Shown in pieces: positions 1 through 64,000 of a stretch of 64,000 nucleotides of DNA. A model generated the notes under the pieces. It did not search any database and was not told the DNA's origin. It saw only the letters and a program-made list of their open reading frames with translations. Position 1 is the stretch's first letter, and each line of letters opens with the position of its first letter. Position numbers and translations under genes: made by a program. Origin of the DNA: a virus; IMG/VR virus record IMGVR_UViG_3300009610_000003, positions 18,173 to 82,172 of that record. The stretch is one strand, 5' to 3'.

Positions 1-2263
1 TGATGAAACCCTTCACCGAGGAAAATTTCCCGTACACCTGCGGCTTGCCGATGGCCAAGGCCGCATTGACGAACTTGGTTGGCAGCTTGTTCATGCGCTC
101 AACGAATTTCGCCTTGTATTTCGCACTGACCGCGCCGTCCGACCATGAGACATCCGCTTCGGTGAGCTTGACCTTGGGTGGTGGCTTCGGCTTCGTCTTC
201 CATGCACCGGAAGCTATTCTGGCATTCACGGCAGCGATGGCGTCAGGGTCGGTGAGCTTTTTGAAATAACCCGCATTCATTTCGGAACTGGGGCCTATGG
301 CGATGATGTCATCGTCATCCAGATCAGCGAGGGTCTTCACCTTCGGTGTCGTGGCGGCAGGGGCCGACGCGGGGGCGGGGGCGGGCGGGGATGGCTTGGG
401 CACTGCAAGCGGCGGCTTCGGCCCGCCCGGCGTCACGTCGATGATCTTGACCGGAACCCGGATGCCGCTGGCCAGCCCCGTCCAGATGCGGCTTTGCCCA
501 GCCATCAGGCGCAGCGTGTTGCCGCTCTTCAGGACGATGGGGGGCGTGGTGACGCCATTGTAGAAGCGATCCCTGATCGCCTTGGGGTCACGCCTGAGAT
601 GCAGCTTCTGATACACCTCGTCGTAGGTCATCAGCTTCTTGGTGTTGACGCTGGTGTACTGAAGGCCGTCATACTCGTCGTTCGTCAGGTAGGTCAGCGG
701 CGCTTCCTTGTAGCGCTGGTTGAAATCGGCTTGGTCTTTGATCGTGTTGCCACCCTTGCTCTGAACCCACGCATGGCCGCCATACGTGTGGTATTCCTTC
801 TTGAATTCCCACTCTAGGCCCTTGTCGCCTTCATCGACCATTCGGTTCGCAGGCATGTCCACCAGTTCGTCGGCCTTGTAGCGGTGGTTGTTGGGCATCG
901 GCTTCGGCAGGCCCTCGCCCGGCACGACTTCAGCCTTGGGCGCTGCGGGCTCAGGCGGGGCCGCTGGCGCGGGTTTGGGTGCTGGGGGTGCCACCGGCTC
1001 GGGTTTGGGCACAACAGGCGCTGGCGGCTCTGCCTTGGGCGCTGGCGGGGCCGCTGGCTCGGCATCCGGCTTCAGATGCGCGTTGGCAATGTCCTTGTCG
1101 CGCTGCTTGTTCAGGAACTGGCCCAGCTTGCCCTTGGGGGCCAGCACCACGGCCTCGCTCTCCCAGCCGTGGTCGAGCGGCGTGCCACCCTCGCGCACGG
1201 CGGTGTAGTAGCGCGCCACCGAGGTGTCGCCTTCGAAATCCCCGGCATGGCCGGTTATCCGAACCTTGAGCCCGGTTTCCTCGTAGGCTTCCTTGATCGC
1301 GTTGGCCTGCAAGCTCAGGCCCTTTTCCTGTGAACCCTTCGGGAACGTGTGCTTGTAGCCGCCATACGCGCCCTTCGGCTTGGCCAGCCAGACGCGGCCA
1401 TCGGGCTCAACGATCAACACGCCGCTGCCCGGCTTCTTGCCCTTGGTGACCAGCGGCGGTTCGACCAGACCGGGCATCTGGCCTTCGACATCCGCCCACT
1501 TGTCATCGGCAGGCGGCTTCCATGGCTTCAGCGGCACGCCGTTCAGTTCAGGGTCGGTGATCGTGCCGCCCTTGGTATAGGTCACCACCTCGTCGGAAAC
1601 GACAGGCTTGGCTGGCGCTGCTGGCGCTTCCGGGGGCTTCGCGGGTGGGGGTGGTTCCACCTCCACGGGCTTAGGAAGTGGAGGCGGTTCGACATCCACC
1701 TGCTTAGGGGGTGGAGGTGGCGGGGCCACCTCGTCCTTGATTGCTTTCAGTCGCCCGGTAGCGCCAGCAGGGTTGATTTCCGACACCGAGGAAGTCGTCG
1801 CCGTCTTCACTGCCTTGAAGTCGGCGGGGTCGTGGATGGTGATGAAGCCCTTCTTGCGGTCATACGCTAGGTCTTCGTTCCAGCCACCCGCCGCCTTGAA
1901 CTCGGCGACGGTCATGCCTTCCTTGTACTGGGCGAAGCGCACTTCAGCCGCCGTGCCCGGCTTCTTCGGGTTGGCTGTGACATGCAACTTGATCTGGTCG
2001 CCACCGGTCACGCGCTTGGTCTTGGCGCTGACCAGCCACTCGGCCTTGTTGGGGCTCTCGGTCGAAACCGCGTGCTTGCCGCTCTTGAGGCCGACGCCCA
2101 TGCCGACGCTCTTCTTGGGCGCTTCGGCCATGCCGGGTTTGTTCGCGAACTTCCCGCCGATGTCGCGTTTGTGCTTGCTCTCTTCGAACTTGGCGCGGGC
2201 GAGCGCCGCGCCCCCGGCGAGCTTGACGCCGCCTTTCTTGGTCTTGGCACGCGGCCTTCTCAT
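1..2263 (-). CDS. multidomain virion-associated protein with Nudix box and ParB-like segment (C-terminus outside window)
   Basis: Read from ATG at 2263 (ATGA overlap with the next gene upstream) the frame stays open to base 2, giving 754 residues with no stop, so the C-terminus is missing. Order seen: basic N-terminus; an NPKK-type module at about 97-140 (ANPKKPG, GMTVAEFKAAGGW, KKGFITI); Pro-rich linker (180-215); a Nudix fold with box at about 310-331 (FPKGSQEKG then AIKEAYEETGL); Pro/Ala linker; a ParB-like stretch near 550-605 (PPIVLKSG, LRLMAGQSRIW, VPVKIID); another Pro/Ala linker; an unidentified C-terminal domain. In the Nudix box the first Glu is replaced by Leu and the Arg by Lys, but the EAYEE metal ligands remain. 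Nudix enzymes hydrolyse nucleoside diphosphate derivatives; here the substrate is unknown. Its position after the fibre genes suggests a head- or injection-associated protein, which is inference. Confidence 0.72.
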   Translation of the reverse strand, partial: MRRPRAKTKKGGVKLAGGAALARAKFEESKHKRDIGGKFANKPGMAEAPKKSVGMGVGLKSGKHAVSTESPNKAEWLVSAKTKRVTGGDQIKLHVTANPKKPGTAAEVRFAQYKEGMTVAEFKAAGGWNEDLAYDRKKGFITIHDPADFKAVKTATTSSVSEINPAGATGRLKAIKDEVAPPPPPPKQVDVEPPPLPKPVEVEPPPPAKPPEAPAAPAKPVVSDEVVTYTKGGTITDPELNGVPLKPWKPPADDKWADVEGQMPGLVEPPLVTKGKKPGSGVLIVEPDGRVWLAKPKGAYGGYKHTFPKGSQEKGLSLQANAIKEAYEETGLKVRITGHAGDFEGDTSVARYYTAVREGGTPLDHGWESEAVVLAPKGKLGQFLNKQRDKDIANAHLKPDAEPAAPPAPKAEPPAPVVPKPEPVAPPAPKPAPAAPPEPAAPKAEVVPGEGLPKPMPNNHRYKADELVDMPANRMVDEGDKGLEWEFKKEYHTYGGHAWVQSKGGNTIKDQADFNQRYKEAPLTYLTNDEYDGLQYTSVNTKKLMTYDEVYQKLHLRRDPKAIRDRFYNGVTTPPIVLKSGNTLRLMAGQSRIWTGLASGIRVPVKIIDVTPGGPKPPLAVPKPSPPAPAPASAPAATTPKVKTLADLDDDDIIAIGPSSEMNAGYFKKLTDPDAIAAVNARIASGAWKTKPKPPPKVKLTEADVSWSDGAVSAKYKAKFVERMNKLPTKFVNAALAIGKPQVYGKFSSVKGFI

Positions 2264-2892
2264 GGGGCTATCGGGGGTGGCGGGTCGAACGGCCAGTAGA
2301 GGTCATCGGTGTAGTCCATGGGGATGGGGTCTAGGTCTTTCAGCGACCGGGCATTGCGGATCATCCGCTGTTTGAACCGCAGCATGAACTGCGCCAGATT
2401 GCGCACATCGTAAGCGGTCATGGGCAGGTGGAAATTGTCGGCAGTGATCCAGTAATAGTCCGTGCCCGTGTCGCCGCCGCCACCGGGCGGGGCCTTGGTG
2501 ACTGCCTGTTGCTGCCACGAATAGTCGAAATCGCCAGCGCCTTGGGCGATGGCCGTATCGGCGGCCTGCATGGCGTCCATGATATTGCGCTGGCTGAACT
2601 CGTCGCTCTGGAAGCGGTGACCCATGAAGTCGAAGCCCCCGGTTATGCGCCGGTCGCGTTCCATGTTGACCTGATCGCCCCTGATCGGCGGTGCGACGTA
2701 AGGGTCGATGACGCCGCCGCCTTCGATGTAGGCAAGCCAGTCGCCGACCTGACTTTGGTCGGTCAGCGCCCAGATGCCGCCTTCGGCATCGACCGCCTGC
2801 ACCTGCCGGGGCGGTGGCAACGCATCGACCATCAGCGGGTTCACGTACAGGTCGGGTTCCGGGGAAGTGTATCTGGCCGAGACATAGGGCAT
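2260..2892 (-). CDS. DUF4376-like tail fibre accessory protein, 210 aa
   Basis: The C-terminal half has the layout of DUF4376 proteins found beside phage fibres: a motif FDFMGHRFQSDEFSQ, a Trp/aromatic strand (YYWITADNFHLPMTA) and a helical end (DVRNLAQFMLRFKQRM). The N-terminal half is Pro-rich (MVDALPPPRQ) and unidentified. It sits directly after three paralogous fibre-tip genes with a 2-bp gap and overlaps the Nudix/ParB-like gene by ATGA, so it is translated with the fibre block. A role in fibre assembly or as a short tip protein is inferred from family and location only. Confidence 0.65.
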   Translation of the reverse strand: MPYVSARYTSPEPDLYVNPLMVDALPPPRQVQAVDAEGGIWALTDQSQVGDWLAYIEGGGVIDPYVAPPIRGDQVNMERDRRITGGFDFMGHRFQSDEFSQRNIMDAMQAADTAIAQGAGDFDYSWQQQAVTKAPPGGGGDTGTDYYWITADNFHLPMTAYDVRNLAQFMLRFKQRMIRNARSLKDLDPIPMDYTDDLYWPFDPPPPIAP

Positions 2893-2894
2893 GG

Positions 2895-4025
2895 CTATCT
2901 CGCATTATTGGCGATGTACAAAGTGCCACCGACAGCTTGGTCTTGAATAGCGGCGCGGCCCAGATTTGTCGCTGCCGCCGTGCTGCCGTCGATTTCGTCA
3001 TTGAAGGGGTTCGCGTAAGAGGTGGTGACACCAAGAAGGTTCGTATTGACCCCCTGATCGTAGATCGTGGGCGGCCCCACGATTGAAAGCGCCCCACCAG
3101 CACGCATCTGCACCGTGTGCTGCGTTCCGAGGCGGCCCACCGCCGTGGTTGCCACGCCAATGCCGCATCCGCCCTGCGACTTGTGCCAATGCCGCAGGGC
3201 GTCCATATGCGCCTGCCCCTCGTCAACCAGCAGATGCGGCGGGGCACGGCCCGTCAGGTCAGGGTCCATGTAAAGGCCGACATCGGCAAGTTGGAAGGTG
3301 TTACCGGTAGCAAACCCATTGGTGATGCCCGTGGGCGCAAGAAGGCTCCCCGCCGCCCAAACCCCCGGCGTCGATATGAGCGCCGTGTAGCCGCAGCCGA
3401 AGCAGAAATAGAAATTAATGGCGTGAGGGGTATTGTCCTTTGGCCAAACGCCTGTGACATCACCGGGAATAACTACCGAATATTCCACAAATTGATTGAT
3501 GGTAGAAATCGTGTATTGAAAAACATAGCTGCGATTTGCAGCCGCGTTCCTGAAGCCACCGCCAAAAGTGCCAGCAACAGTGCTCTGTAGATAGAACCGC
3601 AATACTACCTGCTTTGCCTTAGCCGTCCCCCATTCCAAAGACGTGACCCGATTACCTTCCAGACCTGTGCCAATTAAATAATAATCAGTTGCCCCCAGTG
3701 TCGGTTTAACACTTGGTGCGTTGACCGGCATATAGAGTTTATACTGCGAACCCGTAAGGGGTAAACGAAAACCTTGTCGTTGCAGGTTTGTTGATATGCC
3801 GCTTAACGATACAACCCACTGATCCGCCGGGTAATAAGCATTGACACTGGACACTACGTCGCCATTTTGCTGGCTGACCTGCATGGAACCGTTTACGATA
3901 TAATTGAACGGCAGCGCCGTCCCCAACTGGGTCGCGTTCCATGTCGTGCCGTCCCAGATATAGCGAACCGTGCCGCTATCGAATTTCTGGCCGATTGCCG
4001 GGCTAGATGGGAAATTTAGCGCCAT
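2895..4025 (-). CDS. tail fibre tip / receptor-binding protein paralogue 3, 376 aa
   Basis: One of three tandem paralogues. Shared landmarks are the N-terminus ([15 protein letters not shown]), the motif YIVNGSMQVSQQNGD, YPADQWVVS, a strand-rich middle, PGDVTGVWPKD, and DVGLYMDPDLTGRAP followed by a His/Trp-rich segment. The N-terminal part resembles the attachment segment of phage fibre proteins, and the middle has jelly-roll-like alternation, but I cannot name the fold. The middle of the gene (about 3470-3780) is visibly AT-richer than its flanks, which fits exchange of receptor-binding modules. A 2-bp gap separates it from the DUF4376-like gene. Confidence 0.7.
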   Translation of the reverse strand: MALNFPSSPAIGQKFDSGTVRYIWDGTTWNATQLGTALPFNYIVNGSMQVSQQNGDVVSSVNAYYPADQWVVSLSGISTNLQRQGFRLPLTGSQYKLYMPVNAPSVKPTLGATDYYLIGTGLEGNRVTSLEWGTAKAKQVVLRFYLQSTVAGTFGGGFRNAAANRSYVFQYTISTINQFVEYSVVIPGDVTGVWPKDNTPHAINFYFCFGCGYTALISTPGVWAAGSLLAPTGITNGFATGNTFQLADVGLYMDPDLTGRAPPHLLVDEGQAHMDALRHWHKSQGGCGIGVATTAVGRLGTQHTVQMRAGGALSIVGPPTIYDQGVNTNLLGVTTSYANPFNDEIDGSTAAATNLGRAAIQDQAVGGTLYIANNAR

Positions 4026-5156
4026 TCAATGCCTCGCGCTAATGGCAAAGTAAGACGCTTCGGTCTGATAATACTGGATGCCCACGCGGCCCGGTGTGAA
4101 ACCACCCGCCGAACAGGACACATCGAACTCGCAGACGTATTCATTGCCCTGCGCTGACATCGAAGTCGCCGTGGGCGTGACACCGGCATCGTATATCTTT
4201 GGCGTGCCGACTATGCTGCCTGCGGGCGGGACGCGCATCGGCGCTGCGTGCTGAGCGCCGCCACGGTACATGGAAGCGGTGTCACCATGCCCTCCGCGCA
4301 AGGTGTATTGCCTGTACCAGTAGCGCTGGCAGCGGCGCAGTTCCTGAGCAAAATCGGGCAGTTCCCACGCGGGGGCGACGCCCGTCTTGTAAGGGTCCAT
4401 GTACAAGCCGACATCGAACAGGTCGTATGTCGCTGCGGATGTGGCCAGACCATTGGAATTGCTGGCGGTGCCATTCCGGCTGTTGGCTTGCCAACCGGCC
4501 ACCCCCTGAACATTCGAACCTGCGGCGAGTGCCACGCCGAATTGCAGTCCGATATTGGCGCTGTCGATTGGCCATGTCCCGGTCGTATCGCCGGGAATGA
4601 CGAACGTCTGCTCGGTGTCGGTGTTGGCCTGCCCGGCGCTGATCGTGAAATTGGCGACGTAGCTGCGCACCGTTGAATGGTTCTTGACAAAGATGCTGTA
4701 CGTGCCTGCCGGGGCTCTGAACCCGAACCGCAAGATGATCTGCTGTGCCGCAGCGCTTCCGAATTTAAGCTCGGCACAGCGAACGCCTTCAATGCGGTGC
4801 TGCATGGACAAATAATCAGGTGCATCCAGCGTGGCGTCGGGAGTTACAATTACAAAACGAAGTCTATGTAACGAACCACGTGGCGTAGTTAACAAATGCT
4901 GTGCCACTGAGGCAACACCCGTGCTGGTAAAGAAGATATACCATTGGTCAACTATCACTGCGGCGCTGCCGCTAACCACGACTGTGTTGCCATATTGTTG
5001 GCTGATCTGCATCGCTGGGTTGACGACATAGTTCTTGGGCAACGCCGTGGTCATCGGCGCAGCGCCCCAGTAACTGCCATCGTACACAAATGACCTGCCG
5101 GGGCTGGCGTTGAATACCTGCCCAGCTACTGGCGAAGATGGAAAATCAATCGCCAT
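4026..5156 (-). CDS. tail fibre tip / receptor-binding protein paralogue 2, 376 aa
   Basis: Second of the three paralogues: MAIDFPSSPVAGQVF, YVVNPAMQISQQYGN, IVDQWYIFF, MQHRIEGVRCAELKFG, PGDTTGTWPID, DVGLYMDPYKTGVAP and a Tyr/Arg-rich RCQRYWYRQY. The start is set at ATG 5156, which forms the same TGATG overlap used by the neighbouring paralogue and aligns with MALNFPSSP; a GTG at 5159 would add one residue. An AT-rich island lies near 4830-4960. Likely carbohydrate or host-surface binding at the tail tip, inferred from position and resemblance, with no enzymatic motif visible. Confidence 0.7.
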   Translation of the reverse strand: MAIDFPSSPVAGQVFNASPGRSFVYDGSYWGAAPMTTALPKNYVVNPAMQISQQYGNTVVVSGSAAVIVDQWYIFFTSTGVASVAQHLLTTPRGSLHRLRFVIVTPDATLDAPDYLSMQHRIEGVRCAELKFGSAAAQQIILRFGFRAPAGTYSIFVKNHSTVRSYVANFTISAGQANTDTEQTFVIPGDTTGTWPIDSANIGLQFGVALAAGSNVQGVAGWQANSRNGTASNSNGLATSAATYDLFDVGLYMDPYKTGVAPAWELPDFAQELRRCQRYWYRQYTLRGGHGDTASMYRGGAQHAAPMRVPPAGSIVGTPKIYDAGVTPTATSMSAQGNEYVCEFDVSCSAGGFTPGRVGIQYYQTEASYFAISARH

Positions 5157-6292
5157 CACATCCTCGCGTTCACGGCAATGTATTTGGTGTACTGGACGCC
5201 ATCCGAGAGTTGCATGGCGGGTCGTCCCAGAACGAACGTGCCTGCCGTGACCATCACCGCATACAGCGCCATGTTGTTGGACGGGTTGGACGAAATCGAC
5301 GTGATCGTCGGAGCCACAGTAGTGTCATAGAGCCGTGGCGCACCGACAATCGACAGGGCCGGGGCGATGCGCATCGGCACCGGATGCACGGCCTGCACGT
5401 GCCCTTGCAGCGTTCCACTGATCACGCCACGCGACATGAAGCACGGATACCAGTAGCGCTGGCAGTCGGCCAAATCGTCTTCGTAATTCGGAACGATGAA
5501 CTCGGGCGCAAGGCCAGTGTTATTCGGATCAACCCACAGCCCGACATCGGCTATCCGGTGACCATTGCCCGCTGCCGCAGTGATGCCGTTCGTCATACCG
5601 GCGATGCCGAGATGATTGCCCGCCTGCCAGCCCGCGACACCGCTGCCGTAGGTCGTGCCGCAGGCAAAGACAAAATTGATTATCATAGCCATGCCAGTAT
5701 CCACGGTCCATGTAGTAAGTATATCGCCGGGAACTGAAATAACCACAGTCGTCCATGTATTCGCAACAAGTGTGAACGGGGCGAGAAACGAACGGGAACT
5801 GGTTCCATTCCGTATCGCAACTGTATAGGTGCCTGACTTCTCCGAATATGCCCTGAACCGCAGCACAGCGGCTCTGGCCAGACTTGAGGTTACCGGACCC
5901 CAGTTAAAATCTGCAATGCGCGTCCCTTCAATACGTTGACAATACGAATAATAATCGCCAGCGGCGAGCGTCGGCACAGCAACACTGACCGTCCCCGATA
6001 TGCACCATCCGCCAACAGTGTTTACTGCATCCGCAAGCCTTAAAATTGTCCCAGCCGCACCCGGACTTGCATCAAAAAACCACTGGTCAACGGGATAGCC
6101 CCCAATGCCAACCGGGGCGGCAGTAGGCTGCGCGATCTGGAACGTGGGGTTGACGATGCGATTGGGCCTGATGGCCGTACCCGCCGGGCGCGTCCATGCG
6201 CCCTTGGCCGTGCGGTACACGTAATTCGGCAAATTGCCACCGGGCCGCCACACATATCCATCAGTCGGGGACGATGGGAAATTCAGCGCCAT
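5156..6292 (-). CDS. tail fibre tip / receptor-binding protein paralogue 1, 378 aa
   Basis: First of the tandem set after the giant fibre gene, starting at ATG 6292 inside a TGATG overlap with that gene's stop. Landmarks shared with the next two genes: [88 protein letters not shown]. The frame is also open upstream of 6292, but that part is an out-of-frame copy of the fibre end, so it is excluded. AT-rich stretches at about 5680-6020 suggest modular exchange. Confidence 0.72.
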   Translation of the reverse strand: MALNFPSSPTDGYVWRPGGNLPNYVYRTAKGAWTRPAGTAIRPNRIVNPTFQIAQPTAAPVGIGGYPVDQWFFDASPGAAGTILRLADAVNTVGGWCISGTVSVAVPTLAAGDYYSYCQRIEGTRIADFNWGPVTSSLARAAVLRFRAYSEKSGTYTVAIRNGTSSRSFLAPFTLVANTWTTVVISVPGDILTTWTVDTGMAMIINFVFACGTTYGSGVAGWQAGNHLGIAGMTNGITAAAGNGHRIADVGLWVDPNNTGLAPEFIVPNYEDDLADCQRYWYPCFMSRGVISGTLQGHVQAVHPVPMRIAPALSIVGAPRLYDTTVAPTITSISSNPSNNMALYAVMVTAGTFVLGRPAMQLSDGVQYTKYIAVNARM

Positions 6293-9200
6293 CAGGTGCC
6301 CACCGTGTTGATCTGGACCCACTGATTGGACGTGCCATCCATGTAGTAGATGTAAAAATTGCCGTTCGCCGAGTTGAACCACATTTGCCCATTGACCGGG
6401 CTGGACGGCGCGGTGTCGCTTACATCCGCCGTGGCCTTGTCCATGAACGGCCCCTTGGTCACGGCATTGATGCGCGCATACAGGCCCGCTGTCGTCGTCC
6501 ACAGGTCGCCATTGACCGGGGCCGAGGGCGCAACGCCATGCGGAAGGACGATGCCCGCCGCGCCCGTTGCGGACAGCACCGTGGTCACCTTGCCGGTCGC
6601 CGTCAGCGCGGCGACGGTCACCGTGCCGGTGAATGTCGGGCTCGCAAGGTTGGCCTTCAGATTGTCGGCGGTCGTGACGAAAGCGGTCGTCGCCAACTGC
6701 GTCGTGCTGGTCAACGCGGCGGCTGTCGGCGCAGCCGGGACGCCTGTGAAGGTCGGGCTCGCAAGCGGTGCGAAACTCGCCGCCACGAAAGCCGTGGTCG
6801 CCAACTGGGTCGTATTGGTGCCCGGCGCTGCCGTGGGCGCGTCAGGGGTGCCTGTGAAAACAGGGTCGGCCAGCGTCGCATATAGCTGCGCCTTCACATA
6901 GGCGGTCGTGGCAATCGACGTGTCGTTGTCGGCAGTGGCCGGGGTTGGGGCCTGTGGGTCACCAGTGAAGACCGGGCTTGCCAGATTGGCCTTGAGCGGG
7001 TCACTGACCACCGCACCCAGCGGCCCCACGGTCACCGCGTTGATGCGCGCGTAGAGCCCCGCCGTGGTCGTCCACAGATCGCCGTTGACCGGGGAGGTCG
7101 GCGCGACCCCGTGGGGGATGTTCAGGCTGGCCAGCGCGGCCGTCCCCAACTCGGTCGTCACTTTGCCGGTGAACGTGGGGCTGGCGATATTCGCCTTGAG
7201 GTTGTCAGCCGTGGTGACGAACGCGGTCGTGGCAAGCTGGGTCGTGTTCGTCAACGCCGCCGCCGTGGGGGCCGCTGGCACGCCCGTGAACGTGGGTGAG
7301 GCTAGATTGGCCTTGAGGTTGTCCGCCGTGGTGACGAACGCAGTCGTCGCGATCTGCGTGGTGCTGGTGCCCGGCGCTGCCGTGACTGCGGTTGGGACGC
7401 CATCGCCATAGATGCTGTCATCAAGCGTGTCTACCGTACCGGCAACGTCGCCGGGGAAGGTGGTCGCGCTCAGCGCCGAAAGGCCGAAGATTTTGCCGCC
7501 TGTCAGCACGGAATAGCGCGGCCCGGTAATCGGCCCAGTGGTGACGGCAATGCCTGCGTCAGCCGTGTAAATTGTCCCGCCTTGTATGGCATAGGCAAAG
7601 GCCACTGCGATAACAACGTTCGAAAACGTATCGGGTCGAACAGGGCAAACAATAATCCACGCAGTATCGCTGATGTATATGTAGCCATCAAGCGAGGCAT
7701 AGAGAATATAGCTACAACCCGCCGTCATAAGTGTGATATCGGCGGTGACTGTAATTCTTCCGCCCAAGGTCGCCTGTATGCTGGCGGAAGCGCCGGTGTG
7801 ATTAAACGCCATACCCGCACCGACTGTAACCTCAACACCAACGCCGGATGCCACTAGGGCGTTCAATACAGTGCCAATGCCCAACGTCAGATTATTAAGA
7901 GCAATCCTAGTAGTGGTTCCAGTAACAAGTACCTGCGATAAACCGGACGTTGCGTTGCTCACCCCATTGATCGAAACAGTGGTGACGCCAACCAGCTTGT
8001 CTTCGGCGGTCGAAATACTGGTCGTGAACAGGCTTTGAATGGAAATGGTGACGGCAAACCCATTGCCATCAATCAGGCTCAGCGTGTTCCACGCTGCCTG
8101 CGGCGTGAGGAACGCCCCGGCTGCGTCGTTGGTCAGGCCGGTGTTGGTGTCCAACCCGTCCGAGCGCACATAGTAGGTGCGCGCCGCCGTCAGCTTCTCA
8201 CGTGTCGTTGTCGTCACAAACGCCGTGGTCGCAAGCTGCGTCGTAGAGGTCCGCGCCGCCGCCGTAGGTGCGGCTGGCACGCCAGTGAATGTGGGGCTGG
8301 CGAGGTTCGCCTTCAGGTTGTCTGCCGTGGTGACGAACGCCGTGGTCGCGAGTTGCGTCGTATTGGTCAACGCGGCAGCGGTCGGTGCGGCAGGCACGCC
8401 CGTGAACGTGGGCGAGGCGAGCGGCGCATATGCCTGTGCTTTCACAAAGGCGGTGGTGGCTATGCTGGTGTCGTTGTCGGCGGTCGCGGGCGTAGGTGCC
8501 TGCGGGTCGCCCGTGAAAACAGGGGAAGCGAGGTTCGCCTTGGTCGTCGTGTCGGACGGTAGGATGATGAAGTTGACGCGATCAGCGTTGGCGATGGCGA
8601 CGCCGCCCGAGCTTTCCAGCGTCAGCGTGATCGTCCAGTAGGTCGTGCTGTCCACCAGCGGCGCGGTCACCCGGAAGATGTGCCACGTGGTTGGCGCATC
8701 CTGATTGACGATGCCGACCCGCGCCCCGGTGGTGATCATTTCCGGCATGGTCAGCGTGGTGTCCAGCACGCTCAGATCGGTCTTGAACAGCCACGCCGTG
8801 GTCACCGAGGCCATGGTCGCCGAGTTCACCCGGAACTGGCCAGTCGTCGGCGGTGCGACGATTTCCGTGCGCCACTCGTACTGTCTCGTCGTCAGCGGGT
8901 TGGCGTACTTGAAGAAATCTTCCCAGACCGCGTTGCGCCGGAAATAGAAGCGGCTGTCCGAAGCCGCATCGCTGACCTTCAGCGCCATGTTCGCCTGCAC
9001 GTGGGCGGTCGTGGCCAGCGTCGTGGTGTTGTCGGCGGTCGCAGGCGTCGGCGCTGCCGGGGTGCCTGTGAAGGTCGGGCTGGCAAGGTTCGCCTTGAGC
9101 GCATCGGCAGTCGTCACGAAAGCGGTCGTGGCAAGCTGCGTCGTGCTGGTGAGCGCGGCAGCGGTCGGCGCTGCGGGAACGCCCGTGAAGGTCGGGCTCG

Positions 9201-12200
9201 CCAAGGGGGCCTTGAGCCCGAGGTCGGTGGTCAGATTGGTGACATCCGCCTGCGCGTGGGTGTGTGAGACGTTCGCCTTGAGCGCACCGAGGGCGGTATC
9301 CGCCGCAGTCACGAAAGCCGTGGTCGCAAGCTGGGTGGTGCTGGTCAGGGCCGCCGCCGTGGGTGCGGCTGGGACACCCGTGAAGGTCGGGCTCGCTAGG
9401 TTCGCCTTCAGGTTGTCTGCCGTGGTGACGAACGCCGTGGTTGCAAGCTGGGTGGTGTTGTCACCCGCCGTCGCTGTAGGCGCGGCAGGCACGCCCGTGA
9501 ACGTTGGCCCGGCCAGATTGGCTTTCAGGTTGAGCGCGGTCTGCTGAGCAGTGGAAACCGGCTTGGCGGTGTCTGCCGTGTTGTCCACGTTCGCGAGGCC
9601 GACAGCCGTCTTGTCCAGCGTCTGCCAAGACTTGTCACCGCGCCAGTATTGCGCGGTCGTGCCGAGGGCAATCGACGGCTCGCCACCGGCCCCGAGCGGC
9701 CCCTGCGTGACACCGTTCGCGCGCACGAACAGGCCCGTTGTCGTCGTCCACATATCCCCGTTCACGGGGGTCGTCGGCGCGACACCATGCGGCAAGTTGA
9801 TACTCGCCAGCGAGGCCGTCCCCAGTTCCGTGGTGACCTTCCCGGTGAAAGTCGGGCTGGCAATGTTTGCCTTTAAGTTAAGCGCGGTCTGGGTGGCCGT
9901 GGAAACCGGCTTGGCCGCGTCGGTCGTGTTGTCCACGTTGGCAAGGCCGACAGCCGTCTTGTCCAACGCCACCCATGACTTGTCACCGCGCCAATACTGA
10001 GCCGTGGTGCCTGCGGCTATCAGGGGCTGCATCAGCGCGATGTTGGCCTGCACGAAGGCGGTCGTCGCAAGCTGGGTGGTGTTCGTCACCGTGGCTGCGG
10101 TCGGGGCCGCTGGCGTGCCCGTGAATGTCGGGCTTGCAAGCGGAGCTTTCAGGCCGAGGTCGGTGACGAGGTTCGTCACGTCAGCCTGTGCGTGGGTATG
10201 CGTGGCGTTCGCCTTCAACGCCATATTGGCCTGCACAAAGGCCGTGGTGGCGATCTGCGTATCGTTGTCGGCGGTCGCCGCCGTTGGCGCGGTCGGCGTG
10301 CCGGTCAGCGCGGGCGAGGCCAACGGGGCCTTGAGGCCGAGGTCAGTGACCAGATTGGTGACATCCGCCTGCGCATGGGTATGGGTCGTATTCGCCTTGA
10401 GCGCGTCACCCGCCACCACGAAAGCGGTCGTCGCAAGCTGCGTGGTGTTCGTGCCCGGCGTCGCGGTCGGCGCTGCCGGAACGCCCGTAAGGGTCGGCGA
10501 CGCCAAGGGCGCGGCCCCGGACACATCGCCAACGGCCAGCACGACAGCGCCCTGCCTGCCCGCGACCGAGGTCACTTGGTCGGTGTTGTCCACCTTGTCC
10601 CAAGTCACGCCGTTGGAGATTATCCAGTCGTTGATCGCCCAGTCGCTGATACCGTTGATCAGCGTCGAGCCCGCCACGGCAACCAGATAGTACCAGCCTG
10701 TCGCGCCAACTGCCGAGGGTATGGTCGGCGTGTTGGTCGCCGCGTTCCACGTGCCCTTGTAGATCACCGAGCCGATGACGGCGGCAGGCAACTGCGCCAT
10801 GGGCACCTTGCCGACGCTGTCGAGGCTGGCGTAGCCGTCATTCGCGCCCTTTTCGCTTTCCAACTGGTAGTTGGCCAGCGCACTGGTCACGAAAGCGGTC
10901 GTCGCCAACTGCGTCGTGCTGGTCAGCGCAGCCGCCGTAGGCGCGGCTGGGACGCCGGTAAACGTTGGGCTGGCCAGATTTGCCTTGAGCGCGTCGGCGG
11001 TCGTCACAAAGGCCGTGGTGGCGATCTGCGTCGTGGACGTGCCCGCCGTGGCGGTCGGCGCATCCGGGGTGCCAGTGAAGGTCGGGTCTGCCAGCGGTGC
11101 CTTCAGCGCGAGGTCGGCAACGAGGCTGGTGATATCGGCCTGCGCGTGGGTGTGCGTGGCATTCGCCTTCAGCGCCATGTTGGTCTGCACGAACGCGGTC
11201 GTCGCAAGCTGGGTGGTGTTCGTCGCCTGCGCTGCCGTAGGCGCTGCCGGGATGCCAGTGAAGGTCGGTGCGGCCAACGGGGCTTTCAGCGCGAGGTCGG
11301 CGACGAGGCTGGTGACATCGGCCTGCGCAATGGGCAGGGTCGGCGGGAAGGTCGCGGGCTTGCCCGTGATGCCAGCCCACGGGACGGCATCGGCGGCCAC
11401 CGCCGCATTCACCTTGCCATCGTCATCGCTGTCATAGACCGATGACAGCATGTCGCCGCCGCCCGCCGCCCCGACAGCGGCCTGTACGAAAGCGGTCGTG
11501 GCAAGCTGGGTCGTGTTGGTGCCCAACGTGGCCGTGGGCGCGGCTGGCACGCCCGTGAAGGTCGGCGCGGCCAGATTGGCCTTGAGGTTCAGGGCGGTCT
11601 GTGTGGCCGTGCTGACAGGCTTGGCGAGGTCGGTGGTGTTATCGACGCTGCCAAGGCCGACAGCGGCCTTGTCCAGTGTCTGCCAAGTCTTGGTGCCCTG
11701 CCAGTATTGCGCTGCCGTGCCCGCCGCTATCGCGGGCTCGCCGCCCACGCCGAGCGGCCCCACGCTCACGCCATTGGTGCGCAGGAACAGACCGGCGGTC
11801 GTCGTCCACACATCCCCGTTCACCGGGGCCGAAGGGGCCACGCCATGCGGGATGTTGATGCTGGCCAGCGCAGTCGTCCCCAACTCGGTCGTGACCTTGC
11901 CAGTGAACGTGGGCGAAGCGATATTTGCTTTGAGGTTGAGCGCTGTCTGCTGTGCTGTACTTACAGGCTTCGCAGTATCGGCAGTATTATCAACACTACC
12001 TAGACCGACAGACGCCTTGTCCAAGGTCTGCCACGTCTTGGTTCCCTGCCAATACTGCGCTGCCGTCCCGGCTGCGATGGTGGGTTCCTTGGTCGCTGCC
12101 GAGGTTGCGATGCCCCCGGTCACGAACGCCGTGGTCGCGATGGTGGTGTCGTTGTCGCCTGCCGTGGGTGTCGGCGCGGTCGGCGCACCTGTCAGGGCCG

Positions 12201-13962
12201 GGCTCGCGAGCGGGGCCTTGAGGCCGAGGTCGGTGACGAGGTTGGTCACATCCGCTTGCGCATGTGTATGGCTGACGTTGGCCTTCAACGCCCCGAGCGC
12301 GGTATCCGCAGCGGTCACAAACGCGGTCGTGGCCAACTGCGTGGTGCTGGTCAGGGCCGCCGCTGTAGGTGCTGCCGGAACACCTGTGAACGTGGGCGAG
12401 GCGAGTGGCGACTTCAGCGCGAGGTCGGTGACGAGGTTGGTCACGTCCGCCTGCGCGTGCGTGTGGGCCACGTTCGCCTTGAGCGCGCCGAGCGCCGTGT
12501 CGGCAGCGGTCACGAAAGCAGTTGTAGCCAACTGCGTGGTGCTGGTCAGGGCCGCCGCCGTGGGCGCTGCGGGCACGCCAGTAAAAGTTGGATTGGCCAA
12601 CGGTGCCTTGAGGCCGAGGTCGGTGACAAGGTTGGTCACGTCCGCCTGCGCGTGGGTGTGGCTGACGTTGGCCTTCAACGCCCCGAGGGCCGTGTCTGCG
12701 GCAGTGACGAAAGCAGTCGTGGCAAGTTGTGTCGTTGACGTAAGCGCCGCCGCCGTGGGGGCTGCGGGCGTGCCTGTGAAGGTCGGCGAAGCGAGCGGGG
12801 CCTTGAGGGCCATGTTCGCCTGCACGAAAGCCGTGGTGGCGATGTTGGTGGTGCTGTCGGCAGTCGCCGCCGTTGGCGCGGTCGGTGTCCCGGTCAGCGC
12901 TGGCGATGCAAGAGGGGCCTTGAGGTCGAGCGTCGCCTGCAAATTGACGATGGTGCTGATGGCCTGCACGCCGGTATGATTGGTGCGGGCCAGCAAATCC
13001 AGACTGTCCAGACCGTCCACCTTGTCGGCGTCCAGACCGCTCGCCGCGCCATCGACCGGCGCGAGCTTGGCCAGTATCGTCGCCCCGTCATCGGTCGCCC
13101 CGGCTGGCCCCTGCGGGCCTTGCAGGCCGGTATCGCCCTTGACGCCCTGTGGGCCTTGAACGCCCTGAATACCCTGCGGGCCGGTCGCCCCGGTGTCACC
13201 GGTATCGCCCTTGATGCCCTGCGTCCCGGCAGGCCCCTGCGGGCCGGGTAGGCCCTGCAAGCCCTGAATGCCCTGCGGCCCCTCCGGGCCGACGACATTG
13301 CCGCAATCGACCCAGCTATCGCCGTCCCAGACCCACAGACGGTCGGTATCGTCAGCGACCCAGCCGTCACCGGTCACATTGCCGGTCGGCGGCAGGCTCG
13401 CCGAGGTCGCCACCGAGCCCTTGAAATTGATGCCCACGCCCGCCGGGCCTTGCGCGCCGACAGGCCCGACAGGTCCCTGCGCGCCTTCCTGACCGGGCTC
13501 ACCCTGCAAGCCCGTGCTTCCGGGGGCACCGTCAGCGCCGGGGTAGCCCGGCTCGCCCTGCGGCCCCTCTGGCCCCTGCAAGCCTTGCGGGCCTGCCGGG
13601 CCGAGCGGCCCCTGCGGGCCGGTTATCTCGCCGCAATCGACCCATGACGAGCCGTCCCAGACCCATGTGTGGCCGGTGTCCTGCGTGATGTAGGCGTCGT
13701 TGATCGAAGGGCCGAGGGGCAGGTTGGCATAGGTCAGCACCGTGCCCTTGAAGATGATGCCCATGCCGACAGGGCCTTGCGGCCCCGTGGGGCCAAGCGG
13801 CCCCTGCGGCCCCTGCGGGCCTATCGGCCCGCCGAGTTCTTCGACTTCCACCATATGGATCGGCGGTGCGACGATTTCGATGACCGCCGGTCGGTCAACC
13901 GTCACGTCGATGTAGAACGCGACCGTTTCCTGCAACACGATGTCGGTGATGTCATCGGCCAT
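6292..13962 (-). CDS. giant tail fibre with collagen-like stalk and about 27 fibre repeats, 2,556 aa
   Basis: The N-terminus ([20 protein letters not shown]) leads into collagen-like Gly-X-Y runs ([17 protein letters not shown] and others), interrupted by two short modules ending in [10 protein letters not shown] and [10 protein letters not shown]. The rest is built from about 27 repeats of the form [18 protein letters not shown] followed by [10 protein letters not shown], many spaced by [17 protein letters not shown]. Variants with IPHGVAP and [13 protein letters not shown] recur. A domain with [17 protein letters not shown] and strand-rich sequence (coordinates about 7440-8200) looks like a right-handed beta-helix as in pectate-lyase-like fibre domains. 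The C-terminus repeats the [19 protein letters not shown] fibre-end pattern. This is a long trimeric side or tail fibre by analogy. At about 2,550 residues it is unusually long. Confidence 0.9.
6560..12940 (-). repeat. tandem fibre repeats within the giant fibre gene
   Basis: About 27 copies of a 30-45 codon unit (core [12 protein letters not shown], then QLATTAFV) recur on the minus strand. Units are near-identical at DNA level in places, so the region is prone to recombination and assembly collapse. It also produces long antisense frames on the plus strand that are artefacts. Confidence 0.9.
13060..13850 (-). repeat. collagen-like Gly-X-Y repeats at the giant fibre N-terminus
   Basis: Successive GPQGP, GPAGP, GEPG and GDTGDTG triplets are encoded in three runs separated by two WDG-containing modules. 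Collagen-like stalks trimerise phage fibres. The DNA is a low-complexity GGN-rich stretch. Confidence 0.9.
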
Positions 13963-13966
13963 CGGT

Positions 13967-14398
13967 TCAGCCCTTCTTGCGCGCCGCCCTTGGGAACTTC
14001 AGCGTTTTCCCCTGCTGCATCGCGATGGTGGTCGGCTGGGCCATCAGCGCACCCGCCGCGACGCTGTCGGTCACGTCTGCCGTGACTTCCACCGTGCCCA
14101 TCAGGATGGTGTTCACCGAGCCCGAGGGGTAGGTCAGTTGCAAATCCCAGATGTGCGGGGCTATCTCAAGCGCCTGACACTGGGTCGAACTGAGCGACAT
14201 CGCGATGATGTTGGGCAGCACGACTTCGGTGACGAACGTCACGATGACCGCACCGCCCGGCTCAAACCGGATTTCGGCCTTCGGCACCACGCCCGTGAGG
14301 TCGAGCGGGGCGGTCTTGCCCTCGTCAAGCCACAGCTTGAACTGCCACGAATAGCTGTCGCCGTGGTACAGCTTGAGCCCATATTCGCTTGGCATCAT
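13967..14398 (-). CDS. small baseplate/fibre-attachment-like protein, 143 aa
   Basis: Contains [20 protein letters not shown] and [15 protein letters not shown], a pattern of immunoglobulin-like baseplate or fibre-attachment proteins, then strand-rich sequence and a basic tail (PRAARKKG). It lies between portal (ATGA overlap) and the giant fibre (4-bp gap), so it probably joins the fibre to the virion. The exact family is not certain. Confidence 0.55.
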
Positions 14399-16020
14399 GA
14401 CACGGGTTCCTCAAGCTCTTCCGGCGCGAACAATTCCGCCAGTTCTTCGGGGCTGATCGGGCCATATTCGTCGTCGCCCGTGCCGACGCTGAGGTCGGGG
14501 GTGGCCTCGCCGCCTAGAGGCTGTTCGCCAATCCCCAACTCTCCCATTCCCATGCCGGTGGGCATGGATGCCGCTTCCTCTTCCGCAACGAGTTCCTGTT
14601 CCTCCTCAGCCGTGCGCTCTTCAGACGCGATGCGACCCCGCTGAAGGTTGGCATAAAGCGTTTCATAGGAAATCACCTTGTTCATCCACAACTCGGTCAA
14701 CTTGTTCGCCTCGTCGGGCGTCATGTCCGTGTCGAGGAAATTCAGGTTGGGCTTGACGATCACCTCGTCGGGGTCTTGCCCGACTAGCTCAGCGCAGTAG
14801 CGCAGCACCTGCTCAAGCGCGGCAGCGCTCGTCTGCGCCACGCTCACCAGCGTGGCCGAGCCCGCCCGCGCGCGGATGCGCAGCGCCTCGCCGCTCTCTG
14901 CCGCCTTCTTGTCGCCCACCGCGAACATGCGCGAGCCCGCCTCTGCGGCCCGGCTGCGCTCGTCTTCAATGGCTGTCTTGTGCGCTTCGATACCCGAGCC
15001 CGAGGGGCCAACATACTTGGCGTCGCCCCCTTCGGGTATCGACACGCCGACGCCCGCGCCCACGTAGGTGGGCATGTCATCGGGGTCGAGCCCGATATAG
15101 AACAGGGTTTCCTGCCCGCTCATGAAAAGCTGGTGGCGGTAGTCGGCGTCCAGCCGGTAGATGGCATACGCCGAGCGCGTCACGCCTATCAGCGGGATTT
15201 GATCGGGCTCAAGGCTCAGGTCACGTGAGCCCGCCACGACCAGCGGTACTTCCTCAAGCGGCTTGCCACCTCGCATCTGCGGCACCACCACCGAGGTGGC
15301 GACGCCTTCTTGCACGTCAATCGTGGGGTCTTCGGTGGGGTCCTTTTCCTCATCGCTGCTCAGGGAATGTCCATCTTCGTCAAGCACTTCGACCTGATAC
15401 ACATCATCGACCAGTTCCAGCACGCGGTAACGCTTCTTGGCGTCCCACGTGAAACCCGAACGCACCCGGTAGTCTTCTTCCAGCACGAAGAAGTTGCGGC
15501 TCTCGGACCAGTTGATGAGGCTTTCCGCCTTGTAGACGGCCACCCATGGCAGGTCGCCGCCCTCTGGCGGCAGGTCAGCCAGCAGCGCCACCCTGCCAAC
15601 CGTCAAAATCTCTTCGGTGATGCGCTTGTGCAGCGCCTCAAGCGTCAGGCCATCGGGGGTCGCCGTCTCCCACATCCCCTCAAGCGGGCTGTCTTCGTCC
15701 AGCCCTTCGATCTGCGCCTCGCCGTGGTGGATGATGCCGAGCATCCCCTGAATGGTCGGGGCCATCAGGTCGGGGAACTGCGCCCGCATCTTGTACGCCT
15801 CGTACATGGCCAGCGGCTCAGCCGAGCCGTTGAACCCCGAGGGCATGGGCAGGTACTTGACGTTCTTGGCCTTGACCGTGGTCGCGCCGTCCACGGCGTC
15901 CCGGCATTCCTCGTAGTCGGGGACGATGATGCCGAGGTCGGGGTGCCGCTCTTTCACATCGCCGATGCGGGTCGTGCCCTCCTCCTGCGCCGCTGGCTTG
16001 AGCTTGACCACCTTGGCCAT
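14395..16020 (-). CDS. portal protein, DUF4055 type, 541 aa
   Basis: Forms the dodecameric DNA gate at the capsid vertex. The sequence has the DUF4055 hallmarks: an N-terminal helical region (YEECRDAVDGATTVKAKNVK, PMPSGFNG), APTIQGMLGIIHHGEAQI, EILTVGRVALLADLP, AVYKAESLINWSES, and a C-terminal stem-like part with YRHQLFMSGQETLFYIG, EALRIRARAGSATLVSVAQT and NFLDTDMTPDEANKL. The C-terminus is acidic and Gly/Met-rich. It overlaps the terminase stop by TGATG, the usual TerL-portal order. Confidence 0.88.
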   Translation of the reverse strand: MAKVVKLKPAAQEEGTTRIGDVKERHPDLGIIVPDYEECRDAVDGATTVKAKNVKYLPMPSGFNGSAEPLAMYEAYKMRAQFPDLMAPTIQGMLGIIHHGEAQIEGLDEDSPLEGMWETATPDGLTLEALHKRITEEILTVGRVALLADLPPEGGDLPWVAVYKAESLINWSESRNFFVLEEDYRVRSGFTWDAKKRYRVLELVDDVYQVEVLDEDGHSLSSDEEKDPTEDPTIDVQEGVATSVVVPQMRGGKPLEEVPLVVAGSRDLSLEPDQIPLIGVTRSAYAIYRLDADYRHQLFMSGQETLFYIGLDPDDMPTYVGAGVGVSIPEGGDAKYVGPSGSGIEAHKTAIEDERSRAAEAGSRMFAVGDKKAAESGEALRIRARAGSATLVSVAQTSAAALEQVLRYCAELVGQDPDEVIVKPNLNFLDTDMTPDEANKLTELWMNKVISYETLYANLQRGRIASEERTAEEEQELVAEEEAASMPTGMGMGELGIGEQPLGGEATPDLSVGTGDDEYGPISPEELAELFAPEELEEPVS

Positions 16021-17441
16021 CAGTGATGCCCTCCCCTGATCGGGACGACACCGCCCCTTGCCGATTTGCCGAACACAAGGTCGGTGATGGCCCAGACCAT
16101 GGCGTCGAGCCTGTCCGGGGAACCCGCGCCCTCGTAGCCGCGCTGGGTCATGTAGATCATCTGGTCTTCCAGCTTGGCCATGCTGCCCACGTGGCGCACC
16201 CTGCCCTGCTCGTAGAGCGCCGCCACGGGCTCTGCCCTGACCGCCTTGCCCCGAGAGGCATGGACGGGCCTGTAGGGCACGCGCTTGTCGATTGTACGGA
16301 TGGTGTGTTCGACCATGGCACCGCCGAAATTGGCCTCGCCGACGATCATGTCGGCGTCGTGCCTGCGGTAGGTGTCAACCACCCGCCGCGCCCACCCTTC
16401 GGGGCCGAGATTGATCGTGGCGTCGTCAAGCACATAGATCATGCCATCGTCGCCAAGCCCCGCGCAGACGATGCCTACATCGTCACCTACCTCAAATTCG
16501 TGGTCGCCGCCACGCGCTTCCTTGCGGCGCATGTCGATTTCGCCGTGCGTGCCTGACGGGTCAACGCCCACCACCACCCGGCGCATGTCGGGCAGGCCCT
16601 CGCTCTTGGTCATGCCCGCGCCCTTCGGGTTCGACGCCGAGCGCATCTCAAGCATCCTGCGCGTCCACATCGCGCCCGGCACATCGTCAAGCACTTCGGC
16701 GTGCAGTTCCTGCCGCCCGAGCCTTGTGCCTTCGTACTTCTCCTTCATCTTGGCCAAGAACTTGGCCGAGAGATTGTGATAATTGTCGTATGTGCTGCCG
16801 CGCGTTACGAAGGTGTCTTTATTTTCAAGTAGTTCCCTGACAACTGGAATTGGACGCGGGGTTGTAGTGACCAACTGCCGGGGGTTATCGCCGACGCGCA
16901 GACCGAACTGTAGCATGTCCCAAGTTTCTTGCGCGTACTGCCACTTGGCAAGCTCATCTGACCAAGCGGCCTCATGCTCAGGCCCTCTAAGTTGCTCTGG
17001 GTCATCTGCGGAATAGGTGTGTGCGACTGCGCCATTGGGCCATTCCAGCTTGCGTAGGGAGGGTTTGTAGACCGGGCGGAATTCAGGGGGGTGGCACTTC
17101 AGGATGCCGCCTTGGCTCTGCACCATGACATCACGGGCGTCGGCGGCTGTCTCGGCGACGAGGGCCATGTGCCTGACGCGCCCGCCCGTCAGCGGCGAGC
17201 TACCGCACATCATCGACCGCACCCATTCCGAGCCCATGCGGGTCTTGCCAAAGCCCCGGCCTGCCATGGCCAGCCACACCGACCAGTTGCCGGGGGGTTC
17301 CTGTTGATTGGGTCGGCCCCAGAATTCCCAGTCGTACTCAAGGACGTGTGTCATCTCAGGCGTCAGGCCGAGATAGAACACTTCCTGCTCATGTGGGGGT
17401 CGTTTCGACAGCACCGAGGCCATCGCGACATTGGCATTCAT
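16020..17441 (-). CDS. terL: terminase large subunit, 473 aa
   Basis: Packaging motor ATPase-nuclease. Visible motifs are Walker A AGRGFGKTR, a Walker-B-like HMALVAETAADARDVM with SDELAKW, coupling segment TTTPRP, and the nuclease acidic residues VVVGVDPSG, VGEANFGGAM and DRLDAMVWA. The frame is open up to 17564, but the start is placed at ATG 17441 because GGGGGAAG lies 6 bases upstream and the extra N-terminus (MLRLASASHF) has no family support. A 12-bp perfect hairpin sits just upstream of this ribosome site. The small subunit is not adjacent: it lies about 2.6 kb away, past an opposing gene block. Confidence 0.93.
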   Translation of the reverse strand: MNANVAMASVLSKRPPHEQEVFYLGLTPEMTHVLEYDWEFWGRPNQQEPPGNWSVWLAMAGRGFGKTRMGSEWVRSMMCGSSPLTGGRVRHMALVAETAADARDVMVQSQGGILKCHPPEFRPVYKPSLRKLEWPNGAVAHTYSADDPEQLRGPEHEAAWSDELAKWQYAQETWDMLQFGLRVGDNPRQLVTTTPRPIPVVRELLENKDTFVTRGSTYDNYHNLSAKFLAKMKEKYEGTRLGRQELHAEVLDDVPGAMWTRRMLEMRSASNPKGAGMTKSEGLPDMRRVVVGVDPSGTHGEIDMRRKEARGGDHEFEVGDDVGIVCAGLGDDGMIYVLDDATINLGPEGWARRVVDTYRRHDADMIVGEANFGGAMVEHTIRTIDKRVPYRPVHASRGKAVRAEPVAALYEQGRVRHVGSMAKLEDQMIYMTQRGYEGAGSPDRLDAMVWAITDLVFGKSARGGVVPIRGGHH

Positions 17442-17459
17442 GCACTTCCCCCAAATAAT

Positions 17460-17495
17460 GGCCCGCCCCGGCTTGGAACCGTACCGGGGCGGGCC
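17460..17495 (-). promoter_or_regulatory. perfect 12-bp hairpin in the terL leader
   Basis: GGCCCGCCCCGG, a 12-nt loop, then CCGGGGCGGGCC. On the minus strand the hairpin is followed by ATTATTT and then the terL ribosome site, ending 18 bases before the start. It could be an attenuator, terminator or mRNA-stabilising structure; sequence alone does not decide. Confidence 0.6.
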
Positions 17496-17599
17496 TGACG
17501 AAACGCGCCACATGGGCGGTGGGGCTATGGGGATGAAATGCGACGCGCTCGCTAAGCGAAGCAAGGTACATTCCCCGAGGGGTCAAGGCAACCTTGGGC

Positions 17600-17628
17600 T
17601 TGGCCGAAATGAAAAAGGATCGTACCTT
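17600..17628 (+). promoter_or_regulatory. AAAAAGGATCG-type promoter ahead of the 17.7-19.1 kb gene block
   Basis: TTGGCC, 17-bp spacer ending GAAAAAGGATCG, TACCTT. The same -35/spacer/-10 arrangement recurs at other operon heads in this window. The first gene starts about 35 bases downstream. Confidence 0.6.
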
Positions 17629-17663
17629 TCGAGGCTTAAAAACCGCGACGAGGAACCCCCGAA

Positions 17664-17855
17664 ATGATCACCATGGACAACGAAGAAATCTTCGACGCCA
17701 TCATCGCCAAGCTGAACGAGGCGCAGGCCATCCTCACCAAGGAACTGCCCATGCCCGACATGGATGTCGCCGAGTGGAACGCCACGCCCATTGGTCGCGC
17801 CGTCAGCCGTATCGGCGATGTCTTGGAACTGATGCAGGAACTGGAACTGGAATGA
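17664..17855 (+). CDS. small acidic protein, 63 aa, unknown
   Basis: Not recognised. Highly acidic and helical (EEIFDAIIAKLNEAQAIL; GDVLELMQELELE). First gene of a six-gene plus-strand cassette lying between terL and terS, behind an AAAAAGGATCG-type promoter and an AGGAACCCCC ribosome site. An in-frame ATG at 17673 is an alternative start. Its stop overlaps the next start by ATGA. Confidence 0.65.
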   Translation: MITMDNEEIFDAIIAKLNEAQAILTKELPMPDMDVAEWNATPIGRAVSRIGDVLELMQELELE

Positions 17856-18067
17856 AGGTCACCCGCAAATCGCAGATCACCGGCAAGGCCGCCAGCATGG
17901 AACTGCCTATCACCATGGCCCAGTGGGCGGAATGGATGTCATCGCGGCGCACGCGCCTGATACAGGACATCTTCCCCCAGCTAACCAACGAGCAGCGCGA
18001 ATTCCTCAAGACCGGCATCACGCCCGAGGAATGGGACAAGCACATCAGGAAGGACGACAACGAATGA
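17852..18067 (+). CDS. small basic/helical protein, 71 aa, unknown
   Basis: Start at ATG 17852 is fixed by ATGA overlap with the preceding gene; the frame is open further upstream but that part shadows the previous gene. Sequence is helical with a central RRTRLIQDIFPQL and a charged tail (HIRKDDNE). No family recognised. It overlaps the next gene by ATGA, so it is part of the same coupled cassette. Confidence 0.6.
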   Translation: MKVTRKSQITGKAASMELPITMAQWAEWMSSRRTRLIQDIFPQLTNEQREFLKTGITPEEWDKHIRKDDNE

Positions 18068-18270
18068 CCTACATCGTCAGATGCCCGAACGGGCAGCGCT
18101 GGAAGGTGCGGGACGCCCGCTCACTGGATGCTGCGCTTGACCAGATCGCCCTTGCCCGTGTCACTGGCAGCATCGGGGGCAAGACCACCTGCAATGGCAC
18201 CCTGCTCGCGGACGTGGTTCAGATCAACTCGGATGGTAGCGAGCGCCAGCCCTACTCGCAGGTGTACTGA
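18064..18270 (+). CDS. small protein, 68 aa, unknown
   Basis: MTYIVRCPNGQRWKVRDARS opens a compact alpha/beta protein with TCNGTLLADVVQINSDG. No family recognised. Coupled to both neighbours: ATGA upstream, and its final base is the first base of the next ATG (TGATG). Confidence 0.6.
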   Translation: MTYIVRCPNGQRWKVRDARSLDAALDQIALARVTGSIGGKTTCNGTLLADVVQINSDGSERQPYSQVY

Positions 18271-18533
18271 TGAGCAAGCAACTGGGCGACGCGCCCATCG
18301 ACCCCGAGCTACACAAGCTGATGAATGCACTGGCGCACGGCATTGACGAACTGCTGAACGGCAAGCCGCCCACCACCAAAACGAACGGCTTCATCTTGAT
18401 GGTGTTCCCGTTCGAAGGGCACGAAGGCCGCTGCAACTACATCAGCAACGCCCACCGCGAGGACGTGGTGACCATGCTCAAGGAACAGGTCGCCCGCTTC
18501 GAAGGCCAAGCCGAGGTGAGGGGAAACGCATGA
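18270..18533 (+). CDS. small protein, 87 aa, unknown
   Basis: Sequence: helical N-terminus (DPELHKLMNALAHGIDELLN), strand NGFILMVFPFEG, then CNYISNAHREDVVTMLKEQV. This arrangement, with NYISNA near a terminal helix, is shared by small phage proteins of unknown role. Coupled within the cassette by TGATG and ATGA overlaps. Confidence 0.6.
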   Translation: MSKQLGDAPIDPELHKLMNALAHGIDELLNGKPPTTKTNGFILMVFPFEGHEGRCNYISNAHREDVVTMLKEQVARFEGQAEVRGNA

Positions 18534-18718
18534 CCAGCTACTACCTCACGCCCGAGGCCGAGGCCCTACGCACCGAGGCGCTGGTGAAGCGTATCGCGTC
18601 CGAGCCGCACCCCTTCCGGGAAGACAGCGACTTCTGGAAGCTGCCTGCCAAGCTCAAGTTCCGCGTCGCCGAGGTCGCTTACCCGATCAAATACGCGGAC
18701 GCCCGCGTTATTATCTAA
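18530..18718 (+). CDS. small protein, 62 aa, unknown
   Basis: MTSYYLTPEAEALRTEALVK followed by FWKLPAKLKFRVAEVAYP. Unrecognised, helical, and the fifth member of the coupled cassette (ATGA with the previous gene). After it coupling stops: a 129-bp gap follows. Confidence 0.6.
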   Translation: MTSYYLTPEAEALRTEALVKRIASEPHPFREDSDFWKLPAKLKFRVAEVAYPIKYADARVII

Positions 18719-18847
18719 CCCACTGATTTTACAGGGAAAGTGTCAATTTATGAGACCGGCGTTCTTGGTTCAGGTTCGTAATAGACGTTGCATCCCACGG
18801 GGGTTCCTCTTGGTCGTGCACCACAGATATTGTCGATGAGGCGTTAA
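18719..18847. other. non-coding spacer inside the 17.7-19.1 kb cassette
   Basis: No convincing gene or tRNA. It holds an AT-richer start and CCCACGGGGG. It probably carries the ribosome site or a local promoter for the 83-aa gene, but no clear -35/-10 pair is visible. Confidence 0.3.
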
Positions 18848-19099
18848 ATGAACACCAGCCTCGTCATCTACCGGATGCCAGACACCATCGGCGAGCGCTG
18901 CTCGCTGGCCTGCCACGTGCTGTCGGTGAACGGCACCTTCATCAAGGAAACCCACAGCTACGGCGAGCAGCCGCCTGCCGACCTGCTCGCCATGGCGAGC
19001 AACCTGTCTCACGCCCTGATGGTGCCGATTGAGTTACGGGACACGCGCCCCAAGCCGTCGCCGCGCATCGTCGGGGCAGGGCTCAGGCTGGTGGTGTGA
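18848..19099 (+). CDS. small protein, 83 aa, unknown
   Basis: MNTSLVIYRMPDTIGERCSL, LSVNGTFIKETHSYGEQP, basic tail RPKPSPRIVGAGLRLVV. No family recognised. Last gene of the plus cassette between terL and terS; a strong terminator begins 6 bases after its stop. Confidence 0.6.
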   Translation: MNTSLVIYRMPDTIGERCSLACHVLSVNGTFIKETHSYGEQPPADLLAMASNLSHALMVPIELRDTRPKPSPRIVGAGLRLVV

Positions 19100-19104
19100 T
19101 CGGT

Positions 19105-19137
19105 GCGGGCAGGGCTGTTGCGACCCTGCCCGCTTTT
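19105..19137 (+). terminator. rho-independent terminator of the plus cassette
   Basis: GCGGGCAGGG, 9-nt loop, CCCTGCCCGC, then TTTT: a perfect 10-bp stem with a short U tract directly after the stop of the 83-aa gene. Confidence 0.85.
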
Positions 19138-19272
19138 CCACCCGGCGAACCAGAAGAGCATCCGAAAACCGGGCGAAATAGAACCGGGGCGGGGGAGGGG
19201 GAAAGGATGACGCCCCCTGCCCCGCACCCGGCTACATTCCCGGCCCCACTGACGAGTGCCGCCGGGAAGACG

Positions 19273-19299
19273 AGGTTTCGCCACGTGGCGAAACCGAAG
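19273..19299. repeat. palindromic element, copy 1 (core GGTTTCGCCAC/GTGGCGAAACC)
   Basis: A perfect 22-bp palindrome within a 27-bp sequence that recurs exactly, inverted, at 45668-45694. Here it is non-coding, starting just past the stop of the 95-aa gene, where it can fold as a hairpin at the end of the terS operon. At the other copy it lies in frame inside a gene. Confidence 0.85.
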
Positions 19300-19300
19300 C

Positions 19301-19588
19301 TCACTTCCGCCAGCGCACGCTGATGCGGCACTGATCTAGGTCGGGCCGCTCTTTGCTGGTGGTGATGAGCGTGTTGCAAAGCTCGCCGATGGTCTGCGAG
19401 CCCCGCCATGGGGCTTCCAGCTTGCCCGCCAGCCAGCCATCGGGGCTGATCAGCGAGGCGCTGACGATGTAGACCGGCACCTGCTGGGATGTGCTGGCGT
19501 CCGAGGCCGCAGGGTCTGGCGCTGGTGCGTCAGGCGGTGGCGGCACCGGGGTGATGTTTTCGAGGTCGATCAAGGTTTCCTGTTTCAT
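19301..19588 (-). CDS. small Pro-rich protein downstream of terS, 95 aa
   Basis: Start at ATG 19588 overlaps the previous gene by ATGA. N-terminal acidic, Pro/Ala-rich segment (PVPPPPDAPAPDPAAS) then a folded part with VYIVSASLISPDGWLAGK and SVRWRK. No family recognised. Third gene of the terS operon, ending at the palindromic element, so possibly a head or packaging accessory. Confidence 0.6.
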   Translation of the reverse strand: MKQETLIDLENITPVPPPPDAPAPDPAASDASTSQQVPVYIVSASLISPDGWLAGKLEAPWRGSQTIGELCNTLITTSKERPDLDQCRISVRWRK

Positions 19589-20064
19589 CCCGGACCTGCT
19601 GTCGCTGTGACTGATTTGGTGGTGGCGATCACCGTGGTGGGTGCCGCGTTCTCTGCCGCGCCCGTGTTGCGCAGCGTCAGGTTGAGCGCGGCAATCACCG
19701 TGATCTGGAACACGCCCGCCGTGGCGACGGTCACGCACATCCCCACGGCGAGCCCCGTGGTCGCAGCCACAGGCACGACCACGGTCGCACCCACAGCGGG
19801 CTGCGTGAACCCTGCGGTGGTCGTGGTCGGCGTCACGCCCGAGGGGCGCGTAAGCTGCACATCGGTGTCGCAGGCCGCCTGCGCCAGCGCGATGCTGGCA
19901 TAGGGGCCTGATGTTTTGCGGGTGGTGCGGTATTTCGCGCTGTTGGTGCGGTCAACGAAATACTCGTTGCCGAAGCGCCGGATGCGATGGCCGTATCGGC
20001 CACTGTCGAAGAAGGCCGGGATGGCACCATAGTTTCGGATGTAGGCGTGCGAGGTGACGGCCAT
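19585..20064 (-). CDS. virion-associated candidate downstream of terS, 159 aa
   Basis: N-terminus MAVTSHAYIRNYGAIPAFFD and RIRRFGNEYFVDRTNSAKYR; C-terminal half is Thr/Ala/Val-rich beta-like repeat sequence (TTTTAGFTQPAVGATVVVPV) like surface or decoration proteins. Its start shares one base with the terS stop (TGATG) and its stop overlaps the 95-aa gene. Role unknown; a structural protein is a guess from composition. Confidence 0.55.
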   Translation of the reverse strand: MAVTSHAYIRNYGAIPAFFDSGRYGHRIRRFGNEYFVDRTNSAKYRTTRKTSGPYASIALAQAACDTDVQLTRPSGVTPTTTTAGFTQPAVGATVVVPVAATTGLAVGMCVTVATAGVFQITVIAALNLTLRNTGAAENAAPTTVIATTKSVTATAGPG

Positions 20065-20561
20065 CAGCTTTCCTTCTCAGCCTCTTCCTGCGCCTTGGCA
20101 CGGTCGGCCATGGCCTTGATGCGACGCCTGAGTTCCGCCGTGTGATCGACCTGCACTGGCGCTTCCTCCCGCTGCACGGTGGTGATCGTCGCCTTGGGGC
20201 CATAGCGCATCGGGTCGGTCTTCTCGGTGTAGATTTTCCCGGCGGTGACCCGCGTGCTGGCGTCCCATGTCCCAGCTTTGCCGTCTTCAAGGATGCCGTC
20301 AACCAGCAATTCGGTCTGAATGGTCTTCGCCTTGCGATATTTCAGGTTGAACGCGGGTTCCTGTTCCATCCACAGGAGGAAGGTTCCGGGCAGGGGGTAG
20401 TCGCGATTGTTCGAACACAGCGCGTTCAGCGTCTCGCCGTTCATGACCCGCAGGATGATCGCATCGGCCAGATCGGGGTCGAAGTCGAGCGGCCTGCGCA
20501 GGTAGTCGTCTTCGGCCCAGCGCGGCTGGTAGACGGTCACTTGTGGGACGGGGCGGGGCAT
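20064..20561 (-). CDS. terS: terminase small subunit, 165 aa
   Basis: Recognises phage DNA for packaging and recruits TerL. The sequence follows the Sf6-like small terminase layout: an N-terminal helix-turn-helix-like region (DLADAIILRVMNGETLNAL), Trp-bearing LPGTFLLWMEQEPAFNLKY, the oligomerisation helix RKAKTIQTELLVDGI, then KTDPMRYGPK and a basic/acidic coiled tail. It reads away from the 20.6 kb regulatory region. Separation from terL by an inverted six-gene cassette is unusual. Confidence 0.8.
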   Translation of the reverse strand: MPRPVPQVTVYQPRWAEDDYLRRPLDFDPDLADAIILRVMNGETLNALCSNNRDYPLPGTFLLWMEQEPAFNLKYRKAKTIQTELLVDGILEDGKAGTWDASTRVTAGKIYTEKTDPMRYGPKATITTVQREEAPVQVDHTAELRRRIKAMADRAKAQEEAEKES

Positions 20562-20659
20562 AATTCAGGGGGGAACTTAACGCCCTTCCGGGGGGCAGGC
20601 AACTGGATGAGCGTTATATTCTTGACGCTACGACGATGGGTCAAAAAGGGGCAAAAAAC

Positions 20660-20898
20660 TGCACGCCAGAAAAAACCAATAGAAAACCAATAGGCGCTAA
20701 GTGCTTATAAAAGCTCGCGTATACGTGAACACTATTAGATTTTTACGCTTTTGCTCGCGCGCGATTTTTGCAAATGAGGGTTCACGCGTACGCGATTAAA
20801 ATAAGAGATAATAGGGCTTGTGCAGCCACCCCGGATATGCGACAAGGTTGGATCGGCCCAACCAGCCGACCCGACCAACCAACCACGAAAGACCAACC
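20660..20898. promoter_or_regulatory. divergent regulatory region, repeat copy A
   Basis: Non-coding stretch between terS (minus) and the plus early block. It has two CCAATAG boxes (about 20675-20693), ATACGTGAACACTATTAG and ATTTTTAC, all repeated with small changes at 52.73-52.83 kb. Arms GCGTATACGTGAAC (20717-20730) and GTTCACGCGTACGC (20780-20793) form an inverted repeat with two mismatches. The right part is the CCAACCAACCA leader of the next gene. Candidate divergent promoter, operator or replication origin. Confidence 0.6.
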
Positions 20899-21423
20899 AT
20901 GAACCCCATCGAAACCGCCGTCGCCCCCTTGAAGGCCGACGCTATCGCCCGCGCCGAAACCGAGGCTCAGGCGGCCATCGCCCGTGCCCATGCCAAGCTC
21001 GCCGAGTTTGGCTGGGACGTTGACAAGGCCGCGCCCCGCCCGAACGGCAACATGGGCCGCGCCCAGTACAAGACCATGATGGCCCGCCACAACTGGCTGC
21101 TCAGCCTGACCGACCACACCAAGTCGTACCACCGCCACGGTGAGCCGCATATCCGCGCGGCGTCCCCGGAACGCGAAGCCCGCTACATCGTCGCTGCCCG
21201 CGAGCAGGCCGCCGCTCAGTACGACCTCTTCGTCATGAAGCTGGTGCGCAAGGTCGGCGATTGCCTGACCGCCACGCTCACCGGCTCGCACGTCTGGGGC
21301 CACAGCATCCTCACCGTTGGCAAGGCCGATGGCACCACCGAGCGCTGGAAGACCCAGCAGATTGTCAACCAGTCGGTGCTGGGGACGATCTTCAACCAGT
21401 GGCCGAGCCGGAAGGTCAAGTGA
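20899..21423 (+). CDS. conserved early protein, 174 aa, unknown
   Basis: First gene of the long plus-strand early block, after a CCAACCAACCACGAAAGACCA leader. N-terminus is helical and Ala/Glu-rich (AIARAETEAQAAIARAHAKL); the C-terminal domain has YDLFVMKLVRKVGD, LTGSHVWGHSILTV and TTERWKTQQIVNQSVLGTIF, a pattern I associate with small phage proteins without assigned function. Start at ATG 20899 rather than the upstream in-frame codon because the leader motif ends there. Confidence 0.65.
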   Translation: MNPIETAVAPLKADAIARAETEAQAAIARAHAKLAEFGWDVDKAAPRPNGNMGRAQYKTMMARHNWLLSLTDHTKSYHRHGEPHIRAASPEREARYIVAAREQAAAQYDLFVMKLVRKVGDCLTATLTGSHVWGHSILTVGKADGTTERWKTQQIVNQSVLGTIFNQWPSRKVK

Positions 21424-21629
21424 TGGCCCACCCCGCCGACCGCTTCATCAAGGCGACCGATGCCCCACGGGGCATCGTTCGTGCCTGCACGCTGTGCAGG
21501 TTCTCGGACCTCGTCCTGAAGCCCCGCCCCGGCACCGCCGGGCGCGGCTGGGGGATGCGCGAGGGCAACAAGCAGCGCGGTCGCCTGATCGCGCACATCA
21601 AGACCGCTCACCCGGAGGTGCTGGCATGA
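21423..21629 (+). CDS. zinc-finger-like small protein, 68 aa
   Basis: CTLCRFSDLVLKPRP followed by HIKTAHPEV gives a Cys-x2-Cys...His-x4-His arrangement able to bind zinc. Start overlaps the previous stop (TGATG), stop overlaps the next start (ATGA). DNA- or protein-binding is inferred; no named family. Confidence 0.6.
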   Translation: MAHPADRFIKATDAPRGIVRACTLCRFSDLVLKPRPGTAGRGWGMREGNKQRGRLIAHIKTAHPEVLA

Positions 21630-21892
21630 CCGCCACCCTCCGCGACGTGAAGAAGGCCGCCGCCCTGATCGGGGCGACGGTCGTGGACGACAAGGCGTAT
21701 GGCACCCACGAATGCACCGTCGAAGCGCCGCACCGCTATCGATGGGCCGATGGCCTGCACATGTTCGTAGACTGCACCAACCAGCCGTGGAAGCCCGACT
21801 ACCAAGACCTGCTTGACCGTATGAGCTACGGCATTGAACCCTGCACCGACCCCGAGTGCGACTGGTGCAACAGCGACGAGGACGACCAGTGA
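21626..21892 (+). CDS. small Cys-rich protein, 88 aa
   Basis: Ends with PCTDPECDWCNSDEDDQ, a CxxxxCxxC zinc-type knuckle and acidic tail; the front has LRDVKKAAALIGATVVDD and RYRWADGLHMFVDCTNQPW. No family recognised. Coupled by ATGA upstream. Confidence 0.6.
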   Translation: MTATLRDVKKAAALIGATVVDDKAYGTHECTVEAPHRYRWADGLHMFVDCTNQPWKPDYQDLLDRMSYGIEPCTDPECDWCNSDEDDQ

Positions 21893-21894
21893 CC

Positions 21895-22131
21895 ATGAAA
21901 CAATTTTTCGCCCCGCTGCTGATCGTGCTGACCCCTATCGGCGTTCTGGCCACCATTCACGGTGGCCAGAATTACCAGCGCCATCAGCTTGAGCAGACAC
22001 GGCAACACGACCGCGACACCTGTGATGCGCTCGCCGAGATTGCCGCCCTGAAGCACGTGTACGTCATCACCACGCAGGAGGTGCAACGCTGCGAAGATCG
22101 CTATCAGAAAAAATGGGGCTCGACCCGATGA
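21895..22131 (+). CDS. small membrane-anchored protein, 78 aa
   Basis: An N-terminal hydrophobic segment (FFAPLLIVLTPIGVLATI) followed by a soluble, Gln/His/Cys-containing domain (CDALAEIAALK, RCEDRY) predicts a single-pass inner-membrane or exported protein. A GTG at 21889 overlapping the previous stop is an equally possible start (two more residues). Role unknown; superinfection or membrane interference is speculation. Confidence 0.55.
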   Translation: MKQFFAPLLIVLTPIGVLATIHGGQNYQRHQLEQTRQHDRDTCDALAEIAALKHVYVITTQEVQRCEDRYQKKWGSTR

Positions 22132-22280
22132 CCCGCGTTCAGCTCCGCCGTCTGGCGATACTCACCGAGCTTGTGAAGCTGTCCAAGGACGGGTGGGCCA
22201 ACGCCCGCCCCTGCGACTACGAACCCCTTGAGGCCGAGCTTCGCTCGCTCGCCCAACCCACCGGAAAGGTGAAACCATGA
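22128..22280 (+). CDS. small protein, 50 aa, unknown
   Basis: MTRVQLRRLAILTELVKLSK, then GWANARPCDYEPLEAELRSL. Found by reading the sequence directly: ATG 22128 overlaps the previous stop by ATGA and its TGA overlaps the next ATG (22277). The exact fit in the overlap chain argues that it is real. Confidence 0.6.
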   Translation: MTRVQLRRLAILTELVKLSKDGWANARPCDYEPLEAELRSLAQPTGKVKP

Positions 22281-22471
22281 CCGACATCGAACGCGACGCC
22301 CGCGAATACTGGGCGCTTCTCCACTCTGCCCCCAATGGCTGGGGGCAGCACGTCCATCCGCGCTACGGCGCGTCCCACTACATGCTGCTGGCCATGTGCC
22401 AGCGGCATGGCAAGGATGCCTTCGACGCCGCGCTTGACGCGACGCGGGCGAGCGTCCTCGCACAAGCCTGA
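22277..22471 (+). CDS. small protein, 64 aa, unknown
   Basis: MTDIERDAREYWALLHSAPN, HYMLLAMCQRHGKDAFDAAL. A short helical protein with no recognised family. Coupled upstream by ATGA and followed by a 70-bp gap that carries the leader of the DUF2786-type gene. Confidence 0.6.
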   Translation: MTDIERDAREYWALLHSAPNGWGQHVHPRYGASHYMLLAMCQRHGKDAFDAALDATRASVLAQA

Positions 22472-22541
22472 AGCCTACCGGCCTGCCCTGTGGGCTATGG
22501 GGCAGGCCGTCAATCTCAACCCAAACATTGGAACCAAAACC

Positions 22542-23483
22542 ATGCGCTACAACCCCGTTAAAATCCGCATTCTCTGCGCCACCAACCCCAAGAAATTCGG
22601 CACCGCCGCTTGGGCTCGCTTCAACCTGTACCGGGATGGCATGACCATTCCCGAGTTCAAGGCCGCTGGCGGCTGGCAGGAAGACATCACCAACGACCTC
22701 GCCAAGGGCTTCATCAGCCTCTCAAACTTGGACAACCGCCCCGATGGCACCGCCCCGAACGGCGCTCAGAACAGCAACCGGCAGGCCGCTATCGCCCGCA
22801 TCAGGGCGCTCGCCGCCAAGACCATCGACAACGGCTGCACCGAGGCCGAGGCCATGTCCGCCGCCGCCAAGATGGGCCAGTTGATGGACAAGTATGGCAT
22901 CGCGTCCAGCGAGACTGAAATCCGCGACGAGAAGTGCCTGACCGGCATTCACGGCGGCGAGCGCAAGAAGCGCCACGAAAGCCAGTGGGTGTCATCAGCC
23001 GTGGGCAAATACTGCTCTTGCCGCGTCTGGTATCGCACCGGCACCGGGAACATCTGTTTCTTCGGCCTGCCCAGTGACGTGGAAGTCGCCACGTACCTCA
23101 TGCGTGTCATCGAAGGGTCGATGAACCGCTCGTTCAAAGACTATAAGCGCGATCCTTTCTTCCCCTCACACGAAAGCTCGCGCCGGGTGCGCAACACGTT
23201 CATGAACGGGTTTGCCCGGCGCGTGAACGCCCGGCTCGCCGAAATGCTCGCCGCCCGCGAGGCCGAGGCCCCCAAGACCACCACCGGCACCTCGCTGGTC
23301 GTGGTCAGGAACGCCGTGGTCGCCGAGCAGTACGAGGCCCTTGGCCTGCGCCTGCGCAACACCACCAGCCAGCGTGCGATGAGCTACAGCAACGCCGCTC
23401 ACGAAGCGGGCATGAAGGCCGGTGACCGGGTGCATCTGGGCAGCGCCATCAGGGGCGGTGGCGAGAACCGCCGCCTGCACTGA
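22542..23483 (+). CDS. NPKK module fused to DUF2786-like protein, 313 aa
   Basis: N-terminal NPKK module at about 10-55 (ATNPKKFGTAAWARF, GMTIPEFKAAGGW, AKGFISL), then a DUF2786-like helical segment (AIARIRALAAKTIDNGCTEA, AMSAAAKMGQLMDKYGI) and a larger domain with WVSSAVGKYCSCRVWYR and RVIEGSMNRSFKDYK as in DUF2786/DUF7168 phage proteins. Biochemical role is unknown. Start at ATG 22542 follows an AACCAAAACC leader; upstream frame is a shadow of the previous gene. One of four window genes carrying the NPKK module. Confidence 0.75.
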   Translation: MRYNPVKIRILCATNPKKFGTAAWARFNLYRDGMTIPEFKAAGGWQEDITNDLAKGFISLSNLDNRPDGTAPNGAQNSNRQAAIARIRALAAKTIDNGCTEAEAMSAAAKMGQLMDKYGIASSETEIRDEKCLTGIHGGERKKRHESQWVSSAVGKYCSCRVWYRTGTGNICFFGLPSDVEVATYLMRVIEGSMNRSFKDYKRDPFFPSHESSRRVRNTFMNGFARRVNARLAEMLAAREAEAPKTTTGTSLVVVRNAVVAEQYEALGLRLRNTTSQRAMSYSNAAHEAGMKAGDRVHLGSAIRGGGENRRLH

Positions 23484-23498
23484 CCGGCCCCAGCCAAG

Positions 23499-23520
23499 CC
23501 CCCGCGTGAAAGCGCGGGGG
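23499..23520 (+). terminator. possible terminator hairpin after the DUF2786-like gene
   Basis: CCCCCGCG, 6-nt loop TGAAAG, CGCGGGGG: 8-bp GC stem 16 bases past the stop. No U tract follows, so termination would be weak; it may only stabilise the transcript end. Confidence 0.45.
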
Positions 23521-23550
23521 TCACCCCATCCCCTGACGAGGAAACCTGCC

Positions 23551-23988
23551 ATGACCGCCACCCACCTTGCCGCGTGCGACGCCCGAGCTATCCGCTTCGC
23601 CCTTGCCCTGCCCGACAGCGCCGACCTGCCCTACCCCAGCGCCGAGGTGCTGGCCTGCCTTGACCTCAGCCATGACGTGCCGGTGATGATCGCCACAGCC
23701 GTCCTGCGGGGCCGCCTGACGCGGTGTCCCCCGGACATGCGCCTGACCCCCAAGCCGTGGCCGAAACTGCCCACAGCCGCCTCTGTGCCGGTCAAGAAGG
23801 GCCGCGTATCCGGGGATGCCGTGCTGGCCACGTGCGCGCCGAACCCCAAGAAACCCGGCAGCGCCGCGCGCGAGCGGTATGCCCGCTACGCCATCGGCCT
23901 GACCAAGAACCAGCTACGCGGGCTTGGGCTGACGCTGGAAGACCTGCTGGACGATTGCGAGAAGGGTTTCATCACATGGGCCACATGA
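23551..23988 (+). CDS. protein with C-terminal NPKK module, 145 aa
   Basis: The N-terminal two thirds (HLAACDARAIRFALALPDSA, HDVPVMIATAVLRGRL) are unidentified; the C-terminus is a diverged NPKK module (APNPKKPGSAARERYARYAI, LGLTLEDLLDDCEKGFITW). The module here lacks the AAGGW core but keeps NPKKxG, aromatic RY and KGFI. GACGAGGAAACC precedes the start. Stop overlaps the next ATG (ATGA). Function unknown. Confidence 0.65.
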   Translation: MTATHLAACDARAIRFALALPDSADLPYPSAEVLACLDLSHDVPVMIATAVLRGRLTRCPPDMRLTPKPWPKLPTAASVPVKKGRVSGDAVLATCAPNPKKPGSAARERYARYAIGLTKNQLRGLGLTLEDLLDDCEKGFITWAT

Positions 23989-24155
23989 TCGGGTACACGC
24001 TCGTTGCCACGCTTGCCCGCCGCGCTGGCCTGACCTGCCACTTCGATGGCGCATACCTCGTCTTCCGCCGTGCTGATGGCACCGAGGCCGGGCGCACGCT
24101 GATGGACGACAACGGCATGGCCAGCCGCCATGCGGTCGAACTTATTTTGAAATAG
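23985..24155 (+). CDS. small protein, 56 aa, unknown
   Basis: MIGYTLVATLARRAGLTCHF, YLVFRRADGTEAGRTLMDD. Start at ATG 23985 forms ATGA with the previous stop; an in-frame ATG at 23976 would add MGH. No family recognised. Confidence 0.55.
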   Translation: MIGYTLVATLARRAGLTCHFDGAYLVFRRADGTEAGRTLMDDNGMASRHAVELILK

Positions 24156-24159
24156 GGGT

Positions 24160-24244
24160 AGACGCACGATCCAACCCGTGCCATAAGCGTTTCGGGTCGC
24201 TCAACCAAGCGGCCCGCGACCAACCAACCACAGGAACCAGCCAC
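24160..24244 (+). promoter_or_regulatory. CCAACCAACCA leader with GGTCGC/GCGACC stem
   Basis: Contains GGGTCGCTCAACCAAGCGGC then CGCGACCAACCAACCACAGG and the start codon. The GGTCGC and GCGACC arms can pair. The same leader precedes genes at 20899, 25949 and 43351 (minus) and, in shorter form, 24575 and 24905. Confidence 0.6.
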
Positions 24245-24511
24245 ATGACCTACCGCAATCTCCGTTACCTCTGCGCCGCGATCTGCCGCGCCGAGGGCGA
24301 CTTCTCCCAGCCTGCTTTCGCGATCTACAACGATCACGGCAGGGTTCTCCGCTTCGGCACCGACCGCACGGCCATGCTGAAGCTCTTCAACCGCGCCTAC
24401 GACCGCATTCCCGGCCTGCACATCAGCGCCGTGTGGGCTCAGAACGACTACCAGCCCGTCGCCGACGCTGCCGAACGCGCGCTGGCACGCTGGGAAGCTG
24501 CCAACCTGTGA
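24245..24511 (+). CDS. small protein, 88 aa, unknown
   Basis: MTYRNLRYLCAAICRAEGDF, FAIYNDHGRVLRFGTDRTAM, YDRIPGLHISAVWAQNDYQP. Compact alpha/beta, unrecognised. Monocistronic-looking: its own CA-rich leader ahead and a UUCG hairpin behind. Confidence 0.6.
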   Translation: MTYRNLRYLCAAICRAEGDFSQPAFAIYNDHGRVLRFGTDRTAMLKLFNRAYDRIPGLHISAVWAQNDYQPVADAAERALARWEAANL

Positions 24512-24518
24512 CCTGAAC

Positions 24519-24540
24519 CGGGAGGGCTTCGGCCCTCCCG
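24519..24540 (+). terminator. UUCG hairpin after the 88-aa gene
   Basis: CGGGAGGGC TTCG GCCCTCCCG: perfect 9-bp stem with a UUCG tetraloop, 8 bases past the stop. It lacks a U tract, so it may serve as a processing or stability element as much as a terminator. Confidence 0.6.
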
Positions 24541-24574
24541 CCACCAACCACCAACCACGAAGGAACCAGCCACA

Positions 24575-24850
24575 ATGACCACCACCGACCACGACATCCG
24601 CCGCGACCCCGCCTACATGCGCTTCTGGCACGCCATCAACGAGGGCCGCGCCCTGCTGGGCCTGCCCGAGGCGCTTTTCGGCAACGTCCATGCCATGTGG
24701 ATGCAGGCCATGCAGGTCACCCAGACCGAGTTCAACTGTGCCGCCCTGCGCGGCACGACCCCGCAGCCGAGCGCCGAGCGCATCGACCCCTACGAGGCGC
24801 AGACGCGGGCCAATCGCTCGTACGCCATCAACCGCGCCAACCAGCGCTGA
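24575..24850 (+). CDS. small protein, 91 aa, unknown
   Basis: MTTTDHDIRRDPAYMRFWHA, EALFGNVHAMWMQAMQVTQT, DPYEAQTRANRSYAINRANQ. Helical with Met/Trp-rich centre, no known family. Preceded by CCACCAACCACCAACCACGAAGGAACCAGCCACA and followed by a terminator, so a single-gene unit. Confidence 0.6.
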   Translation: MTTTDHDIRRDPAYMRFWHAINEGRALLGLPEALFGNVHAMWMQAMQVTQTEFNCAALRGTTPQPSAERIDPYEAQTRANRSYAINRANQR

Positions 24851-24858
24851 ACCCAACC

Positions 24859-24887
24859 GGGGCCGCCTGACCAGCGGCCCCATTTTT
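24859..24887 (+). terminator. rho-independent terminator
   Basis: GGGGCCGC, 7-nt loop, GCGGCCCC, A, TTTTT: 8-bp GC stem and U tract, 8 bases after the 91-aa gene's stop. Confidence 0.8.
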
Positions 24888-24904
24888 CTCAAGGAACCAA
24901 CCAC

Positions 24905-25093
24905 ATGACCCGAGTTCAAATTCCCGTCTGGTCCGACAGATGGATGCGCGGCGACAGGTATGGCGAAATCGTCAAGATCGTCGTCAGGCCCGAGCCCAAT
25001 CGCGACGGCACCTACAAGCTCGCCCGCATCAAGCTGGACAAGTCGGGCAAGGTCGTCAGCTTCCCGCTCGCCGACTGTGAAGTGCTGTCATGA
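24905..25093 (+). CDS. small protein, 62 aa, unknown
   Basis: MTRVQIPVWSDRWMRGDRYG, VKIVVRPEPNRDGTYKLARI, SGKVVSFPLADCEVLS. Beta-rich, SH3-like length, no family recognised. Leader AAGGAACCAACCAC supplies the ribosome site; overlaps next gene by ATGA. Confidence 0.6.
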   Translation: MTRVQIPVWSDRWMRGDRYGEIVKIVVRPEPNRDGTYKLARIKLDKSGKVVSFPLADCEVLS

Positions 25094-25299
25094 GCGCCAC
25101 CCTGACCAAGCGCCAGCGCGACATGCTGCGCGACCTTGACCGCGACGGCGAGGCGACCGACTACGCCAGCTTCGCCGACCGCGCGCCCGGCGGGCTCGCT
25201 TGGCGCAACCGCGAGCGGGTCATCGACGCCCTGCACCGCAAGGGCCTGATCGACGGCGACCTCGCCCTGACGCCAGCCGGGAAGGAGGTGCTGGCATGA
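25090..25299 (+). CDS. winged-helix-like small protein, 69 aa
   Basis: TKRQRDMLRDLDRDGEATDY, ERVIDALHRKGLIDGDLALT, PAGKEVLA reads as a helix-turn-helix with a wing, the layout of MarR/PadR-like DNA-binding domains, though very short. A regulator of phage or host genes is possible; binding target unknown. ATGA overlaps on both sides. Confidence 0.5.
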   Translation: MSATLTKRQRDMLRDLDRDGEATDYASFADRAPGGLAWRNRERVIDALHRKGLIDGDLALTPAGKEVLA

Positions 25300-25808
25300 C
25301 CTCCCCCCTGCTCACCGTGCCCACCCTGCGCACCCTGCTCGCCGACACCGTGACCAACTGGTCGCGGCTGGGTGCGCCCGCGCTCTGCGAGCGCTTCGTG
25401 CTGAACAACGGCTGGGTGTTCAAGGGCCGCAAGCTGCCCAAGAGCTACGTCAGGGGCGAGCCCAAGAACTGTTTCCAGAACGCCGCCGACCTCGCCTCGC
25501 AGAACCGTACCCGCCTGCGCTACGTCGAAGGCTACGCCATGCGCAACCGCCTGCTGTTCCCGACGCTGCACGCTTGGTGCATCGACAGCAAAGACCGGGT
25601 GATCGACCCGACATGGGACGACCCCCAGCACTGCCAGTACATGGGCGTCCCCATGACGGCGGGGGAATGCTGGGCCGAGATGAAGCGAACCGGCGTCTAC
25701 GGCCTGATCGACCCCGGCATGGTCAACTACGAATGGATGTTCCGCCTTGACCCCGGCCTCAAGGCCGAGGTCGAGGCCGTGGTCGGCAAGGTGAACCTTC
25801 CGGGGTAA
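25296..25808 (+). CDS. papain/transglutaminase-like Cys-His-Asp protein, 170 aa
   Basis: A plausible catalytic triad is visible: Cys in GEPKNCFQNAADLA, His in FPTLHAWCIDSK, Asp in RVIDPTWDDP. Together with YVEGYA this is the order seen in papain-like and transglutaminase-like folds, including uncharacterised phage and bacterial proteins. Activity could be proteolysis, deamidation or amide transfer; none is shown. It is the last gene of a coupled trio, ahead of a terminator, within a block of small presumably host-directed proteins. Confidence 0.55.
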   Translation: MTSPLLTVPTLRTLLADTVTNWSRLGAPALCERFVLNNGWVFKGRKLPKSYVRGEPKNCFQNAADLASQNRTRLRYVEGYAMRNRLLFPTLHAWCIDSKDRVIDPTWDDPQHCQYMGVPMTAGECWAEMKRTGVYGLIDPGMVNYEWMFRLDPGLKAEVEAVVGKVNLPG

Positions 25809-25830
25809 ACGATTTGACCCGGAAGAAACT

Positions 25831-25851
25831 GGGGGCTTCGGCCCCCTTTTT
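25831..25851 (+). terminator. rho-independent terminator
   Basis: GGGGGC TTCG GCCCCC TTTTT: 6-bp stem with UUCG loop and U tract, 22 bases after the stop of the 170-aa gene. Confidence 0.85.
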
Positions 25852-25870
25852 CTTTTGCCGGGGCTTGCGC

Positions 25871-25948
25871 CGAGTAGGATCGTGCGTTATGACCTGAACC
25901 GGGTCGCAACCAACGGCCCCCGACCAACCAACCACAAGGCCAACCACC
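25871..25948 (+). promoter_or_regulatory. GGATCG box and CCAACCAACCA leader
   Basis: GAGTAGGATCGTGCGTTATG near 25872 is a weak relative of the AAAAAGGATCG promoter spacer; downstream are GGGTCGCAACCAACGGCCCC and CGACCAACCAACCACAAGG, the repeated leader, ending at ATG 25949. Confidence 0.45.
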
Positions 25949-26224
25949 ATGAACACCACCACCCTGCACTACTACCGCCAGTTCCGTGCCCACCAGCACG
26001 CCGTCGCCATGGACGGCAGCGGCAGTCTGACCGTCTACCCGAGCGGGCGCACCGAGACGAGCTATGGCAGCGCGCCCTATGGCGAACACGCGCTCAGCGC
26101 CTACCTCAGCGCCAAGTGCCACATCGCCTTTCGCCAGCGCCTCGCCGCTGACGTTGCCGACCACAAGAAGCGCAGCCGCGCCGCCAAGCAGGCGTGGAAG
26201 ACCCGCCGGGCGGGGGCACGCTGA
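25949..26224 (+). CDS. small basic protein, 91 aa, unknown
   Basis: MNTTTLHYYRQFRAHQHAVA, LTVYPSGRTETSYGSAPYGE and a strongly basic C-terminus (DHKKRSRAAKQAWKTRRAGA) suggesting nucleic-acid contact. No family recognised. Final base is shared with the next ATG. Confidence 0.6.
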   Translation: MNTTTLHYYRQFRAHQHAVAMDGSGSLTVYPSGRTETSYGSAPYGEHALSAYLSAKCHIAFRQRLAADVADHKKRSRAAKQAWKTRRAGAR

Positions 26225-26409
26225 TGACCTACGTCATCGACGGCTTCATCCCCCACTGGGACACCCCGGCCCTGCCCCGTCCCCACTGGACGACCATCGC
26301 CTGCACGAAGAGCCTCGCCGAGGCCCGTGCCCTGCTCAAGGCGGCCAACAGCGACCCTCGCTTCAAGCGCGGGCGGGTGCTGGCCGCCGGGGTGGAGGTC
26401 ACGATATGA
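26224..26409 (+). CDS. small protein, 61 aa, unknown
   Basis: MTYVIDGFIPHWDTPALPRP, HWTTIACTKSLAEARALLKA. One strand-helix unit, no family. Overlaps previous gene by one base (TGATG) and next by ATGA. Confidence 0.55.
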   Translation: MTYVIDGFIPHWDTPALPRPHWTTIACTKSLAEARALLKAANSDPRFKRGRVLAAGVEVTI

Positions 26410-26615
26410 GCGTCAGCCAGAACACCCAGCGCGGCCTTTACGCGCGGTCGTGCGACGAAACCCACTTCGCCCGCGACGCCGTCGCCGCCGAGGTCAAGGC
26501 CACGGCGCTGCGCGCCACCGGCCTTTACCAGCGCATCGAAATGCGCAGGTGGAACAATGGCACCCGCCAGCAGGCCCGTTGGGAATACAAGATCATGGCG
26601 TGGCGCAAAGCCTGA
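26406..26615 (+). CDS. small basic protein, 69 aa, unknown
   Basis: MSVSQNTQRGLYARSCDETH, GLYQRIEMRRWNNGTRQQAR. Basic and helical, no family recognised. Third gene of a coupled trio ending at a terminator. Confidence 0.55.
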   Translation: MSVSQNTQRGLYARSCDETHFARDAVAAEVKATALRATGLYQRIEMRRWNNGTRQQARWEYKIMAWRKA

Positions 26616-26638
26616 CCGGGGGAACCGGAAAATCCCGA

Positions 26639-26660
26639 GGGGGCCGCGAGGCCCCCTTTT
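26639..26660 (+). terminator. rho-independent terminator
   Basis: GGGGGCC GCGA GGCCCCC TTTT: 7-bp stem, GCGA tetraloop, U tract, shortly after the 69-aa gene. Confidence 0.85.
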
Positions 26661-26695
26661 CATTTGGGGCCGGATCAGCGTACCGTGCCGCCGCG

Positions 26696-27145
26696 ATGCC
26701 CACCTTTGCGCACGATCCCTCCCGCGTTCACCCGCCTGCGAGCGCGGGCGGCTACCCGTCAATCGCCGAGGAAGAGCGGACATCGCGGGCAGTACCGGCA
26801 CCACGCGAGGTCGTCCCGGAACCGCCACGTACCCGCTCTGTCTACGACGACAAGATAACCCTTGTGTCCATCGCCTTGGGCGAAAGCGGGATGCCGCACC
26901 GCGTCGTGTTCGTGAACACGCATCGCCAGTACCGGGGACAAGGCCGGGCCACCAACATGCTCAACACCGCACTGGGCGATATGGACGCTGATGGCCGACC
27001 GTCCGAAATCTATGTCCGAAATGTTGAGCCCGACTGCGATGTCGGTCGCCTCGTCGCGTTCTTTGCACGTTTTGGCTACGGGCAAGCAGACCCCGACCCG
27101 GATGAACCCGACACGCCCCACCTCACCCGCCCCGCTGGTGGTTGA
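26696..27145 (+). CDS. GNAT-family acetyltransferase-like protein, 149 aa
   Basis: The acetyl-CoA loop signature is seen as RQYRGQGRATNMLNTAL, preceded by HRVVFVNT and followed by EIYVRNVEPDCDVGRLVAFF and ARFGY, the usual GNAT end. The first 50 residues are Pro/Ser-rich and probably unfolded. Substrate unknown: a protein, a small molecule, or the aminated DNA base (acetyltransferases are reported in thymidine-hypermodifying phages) are all possible, the last being speculation. Its 3' end overlaps the next gene by about 44 bases if that gene uses ATG. Confidence 0.65.
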   Translation: MPTFAHDPSRVHPPASAGGYPSIAEEERTSRAVPAPREVVPEPPRTRSVYDDKITLVSIALGESGMPHRVVFVNTHRQYRGQGRATNMLNTALGDMDADGRPSEIYVRNVEPDCDVGRLVAFFARFGYGQADPDPDEPDTPHLTRPAGG

Positions 27146-27320
27146 CGCGCTTTTCGCGGTGACCATCACCGGCCTGACGGCCCGCACCTGCCGCTGGCCT
27201 CTCTGGGGGCACGACGACCGCCCCAACCGCAAGTCGCTCTACTGCGGCCTGCCGCCGCTCGCCCCCGACCAGCCCTACTGCGCCGCTCACGCCCACCTCG
27301 CCTACAAGGAACCCCGATGA
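27102..27320 (+). CDS. GcrA C-terminal-like zinc module, 72 aa
   Basis: TARTCRWPLWGHDDRPN, SLYCGLPPLAPDQPYCAAHA and HLAY reproduce the C-terminal signature of GcrA, the alphaproteobacterial cell-cycle regulator that acts at CcrM-methylated promoters (CRWP...CG...PYCxxH). The N-terminal helix-turn-helix of GcrA is absent. Start is uncertain: ATG 27102 overlaps the GNAT gene by 44 bases; a GTG near 27138 is possible. The truncated form could mimic or titrate host GcrA partners such as RNA polymerase; this is inference. Confidence 0.55.
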   Translation: MNPTRPTSPAPLVVDALFAVTITGLTARTCRWPLWGHDDRPNRKSLYCGLPPLAPDQPYCAAHAHLAYKEPR

Positions 27321-27505
27321 CCGCCACCACCATGGCTTGCTGCCCGTTCTGTCGCAAAGTGTTCCAGTTTGAATGGGGCGAGGCGATCACCACCGTGATC
27401 GACGGCAAGCGGCGCTTCGTCTGCCAGCCGTGCAACGACAGGCTGATGGTTATCGCCAAGACTGCCGCCCCGCAGAAAAGCAACGGCTCGGTTCCGGCGG
27501 GATAA
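27317..27505 (+). CDS. zinc-ribbon small protein, 62 aa
   Basis: CCPFCRKVFQFEWGEA and RRFVCQPCNDRLMV form two CxxC knuckles of a zinc ribbon. No further family call. ATGA overlap with the GcrA-like gene; an AAAAAGGATCG-type promoter for the next unit begins 5 bases after its stop. Confidence 0.6.
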   Translation: MTATTMACCPFCRKVFQFEWGEAITTVIDGKRRFVCQPCNDRLMVIAKTAAPQKSNGSVPAG

Positions 27506-27509
27506 AAAT

Positions 27510-27538
27510 TTGCCCGAATAAAAAAAGGATCGTACAAC
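27510..27538 (+). promoter_or_regulatory. AAAAAGGATCG-type promoter
   Basis: TTGCCC, 17-bp spacer ending AAAAAAAGGATCG, TACAAC. One of the clearest members of the promoter family; the gene starts 41 bases after the -10 box. Confidence 0.65.
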
Positions 27539-27579
27539 GGAAGCTCTAAACCACCGGACACCGGACAGGAGAGTTTTCC

Positions 27580-27867
27580 GTGACCAATCTTGTAGTGCCT
27601 ACCGTAAATCTCAACGGCAACGACGCCGATGACCTCGTCGCCCAGCTTCGCGACGTGCTGAAGGCTCTGGACGATGCCAACAGCCAGATGGGCGCTGCCA
27701 GCGACATCTGGCATGGCCGCAACTTCCAGCTTGCCCCCGACCCGCAGCGCGCCCAGTTCGATGCGCAGATCGCGTGGACGGAACGCCGCCTCGTCATCGC
27801 CAAGATGCGCGACGAAATCATGGAACTGGCCTTGGCCGTTCAGGAACAGGGGCGTGTCAGGGCATGA
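27580..27867 (+). CDS. helical protein, 95 aa, unknown
   Basis: DADDLVAQLRDVLKALDDAN, FDAQIAWTERRLVIAKMRDE, IMELALAVQEQGRV: long amphipathic helices suggesting a coiled-coil or oligomer. ACAGGAGAGTTTTCC gives a strong ribosome site. First gene of a chain of coupled small genes up to 29.7 kb. Confidence 0.65.
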   Translation: MTNLVVPTVNLNGNDADDLVAQLRDVLKALDDANSQMGAASDIWHGRNFQLAPDPQRAQFDAQIAWTERRLVIAKMRDEIMELALAVQEQGRVRA

Positions 27868-28202
27868 TCGTCCACGTCTTCCACAACGCCACCCACGTGG
27901 CGACCATCGCCGCGCCCGGCGACCTCAATACCGACGAGGCGCTGGAATTCGCGTGGCGCTGGACGCAGAACGTGGACGGCTCTTGGTCGGTGCCCGGCTC
28001 TGCCGACTATCATGAGCGCGTCAAGGTCGTGGCCCCGCTGCGCGAGCATCAGGGCCGTACCTTTGGCCACCGCTCAAGCGCGGTCGGCGACATCTTCACC
28101 ACCGGGACGCGCACCTTCGTGGTCGCGTCCACGGGCTTCCGGGAACTGACCGAGGTCGCCGAGCTTATCGGGGAAGTCATGGGGAAGCCCCATGCGGCTT
28201 GA
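27864..28202 (+). CDS. small protein, 112 aa, unknown
   Basis: MIVHVFHNATHVATIAAPGD, LEFAWRWTQNVDGSWS, AVGDIFTTGTRTFVVASTGF. Beta-rich; the GDIFTTG/VVASTGF part resembles small phage proteins of unknown role. Start fixed by ATGA overlap at 27864. Confidence 0.6.
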   Translation: MIVHVFHNATHVATIAAPGDLNTDEALEFAWRWTQNVDGSWSVPGSADYHERVKVVAPLREHQGRTFGHRSSAVGDIFTTGTRTFVVASTGFRELTEVAELIGEVMGKPHAA

Positions 28203-28503
28203 AGCAAAGTTCCACAAGGCCATGTTGGCTCTGTACGAGCAGACCAAGCGCGAGGTCTACAGCCCGACGCTGTTCTTTGCCGCCGTCGCGAATGTCGGCG
28301 GGCGGCAGGCCGTGAAGGATTTGATCAACAAGGAAACCGCCGAGGGCTTTTACCACCTCGCCGAGGCCAATCGCTTCGACCTGACCGTGGAAGCCTACGT
28401 GATCGAACACCCGGAATACTGGCCGCTGTTCACCCTTGACGAAATCCGGCGTGCCAACGCCCGGCTGCGCTCGTTCAGCTACACGCCACGGGTGCAGGCA
28501 TGA
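28192..28503 (+). CDS. helical protein, 103 aa, unknown
   Basis: MRLEAKFHKAMLALYEQTKR, FAAVANVGGRQAVKDLINKE, GFYHLAEANRFDLTVEAYVI. The GFxxLxxxxrlDLTvEa pattern and long helices occur in small phage proteins of unknown function. Overlaps previous gene by 11 bases and next by ATGA. Confidence 0.6.
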   Translation: MRLEAKFHKAMLALYEQTKREVYSPTLFFAAVANVGGRQAVKDLINKETAEGFYHLAEANRFDLTVEAYVIEHPEYWPLFTLDEIRRANARLRSFSYTPRVQA

Positions 28504-28679
28504 GCAACCAGCCCGTGTATCTGGGCGACGGCGTCTATGCCACCTTCGACGGGTGGTATGTCGAGCTTCGCCTGAGCCGCCACGACGTGCCCTTCGCCGT
28601 GGCCCTTGAGCCGCCGGTCATGGAAAAGCTGATCGCCTACTACAGGCAAGTGTCTAACCGGAAGCCGCAGCGGCCATGA
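28500..28679 (+). CDS. small conserved phage protein, 59 aa
   Basis: MSNQPVYLGDGVYATFDGWY, VELRLSRHDVPFAVALEPPV, MEKLIAYYRQV. The YLGDGVYAxFDG opening and LEPxVxxxLxxY ending are a widespread phage pattern without known function. ATG 28500 is in ATGA with the previous stop, and its TGA in ATGA with the next ATG. Confidence 0.65.
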   Translation: MSNQPVYLGDGVYATFDGWYVELRLSRHDVPFAVALEPPVMEKLIAYYRQVSNRKPQRP

Positions 28680-29461
28680 CCGCCATGCGAACTATTTGCT
28701 GGGCCTGCAAGACGACCCACGACGCCGCCACCCCGGTCAACAGCAAGAAGGACGCGCCCGCCGAGGGCGACGTGAGCCTGTGCCTCTCCTGCGGCGAGTG
28801 GGGCATGTTCACCGCCGCTGGCGAACTGCGCAGGCCGACCGACGACGAGTTCATGGAAATAGGCACCGACCCACGGATGCGCCTGACGCGCCAGTTGTGG
28901 GTCGAAACGGACAAGGAACGCAGGCGTGAGCAAGGAAGCCTTTCTGGAAGTGACGATCAGTTTCGCGGTGAACAGCGGCGACACGACCAGTGGCCCGATG
29001 CTGGTTCGCTTCGGGGCGATACAGACCATCACCCCGCTGGCGAGCGGCACCAAGATCAGTCTGGGCGGGGGCACGGCGCTGTACGCGACCGAGAGCTACG
29101 AACAGATCGCGGCGGCGCTGGCCGGGGTCAAACCGCTGTGAGGCCGGTCTTCGCCAAGATCGGCACCGGGGGGCGGCTCAGCCTTGCGGACATCTGCGGG
29201 TTCATCCCGACCTTCCTCAGCCTCGCCGACCCGCGCCCGGCGCGCGAGCAGCTTGACGCCCACTACCAGCACGGCGGCGGCTGGCGGCCACAGGAAGGCT
29301 TCACGATGCACGGCGGCATGAGCCTGCACTATCCCGGCGACCCGGCGTTCCGGCCCTTGGCCATGGCCCGGTTCCGCGACGAGAAGATCGTCATCTACGA
29401 ACACGAATATGTTGCTGTCATCCAGCCGGATGGCAGCTTCGAAGTCAGCAGGATGAATTGA
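28676..29461 (+). CDS. zinc-ribbon protein with apparently lost stop (open for 261 codons)
   Basis: The first about 85 residues are convincing: ICWACKTTHDAATPV and DVSLCLSCGEWGMF form a two-knuckle zinc ribbon, followed by RRPTDDEFMEIGTDPRMRL. The frame then continues without stop through a stretch (about 28930-29135) of Arg/Asp/His/Gln-rich, out-of-frame-looking sequence that lies over the 71-aa gene in another frame, and ends by reading in frame through the 107-aa gene to 29461. Either a 261-aa readthrough protein is made, or a small indel removed the original stop near 28927. Only the N-terminal part is well supported. Confidence 0.45.
   Translation: MTAMRTICWACKTTHDAATPVNSKKDAPAEGDVSLCLSCGEWGMFTAAGELRRPTDDEFMEIGTDPRMRLTRQLWVETDKERRREQGSLSGSDDQFRGEQRRHDQWPDAGSLRGDTDHHPAGERHQDQSGRGHGAVRDRELRTDRGGAGRGQTAVRPVFAKIGTGGRLSLADICGFIPTFLSLADPRPAREQLDAHYQHGGGWRPQEGFTMHGGMSLHYPGDPAFRPLAMARFRDEKIVIYEHEYVAVIQPDGSFEVSRMN
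28926..29141 (+). CDS. small beta-rich protein, 71 aa
   Basis: GTG start (GTGAGCAAGG). SKEAFLEVTISFAVNSG, PMLVRFGAIQTITPLASGTK and ISLGGGTALYATESYEQI match a recurrent phage pattern (I-x-L-x-GG...VxExYExI) of unknown function, which argues this frame, not the overlapping zinc-ribbon frame, is coding here. GTGA overlap with the next gene. Confidence 0.6.
   Translation: MSKEAFLEVTISFAVNSGDTTSGPMLVRFGAIQTITPLASGTKISLGGGTALYATESYEQIAAALAGVKPL
29138..29461 (+). CDS. small protein, 107 aa, unknown
   Basis: GTG start within a GTGA overlap. RPVFAKIGTGGRLSLADICG, EGFTMHGGMSLHYPGDPAFR and EKIVIYEHEYVAVIQPDGSF. Ends in VAVIQPDGSFEVSRM. It shares reading frame with the zinc-ribbon gene upstream, so it could also be made as the tail of a fusion. 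Confidence 0.55.
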   Translation: MRPVFAKIGTGGRLSLADICGFIPTFLSLADPRPAREQLDAHYQHGGGWRPQEGFTMHGGMSLHYPGDPAFRPLAMARFRDEKIVIYEHEYVAVIQPDGSFEVSRMN

Positions 29462-29470
29462 GGGTACGAC

Positions 29471-29743
29471 ATGAACAAGGAACGTAGAGCCGCCATCGCC
29501 AAGCTGCGCGGCGAGCTTGAAGAACTGGCAGATAGTCTTGCAAACCTGCGGGACGAAATTGAAACCCCGCGCGACGAAGAGCAGGAATACTTCGACACCA
29601 TGCCCGAGAGCATTCAGGGCGGCGACAAAGGGCAGGTCGCCGAGGCCGCCGTCAACTCGCTTCAGCAGGCTTACGACTATCTGGACAACGCCCACAGTGA
29701 AATTCAGAACGCCATCGGCGAACTGGAAGAAGCAGCCGCATGA
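29471..29743 (+). CDS. coiled-coil protein, 90 aa
   Basis: Almost wholly helical with heptads: RAAIAKLRGELEELADSLAN, LRDEIETPRDEEQEYFDTMP, AYDYLDNAHSEIQNAIGEL. MPESIQGGDKG is a motif seen in small phage and plasmid coiled-coil proteins of unknown role. Ends the coupled block; terminator follows 30 bases later. Confidence 0.65.
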   Translation: MNKERRAAIAKLRGELEELADSLANLRDEIETPRDEEQEYFDTMPESIQGGDKGQVAEAAVNSLQQAYDYLDNAHSEIQNAIGELEEAAA

Positions 29744-29773
29744 ACTAAGGTTTGGGGAGTGTCATGCGGCGAG

Positions 29774-29806
29774 GGGCGCGGGTTGCCACACGGCCCGCGC
29801 CCTTTT
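29774..29806 (+). terminator. rho-independent terminator of the 27.6-29.7 kb block
   Basis: GGGCGCGGG, 11-nt loop, CCCGCGCCC, TTTT: perfect 9-bp stem with U tract. Confidence 0.85.
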
Positions 29807-29894
29807 ATACTTCCTGCCGGGTCGGAGGTGGTGAAGGTCAGGGTTACTTCTGGAAAAAAGTGCGCCCCTGTCCGCTTGTTCCCCTTCGACCTAG

Positions 29895-30119
29895 ATGCCC
29901 GGTCGCGACGACGAACGCCAAGTGCCCATCAAATTGTGGCGCAGCCACAGGATGCCCGTAGCGCAGCCCAGCAGCCCCGTACAGCGCGATGAGCCCGTTT
30001 CCGCTACCAGACAGCCGCCAGCCCCACGGAACGCGCCCAGCGAGCCCGCAGGCGGCCCAGCGCCTAACCCAGCAGCATCACCAGCGCCACCAGCAGGCAA
30101 AACACCGCCGTCCACATGA
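29895..30119 (+). CDS. possible Pro/Ala-rich protein, 74 aa
   Basis: MPGRDDERQVPIKLWRSHRM then a low-complexity Pro/Ala/Ser tail (PAPRNAPSEPAGGPAPNPAA). No clear ribosome site, no neighbour coupling, and its end overlaps the small membrane peptide on the minus strand. Charged N-terminus and steady composition make it plausible, but it may be spurious. Confidence 0.35.
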   Translation: MPGRDDERQVPIKLWRSHRMPVAQPSSPVQRDEPVSATRQPPAPRNAPSEPAGGPAPNPAASPAPPAGKTPPST

Positions 30120-30150
30120 AAATTGCCGTGAGTTGCCGCATGGCCCTCAT
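30064..30150 (-). CDS. 28-aa single-pass membrane peptide
   Basis: MRAMRQLTAIFMWTAVFCLL continues with VALVMLLG: a short basic N-terminus followed by one full transmembrane helix. ATG 30150 overlaps the nuclease stop by ATGA, so it is translationally coupled as the last gene of the 40-30 kb minus operon. Small membrane peptides like this may affect lysis or superinfection; function unknown. Confidence 0.5.
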   Translation of the reverse strand: MRAMRQLTAIFMWTAVFCLLVALVMLLG

Positions 30151-30611
30151 CCTCGCCGCCGCGCCGTGCGACTGGTCAATATGGCCATGACGTTCGCCCA
30201 GTTCCACTCGGTGGGCGGGCCGGGCCAGCGGCCCAGCACGGCGCTTCCGGGAAGGTCGTTCAGGCCGAGCTTGGCGAGGTCGCGCGCGGCATCCCCGGAC
30301 ACGGCCCACAGGCTGTCGCCTCGCCGCTGCGCGCTGCCGACGCCCTTTGCCCGGATCAGGAACGTGCAGTGCACGCCTGCCCGCCGATGGGTTTCGAACC
30401 ACGCCACCTGATGCGGGCGCAGGGTCACGGCCCAGCCGTTGGTCATCTTGTGTTCGATCCACCCTGACGTTTGGGTGGGCTGATGCGCCCAGAAGCTGTC
30501 GGGCACGCCAGCGTGGGTCGAGCCCGTCTCGATGGGCGTCCACAGCCACCCTTTGCTCTTGTGCAGGTGGTCTTGCACGATGCGGCGCAAGCCCGCGTCG
30601 GCGACGGTCAT
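30147..30611 (-). CDS. VRR-NUC/PD-(D/E)xK-like nuclease, 154 aa
   Basis: IETGSTHAGVPDSFWAHQ and TSGWIEHKMTN give the acidic residue and E-x-K of a PD-(D/E)xK core, followed by TLRPHQVAWFETHRRAGV, CTFLIRAKG, the usual end of VRR-NUC-type phage nucleases. Could resolve branched DNA or process ends in replication. The frame is open far upstream, but the start at ATG 30611 is set by ATGA overlap with the Cys-rich gene. Confidence 0.65.
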   Translation of the reverse strand: MTVADAGLRRIVQDHLHKSKGWLWTPIETGSTHAGVPDSFWAHQPTQTSGWIEHKMTNGWAVTLRPHQVAWFETHRRAGVHCTFLIRAKGVGSAQRRGDSLWAVSGDAARDLAKLGLNDLPGSAVLGRWPGPPTEWNWANVMAILTSRTARRRG

Positions 30612-30787
30612 GTCTTTGTGGGCTCCGTCACATGCTCGCTGCCATCGGGCAGCATGATGATGCGTCGGCACCAGACGCAGCCAGCTTTCTGCGCATCGAC
30701 CGCCTCGTCGCCCATCAGCAGGCATACAGGCGGCCCCTGACAGACGATGATCGTGGGTGGCTCGTCGTCTTCGTCGGCGATGGTCAT
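30608..30787 (-). CDS. small Cys-rich protein, 59 aa
   Basis: MTIADEDDEPPTIIVCQGPP, VCLLMGDEAVDAQKAGCVWC, RRIIMLPDGSE. Paired Cys (C...C, CVWC) suggest a zinc site. Found from the overlap chain: ATG 30787 overlaps the exonuclease stop and its TGA overlaps the nuclease start. Unknown function. Confidence 0.6.
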   Translation of the reverse strand: MTIADEDDEPPTIIVCQGPPVCLLMGDEAVDAQKAGCVWCRRIIMLPDGSEHVTEPTKT

Positions 30788-31536
30788 TGCCGGGGGCTGA
30801 GGTAGTGGTCAACCGTGTGGCGCACGTCGCTATCGTTGCGGTAGATGTCGTTTTCGCGCGCCACCCATCGGAGGTAGTCGAGCGGCACTTCGGCCCATGG
30901 CTGGCCCTTGTGCTTGCCGAAATTGCAGGTGGCCAGCAGCACCGGGGTCTGGCTGAGTTGCAAAAGGTTAGCCGGTGTCCGACCCGTCGCCAGCATCCGT
31001 AAAAGGATCGCACCTGTGCACGCCGCATCGTAGAGCGCCCTGTGCGGGGCCATGCCCGCCAGCATCTCTTTAGGCGGCTCAGCATTCAGGTGATAGCGCA
31101 GAACTTGGTTCCCCATCTTCGGGCTTTCCGGGTAGAGGTGCCGGGCGCACTGGTAGGTGTCGATGAAGGCCAGCGACAGTTCCGGCAGGAACTTCATGTC
31201 GAACTTCGCATTGTGCGCCGCATAGAGCATGGTGCCGGGCTGCTCAGCCGCCTTTAGCTGCCCGATGGCGATGCCCCGTGGCACGCAGTAGGGCGCACCG
31301 GGCTTGACCTGATCGGGGTGGATGTGGTGGGCGGCCCGCGCCGCCGGGTGCATGGCCGCTGTGGTTTCGATGAACGACCACGCATATTCGCCAAAGACCC
31401 AGCCGCTGGCTGGCCGGGTGTCGTCGCCGACCTTTCTGAGGTTGACCAAGCCTAACTCGCACATCTCGGCTCCGTTGGCCGGGTCGTCGCCGGTCGTCTC
31501 GGTGTCCAGCACGACGATGCGGTTCACGTTGTCCAT
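30784..31536 (-). CDS. DnaQ-like 3'-5' exonuclease with DUF3820-like tail, 250 aa
   Basis: DEDDh motifs are visible: RIVVLDTETTGDDP (Exo I), YAAHNAKFDMKFL (Exo II) and APHRALYDAACTG (Exo III His/Asp). The C-terminal part, LLATCNFGKHKGQPWAEVPL then LRWVARENDIY, matches the DUF3820-type tail found after some exonucleases. Start placed at ATG 31536 (MDNVNRIVV); the frame opens 20 codons earlier. Probably repairs or proofreads during phage replication; same operon as the polymerase. Confidence 0.8.
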   Translation of the reverse strand: MDNVNRIVVLDTETTGDDPANGAEMCELGLVNLRKVGDDTRPASGWVFGEYAWSFIETTAAMHPAARAAHHIHPDQVKPGAPYCVPRGIAIGQLKAAEQPGTMLYAAHNAKFDMKFLPELSLAFIDTYQCARHLYPESPKMGNQVLRYHLNAEPPKEMLAGMAPHRALYDAACTGAILLRMLATGRTPANLLQLSQTPVLLATCNFGKHKGQPWAEVPLDYLRWVARENDIYRNDSDVRHTVDHYLSPRQ

Positions 31537-31623
31537 GGGCCAGCCTTGCGTTGTGGTGCGAAGCACCGCATAGTGACGGTGCGAAGTGTTTGACACCCTC
31601 AGACCTTGGTACGCAAGCTCAAC

Positions 31624-31860
31624 TCAGGCCCCTTCGTCGGGGGCCTTTTCTTTGAGCGCGGTGTCAGCAATCTCCCGGACCCATGGCACGATGCGCCGGT
31701 CGTGACTGATGTTCAGCAGCGCCATGCGGAACCGGGCGTTTTCTTCCTTCAGCTTCCTGATAGCCCACCAGCGCCTGCGCGCGATGGTCTTTTTCCTAGC
31801 GGCTTCGGTCTGTGCGTCCAGCGTGAAATCGATCTTCCACGGGTTGGGCTTCGGCTTCAT
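31624..31860 (-). CDS. small basic helical protein, 78 aa
   Basis: MKPKPNPWKIDFTLDAQTEA, RKKTIARRRWWAIRKLKEEN, ARFRMALLNISHDRRIVPWV. Strongly basic helix in the middle, likely nucleic-acid contact. No family recognised. ATGA overlap with the gene before it. A GGCCCC/GGGGCC hairpin overlaps its last codons. Confidence 0.55.
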   Translation of the reverse strand: MKPKPNPWKIDFTLDAQTEAARKKTIARRRWWAIRKLKEENARFRMALLNISHDRRIVPWVREIADTALKEKAPDEGA

Positions 31861-32312
31861 TTTTCCAGTCGGTCAAGAATGAGGTTCACCCGCTCGTCGC
31901 CCAGCGCGGCCAGCCGGGTGACAATCGTCTGTAGGCTGCTCAGCACCGTGTCACCGCCATCGAACCTGTCGGTGGCGTACTGGTGGTGAGCGTCATACTT
32001 GTCGCAGCGGCGGCAATAGCGGGTGAGCCGGGCATTCACATCGGTGGCCACGGCCTTGCATTTCTGGCACTGGTAGGGACGGCGCTTGACCTCGGCCCGG
32101 AATGCCAGTTCCTCGGCCCGCGCCCGTTCCTGTCGCATGGCGAGAGCGGTCGGGGATGGCGAGTGGGTCGGAGATGGCGAGTATGGGGCCGGGGGCGCAT
32201 AAGTCACGAAACCGATGTAGTCGTGATAATTGAACTCGGCCAGCGTGATGCCCCGTTCCTTCAGATACCGGTAGACGTTCGCGTCAAGCTTCGTATCGAC
32301 ATCGATCACCAT
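31857..32312 (-). CDS. zinc-ribbon protein, 151 aa
   Basis: YQCQKCKAVATDVNARLTRY and CRRCDKYDAHHQYATD form a four-Cys zinc ribbon after a Pro/Ser linker (PAPYSPSPTHSPSPT). N-terminus ANVYRYLKERGITLAEFNYH. Start at ATG 32312, overlapping the polymerase stop by 7 bases. Sits just downstream of the polymerase in the coupled operon; a replication accessory is inferred. Confidence 0.6.
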   Translation of the reverse strand: MVIDVDTKLDANVYRYLKERGITLAEFNYHDYIGFVTYAPPAPYSPSPTHSPSPTALAMRQERARAEELAFRAEVKRRPYQCQKCKAVATDVNARLTRYCRRCDKYDAHHQYATDRFDGGDTVLSSLQTIVTRLAALGDERVNLILDRLEK

Positions 32313-34285
32313 GGCTTCTTGGCCTCTCCCCAAGTGGGTCCTACCTCGAAATCGACAATCGTCGGGACGACGAGCGGCGTCGTTTCGACCATGATCGCCT
32401 GTGCCTTCTCGGCGACCGCCCGGTCGGCGGTGCTGATGTCAAGCTCGTCGTGCAGTTGCAGCATCGGCACGATGCCTTCGCGCCAGCAGGCGAGCATCGC
32501 CAGCTTGGTCTGGCGCGCGGCTGAGCCCTGAATGAGGTTGTTCAGGCTCTTGCGGGTGTCGGCCCGCCGCAGCATCGTCTTGGCCCATGGGTGGTCGGGG
32601 TTCTCGCGCCGCTTCATGGCCTCGTCGTAGCTGCACGGGCTCATCTTGTGCCCCTGCGCCTCGGCGCTCATGCGCGTGTCGAAATCGACATAGCCGCCCT
32701 CCCAGCGCGGGTAGTGCATCCGGGCACCGTCGATCAGCCTGATGTAGCCGCGCTCGTTGGCGGCCCGCTTGCATTCGTCCTCTAGGCTTTTGATGAACGG
32801 CAGGCGGTTGTGATAGTCGCGCAGCAACTCTTCAGCTTCGGCGAGGCTCAGGCCAAGCTCTTCCGCCAGCGCCCGCTTGCCTTTGCCGTAGGTCATCGAC
32901 AGGTTCAAAATCTTGGCGATGGCGCGGGGCCGGTCAACCATCTCGGCGACCATCTGGTGATAGTCGGTGCGCGGGTCGTCCAGATACCGCTGCACTGCCG
33001 CCTCAGCGCCCCGTGCACCGACCTTGGACGCGAAGTGCACGGTCAGCCGTGGCTCCTGCTGGGAATAGTCAAGCGCCACCCAGCGCTCGCCCTCTTCCGG
33101 GAGGAAGCAGCTTCTGATCGCCACGCCGATGTCGTCCTTGTCAGGGGAAGGCATCTGCTGAAGCGGTGGTTCCGAATAGCTGAACCGGTGCGAGCGTGTC
33201 CCCCCGGACGTGTCGCGATACTGGTGTATCTCGGCGTGGATGCGGCCCCGGTATTCGTAGCTCAGCAGGAAGTTCTCAAGGAACTTCGACTTGGCTTCCT
33301 CGTACTTTTCAGCGACCGCACAGGCGCGCGGCAGCGGGTGGTCGTGCTTCTCCATCCAGTCTTTGGTGAAGCTCGCCTGTGAGGTCTTCTGGGTGCGCGG
33401 GAAGGCGATATGCTCGCGGCTGAACCATTCTTCCATCTGCTTGGGCGAGCGCACCTCTTTCATGCTGGCGGCACGCTTCAGTTCCAGCAGCGAGCCGACC
33501 TCGGCCAGTGCCGCGTCGCGCTTGGCGGTGAACGCCTTCATGGTCTGTTCGATGCGGGGCATGTCCAGCCGGATGCCGCGCCGCCGCATGGCGGTCACCA
33601 TGGGCAACAACGCCATCTCGGTGTCGTAGGCCCCGGTCAGGTTTTGCGCGTGCAACAGCGGTGCCGTGTGCTGCCACAGCGCCCATGTCTGCTCAGCGTC
33701 GGCGATGGCGTAGGGGGCCGCGAACTTGGCTTCCACGGCCCAGATGGCCTGAGCCGCCTTGGCGGGGTCGTAGCCCTCGCTTTCCACGGCCTGCGCCAGC
33801 AGCTTCTTGTCCTTGCCGGGAAGGCCGATGCGATGGCAGCAATCGTCCAGCGCGTAGCTGAATTCGTTCTCGTCGGTCAACACACAGGCGGCGAGCGTGT
33901 CATCGATCTGCGCGCCGGTCAGGTCGGCCCCGCTCGTCGTCAGCCAGCCATAGTCGTAGGCGGCGTTGTGGAAGACCAGCCGGGTGGCGCTCTTGGCGAT
34001 GTCGGTCACCCACTGCATGACCTCTGTCCGCGCGAAATGGTTGCCGTCAGCATGGTAGATCGGCGCATAGCCGCTGGTGCCCTCGGCGGCCCAGCTTACG
34101 CCGCAAATGTAACCTTGGCCGAAAGCCCAGCCGGGGCCTTTGCCATGCTCAAGACCCATGTCGCGGGTTTCGCAGTCAAGCACCACCACCGGATGCTGCC
34201 GCAGGTCGGGCAGTTCCGATGGTGGTTTCCAGTCGCTGTCGGGGCGGAACAAGCCAAGCTGCCCTTGTTTGAACCTCTTGGCCAC
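32306..34285 (-). CDS. family A DNA polymerase with 3'-5' exonuclease, 659 aa
   Basis: N-terminal proofreading domain: VVVLDCETRD (D37, E39), LVFHNAAYDYGW, and YAIADAEQTW. Polymerase domain: motif A WVALDYSQQEPRL (about 405-413), motif B R454-x3-K458-x3-L462-x3-Y466, motif C MLQLHDELDI. No 5'-nuclease domain, as expected for a replicative phage enzyme of about 660 residues. The residue equivalent to E. coli Phe762 is Leu (L462), a natural variant noted in viral PolA. It is co-transcribed with the thymidine-modification genes, so it likely has to incorporate and copy 5-hydroxymethyl-dU and bulky bases. Confidence 0.93.
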   Translation of the reverse strand: MAKRFKQGQLGLFRPDSDWKPPSELPDLRQHPVVVLDCETRDMGLEHGKGPGWAFGQGYICGVSWAAEGTSGYAPIYHADGNHFARTEVMQWVTDIAKSATRLVFHNAAYDYGWLTTSGADLTGAQIDDTLAACVLTDENEFSYALDDCCHRIGLPGKDKKLLAQAVESEGYDPAKAAQAIWAVEAKFAAPYAIADAEQTWALWQHTAPLLHAQNLTGAYDTEMALLPMVTAMRRRGIRLDMPRIEQTMKAFTAKRDAALAEVGSLLELKRAASMKEVRSPKQMEEWFSREHIAFPRTQKTSQASFTKDWMEKHDHPLPRACAVAEKYEEAKSKFLENFLLSYEYRGRIHAEIHQYRDTSGGTRSHRFSYSEPPLQQMPSPDKDDIGVAIRSCFLPEEGERWVALDYSQQEPRLTVHFASKVGARGAEAAVQRYLDDPRTDYHQMVAEMVDRPRAIAKILNLSMTYGKGKRALAEELGLSLAEAEELLRDYHNRLPFIKSLEDECKRAANERGYIRLIDGARMHYPRWEGGYVDFDTRMSAEAQGHKMSPCSYDEAMKRRENPDHPWAKTMLRRADTRKSLNNLIQGSAARQTKLAMLACWREGIVPMLQLHDELDISTADRAVAEKAQAIMVETTPLVVPTIVDFEVGPTWGEAKKPW

Positions 34286-34288
34286 GGG

Positions 34289-34792
34289 TCAGATGCCCCG
34301 GTTCAGTTCCTGCCGCACGGCGCGCACGGCGTCGTCCATGCCCGTGTCGGCGTCGCTGGCGGCAGCGTGGTGGCCGCCGTTCTCGGGCGTGCCGCCATGA
34401 CCGTTGGCAGCAACCTCTTTCGTCCGCTTGCCATAGATGTCGTGAACCCGCTGCATGGCTTCCTCGCGGGTGCAGCCCCAGCCCACGGCGAGCGCGGCGT
34501 AAAGCTCCTGCCCGTCATAGGGCCGCACGGGCTTGCGCAGGCGGTCTGCGACGCAGCGGGCGTAACCGGCGATGTCGTCCCAGTGATCTTCGTGGCTGGG
34601 GTCGCCTGCCAGTATGCGGGCCATCTTGTGGGCGATCATATAGAGCGCGTGCCGCTGGGGGTCGGGCAGGATGGGCCAGTTGCGCTCGCGCTGCATGGCC
34701 CGCAGCATCTCCCACGTCGCCCGTGAATTCTCGTTGAATTCGCCATGCACGGGGGCGCGCTCGCTCATCACCTTGGCGGTCTTGTCCATCAT
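34289..34792 (-). CDS. DUF6378-like protein, 167 aa
   Basis: APVHGEFNENSRATWEMLRA, RNWPILPDPQRHALYMIAHK, MARILAGDPSHEDHWDDIAG and YARCVADRL match the DUF6378 phage family, whose role is unknown although its members commonly sit with nucleotide-metabolism genes. C-terminal Gly/His-rich tail. ATGA overlap with the HD gene upstream, 3-bp gap to the polymerase. Confidence 0.75.
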   Translation of the reverse strand: MMDKTAKVMSERAPVHGEFNENSRATWEMLRAMQRERNWPILPDPQRHALYMIAHKMARILAGDPSHEDHWDDIAGYARCVADRLRKPVRPYDGQELYAALAVGWGCTREEAMQRVHDIYGKRTKEVAANGHGGTPENGGHHAAASDADTGMDDAVRAVRQELNRGI

Positions 34793-35373
34793 GCGCTTTC
34801 CTTCAGGTTGTAGCCCACGGCCCCGGTGCGCCGGTTCATCTGGTACAGCACGTCTTCGTGCCTTGCGTCGGCGCGCTCAATGAACTCATTCACGGCGTTG
34901 TAATCGTCGCGGGTCAATGTTGCCGCGAGCTTCAGGGCGGCCTGTCGCGTGCGCATGACGATGGCGATGGCGTACATATTGCCCATCAGCCGTTCCACCA
35001 TGCCGAACTGCATTATTTCCAAGAGGTCGCACACCTTGATGCGGGCGATCAGGTTTGGATGCAGCGGCGGCAGTTGCGCCAGCTTCAGCTTGTCCATCTC
35101 CCGGCGTTCCAGCCGCTCAACGATGCTCTTGAGGTCGGGATTTTCCGCTTTCACGGGGAACGGGATGTCGCCGACGCCAAGCTCGCCCGCGTCGTGCAGG
35201 CGGATATAGCGTTCGACCGGGCCGCCCAGATCGCCGAAGATGGCCGCGTAGATGCAGGCCATCTGCCAGCTATGCTCAGCCACCGTCTGGGTCTGGATGG
35301 TAGGCCACGTGTGATACCTTCTGGTGCGGCCCGCGAAATACAGGTCGTCGGTCACGAAATCGGTTTGGGTCAT
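34789..35373 (-). CDS. HD-domain phosphohydrolase (YfbR-like), 194 aa
   Basis: TQTVAEHSWQMACIYAAIFG, RYIRLHDAGELGVGDIPFPV and KVCDLLEIMQF carry the H...HD...D metal site and the GDIP motif of YfbR-type deoxynucleotidases, which hydrolyse nucleotides. In phages with altered bases such enzymes deplete a canonical dNTP or dNMP; which one is not visible. Lies in the modification/polymerase operon behind an internal AAAAAGGATCG-type promoter (35410-35438). Confidence 0.8.
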   Translation of the reverse strand: MTQTDFVTDDLYFAGRTRRYHTWPTIQTQTVAEHSWQMACIYAAIFGDLGGPVERYIRLHDAGELGVGDIPFPVKAENPDLKSIVERLERREMDKLKLAQLPPLHPNLIARIKVCDLLEIMQFGMVERLMGNMYAIAIVMRTRQAALKLAATLTRDDYNAVNEFIERADARHEDVLYQMNRRTGAVGYNLKESA

Positions 35374-35678
35374 GTAGCGTCCTCGTCAACAATGCCTCTT
35401 CCGACCTTGCTTTTACGATCCTTTTTCGTTCCGGGCAAACCTTCGGGCTCAGGTTCGTGGTCTTCCAGCCGCTCGCGCGCCTCGCGCCGCTGCCGGGGTG
35501 GCAGTTCCTTGGCCGCCGACGCAGCCCTCGTCGCCGCCGCCTGACTGACGCGGGCCAGCACTTCGACCTGACCGGTGCCGCTGCACGACAGGCACGGGTT
35601 GCCCGATACCGGGTCGGTGCCCTCGCCAGCGCACGCCTCGCAGTCGCGTACCTTCTTGATCGTCCTGAAAATGCTCAT
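35370..35678 (-). CDS. DnaJ-type CxxCxGxG zinc-finger protein, 102 aa
   Basis: VRDCEACAGEGTDPVSGNPC followed by LSCSGTGQVEV is a pair of CxxCxGxG repeats as in DnaJ zinc fingers. The rest is a basic/acidic helical tail (PRQRREARERLEDHEPEPEG). Start at ATG 35678 is in ATGA with the previous stop. Possible protein-binding adaptor; no further assignment. Confidence 0.65.
   Translation of the reverse strand: MSIFRTIKKVRDCEACAGEGTDPVSGNPCLSCSGTGQVEVLARVSQAAATRAASAAKELPPRQRREARERLEDHEPEPEGLPGTKKDRKSKVGRGIVDEDAT
35410..35438 (-). promoter_or_regulatory. internal AAAAAGGATCG-type promoter before the HD gene
   Basis: On the minus strand: TTGCCC, 17-bp spacer ending GAAAAAGGATCG, TAAAAG. It lies inside the upstream zinc-finger gene, 37 bases before the HD start, and would add transcription of HD, DUF6378 and polymerase. 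Confidence 0.6.
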
Positions 35679-35974
35679 TTCCATGTCTCCTTGACGCGCC
35701 AATGTTGAAGCAGGCGGATTTTCCCTGACGAATTCATGCCCGCCAGTTTGACGGGGTCATCAAGGAACCCCTTGTCATGCAGCGGCTTCATGCGCGGCGA
35801 GACAGACCACTTGTCGATGTTCATCTCGGCAGCGATCTGAATTGAAGTCATGTAGCGTGGCCAGCATGTCCGCATGAAATTAAAGACATCCTCTTCCAAT
35901 TTCGATTTCCCAACAATGCTTGCGGCCAGATGTGAAGTGTAGGGGTCGCCCGGTCGGGCTGATGCACTTGTCAT
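35675..35974 (-). CDS. winged-helix DNA-binding protein, 99 aa
   Basis: DPYTSHLAASIVGKSKLEED, MTSIQIAAEMNIDKWSVSPR and MKPLHDKGFLDD read as a winged helix, as in small phage or plasmid regulators. Start 35974 in ATGA with the TS-like stop; an upstream in-frame ATG at 35998 is less likely. May regulate the operon. Confidence 0.6.
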   Translation of the reverse strand: MTSASARPGDPYTSHLAASIVGKSKLEEDVFNFMRTCWPRYMTSIQIAAEMNIDKWSVSPRMKPLHDKGFLDDPVKLAGMNSSGKIRLLQHWRVKETWK

Positions 35975-36957
35975 TTCTTCATCCTCCGTTTCAGCCACGC
36001 TGCCGTAGCAATTCGCCAGTCAGGCGCGGCAATTGAATGTGCCCAGTTCAGTGCTTCTTCCCAGTCATGCTCTTTGCGCAGTTTGTTCGCGAGGAACATG
36101 GGCCGCGCCGTGTTGGTCAGGAATTCATTTCGCAGCTTCGGCACCTCGTCGGGGTCGGCGACATAGGCCCTGACATCGGCGTCGAATGTGTAGGGGTCGG
36201 TCACCAGCGGCAGCGTGCCGGGGTAGGCCGGATGACGGGACATCGCGTCAAGGCTCACCAGATGCTTGGCGCTGTCGTACATATGCCAGTTCCAAGAGAA
36301 CTGGGTCATCGTGCCCATGCCGACGCCGATGCGCGCGGCGAGGTATTCCTGCAAGATTGAGAAATGCACGACATTCGCGCCGTAGCAGCCCCAGACGATA
36401 TCGTTGCTGCGGCAGGTGACGCCAAGATCAAGCGCGTTTTTCTGAATGCGCAGGTAAATCTGGGTGTTGCAGGGGCGATCCTTTAAGCCAACGACACCCA
36501 GATCACATGGCGCGTCCCACATCTGGATGACGGCTTGGCGGCTGGTCGGGTCGTCCTGCAAAATGCTAATTACTTTTTTCAACTGGTCTAGCGCCGTGTT
36601 GGTGTAGGCATTTGGGTTCTCGAAATGGCGACGCCACCGGTAGCCGTAGGCCCCGTGCATCTGTCCGTCTTCCTCGGCGAACCGGGCCGAGAAGTCGCCG
36701 ACGAACTGGTCAAGCCATGTCGCGTCGTTCTGCCCGGCGAGCATCCACAGCGCTTCGTGTAAGTGAAATATAGGGTTTGCATCCCTGACCGGGTCGAACA
36801 GCACCCGCTGCATCGGTTGTGCATAGTTGGTGACCACCGGCCACGGCACGACGCGCACGTTACCCGCCCGCGACGGCTCAGGCACGCCGTACATATCAAT
36901 CAGGGTGATTGCCTTCGGCCATGCGTCGTTGACGTTGGTCGCGTGTATCGTCCTCAT
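35971..36957 (-). CDS. thymidylate synthase homologue, probable dUMP hydroxymethylase, 328 aa
   Basis: TS-fold landmarks: FHLHEALWMLAGQND, GAYGYRWRRHFEN, SRQAVIQMWDAP, catalytic Cys in DRPCNTQIYLRI (C163), RSNDIVWGCYGANVVHF and WNWHMYDSAKH. The Cys is followed by Asn instead of the His of cellular TS, and the base-recognition Asn (N195, GANVV) is kept, which fits dUMP rather than dCMP as substrate. In phages this divergent group, beside kinase and transferase genes, makes 5-hydroxymethyl-dUMP; whether it methylates or hydroxymethylates cannot be told from sequence. Start at ATG 36957 is in ATGA with the small gene upstream. Confidence 0.75.
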   Translation of the reverse strand: MRTIHATNVNDAWPKAITLIDMYGVPEPSRAGNVRVVPWPVVTNYAQPMQRVLFDPVRDANPIFHLHEALWMLAGQNDATWLDQFVGDFSARFAEEDGQMHGAYGYRWRRHFENPNAYTNTALDQLKKVISILQDDPTSRQAVIQMWDAPCDLGVVGLKDRPCNTQIYLRIQKNALDLGVTCRSNDIVWGCYGANVVHFSILQEYLAARIGVGMGTMTQFSWNWHMYDSAKHLVSLDAMSRHPAYPGTLPLVTDPYTFDADVRAYVADPDEVPKLRNEFLTNTARPMFLANKLRKEHDWEEALNWAHSIAAPDWRIATAAWLKRRMKK

Positions 36958-37151
36958 ATCAGCCCTTCTCTCATCGCCAGCCATTCCGGCAGCGTCACGA
37001 TGACGATGTCGCTGCCCCTTTTCCCTTCGATGTCGCACTGGCTCTTGGGTAACCAGACGGCATCTTTTTCCTCGCCGCTGTCGGACACCAGAATAGCCAT
37101 GGGGGTTTCGTGGTGCAGGTGCAGTGTCAGGTCGATTGGCTCGCGGCTCAT
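36954..37151 (-). CDS. small protein, 65 aa, unknown
   Basis: MSREPIDLTLHLHHETPMAI, LVSDSGEEKDAVWLPKSQCD, IVIVTLPEWLAMREGLI. The DAVWLPKSQ and ITLPEWLA pattern occurs in small phage proteins near replication genes. ATGA overlaps on both sides, between kinase and TS homologue. Function unknown. Confidence 0.6.
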   Translation of the reverse strand: MSREPIDLTLHLHHETPMAILVSDSGEEKDAVWLPKSQCDIEGKRGSDIVIVTLPEWLAMREGLI

Positions 37152-37711
37152 AGTCCCAGCAACTCCATGGTCTTGGTCATCGCCTCGGCGCGTGGCAGCA
37201 TGAACACGTTCAGGCCAATTTTCCGGTTGTTCCGGGTCGTGACGATCAGCGACCGGTGCTTGTTCCGGGTGTGAACCTCGTTGAACGGGTTGGGGCTTTG
37301 CGCTGCCTCGCGGCGCGCGTAGATCGACGCCAGACACTCGTCTATCGTGGTGGCCAGCAGGATGACGGTGAGGCCCCCGGCGGCGTCCAGCTTGCGCAGG
37401 CGGGGTTTCCCCCAGCTACCCACCAGCAGCCCTTCAAACAGCACGTTCTGGCCCCGCAGGGCCTCGGCGACGATCAACGCTTCCTGATCGTTGGCCGCCC
37501 CCGGCCACGTCTGCGCGTCGCAGCCACCGGTCGCCTCATCGTAGCGCCCGATGACCGTCAGCTTGGCCTTGTCCCAGATGTAGGCCCCGACCTTGCGCCG
37601 TGGCCCGAGCGGGAGCTTGAGCGCCTTGTCCATGCCCCCGGCCCGTGCCATCGCCTCGCGGGCGATGAAGCTCTTGCCGGAACCCGACGCACCTCTCAAC
37701 AGCACAATCAT
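37148..37711 (-). CDS. P-loop kinase, candidate 5-hmdU-DNA kinase, 187 aa
   Basis: Walker A at residues 7-14 (GASGSGKS), then VGAYIWDKAKLTVIGRYDEA, NVLFEGLLVGS (Walker B-like), LTVILLATTIDECLASIYAR and an Arg-rich lid (NKHRSLIVTTRNNRK). Fold is an ATP-dependent small-molecule or nucleotide kinase. Known thymidine-hypermodifying phages use a P-loop kinase to phosphorylate 5-hydroxymethyl-dU within DNA; position between TS homologue and transferase makes that the best guess, not proof. Confidence 0.7.
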   Translation of the reverse strand: MIVLLRGASGSGKSFIAREAMARAGGMDKALKLPLGPRRKVGAYIWDKAKLTVIGRYDEATGGCDAQTWPGAANDQEALIVAEALRGQNVLFEGLLVGSWGKPRLRKLDAAGGLTVILLATTIDECLASIYARREAAQSPNPFNEVHTRNKHRSLIVTTRNNRKIGLNVFMLPRAEAMTKTMELLGL

Positions 37712-38148
37712 GGGCGATCCATTAGATACTGCTTAAAGTATTCGTTGGCGAGCGCGCCCTTCCGAACCTGCTTCACGGCCTCGATTGCCTCGGCTCCGGT
37801 CAGGCCCCGCAGCCGCATCAGGGCCAATGCCGCCACCAACCCCGAGCGGTTGCGTCCGCCCCAGCAATGCACCAGCGCGCAGCCGCCCTCCCGGATGTGG
37901 CGTTCGACACGCACGGCGGCATACTCGGCGACGATTGCCGCTTCGCCCGTGACCTTGCCGTCTGGCATGGTCTTCTGCTCGTACCAGCCCACCAGTTCGC
38001 GCACCCGCGCATCGGGCGTGTGCCACAGGTTCATCACGCCGGTAATGTCATGGTCGCCAATCAGGTAACGCACTTCGTTATCGGTCAAGGTGTGGGTTCG
38101 CGCCGACAGGTACATCCGGCCCGGCATCAACTCGTAGACCCGCATCAT
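37708..38148 (-). CDS. dual-specificity/tyrosine phosphatase-like protein, 146 aa
   Basis: Active site signature HCWGGRNRSG (HCx5R-S/T) with preceding Asp-bearing loop region (WHTPDARV) and C-terminal helix (AIEAVKQVRKGALANEY) of the compact dual-specificity fold. It is coupled to the kinase and transferase genes by ATGA on both sides, so it may reverse or proofread a phosphorylated intermediate; a protein or nucleotide substrate is equally possible. An in-frame start at 38157 exists; 38148 fits the overlap. Confidence 0.78.
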   Translation of the reverse strand: MMRVYELMPGRMYLSARTHTLTDNEVRYLIGDHDITGVMNLWHTPDARVRELVGWYEQKTMPDGKVTGEAAIVAEYAAVRVERHIREGGCALVHCWGGRNRSGLVAALALMRLRGLTGAEAIEAVKQVRKGALANEYFKQYLMDRP

Positions 38149-39146
38149 GCCGACCATTCCTTCGGATGCGCAAAGTCAGTGGTGGAAAGGTAGTTGAACC
38201 GCAGGTCTGACCACGTGTAGCCATGGTCGGCCAGCGATGCCGCCGCGTCTTTGCGCGGCTTGTCCCAGCCCATCATTTCGCCGAGATGCTTGAACGGGAA
38301 CAGCTTCTTGCGCGCCTGCCAGATGGCCGATGTGTATTCCCACTCGTCCTCGGCCCGCCGGGCATATCTCAGTTCGCTGTCGTGGCTGCGGCCCGGATAG
38401 AACTTCTTGCTTTCCCAGCTTTCGCGGTATTCGCACAGCAGCACCTGAAGCTGGAACATATCGATCTTGATGCCGTGGTCGTCGTCCAGCAGCGCCAGCG
38501 CGTCTTCGCAGCTTTCGTGCGCCAGCTTCAGGGCTTCCTTGGAATTGTCCCTGTTGCCCAGCCCCCGGTCGGGGAACAGGTAGCCGAGCGTGTGCCTCGG
38601 TGACCACGCGGCGAAGGGCCGGATGTCGGGCGTGCGCACCGGCAGGTCGTGGAAGCGCCGCAGGTATTCGATGAGCTTGATGGCCGCGTACCTGCCCACC
38701 GTCTCGATCTTCAGCACGTGTTCCCACGCGATTTCGAACCCCTCTTCCGGGGTGGCCGCGTCAAAGCACCGTTCGCACAGCTTGTCGTAGATGCCGATGA
38801 AGTGCTGGCAGTCGCGCAGGTATTCATACATCTGGTCCGGGCGGCGCGCGGCGCGGCGTTCGATGCGCGTGGTGATGTGGCCTCGGGCAAAGGCGGTGTC
38901 CAGCCAGTGGCGCATCCACTGAGGGCTTTCCATGCACTTGCTGAAGGGCAGGCCGCGCCACAGCACCTCGCCGTAGGGCACGTTGTAGACGCCGATGTAG
39001 CAGCACCCCCGCCATATCGCTTCCTCGTCGCTAGCGGCGTCCTTGGCCATCTCGAATACCGTGGGCAACTGCGGGTCGGGGCCGCCGCTCGCAAGCTCCC
39101 ACTTGCAGAACTCGGCGAAGAATTTCCGGTGTTCCTCGGTGTTCAT
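38145..39146 (-). CDS. ADDT/aGPT-Pplase-like thymidine hypermodification protein, 333 aa
   Basis: Entirely helical, with LPTVFEMAKDAASDEEA, YIGVYNVPYGEVLW, GRYAAIKLIEYLRRFHDLPV, DIRPFAAWSPRHTLGYLFPD and LLCEYRESWESKKFYPGRSH. I read this as the family described bioinformatically as alpha-glutamyl/putrescinyl thymine pyrophosphorylases and experimentally as amino acid:DNA transferases in thymidine-hypermodifying phages; the assignment is from recalled family patterns. It would attach an amino group donor to activated 5-hmdU in DNA. Start ATG 39146 in ATGA with the radical SAM stop. Confidence 0.6.
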   Translation of the reverse strand: MNTEEHRKFFAEFCKWELASGGPDPQLPTVFEMAKDAASDEEAIWRGCCYIGVYNVPYGEVLWRGLPFSKCMESPQWMRHWLDTAFARGHITTRIERRAARRPDQMYEYLRDCQHFIGIYDKLCERCFDAATPEEGFEIAWEHVLKIETVGRYAAIKLIEYLRRFHDLPVRTPDIRPFAAWSPRHTLGYLFPDRGLGNRDNSKEALKLAHESCEDALALLDDDHGIKIDMFQLQVLLCEYRESWESKKFYPGRSHDSELRYARRAEDEWEYTSAIWQARKKLFPFKHLGEMMGWDKPRKDAAASLADHGYTWSDLRFNYLSTTDFAHPKEWSA

Positions 39147-40063
39147 TTCGTGAACCATGACAACTCCAATCCAAAACGCTTGCCCTGACCCTCGGTGCAT
39201 TTGTCGCAGGGTTTCTGCGCCCCCCGGTCACGCGCGATCAGGTTGGCGCGCACCTCGTCGTAGGCGTCCCACAGGTCGGGAAGCGACCGTTCCGGGAAGC
39301 TCCCGATGATGTGGGCATCTCCCCAGTCATCGCAGCAAAAGGGCACCGAGCCGTCGAACCACATCGGCATTTCTCTGAACGGCCTGACGCACATCCGGGC
39401 CAGCGGCGCAGCTACGGGTCGGACGTTTGGATAAATCTTGGATGCCCGGCCCGGCCCTACGTCAGCAAATCCACCTTGGTTGTGGTAGTGCAGGATGACG
39501 TTCTCGCGCGGCACGCGGCCTAGCTCGCTCTTGTAGGTGGTGGCGTCCTTGATGATGAGCGCCCGCCAGTTGGGGCCTCGGTAGCCGTAGGGGCTCATGG
39601 CCTCGTCGCCGAAGAACAGGTCGGCGGCACCCTTGAACAGCACCGTGAACTCGCGCAGGCGCTTGGGTGTGTAGCAGTCGAGCAGGAAGCAGTTGACACC
39701 CTCGGCCTGCGCTTCGGCGACCCATTCCCTAAACAGCGGCAGGCCCAGCACGTTGACCAGATCGCCGTTGGTGCTGACGAGGAACTGTGCCTGCGGCAAC
39801 AGCTTGCGGGCGATGCGGATGAACCTGATGAACTGGGGGTGCATCGTCGGCTCGCCACGGTTGGCGATTTCAATTCTGACCTTCGGTTTCCAATCTCTCA
39901 CGGCCCGACAATAGTCGATCCATAAGTCTTCGTGCATGAACTGGTAGGGGCCTTCGGCCCATGTCTGGTTGCGCAAGCCGCAGAAGACGCATCGCATGGT
40001 GCAGCCGCGCACGAATTCCGGCTTCAGCGTGTACGGCAGATGCCGCCCGCCTGTATTTCCCAT
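39143..40063 (-). CDS. radical SAM/SPASM enzyme, 306 aa
   Basis: RGCTMRCVFCGL gives the CxxxCxxC [4Fe-4S] site (C21, C25, C28); IEIANRGEPTMHPQF is the GE motif; FLVSTNGDLV and FLLDCYTPKRL continue the barrel. The C-terminal SPASM-like part has ARMCVRPFREMPMWFDGSVP, FCCDDWGD and KPCDKCTEGQG for auxiliary clusters. Radical SAM enzymes tailor hypermodified thymidines in some phages; it heads the modification operon here. Start at ATG 40063 is preferred over GTG 40072 because AAGGGGAG lies 8 bases upstream. A terminator-like hairpin sits directly before that ribosome site. Confidence 0.85.
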   Translation of the reverse strand: MGNTGGRHLPYTLKPEFVRGCTMRCVFCGLRNQTWAEGPYQFMHEDLWIDYCRAVRDWKPKVRIEIANRGEPTMHPQFIRFIRIARKLLPQAQFLVSTNGDLVNVLGLPLFREWVAEAQAEGVNCFLLDCYTPKRLREFTVLFKGAADLFFGDEAMSPYGYRGPNWRALIIKDATTYKSELGRVPRENVILHYHNQGGFADVGPGRASKIYPNVRPVAAPLARMCVRPFREMPMWFDGSVPFCCDDWGDAHIIGSFPERSLPDLWDAYDEVRANLIARDRGAQKPCDKCTEGQGKRFGLELSWFTK

Positions 40064-40083
40064 CGAAGTCACTCCCCTTCGAA

Positions 40084-40118
40084 GAAAACGGCGGCCCAGT
40101 TTTTAAGCTGAGCCGCCG
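40084..40118 (-). terminator. terminator-like hairpin directly upstream of the radical SAM gene
   Basis: Minus strand: CGGCGGCTCAG, 8-nt loop, CTGGGCCGCCG, TTTTC. An 11-bp stem with one T-G wobble plus U tract, ending about 20 bases before ATG 40063. It may end upstream transcription or attenuate the modification operon. Confidence 0.65.
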
Positions 40119-40220
40119 CCCGACAGCGGAACGTGCCGACCAAGGCGCGTCTACCCGCTGTCTTAACCACCTTTCTCAACCCCAAGAAGCCAACCACGGC
40201 CTTCTGGGGGAACCGGGTGG
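40119..40220. other. intergenic leader upstream of the modification operon
   Basis: Contains CCAACCAC-like words and GGGGTTGAG but no clear promoter. Probably holds the start of the 40-30 kb transcript ahead of the hairpin. Confidence 0.3.
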
Positions 40221-40553
40221 TTATGCGTGTATCTGTGTCGGCGACGGACTAAACACGTGGTGCACTATCGGCCCGACGATGAACGTTCCCACATAGTCAT
40301 CGGCAGCGTCGATTGGCACCTCGCCCCCGGTCGCCACCAGCACGATGGCGCGCTTTTCCAGCGGCATGTCCGGGGCGACGAGGAACCACACGCACAGCAC
40401 GCTGTCCGGGTCGGGACCAACGTGCAGTGCTTTCGCGCCCTGCGGTATCTCATGCACCGTCAACTGTTGCGCGGCCACGGGGTATTTCCAGATCGTACCC
40501 ATGGGCGGGCCGTTATCTGGCGCTGGCCCAGCACGGGCGTTTGTCGTTTGCAT
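40221..40553 (-). CDS. DUF7352-like protein, 110 aa
   Basis: GTIWKYPVAAQQLTVHEIPQ, GAKALHVGPDPDSVLCVWFL and FIVGPIVHHVFSP match a frequent small phage family (TIWKYPL...MPKGAxxLxVxxQ...LWxxVDP) of unknown function. Start at ATG 40553 has AAAGGA 7 bases upstream; the frame is open to 40571. An AAAAAGGATCG-type promoter lies just ahead. Confidence 0.7.
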   Translation of the reverse strand: MQTTNARAGPAPDNGPPMGTIWKYPVAAQQLTVHEIPQGAKALHVGPDPDSVLCVWFLVAPDMPLEKRAIVLVATGGEVPIDAADDYVGTFIVGPIVHHVFSPSPTQIHA

Positions 40554-40577
40554 GGATGTTCCTTTTCTCATCGGCGA

Positions 40578-40606
40578 AGCATACGATCCTTATTAATTCG
40601 CCGCCA
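40578..40606 (-). promoter_or_regulatory. AAAAAGGATCG-type promoter before the DUF7352-like gene
   Basis: Minus strand: TGGCGG, 17-bp spacer ending TTAATAAGGATCG, TATGCT; the start codon follows 24 bases after the -10 box. -35 box is the weakest of the set. Confidence 0.55.
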
Positions 40607-40616
40607 GCTTATTCCT

Positions 40617-41756
40617 TTATTTGGTGACCTCGTAGCCCTTGTGAACGACGCCCAGTTTCTCGTCGCCTCGGCCATGGCTGGTGCGCCACCAGCGCTTTGC
40701 CGGGCACTTCTGGCAATGATACCTGTCCGGGGTCACCGGTTCCCACTCATGCGTGCAGGCGGGTATGCGGCGGCTTTGGCACCAGTGCCCGCGCACCGAG
40801 TGGTAGCGGTGGTGCCTGTCGGTGTGTCCGCCCTCGGTGACGCGCCGGTAGCTTTCCTGCGGGCTCAGGTGCAACTTGACGCTGTTGTGGCTGACCAGCA
40901 CCTGACTGTGCCCCTTGAGCAATATGCGCTTGTGCGGCTCGTCAGTGACCATCAGCACGTGCTTCGTGGGCCGCGTCAGCAAGAGCAGCATGATGATGAT
41001 CTGCTTCATGCTGCCAGCGGAAGAGCGCAGGGTTCGCAGCTTGTCCACGACCGTCATCTTGTCGAACGGCGGCTTGCTGTAAAATTCGAAGCTGTGGCTG
41101 CGGCAAATCTCGTTGGCCACATGCGTGTTCCACCACTTCCCCTCAAGACCGGGGTCGCCATAGATCATCTTCCGCAGCATCAGCCGCGACGTGTTCAGTT
41201 CCTGCGCCAGTTCCAGTTCCCGTTCGAACGTCATCGGGCGGTGCAAGTGGTAGATCAGCGGGGTGACGCCAACATCGTCCAGACCGAGTGCCGTGGTGGT
41301 TTTCCGCCGCGCCTCGGACGCCGAGTAGACCTTGCCATGATCGAAGAAGTAGCCCACCCGCGTGTCGGCGGTCGGGTCGTCGGGGTTCATGCCGGGGATG
41401 ACCTCGGCGTAGGCGCGGAAATCCATTTCCAGCCACGTAAGCTGGTGCGGCGGTCGGGCAAATTCATGCTGTTCCAGCATCAGCGGCGCGGCCTTATTGA
41501 CCAGTTCGCCGACCAGACGACTGGCCGGTGCATCCAGCACAAAGCGATGCGCCATGCGCAGGCTGAGCGGCGAGATGCCGCTGTAGTTCAGCGCCTTCTG
41601 GTTGGCCAGCAGCTTGTCGATCAGGTTGGGCTGCGGCTTGGGCTTCCTGACGAAGCCCCGCAGCAAGCCGTCGATGTCTTTCTGGGTGCCGCCGTGCGCC
41701 TGCTTGAGGGCAGTGCGCACGGTCTTTGAGGGGGTGCCAGCGGGGAAGGTGGTCAT
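40617..41756 (-). CDS. conserved phage protein, 379 aa, unknown
   Basis: Long N-terminal part with WLEMDFRAYAEVIPGMNPDD, VGYFFDHGKVYSAS, ELAQELNTSRLMLRKMIY, RSSAGSMKQIIIMLLLLT. C-terminal module YHSVRGHWCQSRRIPACTHE, WEPVTPDRYHCQKCPAKRWW has Cys/His residues suited to zinc and resembles the HxVRGHxR-type ending of phage and bacterial proteins of unknown role. ATGA overlap with the helicase upstream, so expressed with it. Confidence 0.6.
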   Translation of the reverse strand: MTTFPAGTPSKTVRTALKQAHGGTQKDIDGLLRGFVRKPKPQPNLIDKLLANQKALNYSGISPLSLRMAHRFVLDAPASRLVGELVNKAAPLMLEQHEFARPPHQLTWLEMDFRAYAEVIPGMNPDDPTADTRVGYFFDHGKVYSASEARRKTTTALGLDDVGVTPLIYHLHRPMTFERELELAQELNTSRLMLRKMIYGDPGLEGKWWNTHVANEICRSHSFEFYSKPPFDKMTVVDKLRTLRSSAGSMKQIIIMLLLLTRPTKHVLMVTDEPHKRILLKGHSQVLVSHNSVKLHLSPQESYRRVTEGGHTDRHHRYHSVRGHWCQSRRIPACTHEWEPVTPDRYHCQKCPAKRWWRTSHGRGDEKLGVVHKGYEVTK

Positions 41757-43351
41757 GACGCCACCTCTTCCACCGGCTTCTTGGCCGCCTTCATGAGGTC
41801 AGCCGGGGTCGGCATCGGCACGTCGATCAGGGCTTCCTGAGCCCGCGTCACGGCGACATAGGCGAGGTTGATTTCCTGCTCTTGCTGCCATTCCTGAACC
41901 GCACGCGGGGACGGGAGGATTTCGCCACGGCCCAGAATGTGAACCACCGGCCACTCAAGCCCCTTGCTCTTGTGAACGCTGCTCAGGATGACCTGACCAG
42001 CCGAGCCCTCAAGGGCGGTATCGGCGAACATGCCAGACACCATGGTCTGCATCTCGGCGACCGTCTGAAGGCCCTGCTCACGGGCACGTTCCAAGAGGCA
42101 TACGATGGTCGCCTGCTTGTCTTCGTGACGGGCCAGCTTGGCTTCATCGGCCCCGGCCTTGGCACGCTCGCGGGCATCCCACTTGATCAGCTTGGTTTCG
42201 AAAGCGTCGAGGCTCTTGACCTTCCAGCGTCCGACCAGATCAACGAGGCCCTTGCCGATTTCACGGCCTTCGATCTTGGCGGCCTTGCCAGCGCGGATGA
42301 GGCGGAAGCAAAGTTCCACCAGCGGGGCGTTGAAGCGGCACAGGACGGCATGGCCCGGCTGGATGGTATCGACCATCTGGCGGTAGCTGATCGCGCTCAC
42401 CGAGCCTTCCAGCGCCGTAGGTGCGGCGTGGATGTGATCGACGTACTGACGAGCGACGGCAACCACCGCCTGCGGGCAGCGCCATGACACCGACAGCGAC
42501 ATCGTGGCCGCACCGAAAATCTGCCGGATCAAATCAAGCGAGCGGTTATCGGCACCGGTAAATCCGAAAATGGCCTGATGGGGGTCGCCAACCGCGACGA
42601 GCCTGCCCGTGCCCGGCTTGAGCATCCGGCGGGCAATTTCGCGACGAACGGAATTCGTATCCTGCGCCTCGTCAATCAGAACCCAGTCTTTTTTCCAAAA
42701 ACGAAGGTTCATCAGCAGGGGGAGGTAGCACATATCATCGAAGTCAATGATCGTGCGCTGAGCGTTCGAAGCCTTCAGGGCGGCATCGGCGAGCGACACC
42801 AGCGTGTTGATGTCATAGTCGTCGGACAGGCCATCGGCCACATCGTGGCGGTTGATAAGCTCAACCCAGTAATGGGGCTTCACGATTTCGACCAAGCCAC
42901 GGCAAAAGAAACCGGTCTGCTTGGCAAGCGACACCAGCTTGCAGATCGCACCAGCTTCCCCGGCCTCGGGCTCGCGGTTCATGTCCGCGAACATTTCGTT
43001 CACGATGTTCATGACCTTTTTGCCCTTGTCGTCCACCGTGAAACCAGTGGCCTTCAGGGCGTAACGCAGGGCCGAGAAGCCAGCGGAATGGAAAGTAGCA
43101 GCGGTCTTGCCGTTGCTGCCCATGGCTTCCAAGCCCATGTCGGCGAGGCGGCCCTTAAGCTCAGCGGCCATCTTGGTGTTGTAAGCGCCCAAGAAGACTT
43201 CGCCATTCATGCGCTTAACGCCTTCCATCAGGGTGGAAGTCTTGCCAGCGCCCGCGACGGCCTCAAGAACGCATGAGCCCGTGCCGTTAGAAATCCAGTC
43301 AAGGAAGACGGCCTGTTCCGGCGACGGGGTGAAAACTTTGGTGGTGGTCAT
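41753..43351 (-). CDS. SF1 (UvrD/Rep-like) DNA helicase, 532 aa
   Basis: ATP-driven 3'-5' helicase motifs: TPSPEQAVFLDW (Q motif), AVAGAGKTST (Walker A, 34-38), WVLIDEAQDTNS (Walker B), VAVGDPHQAIFGFTGAD (III), SVSWRCP (IV), SVHKSKGLEWPVVHI (V) and NLAYVAVTRAQEAL (VI). Shorter than UvrD (about 720). First gene after a CCAACCAACCA leader on the minus strand. A second SF1 helicase is encoded at 47.8-49.4 kb; they are not close copies. Confidence 0.88.
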   Translation of the reverse strand: MTTTKVFTPSPEQAVFLDWISNGTGSCVLEAVAGAGKTSTLMEGVKRMNGEVFLGAYNTKMAAELKGRLADMGLEAMGSNGKTAATFHSAGFSALRYALKATGFTVDDKGKKVMNIVNEMFADMNREPEAGEAGAICKLVSLAKQTGFFCRGLVEIVKPHYWVELINRHDVADGLSDDYDINTLVSLADAALKASNAQRTIIDFDDMCYLPLLMNLRFWKKDWVLIDEAQDTNSVRREIARRMLKPGTGRLVAVGDPHQAIFGFTGADNRSLDLIRQIFGAATMSLSVSWRCPQAVVAVARQYVDHIHAAPTALEGSVSAISYRQMVDTIQPGHAVLCRFNAPLVELCFRLIRAGKAAKIEGREIGKGLVDLVGRWKVKSLDAFETKLIKWDARERAKAGADEAKLARHEDKQATIVCLLERAREQGLQTVAEMQTMVSGMFADTALEGSAGQVILSSVHKSKGLEWPVVHILGRGEILPSPRAVQEWQQEQEINLAYVAVTRAQEALIDVPMPTPADLMKAAKKPVEEVAS

Positions 43352-43405
43352 TGTGGTTGGCTTTCGTGGTTGGTTGGTCGGTGGGGGCCGCTGGTTGGGC
43401 GACCC
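43352..43405 (-). promoter_or_regulatory. CCAACCAACCA leader of the SF1 helicase gene
   Basis: Minus strand: GGGTCGCCCAACCAGCGGCC, then CCACCGACCAACCAACCACG and AAAGCCAACCACA before the ATG. Same leader as the plus-strand genes at 20899, 24245 and 25949, including the GGTCG/CGACC arms. Confidence 0.65.
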
Positions 43406-43525
43406 GATGTGTTCCTTACCCGTGCCCCGTTACGAAGTAAAGGGTTATTCGGATCGTACCGCGATTTTATTTGCCGCCCCCCGCCACGTCTGCTACAGAT
43501 GGTCGTAGCAGCTAACCCATTGAAA
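43406..43525. other. intergenic region between SSB and helicase genes
   Basis: Holds an AT-rich word (CGCGATTTTATTTG), a GGATCGTAC box in the wrong orientation for the flanking minus genes (43451-43459), and a weak 7-bp hairpin (CTGCTAC/GTAGCAG) past the SSB stop. No gene seen. Confidence 0.35.
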
Positions 43526-43987
43526 TCAAAAGGGAATCTCGTCGTCCAGAAGCTTACGTGTGCTTTGCTGCGAGGGCTTGGCCGTGACCTTGACATCGGC
43601 CTTGGGCCGACGCTCTTCCTGCCGGTCAACATCGCTCTGCGTGCTGCCCTGCGACATAAGCTGGACGCTGCCACCGAACCGGGGGACGACGATTTCGGTG
43701 ACCCACCGCTCTTGGTTGTCCCGGTCGAGATACTTGCGGGTTTCAATGGTGCCTTCAATGCACACTGTGTCGCCCTTCTTCGCGTACTGGCGCAGGAAGT
43801 TTGCGCCATGTTCGTTGAAGACGGTTACGTTGTGCCACTGCGTGCGTTCCTGACGCTCGCCCGTCTGCTTGTCCTTCCAGCTTTCGCTGGTCGCCACGCG
43901 ACACGTCACGAAGCCGTCACGGCCCTTGACCTCGGGGTCGGCACCGAGCCGCCCCATGATGATCGCCTTGTTTATGTTGATTGCCAT
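43526..43987 (-). CDS. ssb: single-stranded DNA-binding protein, 153 aa
   Basis: OB-fold of bacterial SSB type: NINKAIIMGRLGADPEVKGR, TCRVATSESWKDKQTGERQE, TQWHNVTVFNE, GDTVCIEGTIETRKYLDRDN. It ends with the acidic tip LLDDEIPF used to recruit replication partners. The frame is open further upstream, but homology and AGAGAAGGAACC before ATG 43987 fix the start. Confidence 0.93.
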   Translation of the reverse strand: MAININKAIIMGRLGADPEVKGRDGFVTCRVATSESWKDKQTGERQERTQWHNVTVFNEHGANFLRQYAKKGDTVCIEGTIETRKYLDRDNQERWVTEIVVPRFGGSVQLMSQGSTQSDVDRQEERRPKADVKVTAKPSQQSTRKLLDDEIPF

Positions 43988-44000
43988 TTCGGTTCCTTCT

Positions 44001-44303
44001 CTAACAGTCATTGACCAGAAGCTGGGTGGCATGGAATGCCGCCTGCATCTGCTTGAAGTCGGGTTTGTAATGCTCGCTGATCGGCTGGCTGGCGTAGCCG
44101 CTGACGATCTGCACGCCACAGCCCTCGCATTCCCACAGGTCGGCCAACCAGACCTTGTAGGGCGTCCAGCGGTGCGGTTCCTGCGTCCCCGGCAGCGCCC
44201 TGTGCGGGATGTCATCCCCTTTGGGCATCATCTCGGTGAGCGCGTAGCCATTCTTCTGGACGCGGAAGAACCGTTGGCAGCGGACGCAGACTGGCTTGGG
44301 CAT
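44001..44303 (-). CDS. zinc-ribbon phage protein, 100 aa
   Basis: CVRCQRFFRVQKNGYALTEM at the N-terminus and DLWECEGCGVQIVSGYASQP then ISEHYKPDF form a two-CxxC zinc ribbon. The combination (CVKCxRFFRxxKNGxxxxExMP...LWxCxGCGxxI) is a widespread phage family of unknown function. Shares one base with the gene before it (TGATG-like). Confidence 0.75.
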   Translation of the reverse strand: MPKPVCVRCQRFFRVQKNGYALTEMMPKGDDIPHRALPGTQEPHRWTPYKVWLADLWECEGCGVQIVSGYASQPISEHYKPDFKQMQAAFHATQLLVNDC

Positions 44304-44611
44304 TATCTCTCCTGATATTTCCGGTGCTGGAACCAGAACCCGGCGTACAGGTCGTGCAACTCGTCGTCGCGGACGCTGTCCTTGAAATTCGGGTAGTCGA
44401 TTTCCCGGACCCGCTTGGCGACGATGAACGCGAACAGCTTCTTGGTGACGAACACCCGGAACCGATAGTCGGTGTCTTCCGACCGGTGGACCTTGTAGCC
44501 GGGGAACAGTCGCTCAAGATGCTTGCGCTTGCGCGCCCGCACCTTGAGCAGGTTGGGCTTGGTTTCGTGCTGAACAGCCGAAACGAAAGCGTCGTTGAAA
44601 CATATCCACAT
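44303..44611 (-). CDS. conserved small phage protein, 102 aa
   Basis: MWICFNDAFVSAVQHETKPN, LLKVRARKRKHLERLFPGYK, IDYPNFKDSVRDDELHDLYA. The MWIxxNDAFxSxV...LxVRARxxxxLxxxFP...DYxNFKxSV pattern is a common phage family of unknown function, often next to the zinc-ribbon protein that follows here. Confidence 0.75.
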   Translation of the reverse strand: MWICFNDAFVSAVQHETKPNLLKVRARKRKHLERLFPGYKVHRSEDTDYRFRVFVTKKLFAFIVAKRVREIDYPNFKDSVRDDELHDLYAGFWFQHRKYQER

Positions 44612-44615
44612 TAGC

Positions 44616-44957
44616 TCAAGTATTCTCCTCTTCCCCTGATGGCGGTTCCCCCAATTGTGATTTACGTTGCTTCCGGCTAAGCTTATATCGTCTCATGATC
44701 TGATTGCGCAGCTTCATGATATGGGCGAGCTTGCAATCTTGAAGATCAATATACACACTATTTTCATGAACGTGACCTTGGGCATAGTCACGGATCATTA
44801 TGGCCATCAGCACATCATCAATTACCATTTTGCCTTCAACAGCTTCAAAGTCATAAATCGCCATTGCATAGCTTTGATATATCGGGTCTTCCCACAGCGC
44901 CTCGTTGATTTCATCAACGGCGTCGATGAGTGTTTCTGCCTTCTTGGCGGTTTCCAT
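44616..44957 (-). CDS. small protein, 113 aa, paralogue of the 130-aa protein
   Basis: ALWEDPIYQSYAMAIYDFEA, VEGKMVIDDVLMAIMIRDYA and a basic end (NQIMRRYKLSRKQRKS) parallel the gene at 46093-46485 (LVWENPDYTRLLTAVEDGSA, VEGSLVADDYAAARFLRDYA, VLRRYKLTRKLRKF). Order and spacing match, so the two arose by duplication. The gene is AT-richer than neighbours (44640-44830). Function unknown. Confidence 0.65.
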   Translation of the reverse strand: METAKKAETLIDAVDEINEALWEDPIYQSYAMAIYDFEAVEGKMVIDDVLMAIMIRDYAQGHVHENSVYIDLQDCKLAHIMKLRNQIMRRYKLSRKQRKSQLGEPPSGEEENT

Positions 44958-44962
44958 GGCCT

Positions 44963-46030
44963 TTACCCCTTCGCCATTTTACGTTCACGTTCCGCAGCCT
45001 TGGCCGCTGCCGCACGGGCCTTTGCCTCTGCAAAGGTTGCAGGCGGTCGCTGGAACATATCGACCGGCTTTTCCTTCTCGTTGCACAGCGCAAGCTCGTA
45101 ATGCCGGATGATGCGGAACGCCTCGTTGAAGTCGGCCACCAGCTTGGGGCTGGGGTTCAGGTGATGAAGACCATCGGGGTGCAGACATTTGACCAGCTTG
45201 CGATATTCATCAGCCGTCAGCACGCCCTTGCGATGCTTGATGGTGTTGAACAGTTCCTCATATTTCCGGTTCCAAGCAGGAAAGATCATCTCGTCCATGC
45301 GCTTCTGAACCTCAGCTTGCACCGCTGTTTCTAATTCCAGTTGGAACCGCTTTTTTTCAGCGCGTACCATCGCGTCGAACTTCTCCTGCATGGTCTTCGA
45401 CAGTTCAGGCTTGCTCTGGGGCGCATATTCCGCCCGCACACGCTCTTCGGTTTCCCGCCGCACGATTGCTTCCATGGCAATGATCGGGCTGACGTTTGCT
45501 TCCTCGCAGATCAGGGTGCGCGTGATCGGCTCACCCGCCAGCTTGCGCCGGTCATAGGCGTGCAGGGCGCGTTCCAGCGTCTCGCGTTCCTTGGGGTCTG
45601 GGTTGGCGTCAGGTGCCTTGGGCGCGGGCTTGGTGTCCGGGGCCTCGGGCGCGGGCTTGGCCTTGGCCTTCGGTTTCGCCACGTGGCGAAACCTAGACTT
45701 AAACTCCGTGCGGTGGATATGTCGCAAAGATCGCCGCTCGGTGGCTTCAAGCACCGCACGCGCCACCTCGGGCTGCTTACCCATGGCAATGGCGGCAGCA
45801 CGGTCATCGTCCGATAGCGCCAGTTTCTGTTCTTTCAGCCAATCGCCGAATTGCCGGTCAGCCTTGAACATGGCCCGCGCCTCTGCGAGGTACGTACACA
45901 AGTTCAGCGCGCCCCGCGCCCACTCGGCCTTTCCACGTTCACAGGCGAGCAGCGCCCCCCGAATTTCACCAGCAAGCTGTTCCAGCTTGTCGTGGTTCGT
46001 TGTCGATGTCGTCATGTCGTTCATTCCCAT
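44963..46030 (-). CDS. helical protein with in-frame palindromic insert and J-domain-like HPD, 355 aa
   Basis: N-terminal part (DKLEQLAGEIRGALLACERG, FGDWLKEQKLALSDDDRAAA, IAMGKQPEVARAVLEAT) then RFRHVAKPK (113-121) encoded by the palindromic element, followed by Lys/Ala/Pro linker, a coiled region (MQEKFDAMVRAEKKRFQLEL) and ADEYRKLVKCLHPDGLHHLN with FNEAFRIIRHYE, a J-domain-like HPD. This helical layout resembles phage and plasmid proteins of unknown function. Start at ATG 46030 is the best of three in-frame ATGs (46030, 46024, 46015). Confidence 0.65.
   Translation of the reverse strand: MGMNDMTTSTTNHDKLEQLAGEIRGALLACERGKAEWARGALNLCTYLAEARAMFKADRQFGDWLKEQKLALSDDDRAAAIAMGKQPEVARAVLEATERRSLRHIHRTEFKSRFRHVAKPKAKAKPAPEAPDTKPAPKAPDANPDPKERETLERALHAYDRRKLAGEPITRTLICEEANVSPIIAMEAIVRRETEERVRAEYAPQSKPELSKTMQEKFDAMVRAEKKRFQLELETAVQAEVQKRMDEMIFPAWNRKYEELFNTIKHRKGVLTADEYRKLVKCLHPDGLHHLNPSPKLVADFNEAFRIIRHYELALCNEKEKPVDMFQRPPATFAEAKARAAAAKAAERERKMAKG
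45668..45694. repeat. palindromic element, copy 2, inside a coding sequence
   Basis: Exact inverted copy of the 27-bp sequence at 19273-19299, with core GGTTTCGCCAC/GTGGCGAAACC. On the minus strand it is read in frame as RFRHVAKPK between a helical domain and a Pro/Lys linker, the kind of site where a short insertion is tolerated. Confidence 0.85.
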
Positions 46031-46092
46031 AGCCCCGTGAAAGAGGAAGAGGGGGTATCGCCCCTCTTCCAAGCTTCAGTTCCAGTTGCGGA

Positions 46093-46485
46093 TTATTCCT
46101 GTTCGCCGACGCCGCCCTCGGACGGGACGACTTCGCCGCCGACCGTGAACTTGCGCAGCTTGCGCGTCAGCTTGTAGCGCCGCAGCACCACACTCTGAGC
46201 CAGCTTGATGGCGTGCAGTTTCTCGTGTGCCACGCTCGGGAAGTTGTTTTCCTTGGCGTAGTCACGCAGGAACCGGGCGGCTGCATAGTCGTCAGCCACC
46301 AAGGAACCTTCCACAGCGCTGCCGTCTTCAACGGCAGTCAGCAGGCGCGTATAGTCGGGGTTTTCCCATACCAGATCGATGATCTGTTCAACCGTGTCGT
46401 TCAGGTTGGGAAGCTGCTTGACGGCCCGGTTGGCCCGGAACTCGTCGCGGGTCGCCGGAAGCGGCGGAACGTATATGTTTGCCAT
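46093..46485 (-). CDS. small protein, 130 aa, paralogue of the 113-aa protein
   Basis: N-terminus MANIYVPPLPATRDEFRANR, then LVWENPDYTRLLTAVEDGSA, VADDYAAARFLRDYAKENNF and basic VLRRYKLTRKLRKF. See the 44616-44957 gene for the matching half. TTCACTGGCC-side leader has GGAGAAAGTAA before ATG 46485. Preceded by an AAAAAGGATCG-type promoter. Function unknown. Confidence 0.65.
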   Translation of the reverse strand: MANIYVPPLPATRDEFRANRAVKQLPNLNDTVEQIIDLVWENPDYTRLLTAVEDGSAVEGSLVADDYAAARFLRDYAKENNFPSVAHEKLHAIKLAQSVVLRRYKLTRKLRKFTVGGEVVPSEGGVGEQE

Positions 46486-46524
46486 TTACTTTCTCCTTCA
46501 CTGGCCACAATGCCAGCGAGGAAT

Positions 46525-46553
46525 ATGATACGATCCTTTTTTCAAACCGGCAA
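46525..46553 (-). promoter_or_regulatory. AAAAAGGATCG-type promoter before the 130-aa gene
   Basis: Minus strand: TTGCCG, 17-bp spacer ending GAAAAAAGGATCG, TATCAT. Located in the 71-bp gap after the transferase-like gene; the ATG follows 39 bases after the -10 box. Confidence 0.65.
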
Positions 46554-46556
46554 ATT

Positions 46557-47438
46557 TCAACCAGCTTCGGCATAAATTCCGTTTCGAAACAATTGCTTCG
46601 GTCGGCCCTCGCCCAAGCGCGTGCGCTCGTACTTGTCGAATTCGCACAGCACGTTCTGGACATCCTGCCCATCGGGAACGGGCCAGCCCATGTTGACGAA
46701 CAGCGGTTCAAGCGCGTCCTGTAGCTCGCTGACCCGCAACCGGAACTCATCTTCCTTCCAGCTACGATCTTTGGGCAGGCTCATGACCCGGTTCATGCCG
46801 CGCTGGCTTCCCGGCCCGGACGCGCAGAACGTGTTCCAATCTTTCGCTTGTCGCAACACCCCGTGGTGCTTGGTATCGGCGACGATCTGCGCCGACATGA
46901 ACGAACCCAGCCCGTGCCACAGGCCGAGTGCCATGTGCCAGCCCGTCAGCGTGTCGCCAGCCTGCGGCCTGATCTTCTCGCGGCCCTTCCACAACGGCCC
47001 CAGCACATCATGGGCGAGGTACTTGGCCTTGCCGCCGGGCACGCCGCTGTGCGCGCCAATCATGTAGGCCGCGCCGAATGCCTTCTCACCGCGCTTCTGG
47101 CGGCTTTCCATGATTTCGATGAACAGGTCGGCATTCCATGGCAGGGGAACCCCGCCGAACGCTTCCAGCGTCGGGACGTGGTTCACATGCCGGGCAACGG
47201 CGAATGCGTGCCACAGGTCAGGCTCGTCGGCGTGCGGGTCACCCCAGTTCTGGCGCAGCCACGCGGTCACCGCGTCCAATTCCCTGTACACGTTGCAAAA
47301 TCGGAACTTCTGGAAGATCGGGTCGTCCGTCCAGTTCTTGGCAGGCTCCCCGGCTGTGCGCCGGATGTAGATCAGGTGCCGCTCCCGGCTGAAATTCCAC
47401 ACGTCTTCGACGCGCATCCGCTCGTTGATGTCGATCAC
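46557..47438 (-). CDS. thymidine-hypermodification family protein (HMUDK helical domain/aGPT-Pplase-like), 293 aa
   Basis: Helical protein with RHLIYIRRTAGEPAKNWTDD, FCNVYRELDAVTAWLRQNW, GEKAFGAAYMIGAHSGVPGG, GLGSFMSAQIVADTKH, TFCASGPGSQRGMNRV and DGQDVQNVLCEFDKYERTRL. The FCNVYRExD, SGPGSxRGxN and VQxxLCExxKY motifs place it in the group linked to 5-hmdU-DNA kinases and glutamyl/putrescinyl-thymine enzymes. Assignment is from remembered family patterns. GTG start at 47438 in GTGA with the NPKK protein, which suggests the two act together. It lies 6.5 kb from the main modification operon. Confidence 0.65.
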   Translation of the reverse strand: MIDINERMRVEDVWNFSRERHLIYIRRTAGEPAKNWTDDPIFQKFRFCNVYRELDAVTAWLRQNWGDPHADEPDLWHAFAVARHVNHVPTLEAFGGVPLPWNADLFIEIMESRQKRGEKAFGAAYMIGAHSGVPGGKAKYLAHDVLGPLWKGREKIRPQAGDTLTGWHMALGLWHGLGSFMSAQIVADTKHHGVLRQAKDWNTFCASGPGSQRGMNRVMSLPKDRSWKEDEFRLRVSELQDALEPLFVNMGWPVPDGQDVQNVLCEFDKYERTRLGEGRPKQLFRNGIYAEAG

Positions 47439-47779
47439 GCTGCCTTCTTCCTCTTCTTTTTCTTGGGGACCTCGGCCACCGGCACTGCGACCGGCTCTGC
47501 CTTGGCCTTCGGTTTCCGTTTCTTCCTCGGTGTCTTGGGCGGGGTCAGCTTGGTCGCCGGGGTGGTCAGCGAGATGAACCGGTGATCGAAGTCGTGGGTC
47601 ACATCGACAGACCACAGGCCAGCCGCCTTGGCCTCGCGAACGGTCATGCCGTCCTTGTACAGATCGAACCTCTTGTGTGCCGCCGACCCCTCCTTCTTGG
47701 GGTTTGCCCGGCCCTCGGTGATCACGTGGATGATCGCATCTTCCCGGATGCGGGGACGCTGCGGTTTTGTGGTTGCCAT
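47435..47779 (-). CDS. free-standing NPKK module with Lys-rich tail, 114 aa
   Basis: The NPKK module fills residues 15-70 (GRANPKKEGSAAHKRFDLYK, DGMTVREAKAAGLWSVDVTH, FDHRFISL) and is followed by a Lys/Pro-rich tail (PRKKRKPKAKAEP, KKKKRKKAA) typical of DNA-contacting proteins. It is coupled by GTGA to the thymidine-modification family gene. A weak relative of the promoter box (AAAAAGGATCGC) abuts its ATG and may act as ribosome site. Confidence 0.65.
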   Translation of the reverse strand: MATTKPQRPRIREDAIIHVITEGRANPKKEGSAAHKRFDLYKDGMTVREAKAAGLWSVDVTHDFDHRFISLTTPATKLTPPKTPRKKRKPKAKAEPVAVPVAEVPKKKKRKKAA

Positions 47780-47836
47780 TTAAGCGATCCTTTTTCGGAA
47801 TTGGAAACAACCAGCAACCCAAACATGCTTCAGGGC

Positions 47837-49381
47837 TTATTTCAATTGGTACGCCCGGAATGAATTCTGTGGTTCCACGATGGTCAATTTCTGCTTGGCC
47901 CTCGTCGTTGCCACGTACCACACGCGCGCCTCGTCATCGTGCAGGGGGCCATGGCTGGCAGCTTTCACATCGTGCCGAACCATGTCGGTCAGCAAGATGA
48001 CATGGTCAGCCTGCCCGCCCTTTGCCCCGTGTATCGTTGATATTTTGATCTTGGGTCGCTCGGTCAGTTTCTGACCGCCCTTCAGCACTGCGATAATGTA
48101 TGTGCGCTCTTCCACGCTGACCCGTGTCAGGGCTTCATGCCAGATGGCCTCTGTGCGCAGACCCCCGCTGGTCTTCAGATCGGACAGGGTGACCATCTGC
48201 TCGCGATCTGGCCATGCAGGTAGCTTCTTGTGCCCGCGCTCGTAACACTCGCCGACGCTCATCTGGTCATAGATGCCCTCGGCCTCGGCCACCATGACCT
48301 CGCCGCCCCGGCGCAGGCGTTCCCATGCCACGATGGCATCGGTCAGGTCTTTGCGCACTGATGGTTCGCCCTGATATTCGTACAGGACACCATTGCTTCT
48401 GAGCAGCGGCTGAACCGTGTTGCGCAAATAGCGCGTGTTACGCGACAAGATCAGGGTGTCTTCATCCACGCTCGGATTGGCTCTGCCAAACGTAGGCACA
48501 GCCACGACCACACCGCTGCCATCGCGAGCGTCCCACTGCTTTTTGCGACGATGCCCGATGCGGGAAATCAGGCGCAGCGACACAGCCTGCACTTCCGGGG
48601 GGACGCGCCAGCTATGCCCCAGCACGGTCACGTCGCCCGACATATCGATGAAGCGGTCAACTGCGGCCCCGGCCCAGCGATAGATGGCTTGATCGTCGTC
48701 ACCGGCCACCACCACGCGGCGAGCCTTCTTGGCGAGCGCCCCAATCACCTGCCATTGCAACATTGACAGGTCTTGGGCCTCGTCAACGATCACCACTTCG
48801 GGATGCACCACCGACGCACCGCCGCGCTCAACGAACTGGGCAAGCATGTCAGTGTAATCAAGCAAACCGGTCGCTGTTTTATAGGCGGCGAGACTGTCCG
48901 ACAGATACTGGGCATCGTACAAATCCAGCTTGTCGCGTTTTTCCGCGAATTGCTGACGCAGCCCGATGCAACGCACACGCGCCATGTTATCCATGAACAT
49001 GGCACGGTCGCCCGGCAAAACACCCGGTTTGATGATTTCGTTCACCACCCAATTGCCATCGTCATCCATCAAAATAAAATTGCTCAATTTTATCTTGAGC
49101 CATTGACCGAATTCCCGCAGCGCTTCGCCCTGAAGCACCTGCTCGGGCTTGAGGCCAAGCGCCCGAAAACACATGCTGTGCAGCGTGCTGACCCATGGCA
49201 TGTCTATGGGGCTCAGACCGAACTTCTCCACGGCACGGGTCTTGGCCTCTATCGCGGCCCGCTTGGTGAAGCTGACGAAGCTGATGCGTTCTGGCGGCAC
49301 CCCCCGGTCAAGCTCGCGTTCCATCTGTTCCAACAGGTACGTGGTCTTGCCGGTGCCCGGCGGGCCGAGAACGATTTCCAT
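47837..49381 (-). CDS. second SF1 DNA helicase (UvrD/PcrA-like), 514 aa
   Basis: MEIVLGPPGTGKTTYLLEQM carries Walker A at residues 6-13. Further motifs: FVSFTKRAAIEA (Ia), VVIVDEAQDLSMLQW (II), VVVAGDDDQAIYRWAGA (III), LGHSWRVPPEV (IV), ISTIHGAKGGQADHVIL (V), VWYVATTRAKQKL (VI). The frame extends upstream to 49459, but ATG 49381 forms TGATG with the primase stop and starts right at the Q/Walker region expected. Confidence 0.88.
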   Translation of the reverse strand: MEIVLGPPGTGKTTYLLEQMERELDRGVPPERISFVSFTKRAAIEAKTRAVEKFGLSPIDMPWVSTLHSMCFRALGLKPEQVLQGEALREFGQWLKIKLSNFILMDDDGNWVVNEIIKPGVLPGDRAMFMDNMARVRCIGLRQQFAEKRDKLDLYDAQYLSDSLAAYKTATGLLDYTDMLAQFVERGGASVVHPEVVIVDEAQDLSMLQWQVIGALAKKARRVVVAGDDDQAIYRWAGAAVDRFIDMSGDVTVLGHSWRVPPEVQAVSLRLISRIGHRRKKQWDARDGSGVVVAVPTFGRANPSVDEDTLILSRNTRYLRNTVQPLLRSNGVLYEYQGEPSVRKDLTDAIVAWERLRRGGEVMVAEAEGIYDQMSVGECYERGHKKLPAWPDREQMVTLSDLKTSGGLRTEAIWHEALTRVSVEERTYIIAVLKGGQKLTERPKIKISTIHGAKGGQADHVILLTDMVRHDVKAASHGPLHDDEARVWYVATTRAKQKLTIVEPQNSFRAYQLK

Positions 49382-51069
49382 CAGATTTCTTTGGCCGGGG
49401 GTTGCGGGGGTTGCGCTGGTGCAGGCTGCTTGCCCACAAGGGTGTATGGCACCCACCATACATTGGTGCCCTTTTTACCCTTCAGCCAGAAGAAGGCGTG
49501 GTCACCGCCCAGCGCCCGGATGCGCGTCACGATCTGCCCCCGGCTATGCGTGGTGAAATTGGCATCGGTTAAGTAATTTTGCAGGTCTTTCAACCGGAAG
49601 TAGAACTTCCATTTCTTGATCGTAGTATCACCGCGACATATTCGGCAGATGTCCTTGGTTTTAACAGTTACGCCCGTACCATCACACGCTTCACAACGAT
49701 AATCTTTCTCGTCACTGTCATCCAGCCACGTGCGTTTTAACAAAATGTCATCGCGGGTTTCGGCAAAATTCGTATTGGTGATGAAGTCTTCCAACAATTC
49801 AACGAACTGCCCCGGCAACCCGGCTTCCGATGAAACTTCGATCTTGGTGACGCCGCCCTCGGAACCTGTCAGGCTATTCAGTATTTTCGACCACGCCGAC
49901 TGCTTCATCTCATCGAAGAAAATGAAGATTTTCCGGCCCACAATACGCTGGAAATTGCGATACAAAATCAGGTCTTCGGTCAGGAATTCAATGCGCGTGT
50001 CGTTGACATCGACAAACCACACAGGCGGGTCTGTGCACAGCACCGAGAGGCCACCGATGATCGGCAAGCCATGCTCGCCACCGCTCGCCACGCCATGCTT
50101 GCGCGTGCGGCACAGCGCCGAGTTGCAATGAGCGACGATGGGGTGTTCCTTGCAACCGTAATAGTACGTTTTCTTTTCCAGCCGGTTGAGGATGTCCACC
50201 ACCTCGGCTGATGGCAGTGGCGGGCGCACGAAGTCACGGTTCCAGCGCTCAACAGCATCCTTCCATTTCGAACCGAATTTCTTCTTGGCAAAAATCCCGT
50301 ATTGAAAAAGGCCCATGTTGCGACTGCCCTCGCCCAGCCCGACCTTGGCCAGATGCTGCAAGCAGGGCGGCCCATCCGTGAACTCGGGGTCGGCATTCGG
50401 GTCGTCTTCCCGCAAGGTCTTGGTCTTGTTGCTACCCTTCTTCAACAGCCATTCCGGTGGCTGCGCGAGGCTGTCGGCAAGGTCAAGGAATTCAGGCAAC
50501 GACATGAACGTCTTGCCGTCTTCGTTGTAGGCGTGCCGCGTGTCGCCGAAATAGGGCATGTTCAACCAGCTTCCCATGTCGCCGCGAGCCCAATCGACCC
50601 GTTGCTGCTTGGGGAAAACCTCGCTGTTGCCATGACCCAGCAGGGCGGCGATTTCCTTCAGGCGGAACTGCACCACATTGGCCTCTATCGGCTTGGACAG
50701 GAACAGGAAAAGATGGACGCCGCCCGACTTGCTGGCGCAGGCGATCAACGGCAATTTTTCCTTCTTCATCTGCCGCAACAGTTCCGGGACATCGACGCCG
50801 TAATCATCGATGTCGATCACGCCCCAAAGGCATGTGTTATTATCCCGTATCGGAATGATGCCCAGCGGCGTGGTGCCTTTCAGATGCTTTTGCCACAGCG
50901 CCAGCGTCACAGGCGCACGCTTGGTGTAGGCGGTCGATTTGATTTCAACCTTGCCGCCAAAAATAGCGGTGATCGTGGCATCCGGGTCATAGCCGCCATA
51001 AGCCGCCACATAGCCTTCGAAACGCAGCATCATGCGCTTGGCCAGCGCCTCGTCGTCTTCTTCGGTCAT
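49381..51069 (-). CDS. TOTE-type archaeo-eukaryotic primase, 562 aa
   Basis: Primase-polymerase motifs: LWGVIDIDDYGVD (DxD), LIACASKSGGVHLFLFLSKP (SxxxH) and GNSEVFPKQ, the pattern of the primase in TOTE conflict elements and many phages. WKDAVERWNRDFVRPPLP and a CxxC zinc region (YGCKEHPIVAHCNSALC) follow as in primases with helical C-terminal domains. A DnaJ-like CEACDGTGVTVKTKDICRIC lies near the C-terminus. It heads the helicase/primase operon after two small genes. Start at ATG 51069. Confidence 0.8.
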   Translation of the reverse strand: MTEEDDEALAKRMMLRFEGYVAAYGGYDPDATITAIFGGKVEIKSTAYTKRAPVTLALWQKHLKGTTPLGIIPIRDNNTCLWGVIDIDDYGVDVPELLRQMKKEKLPLIACASKSGGVHLFLFLSKPIEANVVQFRLKEIAALLGHGNSEVFPKQQRVDWARGDMGSWLNMPYFGDTRHAYNEDGKTFMSLPEFLDLADSLAQPPEWLLKKGSNKTKTLREDDPNADPEFTDGPPCLQHLAKVGLGEGSRNMGLFQYGIFAKKKFGSKWKDAVERWNRDFVRPPLPSAEVVDILNRLEKKTYYYGCKEHPIVAHCNSALCRTRKHGVASGGEHGLPIIGGLSVLCTDPPVWFVDVNDTRIEFLTEDLILYRNFQRIVGRKIFIFFDEMKQSAWSKILNSLTGSEGGVTKIEVSSEAGLPGQFVELLEDFITNTNFAETRDDILLKRTWLDDSDEKDYRCEACDGTGVTVKTKDICRICRGDTTIKKWKFYFRLKDLQNYLTDANFTTHSRGQIVTRIRALGGDHAFFWLKGKKGTNVWWVPYTLVGKQPAPAQPPQPPAKEI

Positions 51070-51133
51070 TGATCGCACCTGTGCAGGCCCAGCCGGGTGG
51101 CGTTCCCGGCTGGGTTGGGTTGAGGTTCAGGGC

Positions 51134-52027
51134 TCAGATTTCGTCGCTGACTTCGCCGCCGCCGCCATCCCCGGCGTAGTCTTCGGCCCCGGCCCGGACG
51201 GTGCCCGCCTTGGCCGCCTCGTACATGGCCTTGCCCATGGCCCGGATGGACGCATTGGGGATCACGTCGCCGTCAGCAATGGTGCCGACGAAGAAGCTGC
51301 CCTTCTTGTTCTCACGCGCCTTGCTGCCGACGATGTATTTGCGCCACCAGACAGGCTGCTTGACCAGCACCAGTTCCCCGGTGTCCGGGTGGGCGACCTC
51401 GGTCATGAAGCCACCCGCCATCGTCGTCCACTGGCGGCTGGTGGTGTGCCCCGTCGAAGAGAACGGGATCACCGCAGGCTGCGGGTGGTCGTTGTTGATG
51501 ATGTGCCCGAAGTGGTAGCGGGTTTCGATCAGGTCGTTGTTGCTCTCGGGGGCCTTCCACACGGATTTGTTGGGGTCGTTGGGGTCGCGTCCCTTCCGCC
51601 CGCCAATCTTGCGCATGGCGCTTTCCACGTCGCCGTCCAGCGGGTAGCGGGCAATGAAGCCGCCGCCCTCGGTGCGAGGCACCCATTCAACGATGCCCTT
51701 GTCCAGATAGCAGTATTGGAATTCCAGCATCGGCTTGCCGGTGCGCTCGGACATGGCCTTGTCGCCAGCCCAAAGCTGCTTGGTCGCCCGGTTCATGTAC
51801 ATCCCGGCCTCGGCCCCTTCGACGTAGTTGTTGGGGTCGCGCTTCTTGACCTCGGGGCTCATGTCCTGAAGCAACAGGATGATGGGTATCAAATTGTCTT
51901 CCGCAGCGGTGGAAATGCCCGCCCCTGCGTCGGCGATCAATTCCTTCAGCATGTCGTCGGTGATGGTCACGCCACCCCCGTTGCCGCCGCGTGTGGCGAC
52001 TTCTTGCTTTTTCTCTGCACGTGCCAT
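51134..52027 (-). CDS. conserved replication-module protein, 297 aa, unknown
   Basis: TEDNLIPIILLLQDMS-type N-terminus (AAEDNLIPIILLLQDMSPEV), EFQYCYLDKGIVEWVPRTEG, GHIINNDHPQPAVIPFSSTG, GHTTSRQWTTMAGGF, VLVKQPVWWRKYIVGSK and an acidic Gly-rich tail (AEDYAGDGGGGEVSDEI). The acidic C-terminus and beta-rich body would fit a single-stranded-DNA-binding protein, but I do not recognise the family. Positioned between primase and the 203-aa gene. Confidence 0.6.
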   Translation of the reverse strand: MARAEKKQEVATRGGNGGGVTITDDMLKELIADAGAGISTAAEDNLIPIILLLQDMSPEVKKRDPNNYVEGAEAGMYMNRATKQLWAGDKAMSERTGKPMLEFQYCYLDKGIVEWVPRTEGGGFIARYPLDGDVESAMRKIGGRKGRDPNDPNKSVWKAPESNNDLIETRYHFGHIINNDHPQPAVIPFSSTGHTTSRQWTTMAGGFMTEVAHPDTGELVLVKQPVWWRKYIVGSKARENKKGSFFVGTIADGDVIPNASIRAMGKAMYEAAKAGTVRAGAEDYAGDGGGGEVSDEI

Positions 52028-52032
52028 TTAGA

Positions 52033-52644
52033 CTACTCCTTTGCTTTGCTGATCTTGACTATACGTCCGATAGTGCCGCCGATGACATCCAGCGGCGGCA
52101 TCACTTTGTGGGGGTTCTGGCTCTGGTGCATTTCCTTCAGCCACGCCGTCAGCGTCATGTGATGCACGGCCCGCTGACGGGACACATCGGCCATCTGGAA
52201 CCGCTGACGGATCAGTTGCTCGGCCAGCCGGGCTTCATCGTCCGCACCTTTCGGGAACGCGACGGTGATGATGTTTTTAATCAAATCACCAGCACCATGT
52301 TCGTCCAGCCACGCGAGGCCGGGGTGCTGCTGGTCGTCCACCGGGATGAGCGCCTTGTAGTACGGCCCGGCCTGAAACTTCCTGTCGCCCACCTGAAGCA
52401 GGCTCACGCCAGCTTCATCCATCATGTCAACGAGGCTCGCCGTCAGGATGGTGTCCCGGCGGGCTCGCAGTTCCTTGATGCGCGCTTCGTTTTTCGCGAT
52501 GCGCTCGTCTATGTCGATGACTTCTTCCGCCAGCGCCTGCATACTCTCAAGCGTGGGCCGTTCAGACGCCGCTTCCTCCCCTTCCGGGAAGGCCGCAGCA
52601 AGAGCCTCTGCCGCAAGCTCTGCGGCCAAGTCAGTGTCTGCCAT
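52033..52644 (-). CDS. coiled-coil replication-module protein, 203 aa
   Basis: Ala/Glu-rich N-terminus, a coiled coil (DIDERIAKNEARIKELRARR, DTILTASLVDMMDEAGVSL), then FQAGPYYKALIPVD, LAWLDEHGAGDLIKNIITVA and FPKGADDEARLAEQLIRQRF. The layout resembles phage proteins beside SSB-like genes, function not established. First gene of the long minus replication block, next to the divergent regulatory region. Confidence 0.6.
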   Translation of the reverse strand: MADTDLAAELAAEALAAAFPEGEEAASERPTLESMQALAEEVIDIDERIAKNEARIKELRARRDTILTASLVDMMDEAGVSLLQVGDRKFQAGPYYKALIPVDDQQHPGLAWLDEHGAGDLIKNIITVAFPKGADDEARLAEQLIRQRFQMADVSRQRAVHHMTLTAWLKEMHQSQNPHKVMPPLDVIGGTIGRIVKISKAKE

Positions 52645-52916
52645 GTCGGGTATTCCTCGTCAGTTGCCCCTTGACGGTACGCCCCTTATTTTTGATGGGC
52701 AATGACCAGCTATTGTTTTTTCGGGGACGGAAAAACCAATAGCAAACCAATAGGTGCCTAACCCATTGAAAAAGCCCGCATATACGTGAACACCTATTAG
52801 ATTTTTACACTATTGCCTCGCGCGGGCTTTTTATTTTTAAGGTTTCCCGTATAGGCGAGCTTTTATAAGAGGTGGGGGTGGGTGGGGTTTCCCCATCTAA
52901 ATAAGGATCGTACACT
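52645..52916. promoter_or_regulatory. divergent regulatory region, repeat copy B
   Basis: Repeats the 20.67-20.77 kb element: two CCAATAG boxes (about 52737-52755), ATATACGTGAACACCTATTAGATTTTTACA-type core (52781-52810) and CTCGCGCG. Here AAAAAGCCCGC and GCGGGCTTTTT form a perfect 11-bp pair around the core. At the right edge is the promoter of the SNF2-like gene. Candidate divergent promoter, operator or origin. Confidence 0.6.
52888..52916 (+). promoter_or_regulatory. AAAAAGGATCG-type promoter of the SNF2-like gene
   Basis: TTTCCC, 17-bp spacer ending TAAATAAGGATCG, TACACT. The expected start point (about 52923) coincides with the ATG, which would make the transcript leaderless. Confidence 0.55.
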
Positions 52917-52922
52917 GTGCTG

Positions 52923-54407
52923 ATGACCCTGCACGACATGCCCACCGCCTATGCTCCCCGGACACCGCCGCTGCACCATCAGGCCGAAGCCTTGGCCTGC
53001 GGCTGGAAGAAGCCGTTCTTCGCCTACTTTCTGGAAATGGGGCTGGGCAAGACGCGGGTGCTGATTGACGATTTCCTGCTGAACTACGAGGACGACAGGG
53101 TTGACGGCCTGATCGTGATCGCCCCCAAGGGCGTCTACACGAACTGGCACCGCGACCACAAAGACAACCCCGGCGAGCTTCAGCGGTGGGTCTGGGACAA
53201 GCATCTGGAAACCGCCCGCATGTACCTGTACCGGGCGGGCCGGTGGAAGACCGACAGGCCCGTCATCGACTGGCTCATGGACACCAGCCTGCCCAGCCCC
53301 CGCGTGCTGGTCATCAACATCGAAAGCCTCGCGGCCACCCCGGATGCCATCGGGCTGATCAAGAAGTTCTGCGCCACCCACCGCACCATGATGGTCGTGG
53401 ACGAAAGCACGGTCATCAAGACCTTCGACGCCAAGCGCACCAAGTGGCTGCACAAGCTGTCGCGGCTGGCCAAGATGCACCGCATCATGACCGGCTCGCC
53501 GTCCACCGGCTCGCAGTCGGACCTCTGGGCGCAATTCGAGTTTCTGCGCCCCGGCCAGAACCCGCTGGGCTTCACCAGCTTCCGGGTGTTTCAGGCGCGC
53601 TTCAACAAGATGATCGACGTGTACACGGGCGTGCGCACCGTCAAGAAGGAAGGCGGCCCCGCCAACACCGACGAGCTTGCCCGCCTCGTCGGCCTGCACA
53701 GCTTCCGCAGGCGCAAGGCCGAGTGCCTTGACCTGCCGCCCAAGGTCTACCGCCGCTGGGAAGTGGAACTGACCAAGGAACAGCGGGGCGTCTACGACGA
53801 GTTGCGCGATTTCGCGCTGGCCAAGGTGCACGGCCACGAAGCCACGACCCAACTGGTGATCACCCAGTTGATGCGGATGCACTCGGTGATCTGCGGCCAC
53901 GTGCGCACCGACGATGGCGTCCTGCGCCTTCTGCACAGCAACCGCATGGCGGCTGTAGAGGCCATCGTGGGCGCGAGCGAAGAGCAGGCGGTGATCTGGT
54001 GCCACTGGCGGGCCGACGCCGCTCTGGTGGCCGGGGAACTGCGCAAGCTCTACGGCGAGGATGCCGTGGCCGAATGGCACGGTGGCGTCAGCACCGCCCA
54101 GCGCGAGGAATACGAGGCCCAGTTCCAAGGCGGCAGGCGGCGCTTCATGGTCGCCACCGACCAAGCCGGGGGGCGCGGGCGAACGTGGACGGCGGCCACG
54201 CTGGTGATCTACTACAGCAACGGTTACGACTGGGAACTGCGCGAGCAGTCGGAAGACCGCACCCACCGCATCGGCACGCGGGGGACGGTCACCTACGTTG
54301 ACATCGTCGCCCCCGGAACCGTCGATGAGAAAATCCTGATGGCGCTGCGCACCAAGCGCGACATCGCCCGTGCCGTGGTCAACGATGGCTTGCAGGCGTG
54401 GATATGA
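52923..54407 (+). CDS. SNF2-like SF2 helicase/ATPase, 494 aa
   Basis: DNA translocase of the SNF2/DEAD superfamily: LHHQAEALACGW (Q), EMGLGKTRVLID (I), VIAPKGVYTNWHRD (Ia), MMVVDESTVIKTF (II, DEST), RIMTGSPSTGS (III), VIWCHWRADAALV (IV), FMVATDQAGGRGRTW (V), EQSEDRTHRIGTRG (VI). About 490 residues is the usual length for phage forms. Three starts are possible: GTG 52917, ATG 52923, ATG 52938; no ribosome site is visible and the promoter position favours leaderless start at 52923. Confidence 0.88.
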   Translation: MTLHDMPTAYAPRTPPLHHQAEALACGWKKPFFAYFLEMGLGKTRVLIDDFLLNYEDDRVDGLIVIAPKGVYTNWHRDHKDNPGELQRWVWDKHLETARMYLYRAGRWKTDRPVIDWLMDTSLPSPRVLVINIESLAATPDAIGLIKKFCATHRTMMVVDESTVIKTFDAKRTKWLHKLSRLAKMHRIMTGSPSTGSQSDLWAQFEFLRPGQNPLGFTSFRVFQARFNKMIDVYTGVRTVKKEGGPANTDELARLVGLHSFRRRKAECLDLPPKVYRRWEVELTKEQRGVYDELRDFALAKVHGHEATTQLVITQLMRMHSVICGHVRTDDGVLRLLHSNRMAAVEAIVGASEEQAVIWCHWRADAALVAGELRKLYGEDAVAEWHGGVSTAQREEYEAQFQGGRRRFMVATDQAGGRGRTWTAATLVIYYSNGYDWELREQSEDRTHRIGTRGTVTYVDIVAPGTVDEKILMALRTKRDIARAVVNDGLQAWI

Positions 54408-54694
54408 GAACCGCCGAGACACTGGCCCAGACCATCCGCCGCGTGAAGTGGGAACGCGACCGGCTGCGCGAGACAAACGAGCGGCTGAACATGGCGCTGG
54501 ACGAAATCAGATCGTGGGCCAAAGCCTACCCGCTGGAAATTTTCCCCGAGTACGATTTCAAGGAAGCCCACAAGGTGCTGGTGACCCACGGCATGACGCT
54601 GGACGCCATTTCGGCCCACGCCATGCGCCACGTGCTGAAGGGCGTCATCCAGATCATCGACGGCGCGCTCACCGAGGAAACCAGCAATGCCTGA
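54404..54694 (+). CDS. coiled-coil protein, 96 aa
   Basis: MRTAETLAQTIRRVKWERDR, LRETNERLNMALDEIRSWAK, THGMTLDAISAHAMRHVLKG. Start at ATG 54404 in ATGA with the helicase stop. First of a series of genes containing a RDRLRExx coiled unit (RDRLRETNE here). Function unknown. Confidence 0.6.
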   Translation: MRTAETLAQTIRRVKWERDRLRETNERLNMALDEIRSWAKAYPLEIFPEYDFKEAHKVLVTHGMTLDAISAHAMRHVLKGVIQIIDGALTEETSNA

Positions 54695-55016
54695 CGAGAA
54701 CCCGCAGAAGCTCGCCCTTGAGTGGCTGAACAACATACTGGCCCGCGTCCGGGAAGTCGAAGCCGAGAACAAGCGGCTGCTGGAAATAATCGCTCGCAAG
54801 CCGACCGGCACGAAGACCCAACGTGAACAGCAGATGCTGAAGCGGATGGAAGCGGCGGAAGCCGAGTGCGCAAGCCTGCGTGAAACCAAGGACAAGTTCA
54901 TGTGGCAGGTGCGCGATACCTGCAAGCGAGCCGAAGCCGCCGAAGCCGAATGTGCCCGGCTGCGCGCGGCGCTAGAGCGACGCGGTGAAGCAATCTTCGG
55001 GCGAGACGGAGATTAA
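54687..55016 (+). CDS. coiled-coil protein, 109 aa
   Basis: Continuous heptads: VREVEAENKRLLEIIARK, MLKRMEAAEAECASLRETKD, RAEAAEAECARLRAALERRG. EAAEAECAxLR occurs twice. Overlaps the previous gene by 8 bases. Resembles small Ead/Ea22-type phage proteins in style; function unknown. Confidence 0.6.
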   Translation: MPDENPQKLALEWLNNILARVREVEAENKRLLEIIARKPTGTKTQREQQMLKRMEAAEAECASLRETKDKFMWQVRDTCKRAEAAEAECARLRAALERRGEAIFGRDGD

Positions 55017-55021
55017 GGACA

Positions 55022-55384
55022 ATGAGCGATCTGACTGACAGGCTCCGCAACCCATCTGCATGGCCCGGCGGCGAATTGATGCTGCTCACCGAAGCTGCCA
55101 ACGAAATCGACCGGCTGCGAGAACGTGTTGTAAAACTGGAACGCTCTCAGCTTGAGACCTCTATCGAAAACAACCGGCTGCGCGAGGCGCTGAGCGTTAC
55201 GAGTGCTGACGACCCGCGCTATCAGAAATACTGGACTAACCTTGGTGGGCGGATAGCAGAAAGGGACCGGCTGCGCGAGGCGCTGACGGGGCTCTTGGCT
55301 ATTGACGAAAACACCGAGCCGCTTGTCGCTAAGGCCGCGTGGCTTCGCGCCGAAGCCGCGCTAGCGAAGGAGGCGGGGAAATGA
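55022..55384 (+). CDS. Ead/Ea22-like coiled-coil protein, 120 aa
   Basis: MSDLTDRLRNPSAWPGGELM, AANEIDRLRERVVKLERSQL, NNRLREALSVTSADD, ERDRLREALTGLLAIDENTE, AWLRAEAALAKE. The MSDLTDRLR opening, AANEIDRLR and RLREAL units are typical of Ead/Ea22-like phage proteins of unknown role. Its DNA repeats CGGCTGCGCGAGGCGCTG twice. AAGGAC precedes the ATG. Confidence 0.65.
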   Translation: MSDLTDRLRNPSAWPGGELMLLTEAANEIDRLRERVVKLERSQLETSIENNRLREALSVTSADDPRYQKYWTNLGGRIAERDRLREALTGLLAIDENTEPLVAKAAWLRAEAALAKEAGK

Positions 55385-55722
55385 TCGACCAGTCATGGGA
55401 ACACGATGACGCAGGCCGGGTCATATTGGAGTTGATGACGGAGCGGGACCGGCTGCGCGAGGCTCAAGTCTGGGTGTCAGCTAGCACGATGGAAAAGGAT
55501 GCTCCGAGGTGGGGCGAACACTTCCTGATATTTCGTCGCGGTGGCGAGCGGCTGGGGGAACTGGCTATCCAGCCGGACCAGATCGGTCTTGCCCGCTACG
55601 TTCCCGACGACCGGACTGGCTGGCGGCTGGAAACGAACTGGCAGTACGGCTCCAAGTACGCATTGTCACAGCCGACGCACTGGGCGAAAATTCCAACACC
55701 CCCCAAAGCGGAGGAAACCTGA
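55381..55722 (+). CDS. Ead/Ea22-like protein with beta domain, 113 aa
   Basis: MIDQSWEHDDAGRVILELMT, ERDRLREAQVWVSASTMEKD carries the shared RDRLREA unit, followed by a beta-rich part (FLIFRRGGERLGELAIQPDQ, WRLETNWQYGSKYALSQPTH, WAKIPTPPKAE). WAxIPxPP is a common end of small phage proteins of the DUF551 type. ATGA overlap upstream. Confidence 0.6.
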   Translation: MIDQSWEHDDAGRVILELMTERDRLREAQVWVSASTMEKDAPRWGEHFLIFRRGGERLGELAIQPDQIGLARYVPDDRTGWRLETNWQYGSKYALSQPTHWAKIPTPPKAEET

Positions 55723-55877
55723 TGCTGCTGCATCGCACAGGCTACGCAGCGACGCTGCTCGGCACCCGCAAACTTGTCCGCCTGTGGCCCAGCCGCTGGT
55801 GGCTGGTGCGTGGGCGCGACAACAGGAACGGGCGGCTGTTCATCGGCTTTGCCCGCTACGAGAAGGCGGCGCGGTAA
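55722..55877 (+). CDS. small basic protein, 51 aa
   Basis: MLLHRTGYAATLLGTRKLVR, LWPSRWWLVRGRDNRNGRLF, IGFARYEKAAR. Basic, Trp-rich; no family. Shares one base with the gene before (TGATG) and after (TAATG). Confidence 0.5.
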   Translation: MLLHRTGYAATLLGTRKLVRLWPSRWWLVRGRDNRNGRLFIGFARYEKAAR

Positions 55878-56083
55878 TGAGCGACCAACGCTACACTGAC
55901 GCGCTGCTCGCGAACGGGCGGCTCCGCGAGGAGCGGGACAAGCTGCGCGAGGCGCTGGAATGGTACGCTGAGCAGGTCGCAGGCTGTCGCAAGCTCGGCA
56001 GTATCGGTGACCCTGCACGCCACGCACTGGATGCTGACGGCGGAAAGCGTGCCCGCACCGCGCTGGCGAAGGAGGGGAAATGA
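55877..56083 (+). CDS. Ead/Ea22-like coiled-coil protein, 68 aa
   Basis: MSDQRYTDALLANGRLREER, DKLREALEWYAEQVAGCRKL, HALDADGGKRARTALAKEG. The REALEWYAEQVxxCRKLGS...DGGxRARxAL ending is a recognised Ead/Ea22-like pattern. Contains the same repeated RLREER/KLREAL unit as neighbours. Confidence 0.65.
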   Translation: MSDQRYTDALLANGRLREERDKLREALEWYAEQVAGCRKLGSIGDPARHALDADGGKRARTALAKEGK

Positions 56084-56178
56084 AGCTCACACCAGAAACA
56101 GGCGGCGCGTTCCTGTTGGGGTCATTGTTCATGCTGCTTCTCGTAACCATGGCAGAGTATTGGCAGGCGGGGCAGTGA
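56080..56178 (+). CDS. 32-aa single-pass membrane peptide
   Basis: MKLTPETGGAFLLGSLFMLL, LVTMAEYWQAGQ: a single transmembrane helix with short polar ends. ATG 56080 in ATGA with the previous stop, and its TGA overlaps the next GTG (GTGA), so it fits the coupled chain. Function unknown. Confidence 0.5.
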   Translation: MKLTPETGGAFLLGSLFMLLLVTMAEYWQAGQ

Positions 56179-56384
56179 GCGACACCCATGCCCTGCCCGT
56201 CGCCCGGCTGGTGAAAGCCGTGGAAGCGCTGCTGGCCTCGCTGTCCCACGACGATCAGGGGACGATGATCGGCGGCAAGTACCAAGGCGGCAACGGCGGG
56301 CTCATCTCCCCCGCCACGGTCGCGCTGGCCGACGAGGTGCGCCGCGCGCTCAACGCGCTTGCCAACCTCAATGGCCGGTCTTGA
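56175..56384 (+). CDS. small protein, 69 aa, unknown
   Basis: GTG start. SDTHALPVARLVKAVEALLA, GTMIGGKYQGGNGGLISPAT, VALADEVRRALNAL. Short and helical, no family. Last gene of the plus block; its end overlaps the 3' end of a minus gene by 17 bases (convergent). Confidence 0.55.
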   Translation: MSDTHALPVARLVKAVEALLASLSHDDQGTMIGGKYQGGNGGLISPATVALADEVRRALNALANLNGRS

Positions 56385-56565
56385 CCCAGACCGTGACCCT
56401 GATCGTGTTGTCGGGCATGTCGAAATTGCGCTCGACCACCGTGTAGGTTTCCCCGTCCCCGAACGTCACATCGTCGCCGACCATGGGCGGGGTGTACATC
56501 AGGTAATCGCCCAGCGCCTTGCCGCCGTCCACGTAGAAACTCACCTTGTCTGCGCCGTTGGCCAT
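56368..56565 (-). CDS. small beta-rich protein, 65 aa
   Basis: MANGADKVSFYVDGGKALGD, YLMYTPPMVGDDVTFGDGET, YTVVERNFDMPDNTIRVTVW. A single SH3-like beta domain seems likely. Last gene of the tail/lysis block, convergent with the early plus genes. Unrecognised. Confidence 0.55.
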   Translation of the reverse strand: MANGADKVSFYVDGGKALGDYLMYTPPMVGDDVTFGDGETYTVVERNFDMPDNTIRVTVWVKTGH

Positions 56566-56574
56566 GTCAGTTCC

Positions 56575-57009
56575 TCATCGAATTGGAATTGTGGACGGCG
56601 GGAAAATCTTGATGTCGCCGCCGGGAAAGACCGGGCTGGGGTGGTTCTCCGGGTCGCGCGCATAGGCGATGATCGCCCCCAGCATGTTGCAAAGTGCAAC
56701 AGCCTGATTGGCATCCGGCTCGTTTGGCGTCTCAATCGAAATCACCCACCTGTCCTGCCCCGAATAGGCGAACGGCCTGCTGACCCGGTAGTCATTGCCG
56801 CCGCCGCTCACGCTGGCGATGCGCATGAAGCAGTCGGTTGCCGGTATCGGGGCTTCCGAGTAGGTCGAAAAGAATACGCTGGCGAACTCGTTGTCGGTCG
56901 TGAGCTTGTAGGCGAAATAGCCGGGGATCAAGACCAGCGCGAGCGCGATGATGACCCCCACGTTGCGGAGGGTCAGGCCCTTCAGGTAACCAAGCCAGTC
57001 GTTCACCAT
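56575..57009 (-). CDS. membrane-anchored protein, 144 aa
   Basis: One N-terminal transmembrane helix (VGVIIALALVLIPGYFAYKL) after a short cytoplasmic part, then a domain with two Cys (TDCFMRIASVSG, AVALCNMLGAIIAYARDP) probably in the periplasm. The position next to holin-like and amidase genes suggests a lysis accessory, but spanin features are not evident. Confidence 0.55.
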   Translation of the reverse strand: MVNDWLGYLKGLTLRNVGVIIALALVLIPGYFAYKLTTDNEFASVFFSTYSEAPIPATDCFMRIASVSGGGNDYRVSRPFAYSGQDRWVISIETPNEPDANQAVALCNMLGAIIAYARDPENHPSPVFPGGDIKIFPPSTIPIR

Positions 57010-57124
57010 ATGTCTGCCCCGTACAGGCGGTTCGTGCCTTCGCCGCTGTCTGATACCGGCCAGACCCCGGAAACGCGCTGGCGGGGCCGCTGGGTGGCCC
57101 AGCGCTGATTTTAACCGCCGAAGA
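57010..57124. other. spacer in the lysis block
   Basis: No gene seen. It contains a short GCTGGG/CCCAGC hairpin followed on the plus strand by GCGCTGATTTTAAC, which could be a weak terminator. Confidence 0.3.
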
Positions 57125-57334
57125 TCAGGTCACACTCGGCAACCCGACATGAACTCCGGTGAACTGAAGCAACAGCAGGATGATGATCAGCACCGCAACG
57201 ACCACCATGGCCATCTTGGCGAAGCGGTTGAACGGCTCTGCCACGTTCAGGTAGTCGAGCGCCCAGAACACCAGCCCGCCGACGAGGGCCAGCACGATTA
57301 TCCAGACGAGCAGGTTGACCAGTGCGGCTATCAT
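57125..57334 (-). CDS. holin-like two-helix membrane protein, 69 aa
   Basis: Two transmembrane helices (VNLLVWIIVLALVGGLVFWA and MVVVAVLIIILLLL) separated by NVAEPFNRFAK. Size, topology and location 13 bases after the amidase gene fit a holin that opens the inner membrane, although this sequence type is also found as a general small membrane protein. GAAAGGATCGCAGTC precedes the ATG. Confidence 0.6.
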   Translation of the reverse strand: MIAALVNLLVWIIVLALVGGLVFWALDYLNVAEPFNRFAKMAMVVVAVLIIILLLLQFTGVHVGLPSVT

Positions 57335-57347
57335 GACTGCGATCCTT

Positions 57348-58079
57348 TCACGGTTCGACGGTCGGTTCCGGCGATGAAGCCGTCTCCACGGACATCACGC
57401 TTACGACAGCCTGCTCTCTTTCCCGCACAGTCGAACGCAGGCGGTCGCCGCAGGCTTTCGCGCCTTTGACGGATGCGTCGAAGGCGAGGCGTGTATAATC
57501 CCACTTGCCCGATTGCGCGATGCCGAGATTGGCCTGCACCTCAGCGTGGGAAAGAACAGTATCGTCGGTGATGGGGATGGAATAGCGCGAGCAAAGCTCG
57601 GCCACGACCTGACACATCGTCTCCCACTGGGTTTCAGTGGTGGGATATTTGCCCGCGCTGAACGGGTTTTCAACCGCACCCGCCATTGAACAGCAGGAAA
57701 CACCAATTGAACCAGTATTACAGTTCTTCGTGTGCGCTGCATACCGGCCATCGGAAGTATTCACATTGTCCTTGATGGAATAGCTGCCGCGAACCAGCCT
57801 GCCATCGTCCTCAACGAGGATGTGGTAATGGGCCACATCGTCGCTGTTGGCTTTCCAAGCGCCTGCCGTCCAATGGACGATCACCCGTTCCATCGAACAG
57901 TCGGGCATCCACTCATCCGGGATAATCCCGTTGGGGATGATCGGCTCAGGCACATCAGGTGCCCACAGGTCGAGCGCGTCGAAAATGGCTTCTTCCGTGA
58001 GCGGGCCATAAACGCCATCGGTCGGGCCGGGGTCGAGCCCCAGCGCCCGCAGGCGTGATTGCAGTTCAGCGGTTCTCAT
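57348..58079 (-). CDS. endolysin: peptidoglycan-binding domain plus N-acetylmuramoyl-L-alanine amidase, 243 aa
   Basis: N-terminus (ELQSRLRALGLDPGPTDGVY, GPLTEEAIFDAL) is a PG_binding_1 repeat; the rest is amidase_2: MERVIVHWTAGAWKAN (zinc His), AHYHILVEDDGRLVRG, KNCNTGSIGVSCCSMAG, TVLSHAEVQANLGI (second zinc His), and SGKWDYTRLAF. Cleaves the amide between MurNAc and L-Ala. No signal peptide, so it needs the holin. Overlaps the upstream gene by 14 bases. Confidence 0.88.
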   Translation of the reverse strand: MRTAELQSRLRALGLDPGPTDGVYGPLTEEAIFDALDLWAPDVPEPIIPNGIIPDEWMPDCSMERVIVHWTAGAWKANSDDVAHYHILVEDDGRLVRGSYSIKDNVNTSDGRYAAHTKNCNTGSIGVSCCSMAGAVENPFSAGKYPTTETQWETMCQVVAELCSRYSIPITDDTVLSHAEVQANLGIAQSGKWDYTRLAFDASVKGAKACGDRLRSTVREREQAVVSVMSVETASSPEPTVEP

Positions 58080-58566
58080 TTTTCAGCTCCCTTTTAGGCG
58101 GTGGTGCCTTTGCCGCCGATGTTGCTGCCGTTAACGCCGCCGTTGCCTCTGCCACCTTGTCATTGGCAGCTTCCATGACTTCCGTGAGCCGGGCAGCTTG
58201 CAGCTTGCTTTCATTGATGGCCTGATAGCTGCGGATAAGCTCGTTGTTGACGCTGCCGAACGCCGTAGCGCGGGTGTCCCAGATCGCCTCAAGGGCGCTG
58301 GCCAACTGCTCGTCGGTCACATCGGCGCTGGTGCCGCTTTCCAGCGCGCTGGTGATGTCCGGGCTGTTGCTGACCGCGTGAACGGCGAGCAGAAGCGGGC
58401 GCTCGTCGCCCCGGAATATCTGGTTGGCGTAGGCCAGCCGGTTGGCGTAATTCGGCGTTTCCGGGGGCTCCCCGGTAGCGCGTTGCGCGATCTGCATGGC
58501 CGCGTAAGCGACACGCTGGCAGAACAGCTTGTCGGCGATTTCCGTCATGACTTTTTCACTGGCCAT
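58066..58566 (-). CDS. helical protein upstream of endolysin, 166 aa
   Basis: MTEIADKLFCQRVAYAAMQI, ANRLAYANQIFRGDERPLLL, AVHAVSNSPDITSALES, LASALEAIWDTRATAF and Ala-rich C-terminus (AATAALTAATSAAKA). Phage proteins of this style (RxxYAxQIFxG) lie between tail and lysis genes. Start at 58566 is backed by GGGGA 8 bases upstream. Function unknown. Confidence 0.6.
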   Translation of the reverse strand: MASEKVMTEIADKLFCQRVAYAAMQIAQRATGEPPETPNYANRLAYANQIFRGDERPLLLAVHAVSNSPDITSALESGTSADVTDEQLASALEAIWDTRATAFGSVNNELIRSYQAINESKLQAARLTEVMEAANDKVAEATAALTAATSAAKAPPPKRELKNENR

Positions 58567-58843
58567 CGAATAGGTCCCCTATGGTTTCGCCGCCCAGCAG
58601 GCTGAACGGTATCTGGCCCAGCTTCTCGGCGAATGTCAGTGGCGTCGGCGGTGGCCCGCTGTCGGCTACCCAGTCATCCCGTTCGCGGTCGAAGACGGCG
58701 CGTTGGCCTGTCTCAAGTTCCGGCGGTGCCTTGGTGGTGGCGTAGGCCGGGATGATGAAGGCTCCGGGCTCAAGCAAATCCGGGTCGGCGTCGTCTTCCC
58801 CGGTGAATTCGCCGGTCTGGAAGTGGTAATTGTAAATTCGCAT
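58556..58843 (-). CDS. small tail-fibre-associated protein, 95 aa
   Basis: MRIYNYHFQTGEFTGEDDAD, AFIIPAYATTKAPPELETGQ, AVFDRERDDWVADSG. The YxYdxxTGEf, P...A..PP...G and VFDxxxxxW pattern is typical of phage tail fibre assembly-type proteins. It follows the tail collar fibre gene by 14 bases. Confidence 0.7.
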   Translation of the reverse strand: MRIYNYHFQTGEFTGEDDADPDLLEPGAFIIPAYATTKAPPELETGQRAVFDRERDDWVADSGPPPTPLTFAEKLGQIPFSLLGGETIGDLFDGQ

Positions 58844-58857
58844 CTTAACACTCTCCC

Positions 58858-60027
58858 CTAGTATTTGATGCAGGCCAGCAGCGCGATATTTCTCGGGCGG
58901 GTTTCAGCCATCGCGGGCGTGGCGTTGACGGTGACGGTATGGGCGTGGTTAGCCACAGTGTCGGTATAGCCGCCGCTGAAAGTGTGGCCATGCGCGCCGC
59001 CTGTGCCCGTGTTGGCCGACCGACTGTCCCTAGCATCGCCGCCTTCTATGGAATTCTCCCAGTAGTTCGCATGAGTATAGATTTGAGTGTACGTGTGGCT
59101 GTGCGCCGCCGCTGCGTCGATGGTGCCGTAGGCGGCATGGTTGTGGGTGCCTGCTGCGCCGCTGCTTGCAGTGTGCGCGTGGCTTTCGATGGCGTCCTGT
59201 TGCAGGGTGCCGATGGCGCGGGATGCATCCACGCCTCGCGCATTGTCCCAGTTGCGCACGAAGTTGCCGCGTCCATCAGGGATGCGGAACGTGGTCGAGC
59301 CGTCACCGGGCGAGAACTGGCCTTCCGTCCACAGGGCATCGGTTGACGTGAGGTTGCCGCTGGCCTGTGCAAAGCCCCACAGGCTGGTGTAGCTCGCGCG
59401 GGTCAGCAGTGCCCCGTTCAGGCGCAGGAAGCCCGCTGGCGGGTTCGCCGAGGGCACGTGAACCACGCCGCCGACCGGGAAGGCCCCACCCATCGTGTTG
59501 TCGGTGAACAGGTTGGTGCCGTCATAGAACAGCGTGATGCTGGCCCCTGCCGTCAGGGTCAGCGCCGTGACACCGTCCACCGTTTCAGCCGCGTAGGGGT
59601 CGATGGTGATGGTGATGTTGGCCGCGATGATGCGCACCCACCAGCCCGCGATGAGCGTCGCCTTGGGGTCTATGGCGACCGTCTGCGCCGACGCACCGCT
59701 GAAGTTGAACAGGGTGCCCCAATCACTCAGGTGCAGCGTAGCGCCGCCGGAAGCGATGGTGCGGGCGAAGTTGCCTGCCGACGAGTACCGGTGCCCCACC
59801 GGGTCGATGAAGCCGCGCAGGGCGCTGCCGACGCCGTCATAGACGTAGTCAACCCACGACGCCGCGTTGGTGTCGTTTATCCAGTTCAGGCCCGCCACCT
59901 TGTAGGTGGGCACGGCAGCGCCCTTGTGGGTCGTGTGCAGCGCGTCGCGCCATGCGTTCAGGTCGGCAGCGAGGCCGGAACCCGACTTGGTGCTGGCAAC
60001 GATGGTGCCGAAATTAAACTGGCTCAT
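58858..60027 (-). CDS. tail collar fibre protein, 389 aa
   Basis: N-terminal shaft (MSQFNFGTIVASTKSGSG, LNAWRDALHTTHKGA) then a collar domain: GGVVHVPSANPPAGFLRLNG, LTRASYTSLWGFAQASG, FRIPDGRGNFVRNWD, RAIGTLQQDAIESHAHT, and repeated His-x-His words (GTHNHAAYG, HSHTYTQIYTH, HGHTF, NHAHTVTV) that coordinate iron in related T4/T-even-type needles. End RPRNIALLACIKY is the usual collar terminus. Follows the J-like hub by ATGA. Confidence 0.88.
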   Translation of the reverse strand: MSQFNFGTIVASTKSGSGLAADLNAWRDALHTTHKGAAVPTYKVAGLNWINDTNAASWVDYVYDGVGSALRGFIDPVGHRYSSAGNFARTIASGGATLHLSDWGTLFNFSGASAQTVAIDPKATLIAGWWVRIIAANITITIDPYAAETVDGVTALTLTAGASITLFYDGTNLFTDNTMGGAFPVGGVVHVPSANPPAGFLRLNGALLTRASYTSLWGFAQASGNLTSTDALWTEGQFSPGDGSTTFRIPDGRGNFVRNWDNARGVDASRAIGTLQQDAIESHAHTASSGAAGTHNHAAYGTIDAAAAHSHTYTQIYTHANYWENSIEGGDARDSRSANTGTGGAHGHTFSGGYTDTVANHAHTVTVNATPAMAETRPRNIALLACIKY

Positions 60028-63000
60028 TGAACCCTTCCCCAGCCTTTCGACATCCAGTCGAATGTCAGGCTCTTCAACACATTGCCACTGGTGTAAAATT
60101 TCACGTTGAAAGACGTTTCGGTCTTCGCGCTTACGATCCAGTAATCGCCCTGCACCATGTTCTGCGGCGTGATGACCACTGCCGGGGGCACCCGGTACTT
60201 GCCATTCGGATAAGTGATCGTGATGCCGGGCGCAGGAGCTATGATGTCGTCGCCCTGTTCGATGCGGTCGGCCATATCGATGGTCACCGACAACTGCTGG
60301 ATGGCGGGCGTGGTGGTCGAATAGACGGTGTTGCTCTCAACGTCCATTTCCACCTTGCCCTTGAGTACCAGCCGGAACTGGATGCCCCACGCCACGATGT
60401 CGGTCAGCCCGCCGAAAGGCCGCCATGCTTCCCACAGGTTCGATGTCGGGTTGACCTGCGTGATGCGGTATTCGGGCTGTATCGACCATTCCGATTTGTC
60501 GATGGGGTCGATGGGGTTGACGCTCGCCAGCGTCACCCATTTCGACATCACGTTCTGCGGGTTGTAGCCATAGGCGTCGATGAACAGGGTGATGCGCGCG
60601 GCGATGTTCTCGCCGAGGTTGATCTGATTGGCAAAGGTGTAGGTGCCGTCGATCTGGAAATTCAGCCCGGTGACATCGTCGGTCAGCCGCAATTCTTCGG
60701 CCACCATCTCGGTGTTCAACTTGACACCGGTAAAATTGGGGTCTTCCTGAATTACGGTGATGAAGTTCAGCGCTGTCAGGCTGGCAACATTAGTATAAAT
60801 CGTCTTCGCATTAGCAGATGCCAAGCCCCAAGGGCGCTTGGCTTTAATAAAAAATGTACCTGTTCTTGTGCCAATCTGCGCCGAGGTCGTCACGGTATCG
60901 ATGAGTGGCAGCGCCCCGTTCCAGATCGGCGCGACGATGCCATCGGCGGCATGGCGAAGCTCATACGAGACATCGACACCGGCCACGGCGTCCCACCGCA
61001 AGATTGACACGTCGCCCGTGGTCGAGATGCGGAAATTCTCGACATCGGCTGGCGGCTGCGAGAACTCGGTGGTGGCATGTGCAGGCGCATACAGCCAGTT
61101 CGAATAGCTGCCGTTCTCGAACACGCTGCGGATGCGCACCGTGTAGACGCCCGCCTCAAGCTGGCGGATTTCAGTGTTGTTGACCGTCGCGGCCTGCGAC
61201 GGCAGCGAAACCCACTTATCGGTGTCGTCGTTCTCTTCGCGATACTGTAGCTGGAACTGCGCCGTGCGCCCGAACGGTGGCGCATCCCAGCTTATGTACA
61301 GCACCGCCCAATACTGCACGCCGCCTTCGGAATAGACGCCATCGGTCACCTGCAAATTCTTCGGCGGCATCAGGAACGGGTCGATGGGGTCGCTGATGCC
61401 TTCGGTGTAGGCCGGGATTTGCCCGATGTCGGCGTTGGCGATTTCCGGGGCGTCGGCTACGAGGGTCAGCCGATGCACCATGTCTTCCATGGGCTCGATG
61501 CCGGTTACCCTGAAAACCCGACTGTCAGTGCCAGAATAACCAAAGGAAAACAGATCGTTAGCAGCAGGCATAGGAAGCCCAGTACCCACCAACTGAACCG
61601 TTGTGTATTCGCCTTGGTAAAGCGTCGGATCAACTGAGCGCTCAAGGTACGTGCCATTCGCCAGCCTGAAGCGGAACATATAGCCGGTGGTGCCTGCCAG
61701 CGTCAGGTTGGTGTCCACCGTGACGATCTGGTTGGGGCCGTCAACCGACACCACGCGCCCCGCGTAGAGCCCGTACTTGAAGCTGTCGAAATTCACCCTG
61801 ACGCGATCACCCCGGATGAGCGGCAGCGCGTCCCAGCTTGTCATGATGCTGTAGATGCCGGGCCGCAGGATGCGTTGCGCAAGGTGGAAGCGGGCATGTC
61901 GCCACACTCTGTCAGTGTGGGTCTGGCCCGGCGTGTCGAAGCCTTCCAGCAGGGTCGCATTGGCCTTGTTGTACCCATCGTTGTAGACGACGCGCTCGTC
62001 TTCCTTCCACTCTTTCTGCTCGTTGGGGAAGCGTATCCGGTAGCCGTGGGGGATGGGCTCAAGGTCGCGCTGCTCTTCGAAGTTCCAGCTATTGCGCGGG
62101 GTGAAAAGCTGGCTGATCGGCACGTTCTGATCGTCCCAGACGACAGACCATTTGCCATCTTTGAACACCGGCATGGCGCGGCCCGCCGCGCAGATTTCGG
62201 TCAGGAGGTCGAACACCGACATCTGGCCGACGACCCATTTGTCATAGACGAAGCCTTTGGTCTTGCAGTAGGCCGACCACTGCTGAAGCGCCACCAGATC
62301 GATCTTGGCCGTGGGGAATGGCCGCCGGTTGGCCCCGCATTGCAGCACCCACCTGAACAGGTCCGGGGGACTGCGGGAAGCCGTGTTGGCGACCCACGCC
62401 GTGCCGTTCCACGCGGTCACCTTTGAGGTGGCAAGGATGTTGTAGGTGTCCACGCTCTGGTTGATGCGGCCCGATGCCTTGACACGCAGTGCCGTCAGGC
62501 TGACCGGGGCGTCGGTGAAGCGCACCGGCTCGCCCGTGCGGAACGTACGGATGGCCGTCCACATGCAGGTGTCGAAGACCCCTATCTTCGACCGGTCGAT
62601 CTGCGCTTGGGACATTTCGTTGCCCTCTTTGTGGATTTCGAATTCGTACTGCCGACCGACCACCGGCAGGTTGATGGTGACCGTGCGCCGGGTCGCCTTC
62701 TGGGTGGCCAGAACCATCCAGAAATTGGGGGCGCTCGTCCACGTCACCCCGGACGGGTATTCCCGGTATCGGATGGAAATCGAATAGCCCATGCGCTGGC
62801 GCTTGCCCTTCTCGTCGATCCAGCACAGGCCGTTGGGCCACATGAAATCAAGCGCCACCTGATAGCCGTCCGTGGCGCACGCCTGCTTGCTCGGCGGGTC
62901 AACCTTCTTCAGTTCGATGCTCAGCGGGTTGTCGATGACGCTCGCCGGGTAAAGCGTCGTCGCGGGCTCGCCCACATAGTCGCCGTACCTGTGCTGAATT

Positions 63001-63686
63001 TCCGCTTCCGGGTAGCTGCTGACCAGCGTCTCGCCGATTTTGGCCGTGTCGATTTCCAGCGCCAGCGGCCCGTAGCCATTGCAGAATAACTGCCTGAGAT
63101 ACTGGTCGTCGCCGACTATCTCGGTGTAGGGGCTCGCCGCGAGCGGCGGGGTGATGCGCATCCGACCGAGTAGCAGGGGTATGGGTTGCCACTGGGCGAC
63201 TTGGTTGCGGCTCGCGCTGATGCTGTACACCGGCTTGGCGTCGCTGGGGTCTGGCGGCTTGGGCGCGAACAGCTTGTTGAGCAGGAATTGCAGGCCGATG
63301 CTGATGCCCAGCATGATCAGCTTGCCGAATATGCCCAGCGCCGCAATTGCCGCTTGGAACCCGGCAAAAGCACTGCTCAGCAGCGGTATCAGCGCCATGA
63401 ATGGCCCTTCCGCCACCGGGCGGGCGACCACCGAGGTGTTGGGCTTCAGCCTGACGTGGTCCCACATCTCTTCAGGAACGCGGGTGCCGTCCTGAAGGTA
63501 GAAGCCGAACTTGGCCGGGAAGATCGGCGCGCGGCCCTTGGCGAGCTTTATCGCTTCGGTGACCGACAGCCCCGCAGGCACGTCGAACGCTTCCCGCTGC
63601 GAGCCGAAAGCGTGCGGGAACAGGAAGACCCGGACCTTCTCGTCGGGCAGGAAGATTTCGCCATCGCGGGGCTCAGACGGCCTCAT
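60024..63686 (-). CDS. J-like central tail hub / host-specificity protein, 1,220 aa
   Basis: Large protein at the end of the tail module, starting with a ThiS/ubiquitin-like segment (EAFDVPAGLSVTEAIKLAKG) and a hydrophobic stretch near 95-140 (LGIFGKLIMLGISIGLQFLL). Middle: VYSISASRNQVAQWQPIPLL, LGRMRITPPLAASPYTEI, FCNGYGPLALEI, and the hub region ATDGYQVALDFMWPNGLCW, VGQMSVFDLLTEICAAGRAM. C-terminal half has fibronectin III-like strands (YWAVLYISWDAPPFGRTAQF, GVYTVRIRSVFENGSYSNW). Matches the phage-lambda gpJ layout. Overlaps NlpC/P60 by 14 bases. Confidence 0.88.
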   Translation of the reverse strand: MRPSEPRDGEIFLPDEKVRVFLFPHAFGSQREAFDVPAGLSVTEAIKLAKGRAPIFPAKFGFYLQDGTRVPEEMWDHVRLKPNTSVVARPVAEGPFMALIPLLSSAFAGFQAAIAALGIFGKLIMLGISIGLQFLLNKLFAPKPPDPSDAKPVYSISASRNQVAQWQPIPLLLGRMRITPPLAASPYTEIVGDDQYLRQLFCNGYGPLALEIDTAKIGETLVSSYPEAEIQHRYGDYVGEPATTLYPASVIDNPLSIELKKVDPPSKQACATDGYQVALDFMWPNGLCWIDEKGKRQRMGYSISIRYREYPSGVTWTSAPNFWMVLATQKATRRTVTINLPVVGRQYEFEIHKEGNEMSQAQIDRSKIGVFDTCMWTAIRTFRTGEPVRFTDAPVSLTALRVKASGRINQSVDTYNILATSKVTAWNGTAWVANTASRSPPDLFRWVLQCGANRRPFPTAKIDLVALQQWSAYCKTKGFVYDKWVVGQMSVFDLLTEICAAGRAMPVFKDGKWSVVWDDQNVPISQLFTPRNSWNFEEQRDLEPIPHGYRIRFPNEQKEWKEDERVVYNDGYNKANATLLEGFDTPGQTHTDRVWRHARFHLAQRILRPGIYSIMTSWDALPLIRGDRVRVNFDSFKYGLYAGRVVSVDGPNQIVTVDTNLTLAGTTGYMFRFRLANGTYLERSVDPTLYQGEYTTVQLVGTGLPMPAANDLFSFGYSGTDSRVFRVTGIEPMEDMVHRLTLVADAPEIANADIGQIPAYTEGISDPIDPFLMPPKNLQVTDGVYSEGGVQYWAVLYISWDAPPFGRTAQFQLQYREENDDTDKWVSLPSQAATVNNTEIRQLEAGVYTVRIRSVFENGSYSNWLYAPAHATTEFSQPPADVENFRISTTGDVSILRWDAVAGVDVSYELRHAADGIVAPIWNGALPLIDTVTTSAQIGTRTGTFFIKAKRPWGLASANAKTIYTNVASLTALNFITVIQEDPNFTGVKLNTEMVAEELRLTDDVTGLNFQIDGTYTFANQINLGENIAARITLFIDAYGYNPQNVMSKWVTLASVNPIDPIDKSEWSIQPEYRITQVNPTSNLWEAWRPFGGLTDIVAWGIQFRLVLKGKVEMDVESNTVYSTTTPAIQQLSVTIDMADRIEQGDDIIAPAPGITITYPNGKYRVPPAVVITPQNMVQGDYWIVSAKTETSFNVKFYTSGNVLKSLTFDWMSKGWGRVQ

Positions 63687-64000
63687 AGCGGTAAAAGCCC
63701 TCCAGCGTGCCAGCCACTCTCAGCGACTGGTAGCTTTCGATCACCGCCCCCGTGCCCTTCTCGATATGCAGCATCAGCCCGTCGCCGATGACGACACCAA
63801 CATGCGGGCGCAACATCCTGTACATCAGCACGCCGTCGCCCGCACGTGGCTCGGTCACTTTTACCCAGTCGTCCTTGCCGCCGTTCACCAGCCGGGTCGT
63901 CACCTCCCGGTCAAGCGCGGTCGGGTAAGAGGCGCTGTAGGCGGGAAGCTCAATACCCAGCACTTCGGCGTAGACCATGCGGAAAAGCCCCCAGCAGTCG
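63673..64000 (-). CDS. NlpC/P60 tail peptidase (N-terminus outside window)
   Basis: The frame is open to the window edge, so only the C-terminal part is present. It begins with the catalytic Cys motif DCWGLFRMVYAEVLG, then VTEPRAGDGVLMYRMLRPHV, GVVIGDGLMLHIEKG, where His residues complete the NlpC/P60 site. Such proteins sit at the tail tip and digest peptidoglycan during entry. An in-frame ATG at 63978 is internal, not the start, since it would remove the catalytic Cys. Confidence 0.85.
   Translation of the reverse strand, partial: DCWGLFRMVYAEVLGIELPAYSASYPTALDREVTTRLVNGGKDDWVKVTEPRAGDGVLMYRMLRPHVGVVIGDGLMLHIEKGTGAVIESYQSLRVAGTLEGFYRYEAV

Follow-up and report, generated by a model that had tools for sequence, protein, structure and literature searches.

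The cluster of Pseudomonas phage M6, which makes 5-aminoethyl-dU, is among the closest described systems to the locus analyzed here, and to our knowledge the groups that this pathway attaches in characterized hypermodified thymidines either derive from amino acids or are polyamines. M6 encodes a glycine-type amino acid:DNA transferase (ADDT) along with genes annotated as a threonine dehydratase and a photolyase, the latter of which we take to be the radical SAM enzyme of M6. The window, a 64,000-nucleotide stretch of the 82-kb virus record IMGVR_UViG_3300009610_000003, has the M6 order of TS homologue, HD, and polymerase genes and homologues of the M6 kinase and HMUDK_hel proteins. In contrast to M6, it also encodes a Cys phosphatase and a radical SAM enzyme of a different type, and its kinase and HMUDK_hel genes, which adjoin in M6, are 9 kb apart.

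A first-pass annotation, made from the letters and their open reading frames, had described a run of tightly overlapping modification genes in this region, and the ORF list and the Pfam and phrog assignments bear out the genes, their strand, and their overlaps (Table 1). All of the ORFs named are carried by the minus strand. Overlaps of 4 bases are found at six junctions (radical SAM/ADDT, phosphatase/kinase, kinase/65-aa protein, 65-aa protein/TS homologue, DnaJ-type zinc finger/HD, and HD/DUF6378), the ADDT and phosphatase genes overlap by 13 bases, and 3 bases separate DUF6378 from the polymerase gene. The modification genes continue into those for the HD protein, DUF6378, and the family A polymerase, and the description of an operon fused to the polymerase operon holds for co-oriented, contiguous genes; no gene product is joined to the polymerase itself. 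About 6.5 kb upstream of the operon lies the HMUDK_hel gene. The 65-aa protein is conserved between the kinase and the TS homologue in four relatives (L013, L014, L015, and L024), and the DnaJ-type zinc-finger protein is conserved in relatives as well. The ORF previously called a winged helix is present, and its family assignment comes from a weak match.

Table 1 Genes of the putative thymidine hypermodification locus, in window coordinates
Feature	Position	Strand	Evidence or remark
Radical SAM enzyme, Twitch type	39143..40063	-	PF04055 8e-10 and SPASM 2e-5; start 40063 or 40072 uncertain
ADDT-fold DNA transferase, predicted to decorate phosphorylated 5-hmdU	38145..39146	-	PF18724 1.5e-5; AlphaFold fold match
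Dual-specificity-type Cys phosphatase, predicted inositol-phosphate phosphatase	37708..38157	-	DSPc 5e-10
P-loop kinase (GASGSGKS), predicted 5-hmdU DNA kinase	37148..37711	-	tblastn and profile of relatives
65-aa protein between kinase and TS homologue	36954..37151	-	phrog_8389 6e-11
TS homologue, predicted dUMP 5-hydroxymethyltransferase	35971..36957	-	PF00303 5e-24; phrog_5131 1e-89
Small winged-helix-like protein	35675..35998	-	weak matches: MarR 0.2, phrog_1123 0.001
DnaJ-type zinc-finger protein, start approximate	35370..35681	-	PF00684 1e-4
YfbR-type HD phosphohydrolase, predicted dTMP/dNMP phosphatase clearing canonical nucleotide	34789..35373	-	PF12917 2e-8
DUF6378 protein	34289..34792	-	PF19905 7e-8
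Family A DNA polymerase	32306..34285	-	contiguous ORF; comes after TS/HD in M6, PaMx11, Pam3
5-hmdU DNA kinase helical-domain protein (HMUDK_hel / aGPT-PPlase1)	46557..47438	-	PF18723 2e-34

The TS homologue falls in one group with the dUMP hydroxymethyltransferase of M6; its identity to the M6 and Bordetella phage enzymes is ~39% over 99% of the sequence. Its best PDB match is a CMP 5-hydroxymethylase (2e-19), ahead of TS, and it retains the dUMP-type Asn while lacking the two Trp of TS. Together with the phrog_5131 match, these are the features of a dUMP hydroxymethyltransferase. Two other assignments, an ordinary thymidylate synthase and a dCMP hydroxymethylase, were rejected: the nearest phage proteins are dUMP enzymes, both TS Trp are missing, and the dUMP-type Asn is retained. 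A Walker A motif is present in the kinase, whose Pfam matches are weak (for PF18748, 19 bits against a cut-off of 27, and that for a relative alone), and a PDB sequence search with the single protein returned chance matches. By tblastn it matches kinases adjoining HMUDK_hel genes in PaMx11, RaNi, and RHph_TM26, which is why we call it a putative 5-hmdU kinase; a profile of its relatives matches PaMx11 gp49 (2e-30) and M6 gp54 (9e-10). The HMUDK_hel protein scores 119.6 bits against a PF18723 cut-off of 25 and is 33-36% identical to proteins of M6, PaMx11, and Sonora. The HD gene occupies the same position in M6, PaMx11, and Pam3, and because the TS-HD-polymerase synteny is common to all three, thymidine hypermodification, as the first-pass annotation had read the locus, is well supported. 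By sequence comparison, the phage appears to possess a complete gene set for it.

Profile searches had been proposed for the two transferase-like proteins, and neither falls in an unrelated family: one belongs to HMUDK_hel, as above, and the other is predicted to have the ADDT fold. The latter scores 25.3 bits with PF18724, slightly under the gathering cut-off of 26.2, which its relatives pass (36.7 bits in L030, 33.7 in L042, and 179 for gp123 of Caulobacter phage Cr30). By hhalign, its clade aligned with the glycinyltransferases at a borderline level (probability 64, E=6e-5), and fold comparison was therefore used instead. The three best PDB matches of the AlphaFold model (pLDDT 93.8) are all 5-PmdU glycinyltransferase (8z2m/8z2n, probability 1.00, TM 0.5-0.6), and the next, unrelated match has a probability of 0.08. 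PDB sequence searches gave chance matches with the single protein and no matches with the clade profile. The overall fold is shared with this glycinyltransferase, PaMx11 gp46, but identity is ~14%, the partner genes differ, and the motif GRYxxIK of the window clade stands against GPWIGFK in gp46. The window transferase is a member of a separate ADDT clade, apart from the glycine type. The donor is not readable from the ADDT fold. A scan of genome contigs with the clade gave no relative in bacteria or prophages that would have pointed to a host.

The partner genes of this clade suggest, at the level of sequence, a cyclitol rather than an amino acid as the donor. An inositol-3-phosphate synthase is encoded on the contig in 18 of 21 independent ADDT-clade groups, mostly adjoining, a count inflated by the fact that the loci were mostly gathered through a synthase search; the Cys phosphatase accompanies the clade in 20 of the 21. 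The relatives' synthase matches PF01658 (1e-36) and TIGR03450 (7e-148), and many catalytic-region motifs are invariant across 16 phage copies. Several of the contigs bearing it are short. The synthase-ADDT linkage is kept in L027 despite a different gene order and in L182 with a synthase of a different subfamily. Among 80 control loci with 5-hmdU kinases, a synthase occurs in two, both with this ADDT clade, whereas none of the 19 loci with a glycine-type ADDT has either a synthase or a phosphatase. Tailoring genes that would suit a cyclitol occupy the position between synthase and ADDT: radical SAM genes (L008 and L031), an SDR with an iolG-like dehydrogenase (L034), FkbM methyltransferases (L040 and L043), and HAD phosphatases (L032 and L044). 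In 11 further synthase-bearing phage records, an HMUDK_hel-family gene lies ~1-3 kb from the synthase; other phage synthases (Moby, G001, and others) are in records lacking an HMUDK_hel or ADDT-clade match. The window phage has no inositol-3-phosphate synthase by family, protein, and six-frame HMM searches of the whole 82-kb record. The record terminates in a 123-base direct repeat, which makes it apparently complete, and a synthase overlooked elsewhere in the genome was rejected on these grounds. Likewise, L183/L184 have a radical SAM-ADDT-phosphatase arrangement with no synthase in the stretch examined.

The phosphatase has the features of a Cys-based dual-specificity enzyme, namely the CX5R loop HCWGGRNRSG and a PDG loop with the general-acid Asp, the latter absent from one sub-branch of its relatives. 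It is fused to the ADDT in L042/L157 and to the kinase in L040. Alternatively, its substrate may be DNA rather than inositol phosphate. The neighboring enzyme, earlier labeled radical SAM/SPASM, is indeed a radical SAM protein but of the Twitch rather than the full SPASM type, with one auxiliary-cluster Cys set: the CX3CX2C motif and four auxiliary Cys (residues 228, 246, 289, and 292 in the numbering of the 40072-start ORF) are invariant in five relatives. BtrN is the only confident PDB match of its profile (E=1e-8), through a similarity confined to regions general to radical SAM and Twitch proteins, from which no substrate can be read. The AlphaFold model of the phage enzyme was poor (pLDDT 55) and was left out of the fold search. 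Relatives adjoin the same ADDT clade in L008, L031, L183/L184, and L186.

Our current hypothesis, for which we judge the chances to be even, is that the operon makes a hypermodified thymidine with inositol or a close cyclitol as the nucleophile and that the window phage draws on its host for it. The TS homologue would form 5-hydroxymethyl-dUMP, the HD enzyme would clear canonical dTMP, and the polymerase would incorporate 5-hmdU, which the kinase and the helical-domain protein would phosphorylate in DNA. The ADDT-fold enzyme would then have a nucleophile displace the phosphate. Up to this point the scheme follows the M6/PaMx11 pathway by homology. What is new is the proposed nucleophile, which would be a hydroxyl group on inositol or a close cyclitol rather than an amino acid. 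In the relatives, the synthase would build the ring out of glucose-6-phosphate, whose phosphate the Cys phosphatase would then strip from the product. The window phage, having no synthase, would have to take inositol or inositol phosphate from the host, and its radical SAM enzyme may oxidize the ring before or after attachment. Counting against this hypothesis are the lack of a synthase in an apparently complete genome and in the L183/L184 stretch, and the presence of related radical SAM proteins in 13 control loci that lack the window's ADDT clade.

An ordinary hypermodification of the M6/ViI kind is unlikely; here the ADDT would add an amino acid for the radical SAM enzyme to remodel, and the phosphatase would be an accessory clearing leftover phosphates from DNA. 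The glycinyltransferase as best fold match, the missing synthase of the window phage, and the photolyase-annotated gene of M6 are all in keeping with it, but the ADDT belongs to a clade tied to synthase and phosphatase genes in relatives, the control loci keep the glycine type apart from both, and the radical SAM protein has no tblastn match among the M6 genes and comes closest to BtrN among proteins of known structure. Quite improbable is the use of another sugar or cyclitol, such as a host hexose or aminocyclitol phosphate, processed by the phosphatase and radical SAM enzyme, with inositol confined to synthase carriers. Such a donor would fit the radical SAM genes of both synthase-less lineages (the window and L183) and the related radical SAM genes of other 5-hmdU-kinase loci, one of which (L121) has a probable glycosyltransferase as its neighbor; however, in L008 and L031 adjoining synthase and radical SAM genes occur together with this ADDT and the phosphatase, which favors one common donor. 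It is very unlikely that the synthase serves osmolyte or lipid metabolism as an independent auxiliary gene and only happens to lie near DNA-modification genes. The records lacking modification matches and the short contigs would fit this; against it stand operon-like contacts of the synthase with the genes for ADDT and phosphatase across many divergent phages, the linkage kept in L027 and L182, and the short distances to HMUDK_hel-family genes in the 11 further records.

The earlier remark that the modification was perhaps novel is supported, and more strongly than the letters alone allowed, in that the clade's partner genes point to an inositol-type decoration and not an amino acid. More broadly, we give equal weight for and against a widespread phage class in which thymidine, and perhaps also another base, is decorated with inositol, or an oxidized or methylated form of it, supplied by a phage synthase. 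The ADDT fold would have switched donor from amino acid to cyclitol, and the window phage would scavenge host inositol and oxidize it with a radical SAM dehydrogenase. If true, a base derived from inositol would add a new chemical class to the known DNA decorations, would explain the role of the phage inositol-3-phosphate synthase, a metabolic gene so far unexplained, would predict resistance to host restriction, and would name new enzymes (an inositol:DNA transferase and a ring-oxidizing radical SAM enzyme) for biochemistry and labeling. A literature search, which was not exhaustive, found no paper linking inositol to phage DNA modification.

Two proteins and one further phage are also among the closest known systems. 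BtrN, the 2-deoxy-scyllo-inosamine dehydrogenase of butirosin biosynthesis, has the radical SAM core and single Twitch Cys set in common with the phage enzyme, but similarity is low; the phage enzyme is a putative cyclitol dehydrogenase. Mycobacterium tuberculosis Ino1 (1gr0) matches the relatives' synthase over its full length (6e-134), a gene the window phage lacks, and unlike Ino1 the copies in phages are found within clusters for DNA modification. Caulobacter phage Cr30, which is T4-like, encodes a synthase (gp121), a strong ADDT (gp123, 1e-52) two genes away, and a weak P-loop nucleotide kinase match (gp114); no HMUDK_hel match or linked Cys phosphatase was found in it, and its ADDT matches the window clade at 2e-14, no better. 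Cr30 is in culture and makes the inositol idea cheaply testable.

The virus record, of which the window covers bases 18173-82172, is 82,172 bases long and appears to be complete because of a 123-base direct repeat at its end. The minus-strand operon consists of genes for a radical SAM enzyme, an ADDT-like protein, a Cys phosphatase, a P-loop kinase, a 65-aa protein, and a TS homologue, followed by a small winged helix protein, a DnaJ-type zinc finger protein, an HD protein, DUF6378, and the DNA polymerase. This order, with 4-base overlaps at six junctions, bears out the first-pass annotation, which had joined the modification and polymerase genes in one run. Gene content, order, homology, fold, and co-occurrence are established here by computation.

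Two proteins previously described as transferase-like kept that standing in profile and fold comparisons. One is a clear member of HMUDK_hel, the 5-hmdU DNA kinase helical-domain family (2e-34), with 33-36% identity to the M6, PaMx11, and Sonora proteins. The other, the ADDT-like protein, scored slightly under the Pfam cut-off, but in the fold comparison its confident structure model found only the PaMx11 5-phosphomethyl-dU glycinyltransferase at any appreciable probability. The closest relatives of the TS homologue are phage dUMP hydroxymethyltransferases, and its best solved-structure relative is a hydroxymethylase, with thymidylate synthases ranking behind. In the alignments, it retains Asn at the TS dUMP-binding position, unlike the CMP enzyme with its Asp, and neither of the two Trp of TS is present. 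It is very likely that the window phage carries thymidine hypermodification.

Features with coordinates in the window and in related loci
Feature	Source	Coordinates	Strand	Remarks
Radical SAM	window	39143-40063	-	start 40063 or 40072
ADDT-like	window	38145-39146	-	
Cys phosphatase	window	37708-38157	-	
Kinase	window	37148-37711	-	
TS homologue	window	35971-36957	-	
HMUDK_hel protein	window	46557-47438		
379-aa gene	window	40617-41756	-	no Pfam match; conserved ahead of the modification genes in L008, L018, L020
Radical SAM/SPASM relative	L121	11480-13477		adjoins probable glycosyltransferase; 5-hmdU-kinase locus
377-aa protein	L186	986-2119		no Pfam match; between radical SAM and ADDT genes
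Synthase block	Moby (L101)	4188-9602		synthase flanked by GTP cyclohydrolase and QueC/Tgt/QueE genes
Synthase block	Cr30 (L194), cultured	11733-21656	-	gp121 inositol synthase; gp122 weak TAGT-glycosyltransferase-like; gp123 strong ADDT; gp114 weak P-loop nucleotide kinase match; gp107 CBASS inhibitor Acb3

IMG/VR was searched with the window radical SAM, phosphatase, and ADDT proteins, and neighboring genes were then examined. In most relatives, a 360-aa gene adjoining the ADDT gene encodes inositol-3-phosphate synthase (PF01658, 1e-36; Ino1, 6e-134; TIGR03450, 7e-148), with long motifs invariant in 16 phage copies. A further search with this gene and a profile scan of all loci gave 21 groups (70% identity) of the ADDT clade to which the window protein belongs. 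The synthase shares a contig with the clade in 18 of the 21, a count inflated by the many loci collected through the synthase search itself. In less biased samples, it is on every phosphatase-found contig extending beyond the ADDT gene (window's own group excluded) and in both HMUDK_hel-found ADDT-clade loci. Among 80 control loci retrieved with HMUDK_hel, 19 carry a glycine-type ADDT, none of them with synthase or phosphatase; the two with synthase both carry the window's ADDT clade, one as an ADDT-phosphatase fusion. The phosphatase occurs in 20/21 ADDT-clade groups versus 0/18 glycine-type groups (Fisher's exact test, p=3e-10, indicative only because of shared ancestry and sampling).

The association of synthase, ADDT, and phosphatase points to a functional linkage, beyond inherited gene order. 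The synthase follows the phosphatase in L027 and belongs to a different subfamily in L182, while ADDT and phosphatase (L042, L157) or phosphatase and kinase (L040) are fused into single proteins. The slot between synthase and ADDT also differs, holding a window-type radical SAM (L008, L031), an SDR and a Gfo/Idh/MocA protein (L034; inositol 2-dehydrogenase is its second-best NCBIfam match, under that model's cut-off), FkbM methyltransferases (L040, L043), or HAD phosphatases (L032, L044); all of these classes can have polyols as substrates. Beyond this clade, 11 phage records place the synthase at a distance of ~1-3 kb from a member of the HMUDK_hel family, and the synthase of Caulobacter phage Cr30 is two genes away from a strong ADDT (1e-52). 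The setting in Stenotrophomonas phage Moby is a deazaguanine-type DNA-modification block, where inositol might be used too. Separately, a phosphatase sub-branch (L024, L026, L027, L028, L029, L033, L041) keeps the CX5R loop, as HCEAGRGRSV in most, and lacks the PDG general-acid loop, which suggests altered activity.

No synthase was found in the whole 82,172-base record; the window phage, like L183 within the stretch examined, has the radical SAM-ADDT-phosphatase set without it. Either host-derived inositol (phosphate) is used in these two, or the donor is another sugar or cyclitol. For this reason, inositol as donor, predicted from the partner genes, has an even chance in the window phage and somewhat better prospects in synthase-bearing relatives. 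A literature search of partial coverage, which an earlier mention could have escaped, returned no paper tying inositol to phage DNA modification.

The CX3CX2C motif and four auxiliary cysteines are preserved in five relatives of the radical SAM enzyme. When the profile was compared with the whole PDB sequence set, BtrN (1e-8; next, 0.1), a dehydrogenase of an aminocyclitol, was the one confident match; this is compatible with ring oxidation, though not proof of it. More distant relatives are present in 13 control loci that lack the window's ADDT clade, L121 among them. Several 5-hmdU-kinase loci (L121, L138, L151, L159, L161, L164, L174, L177, L179-L181) have a radical SAM/SPASM relative and no recognized ADDT, perhaps an additional type of decoration. 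The related cluster in L186 lacks its upstream portion on the contig.

The window kinase is akin to phage kinases encoded immediately ahead of HMUDK_hel (PaMx11, RaNi) or two genes ahead of it (RHph_TM26). The name 'terminase small subunit' is in wide use for the kinase of such clusters (phrog_800; GenBank entries of PaMx11, Ab18, and P26218), probably wrongly. The order TS-HD-(DUF)-polymerase in M6, PaMx11, and Pam3 is the same as in the window phage.
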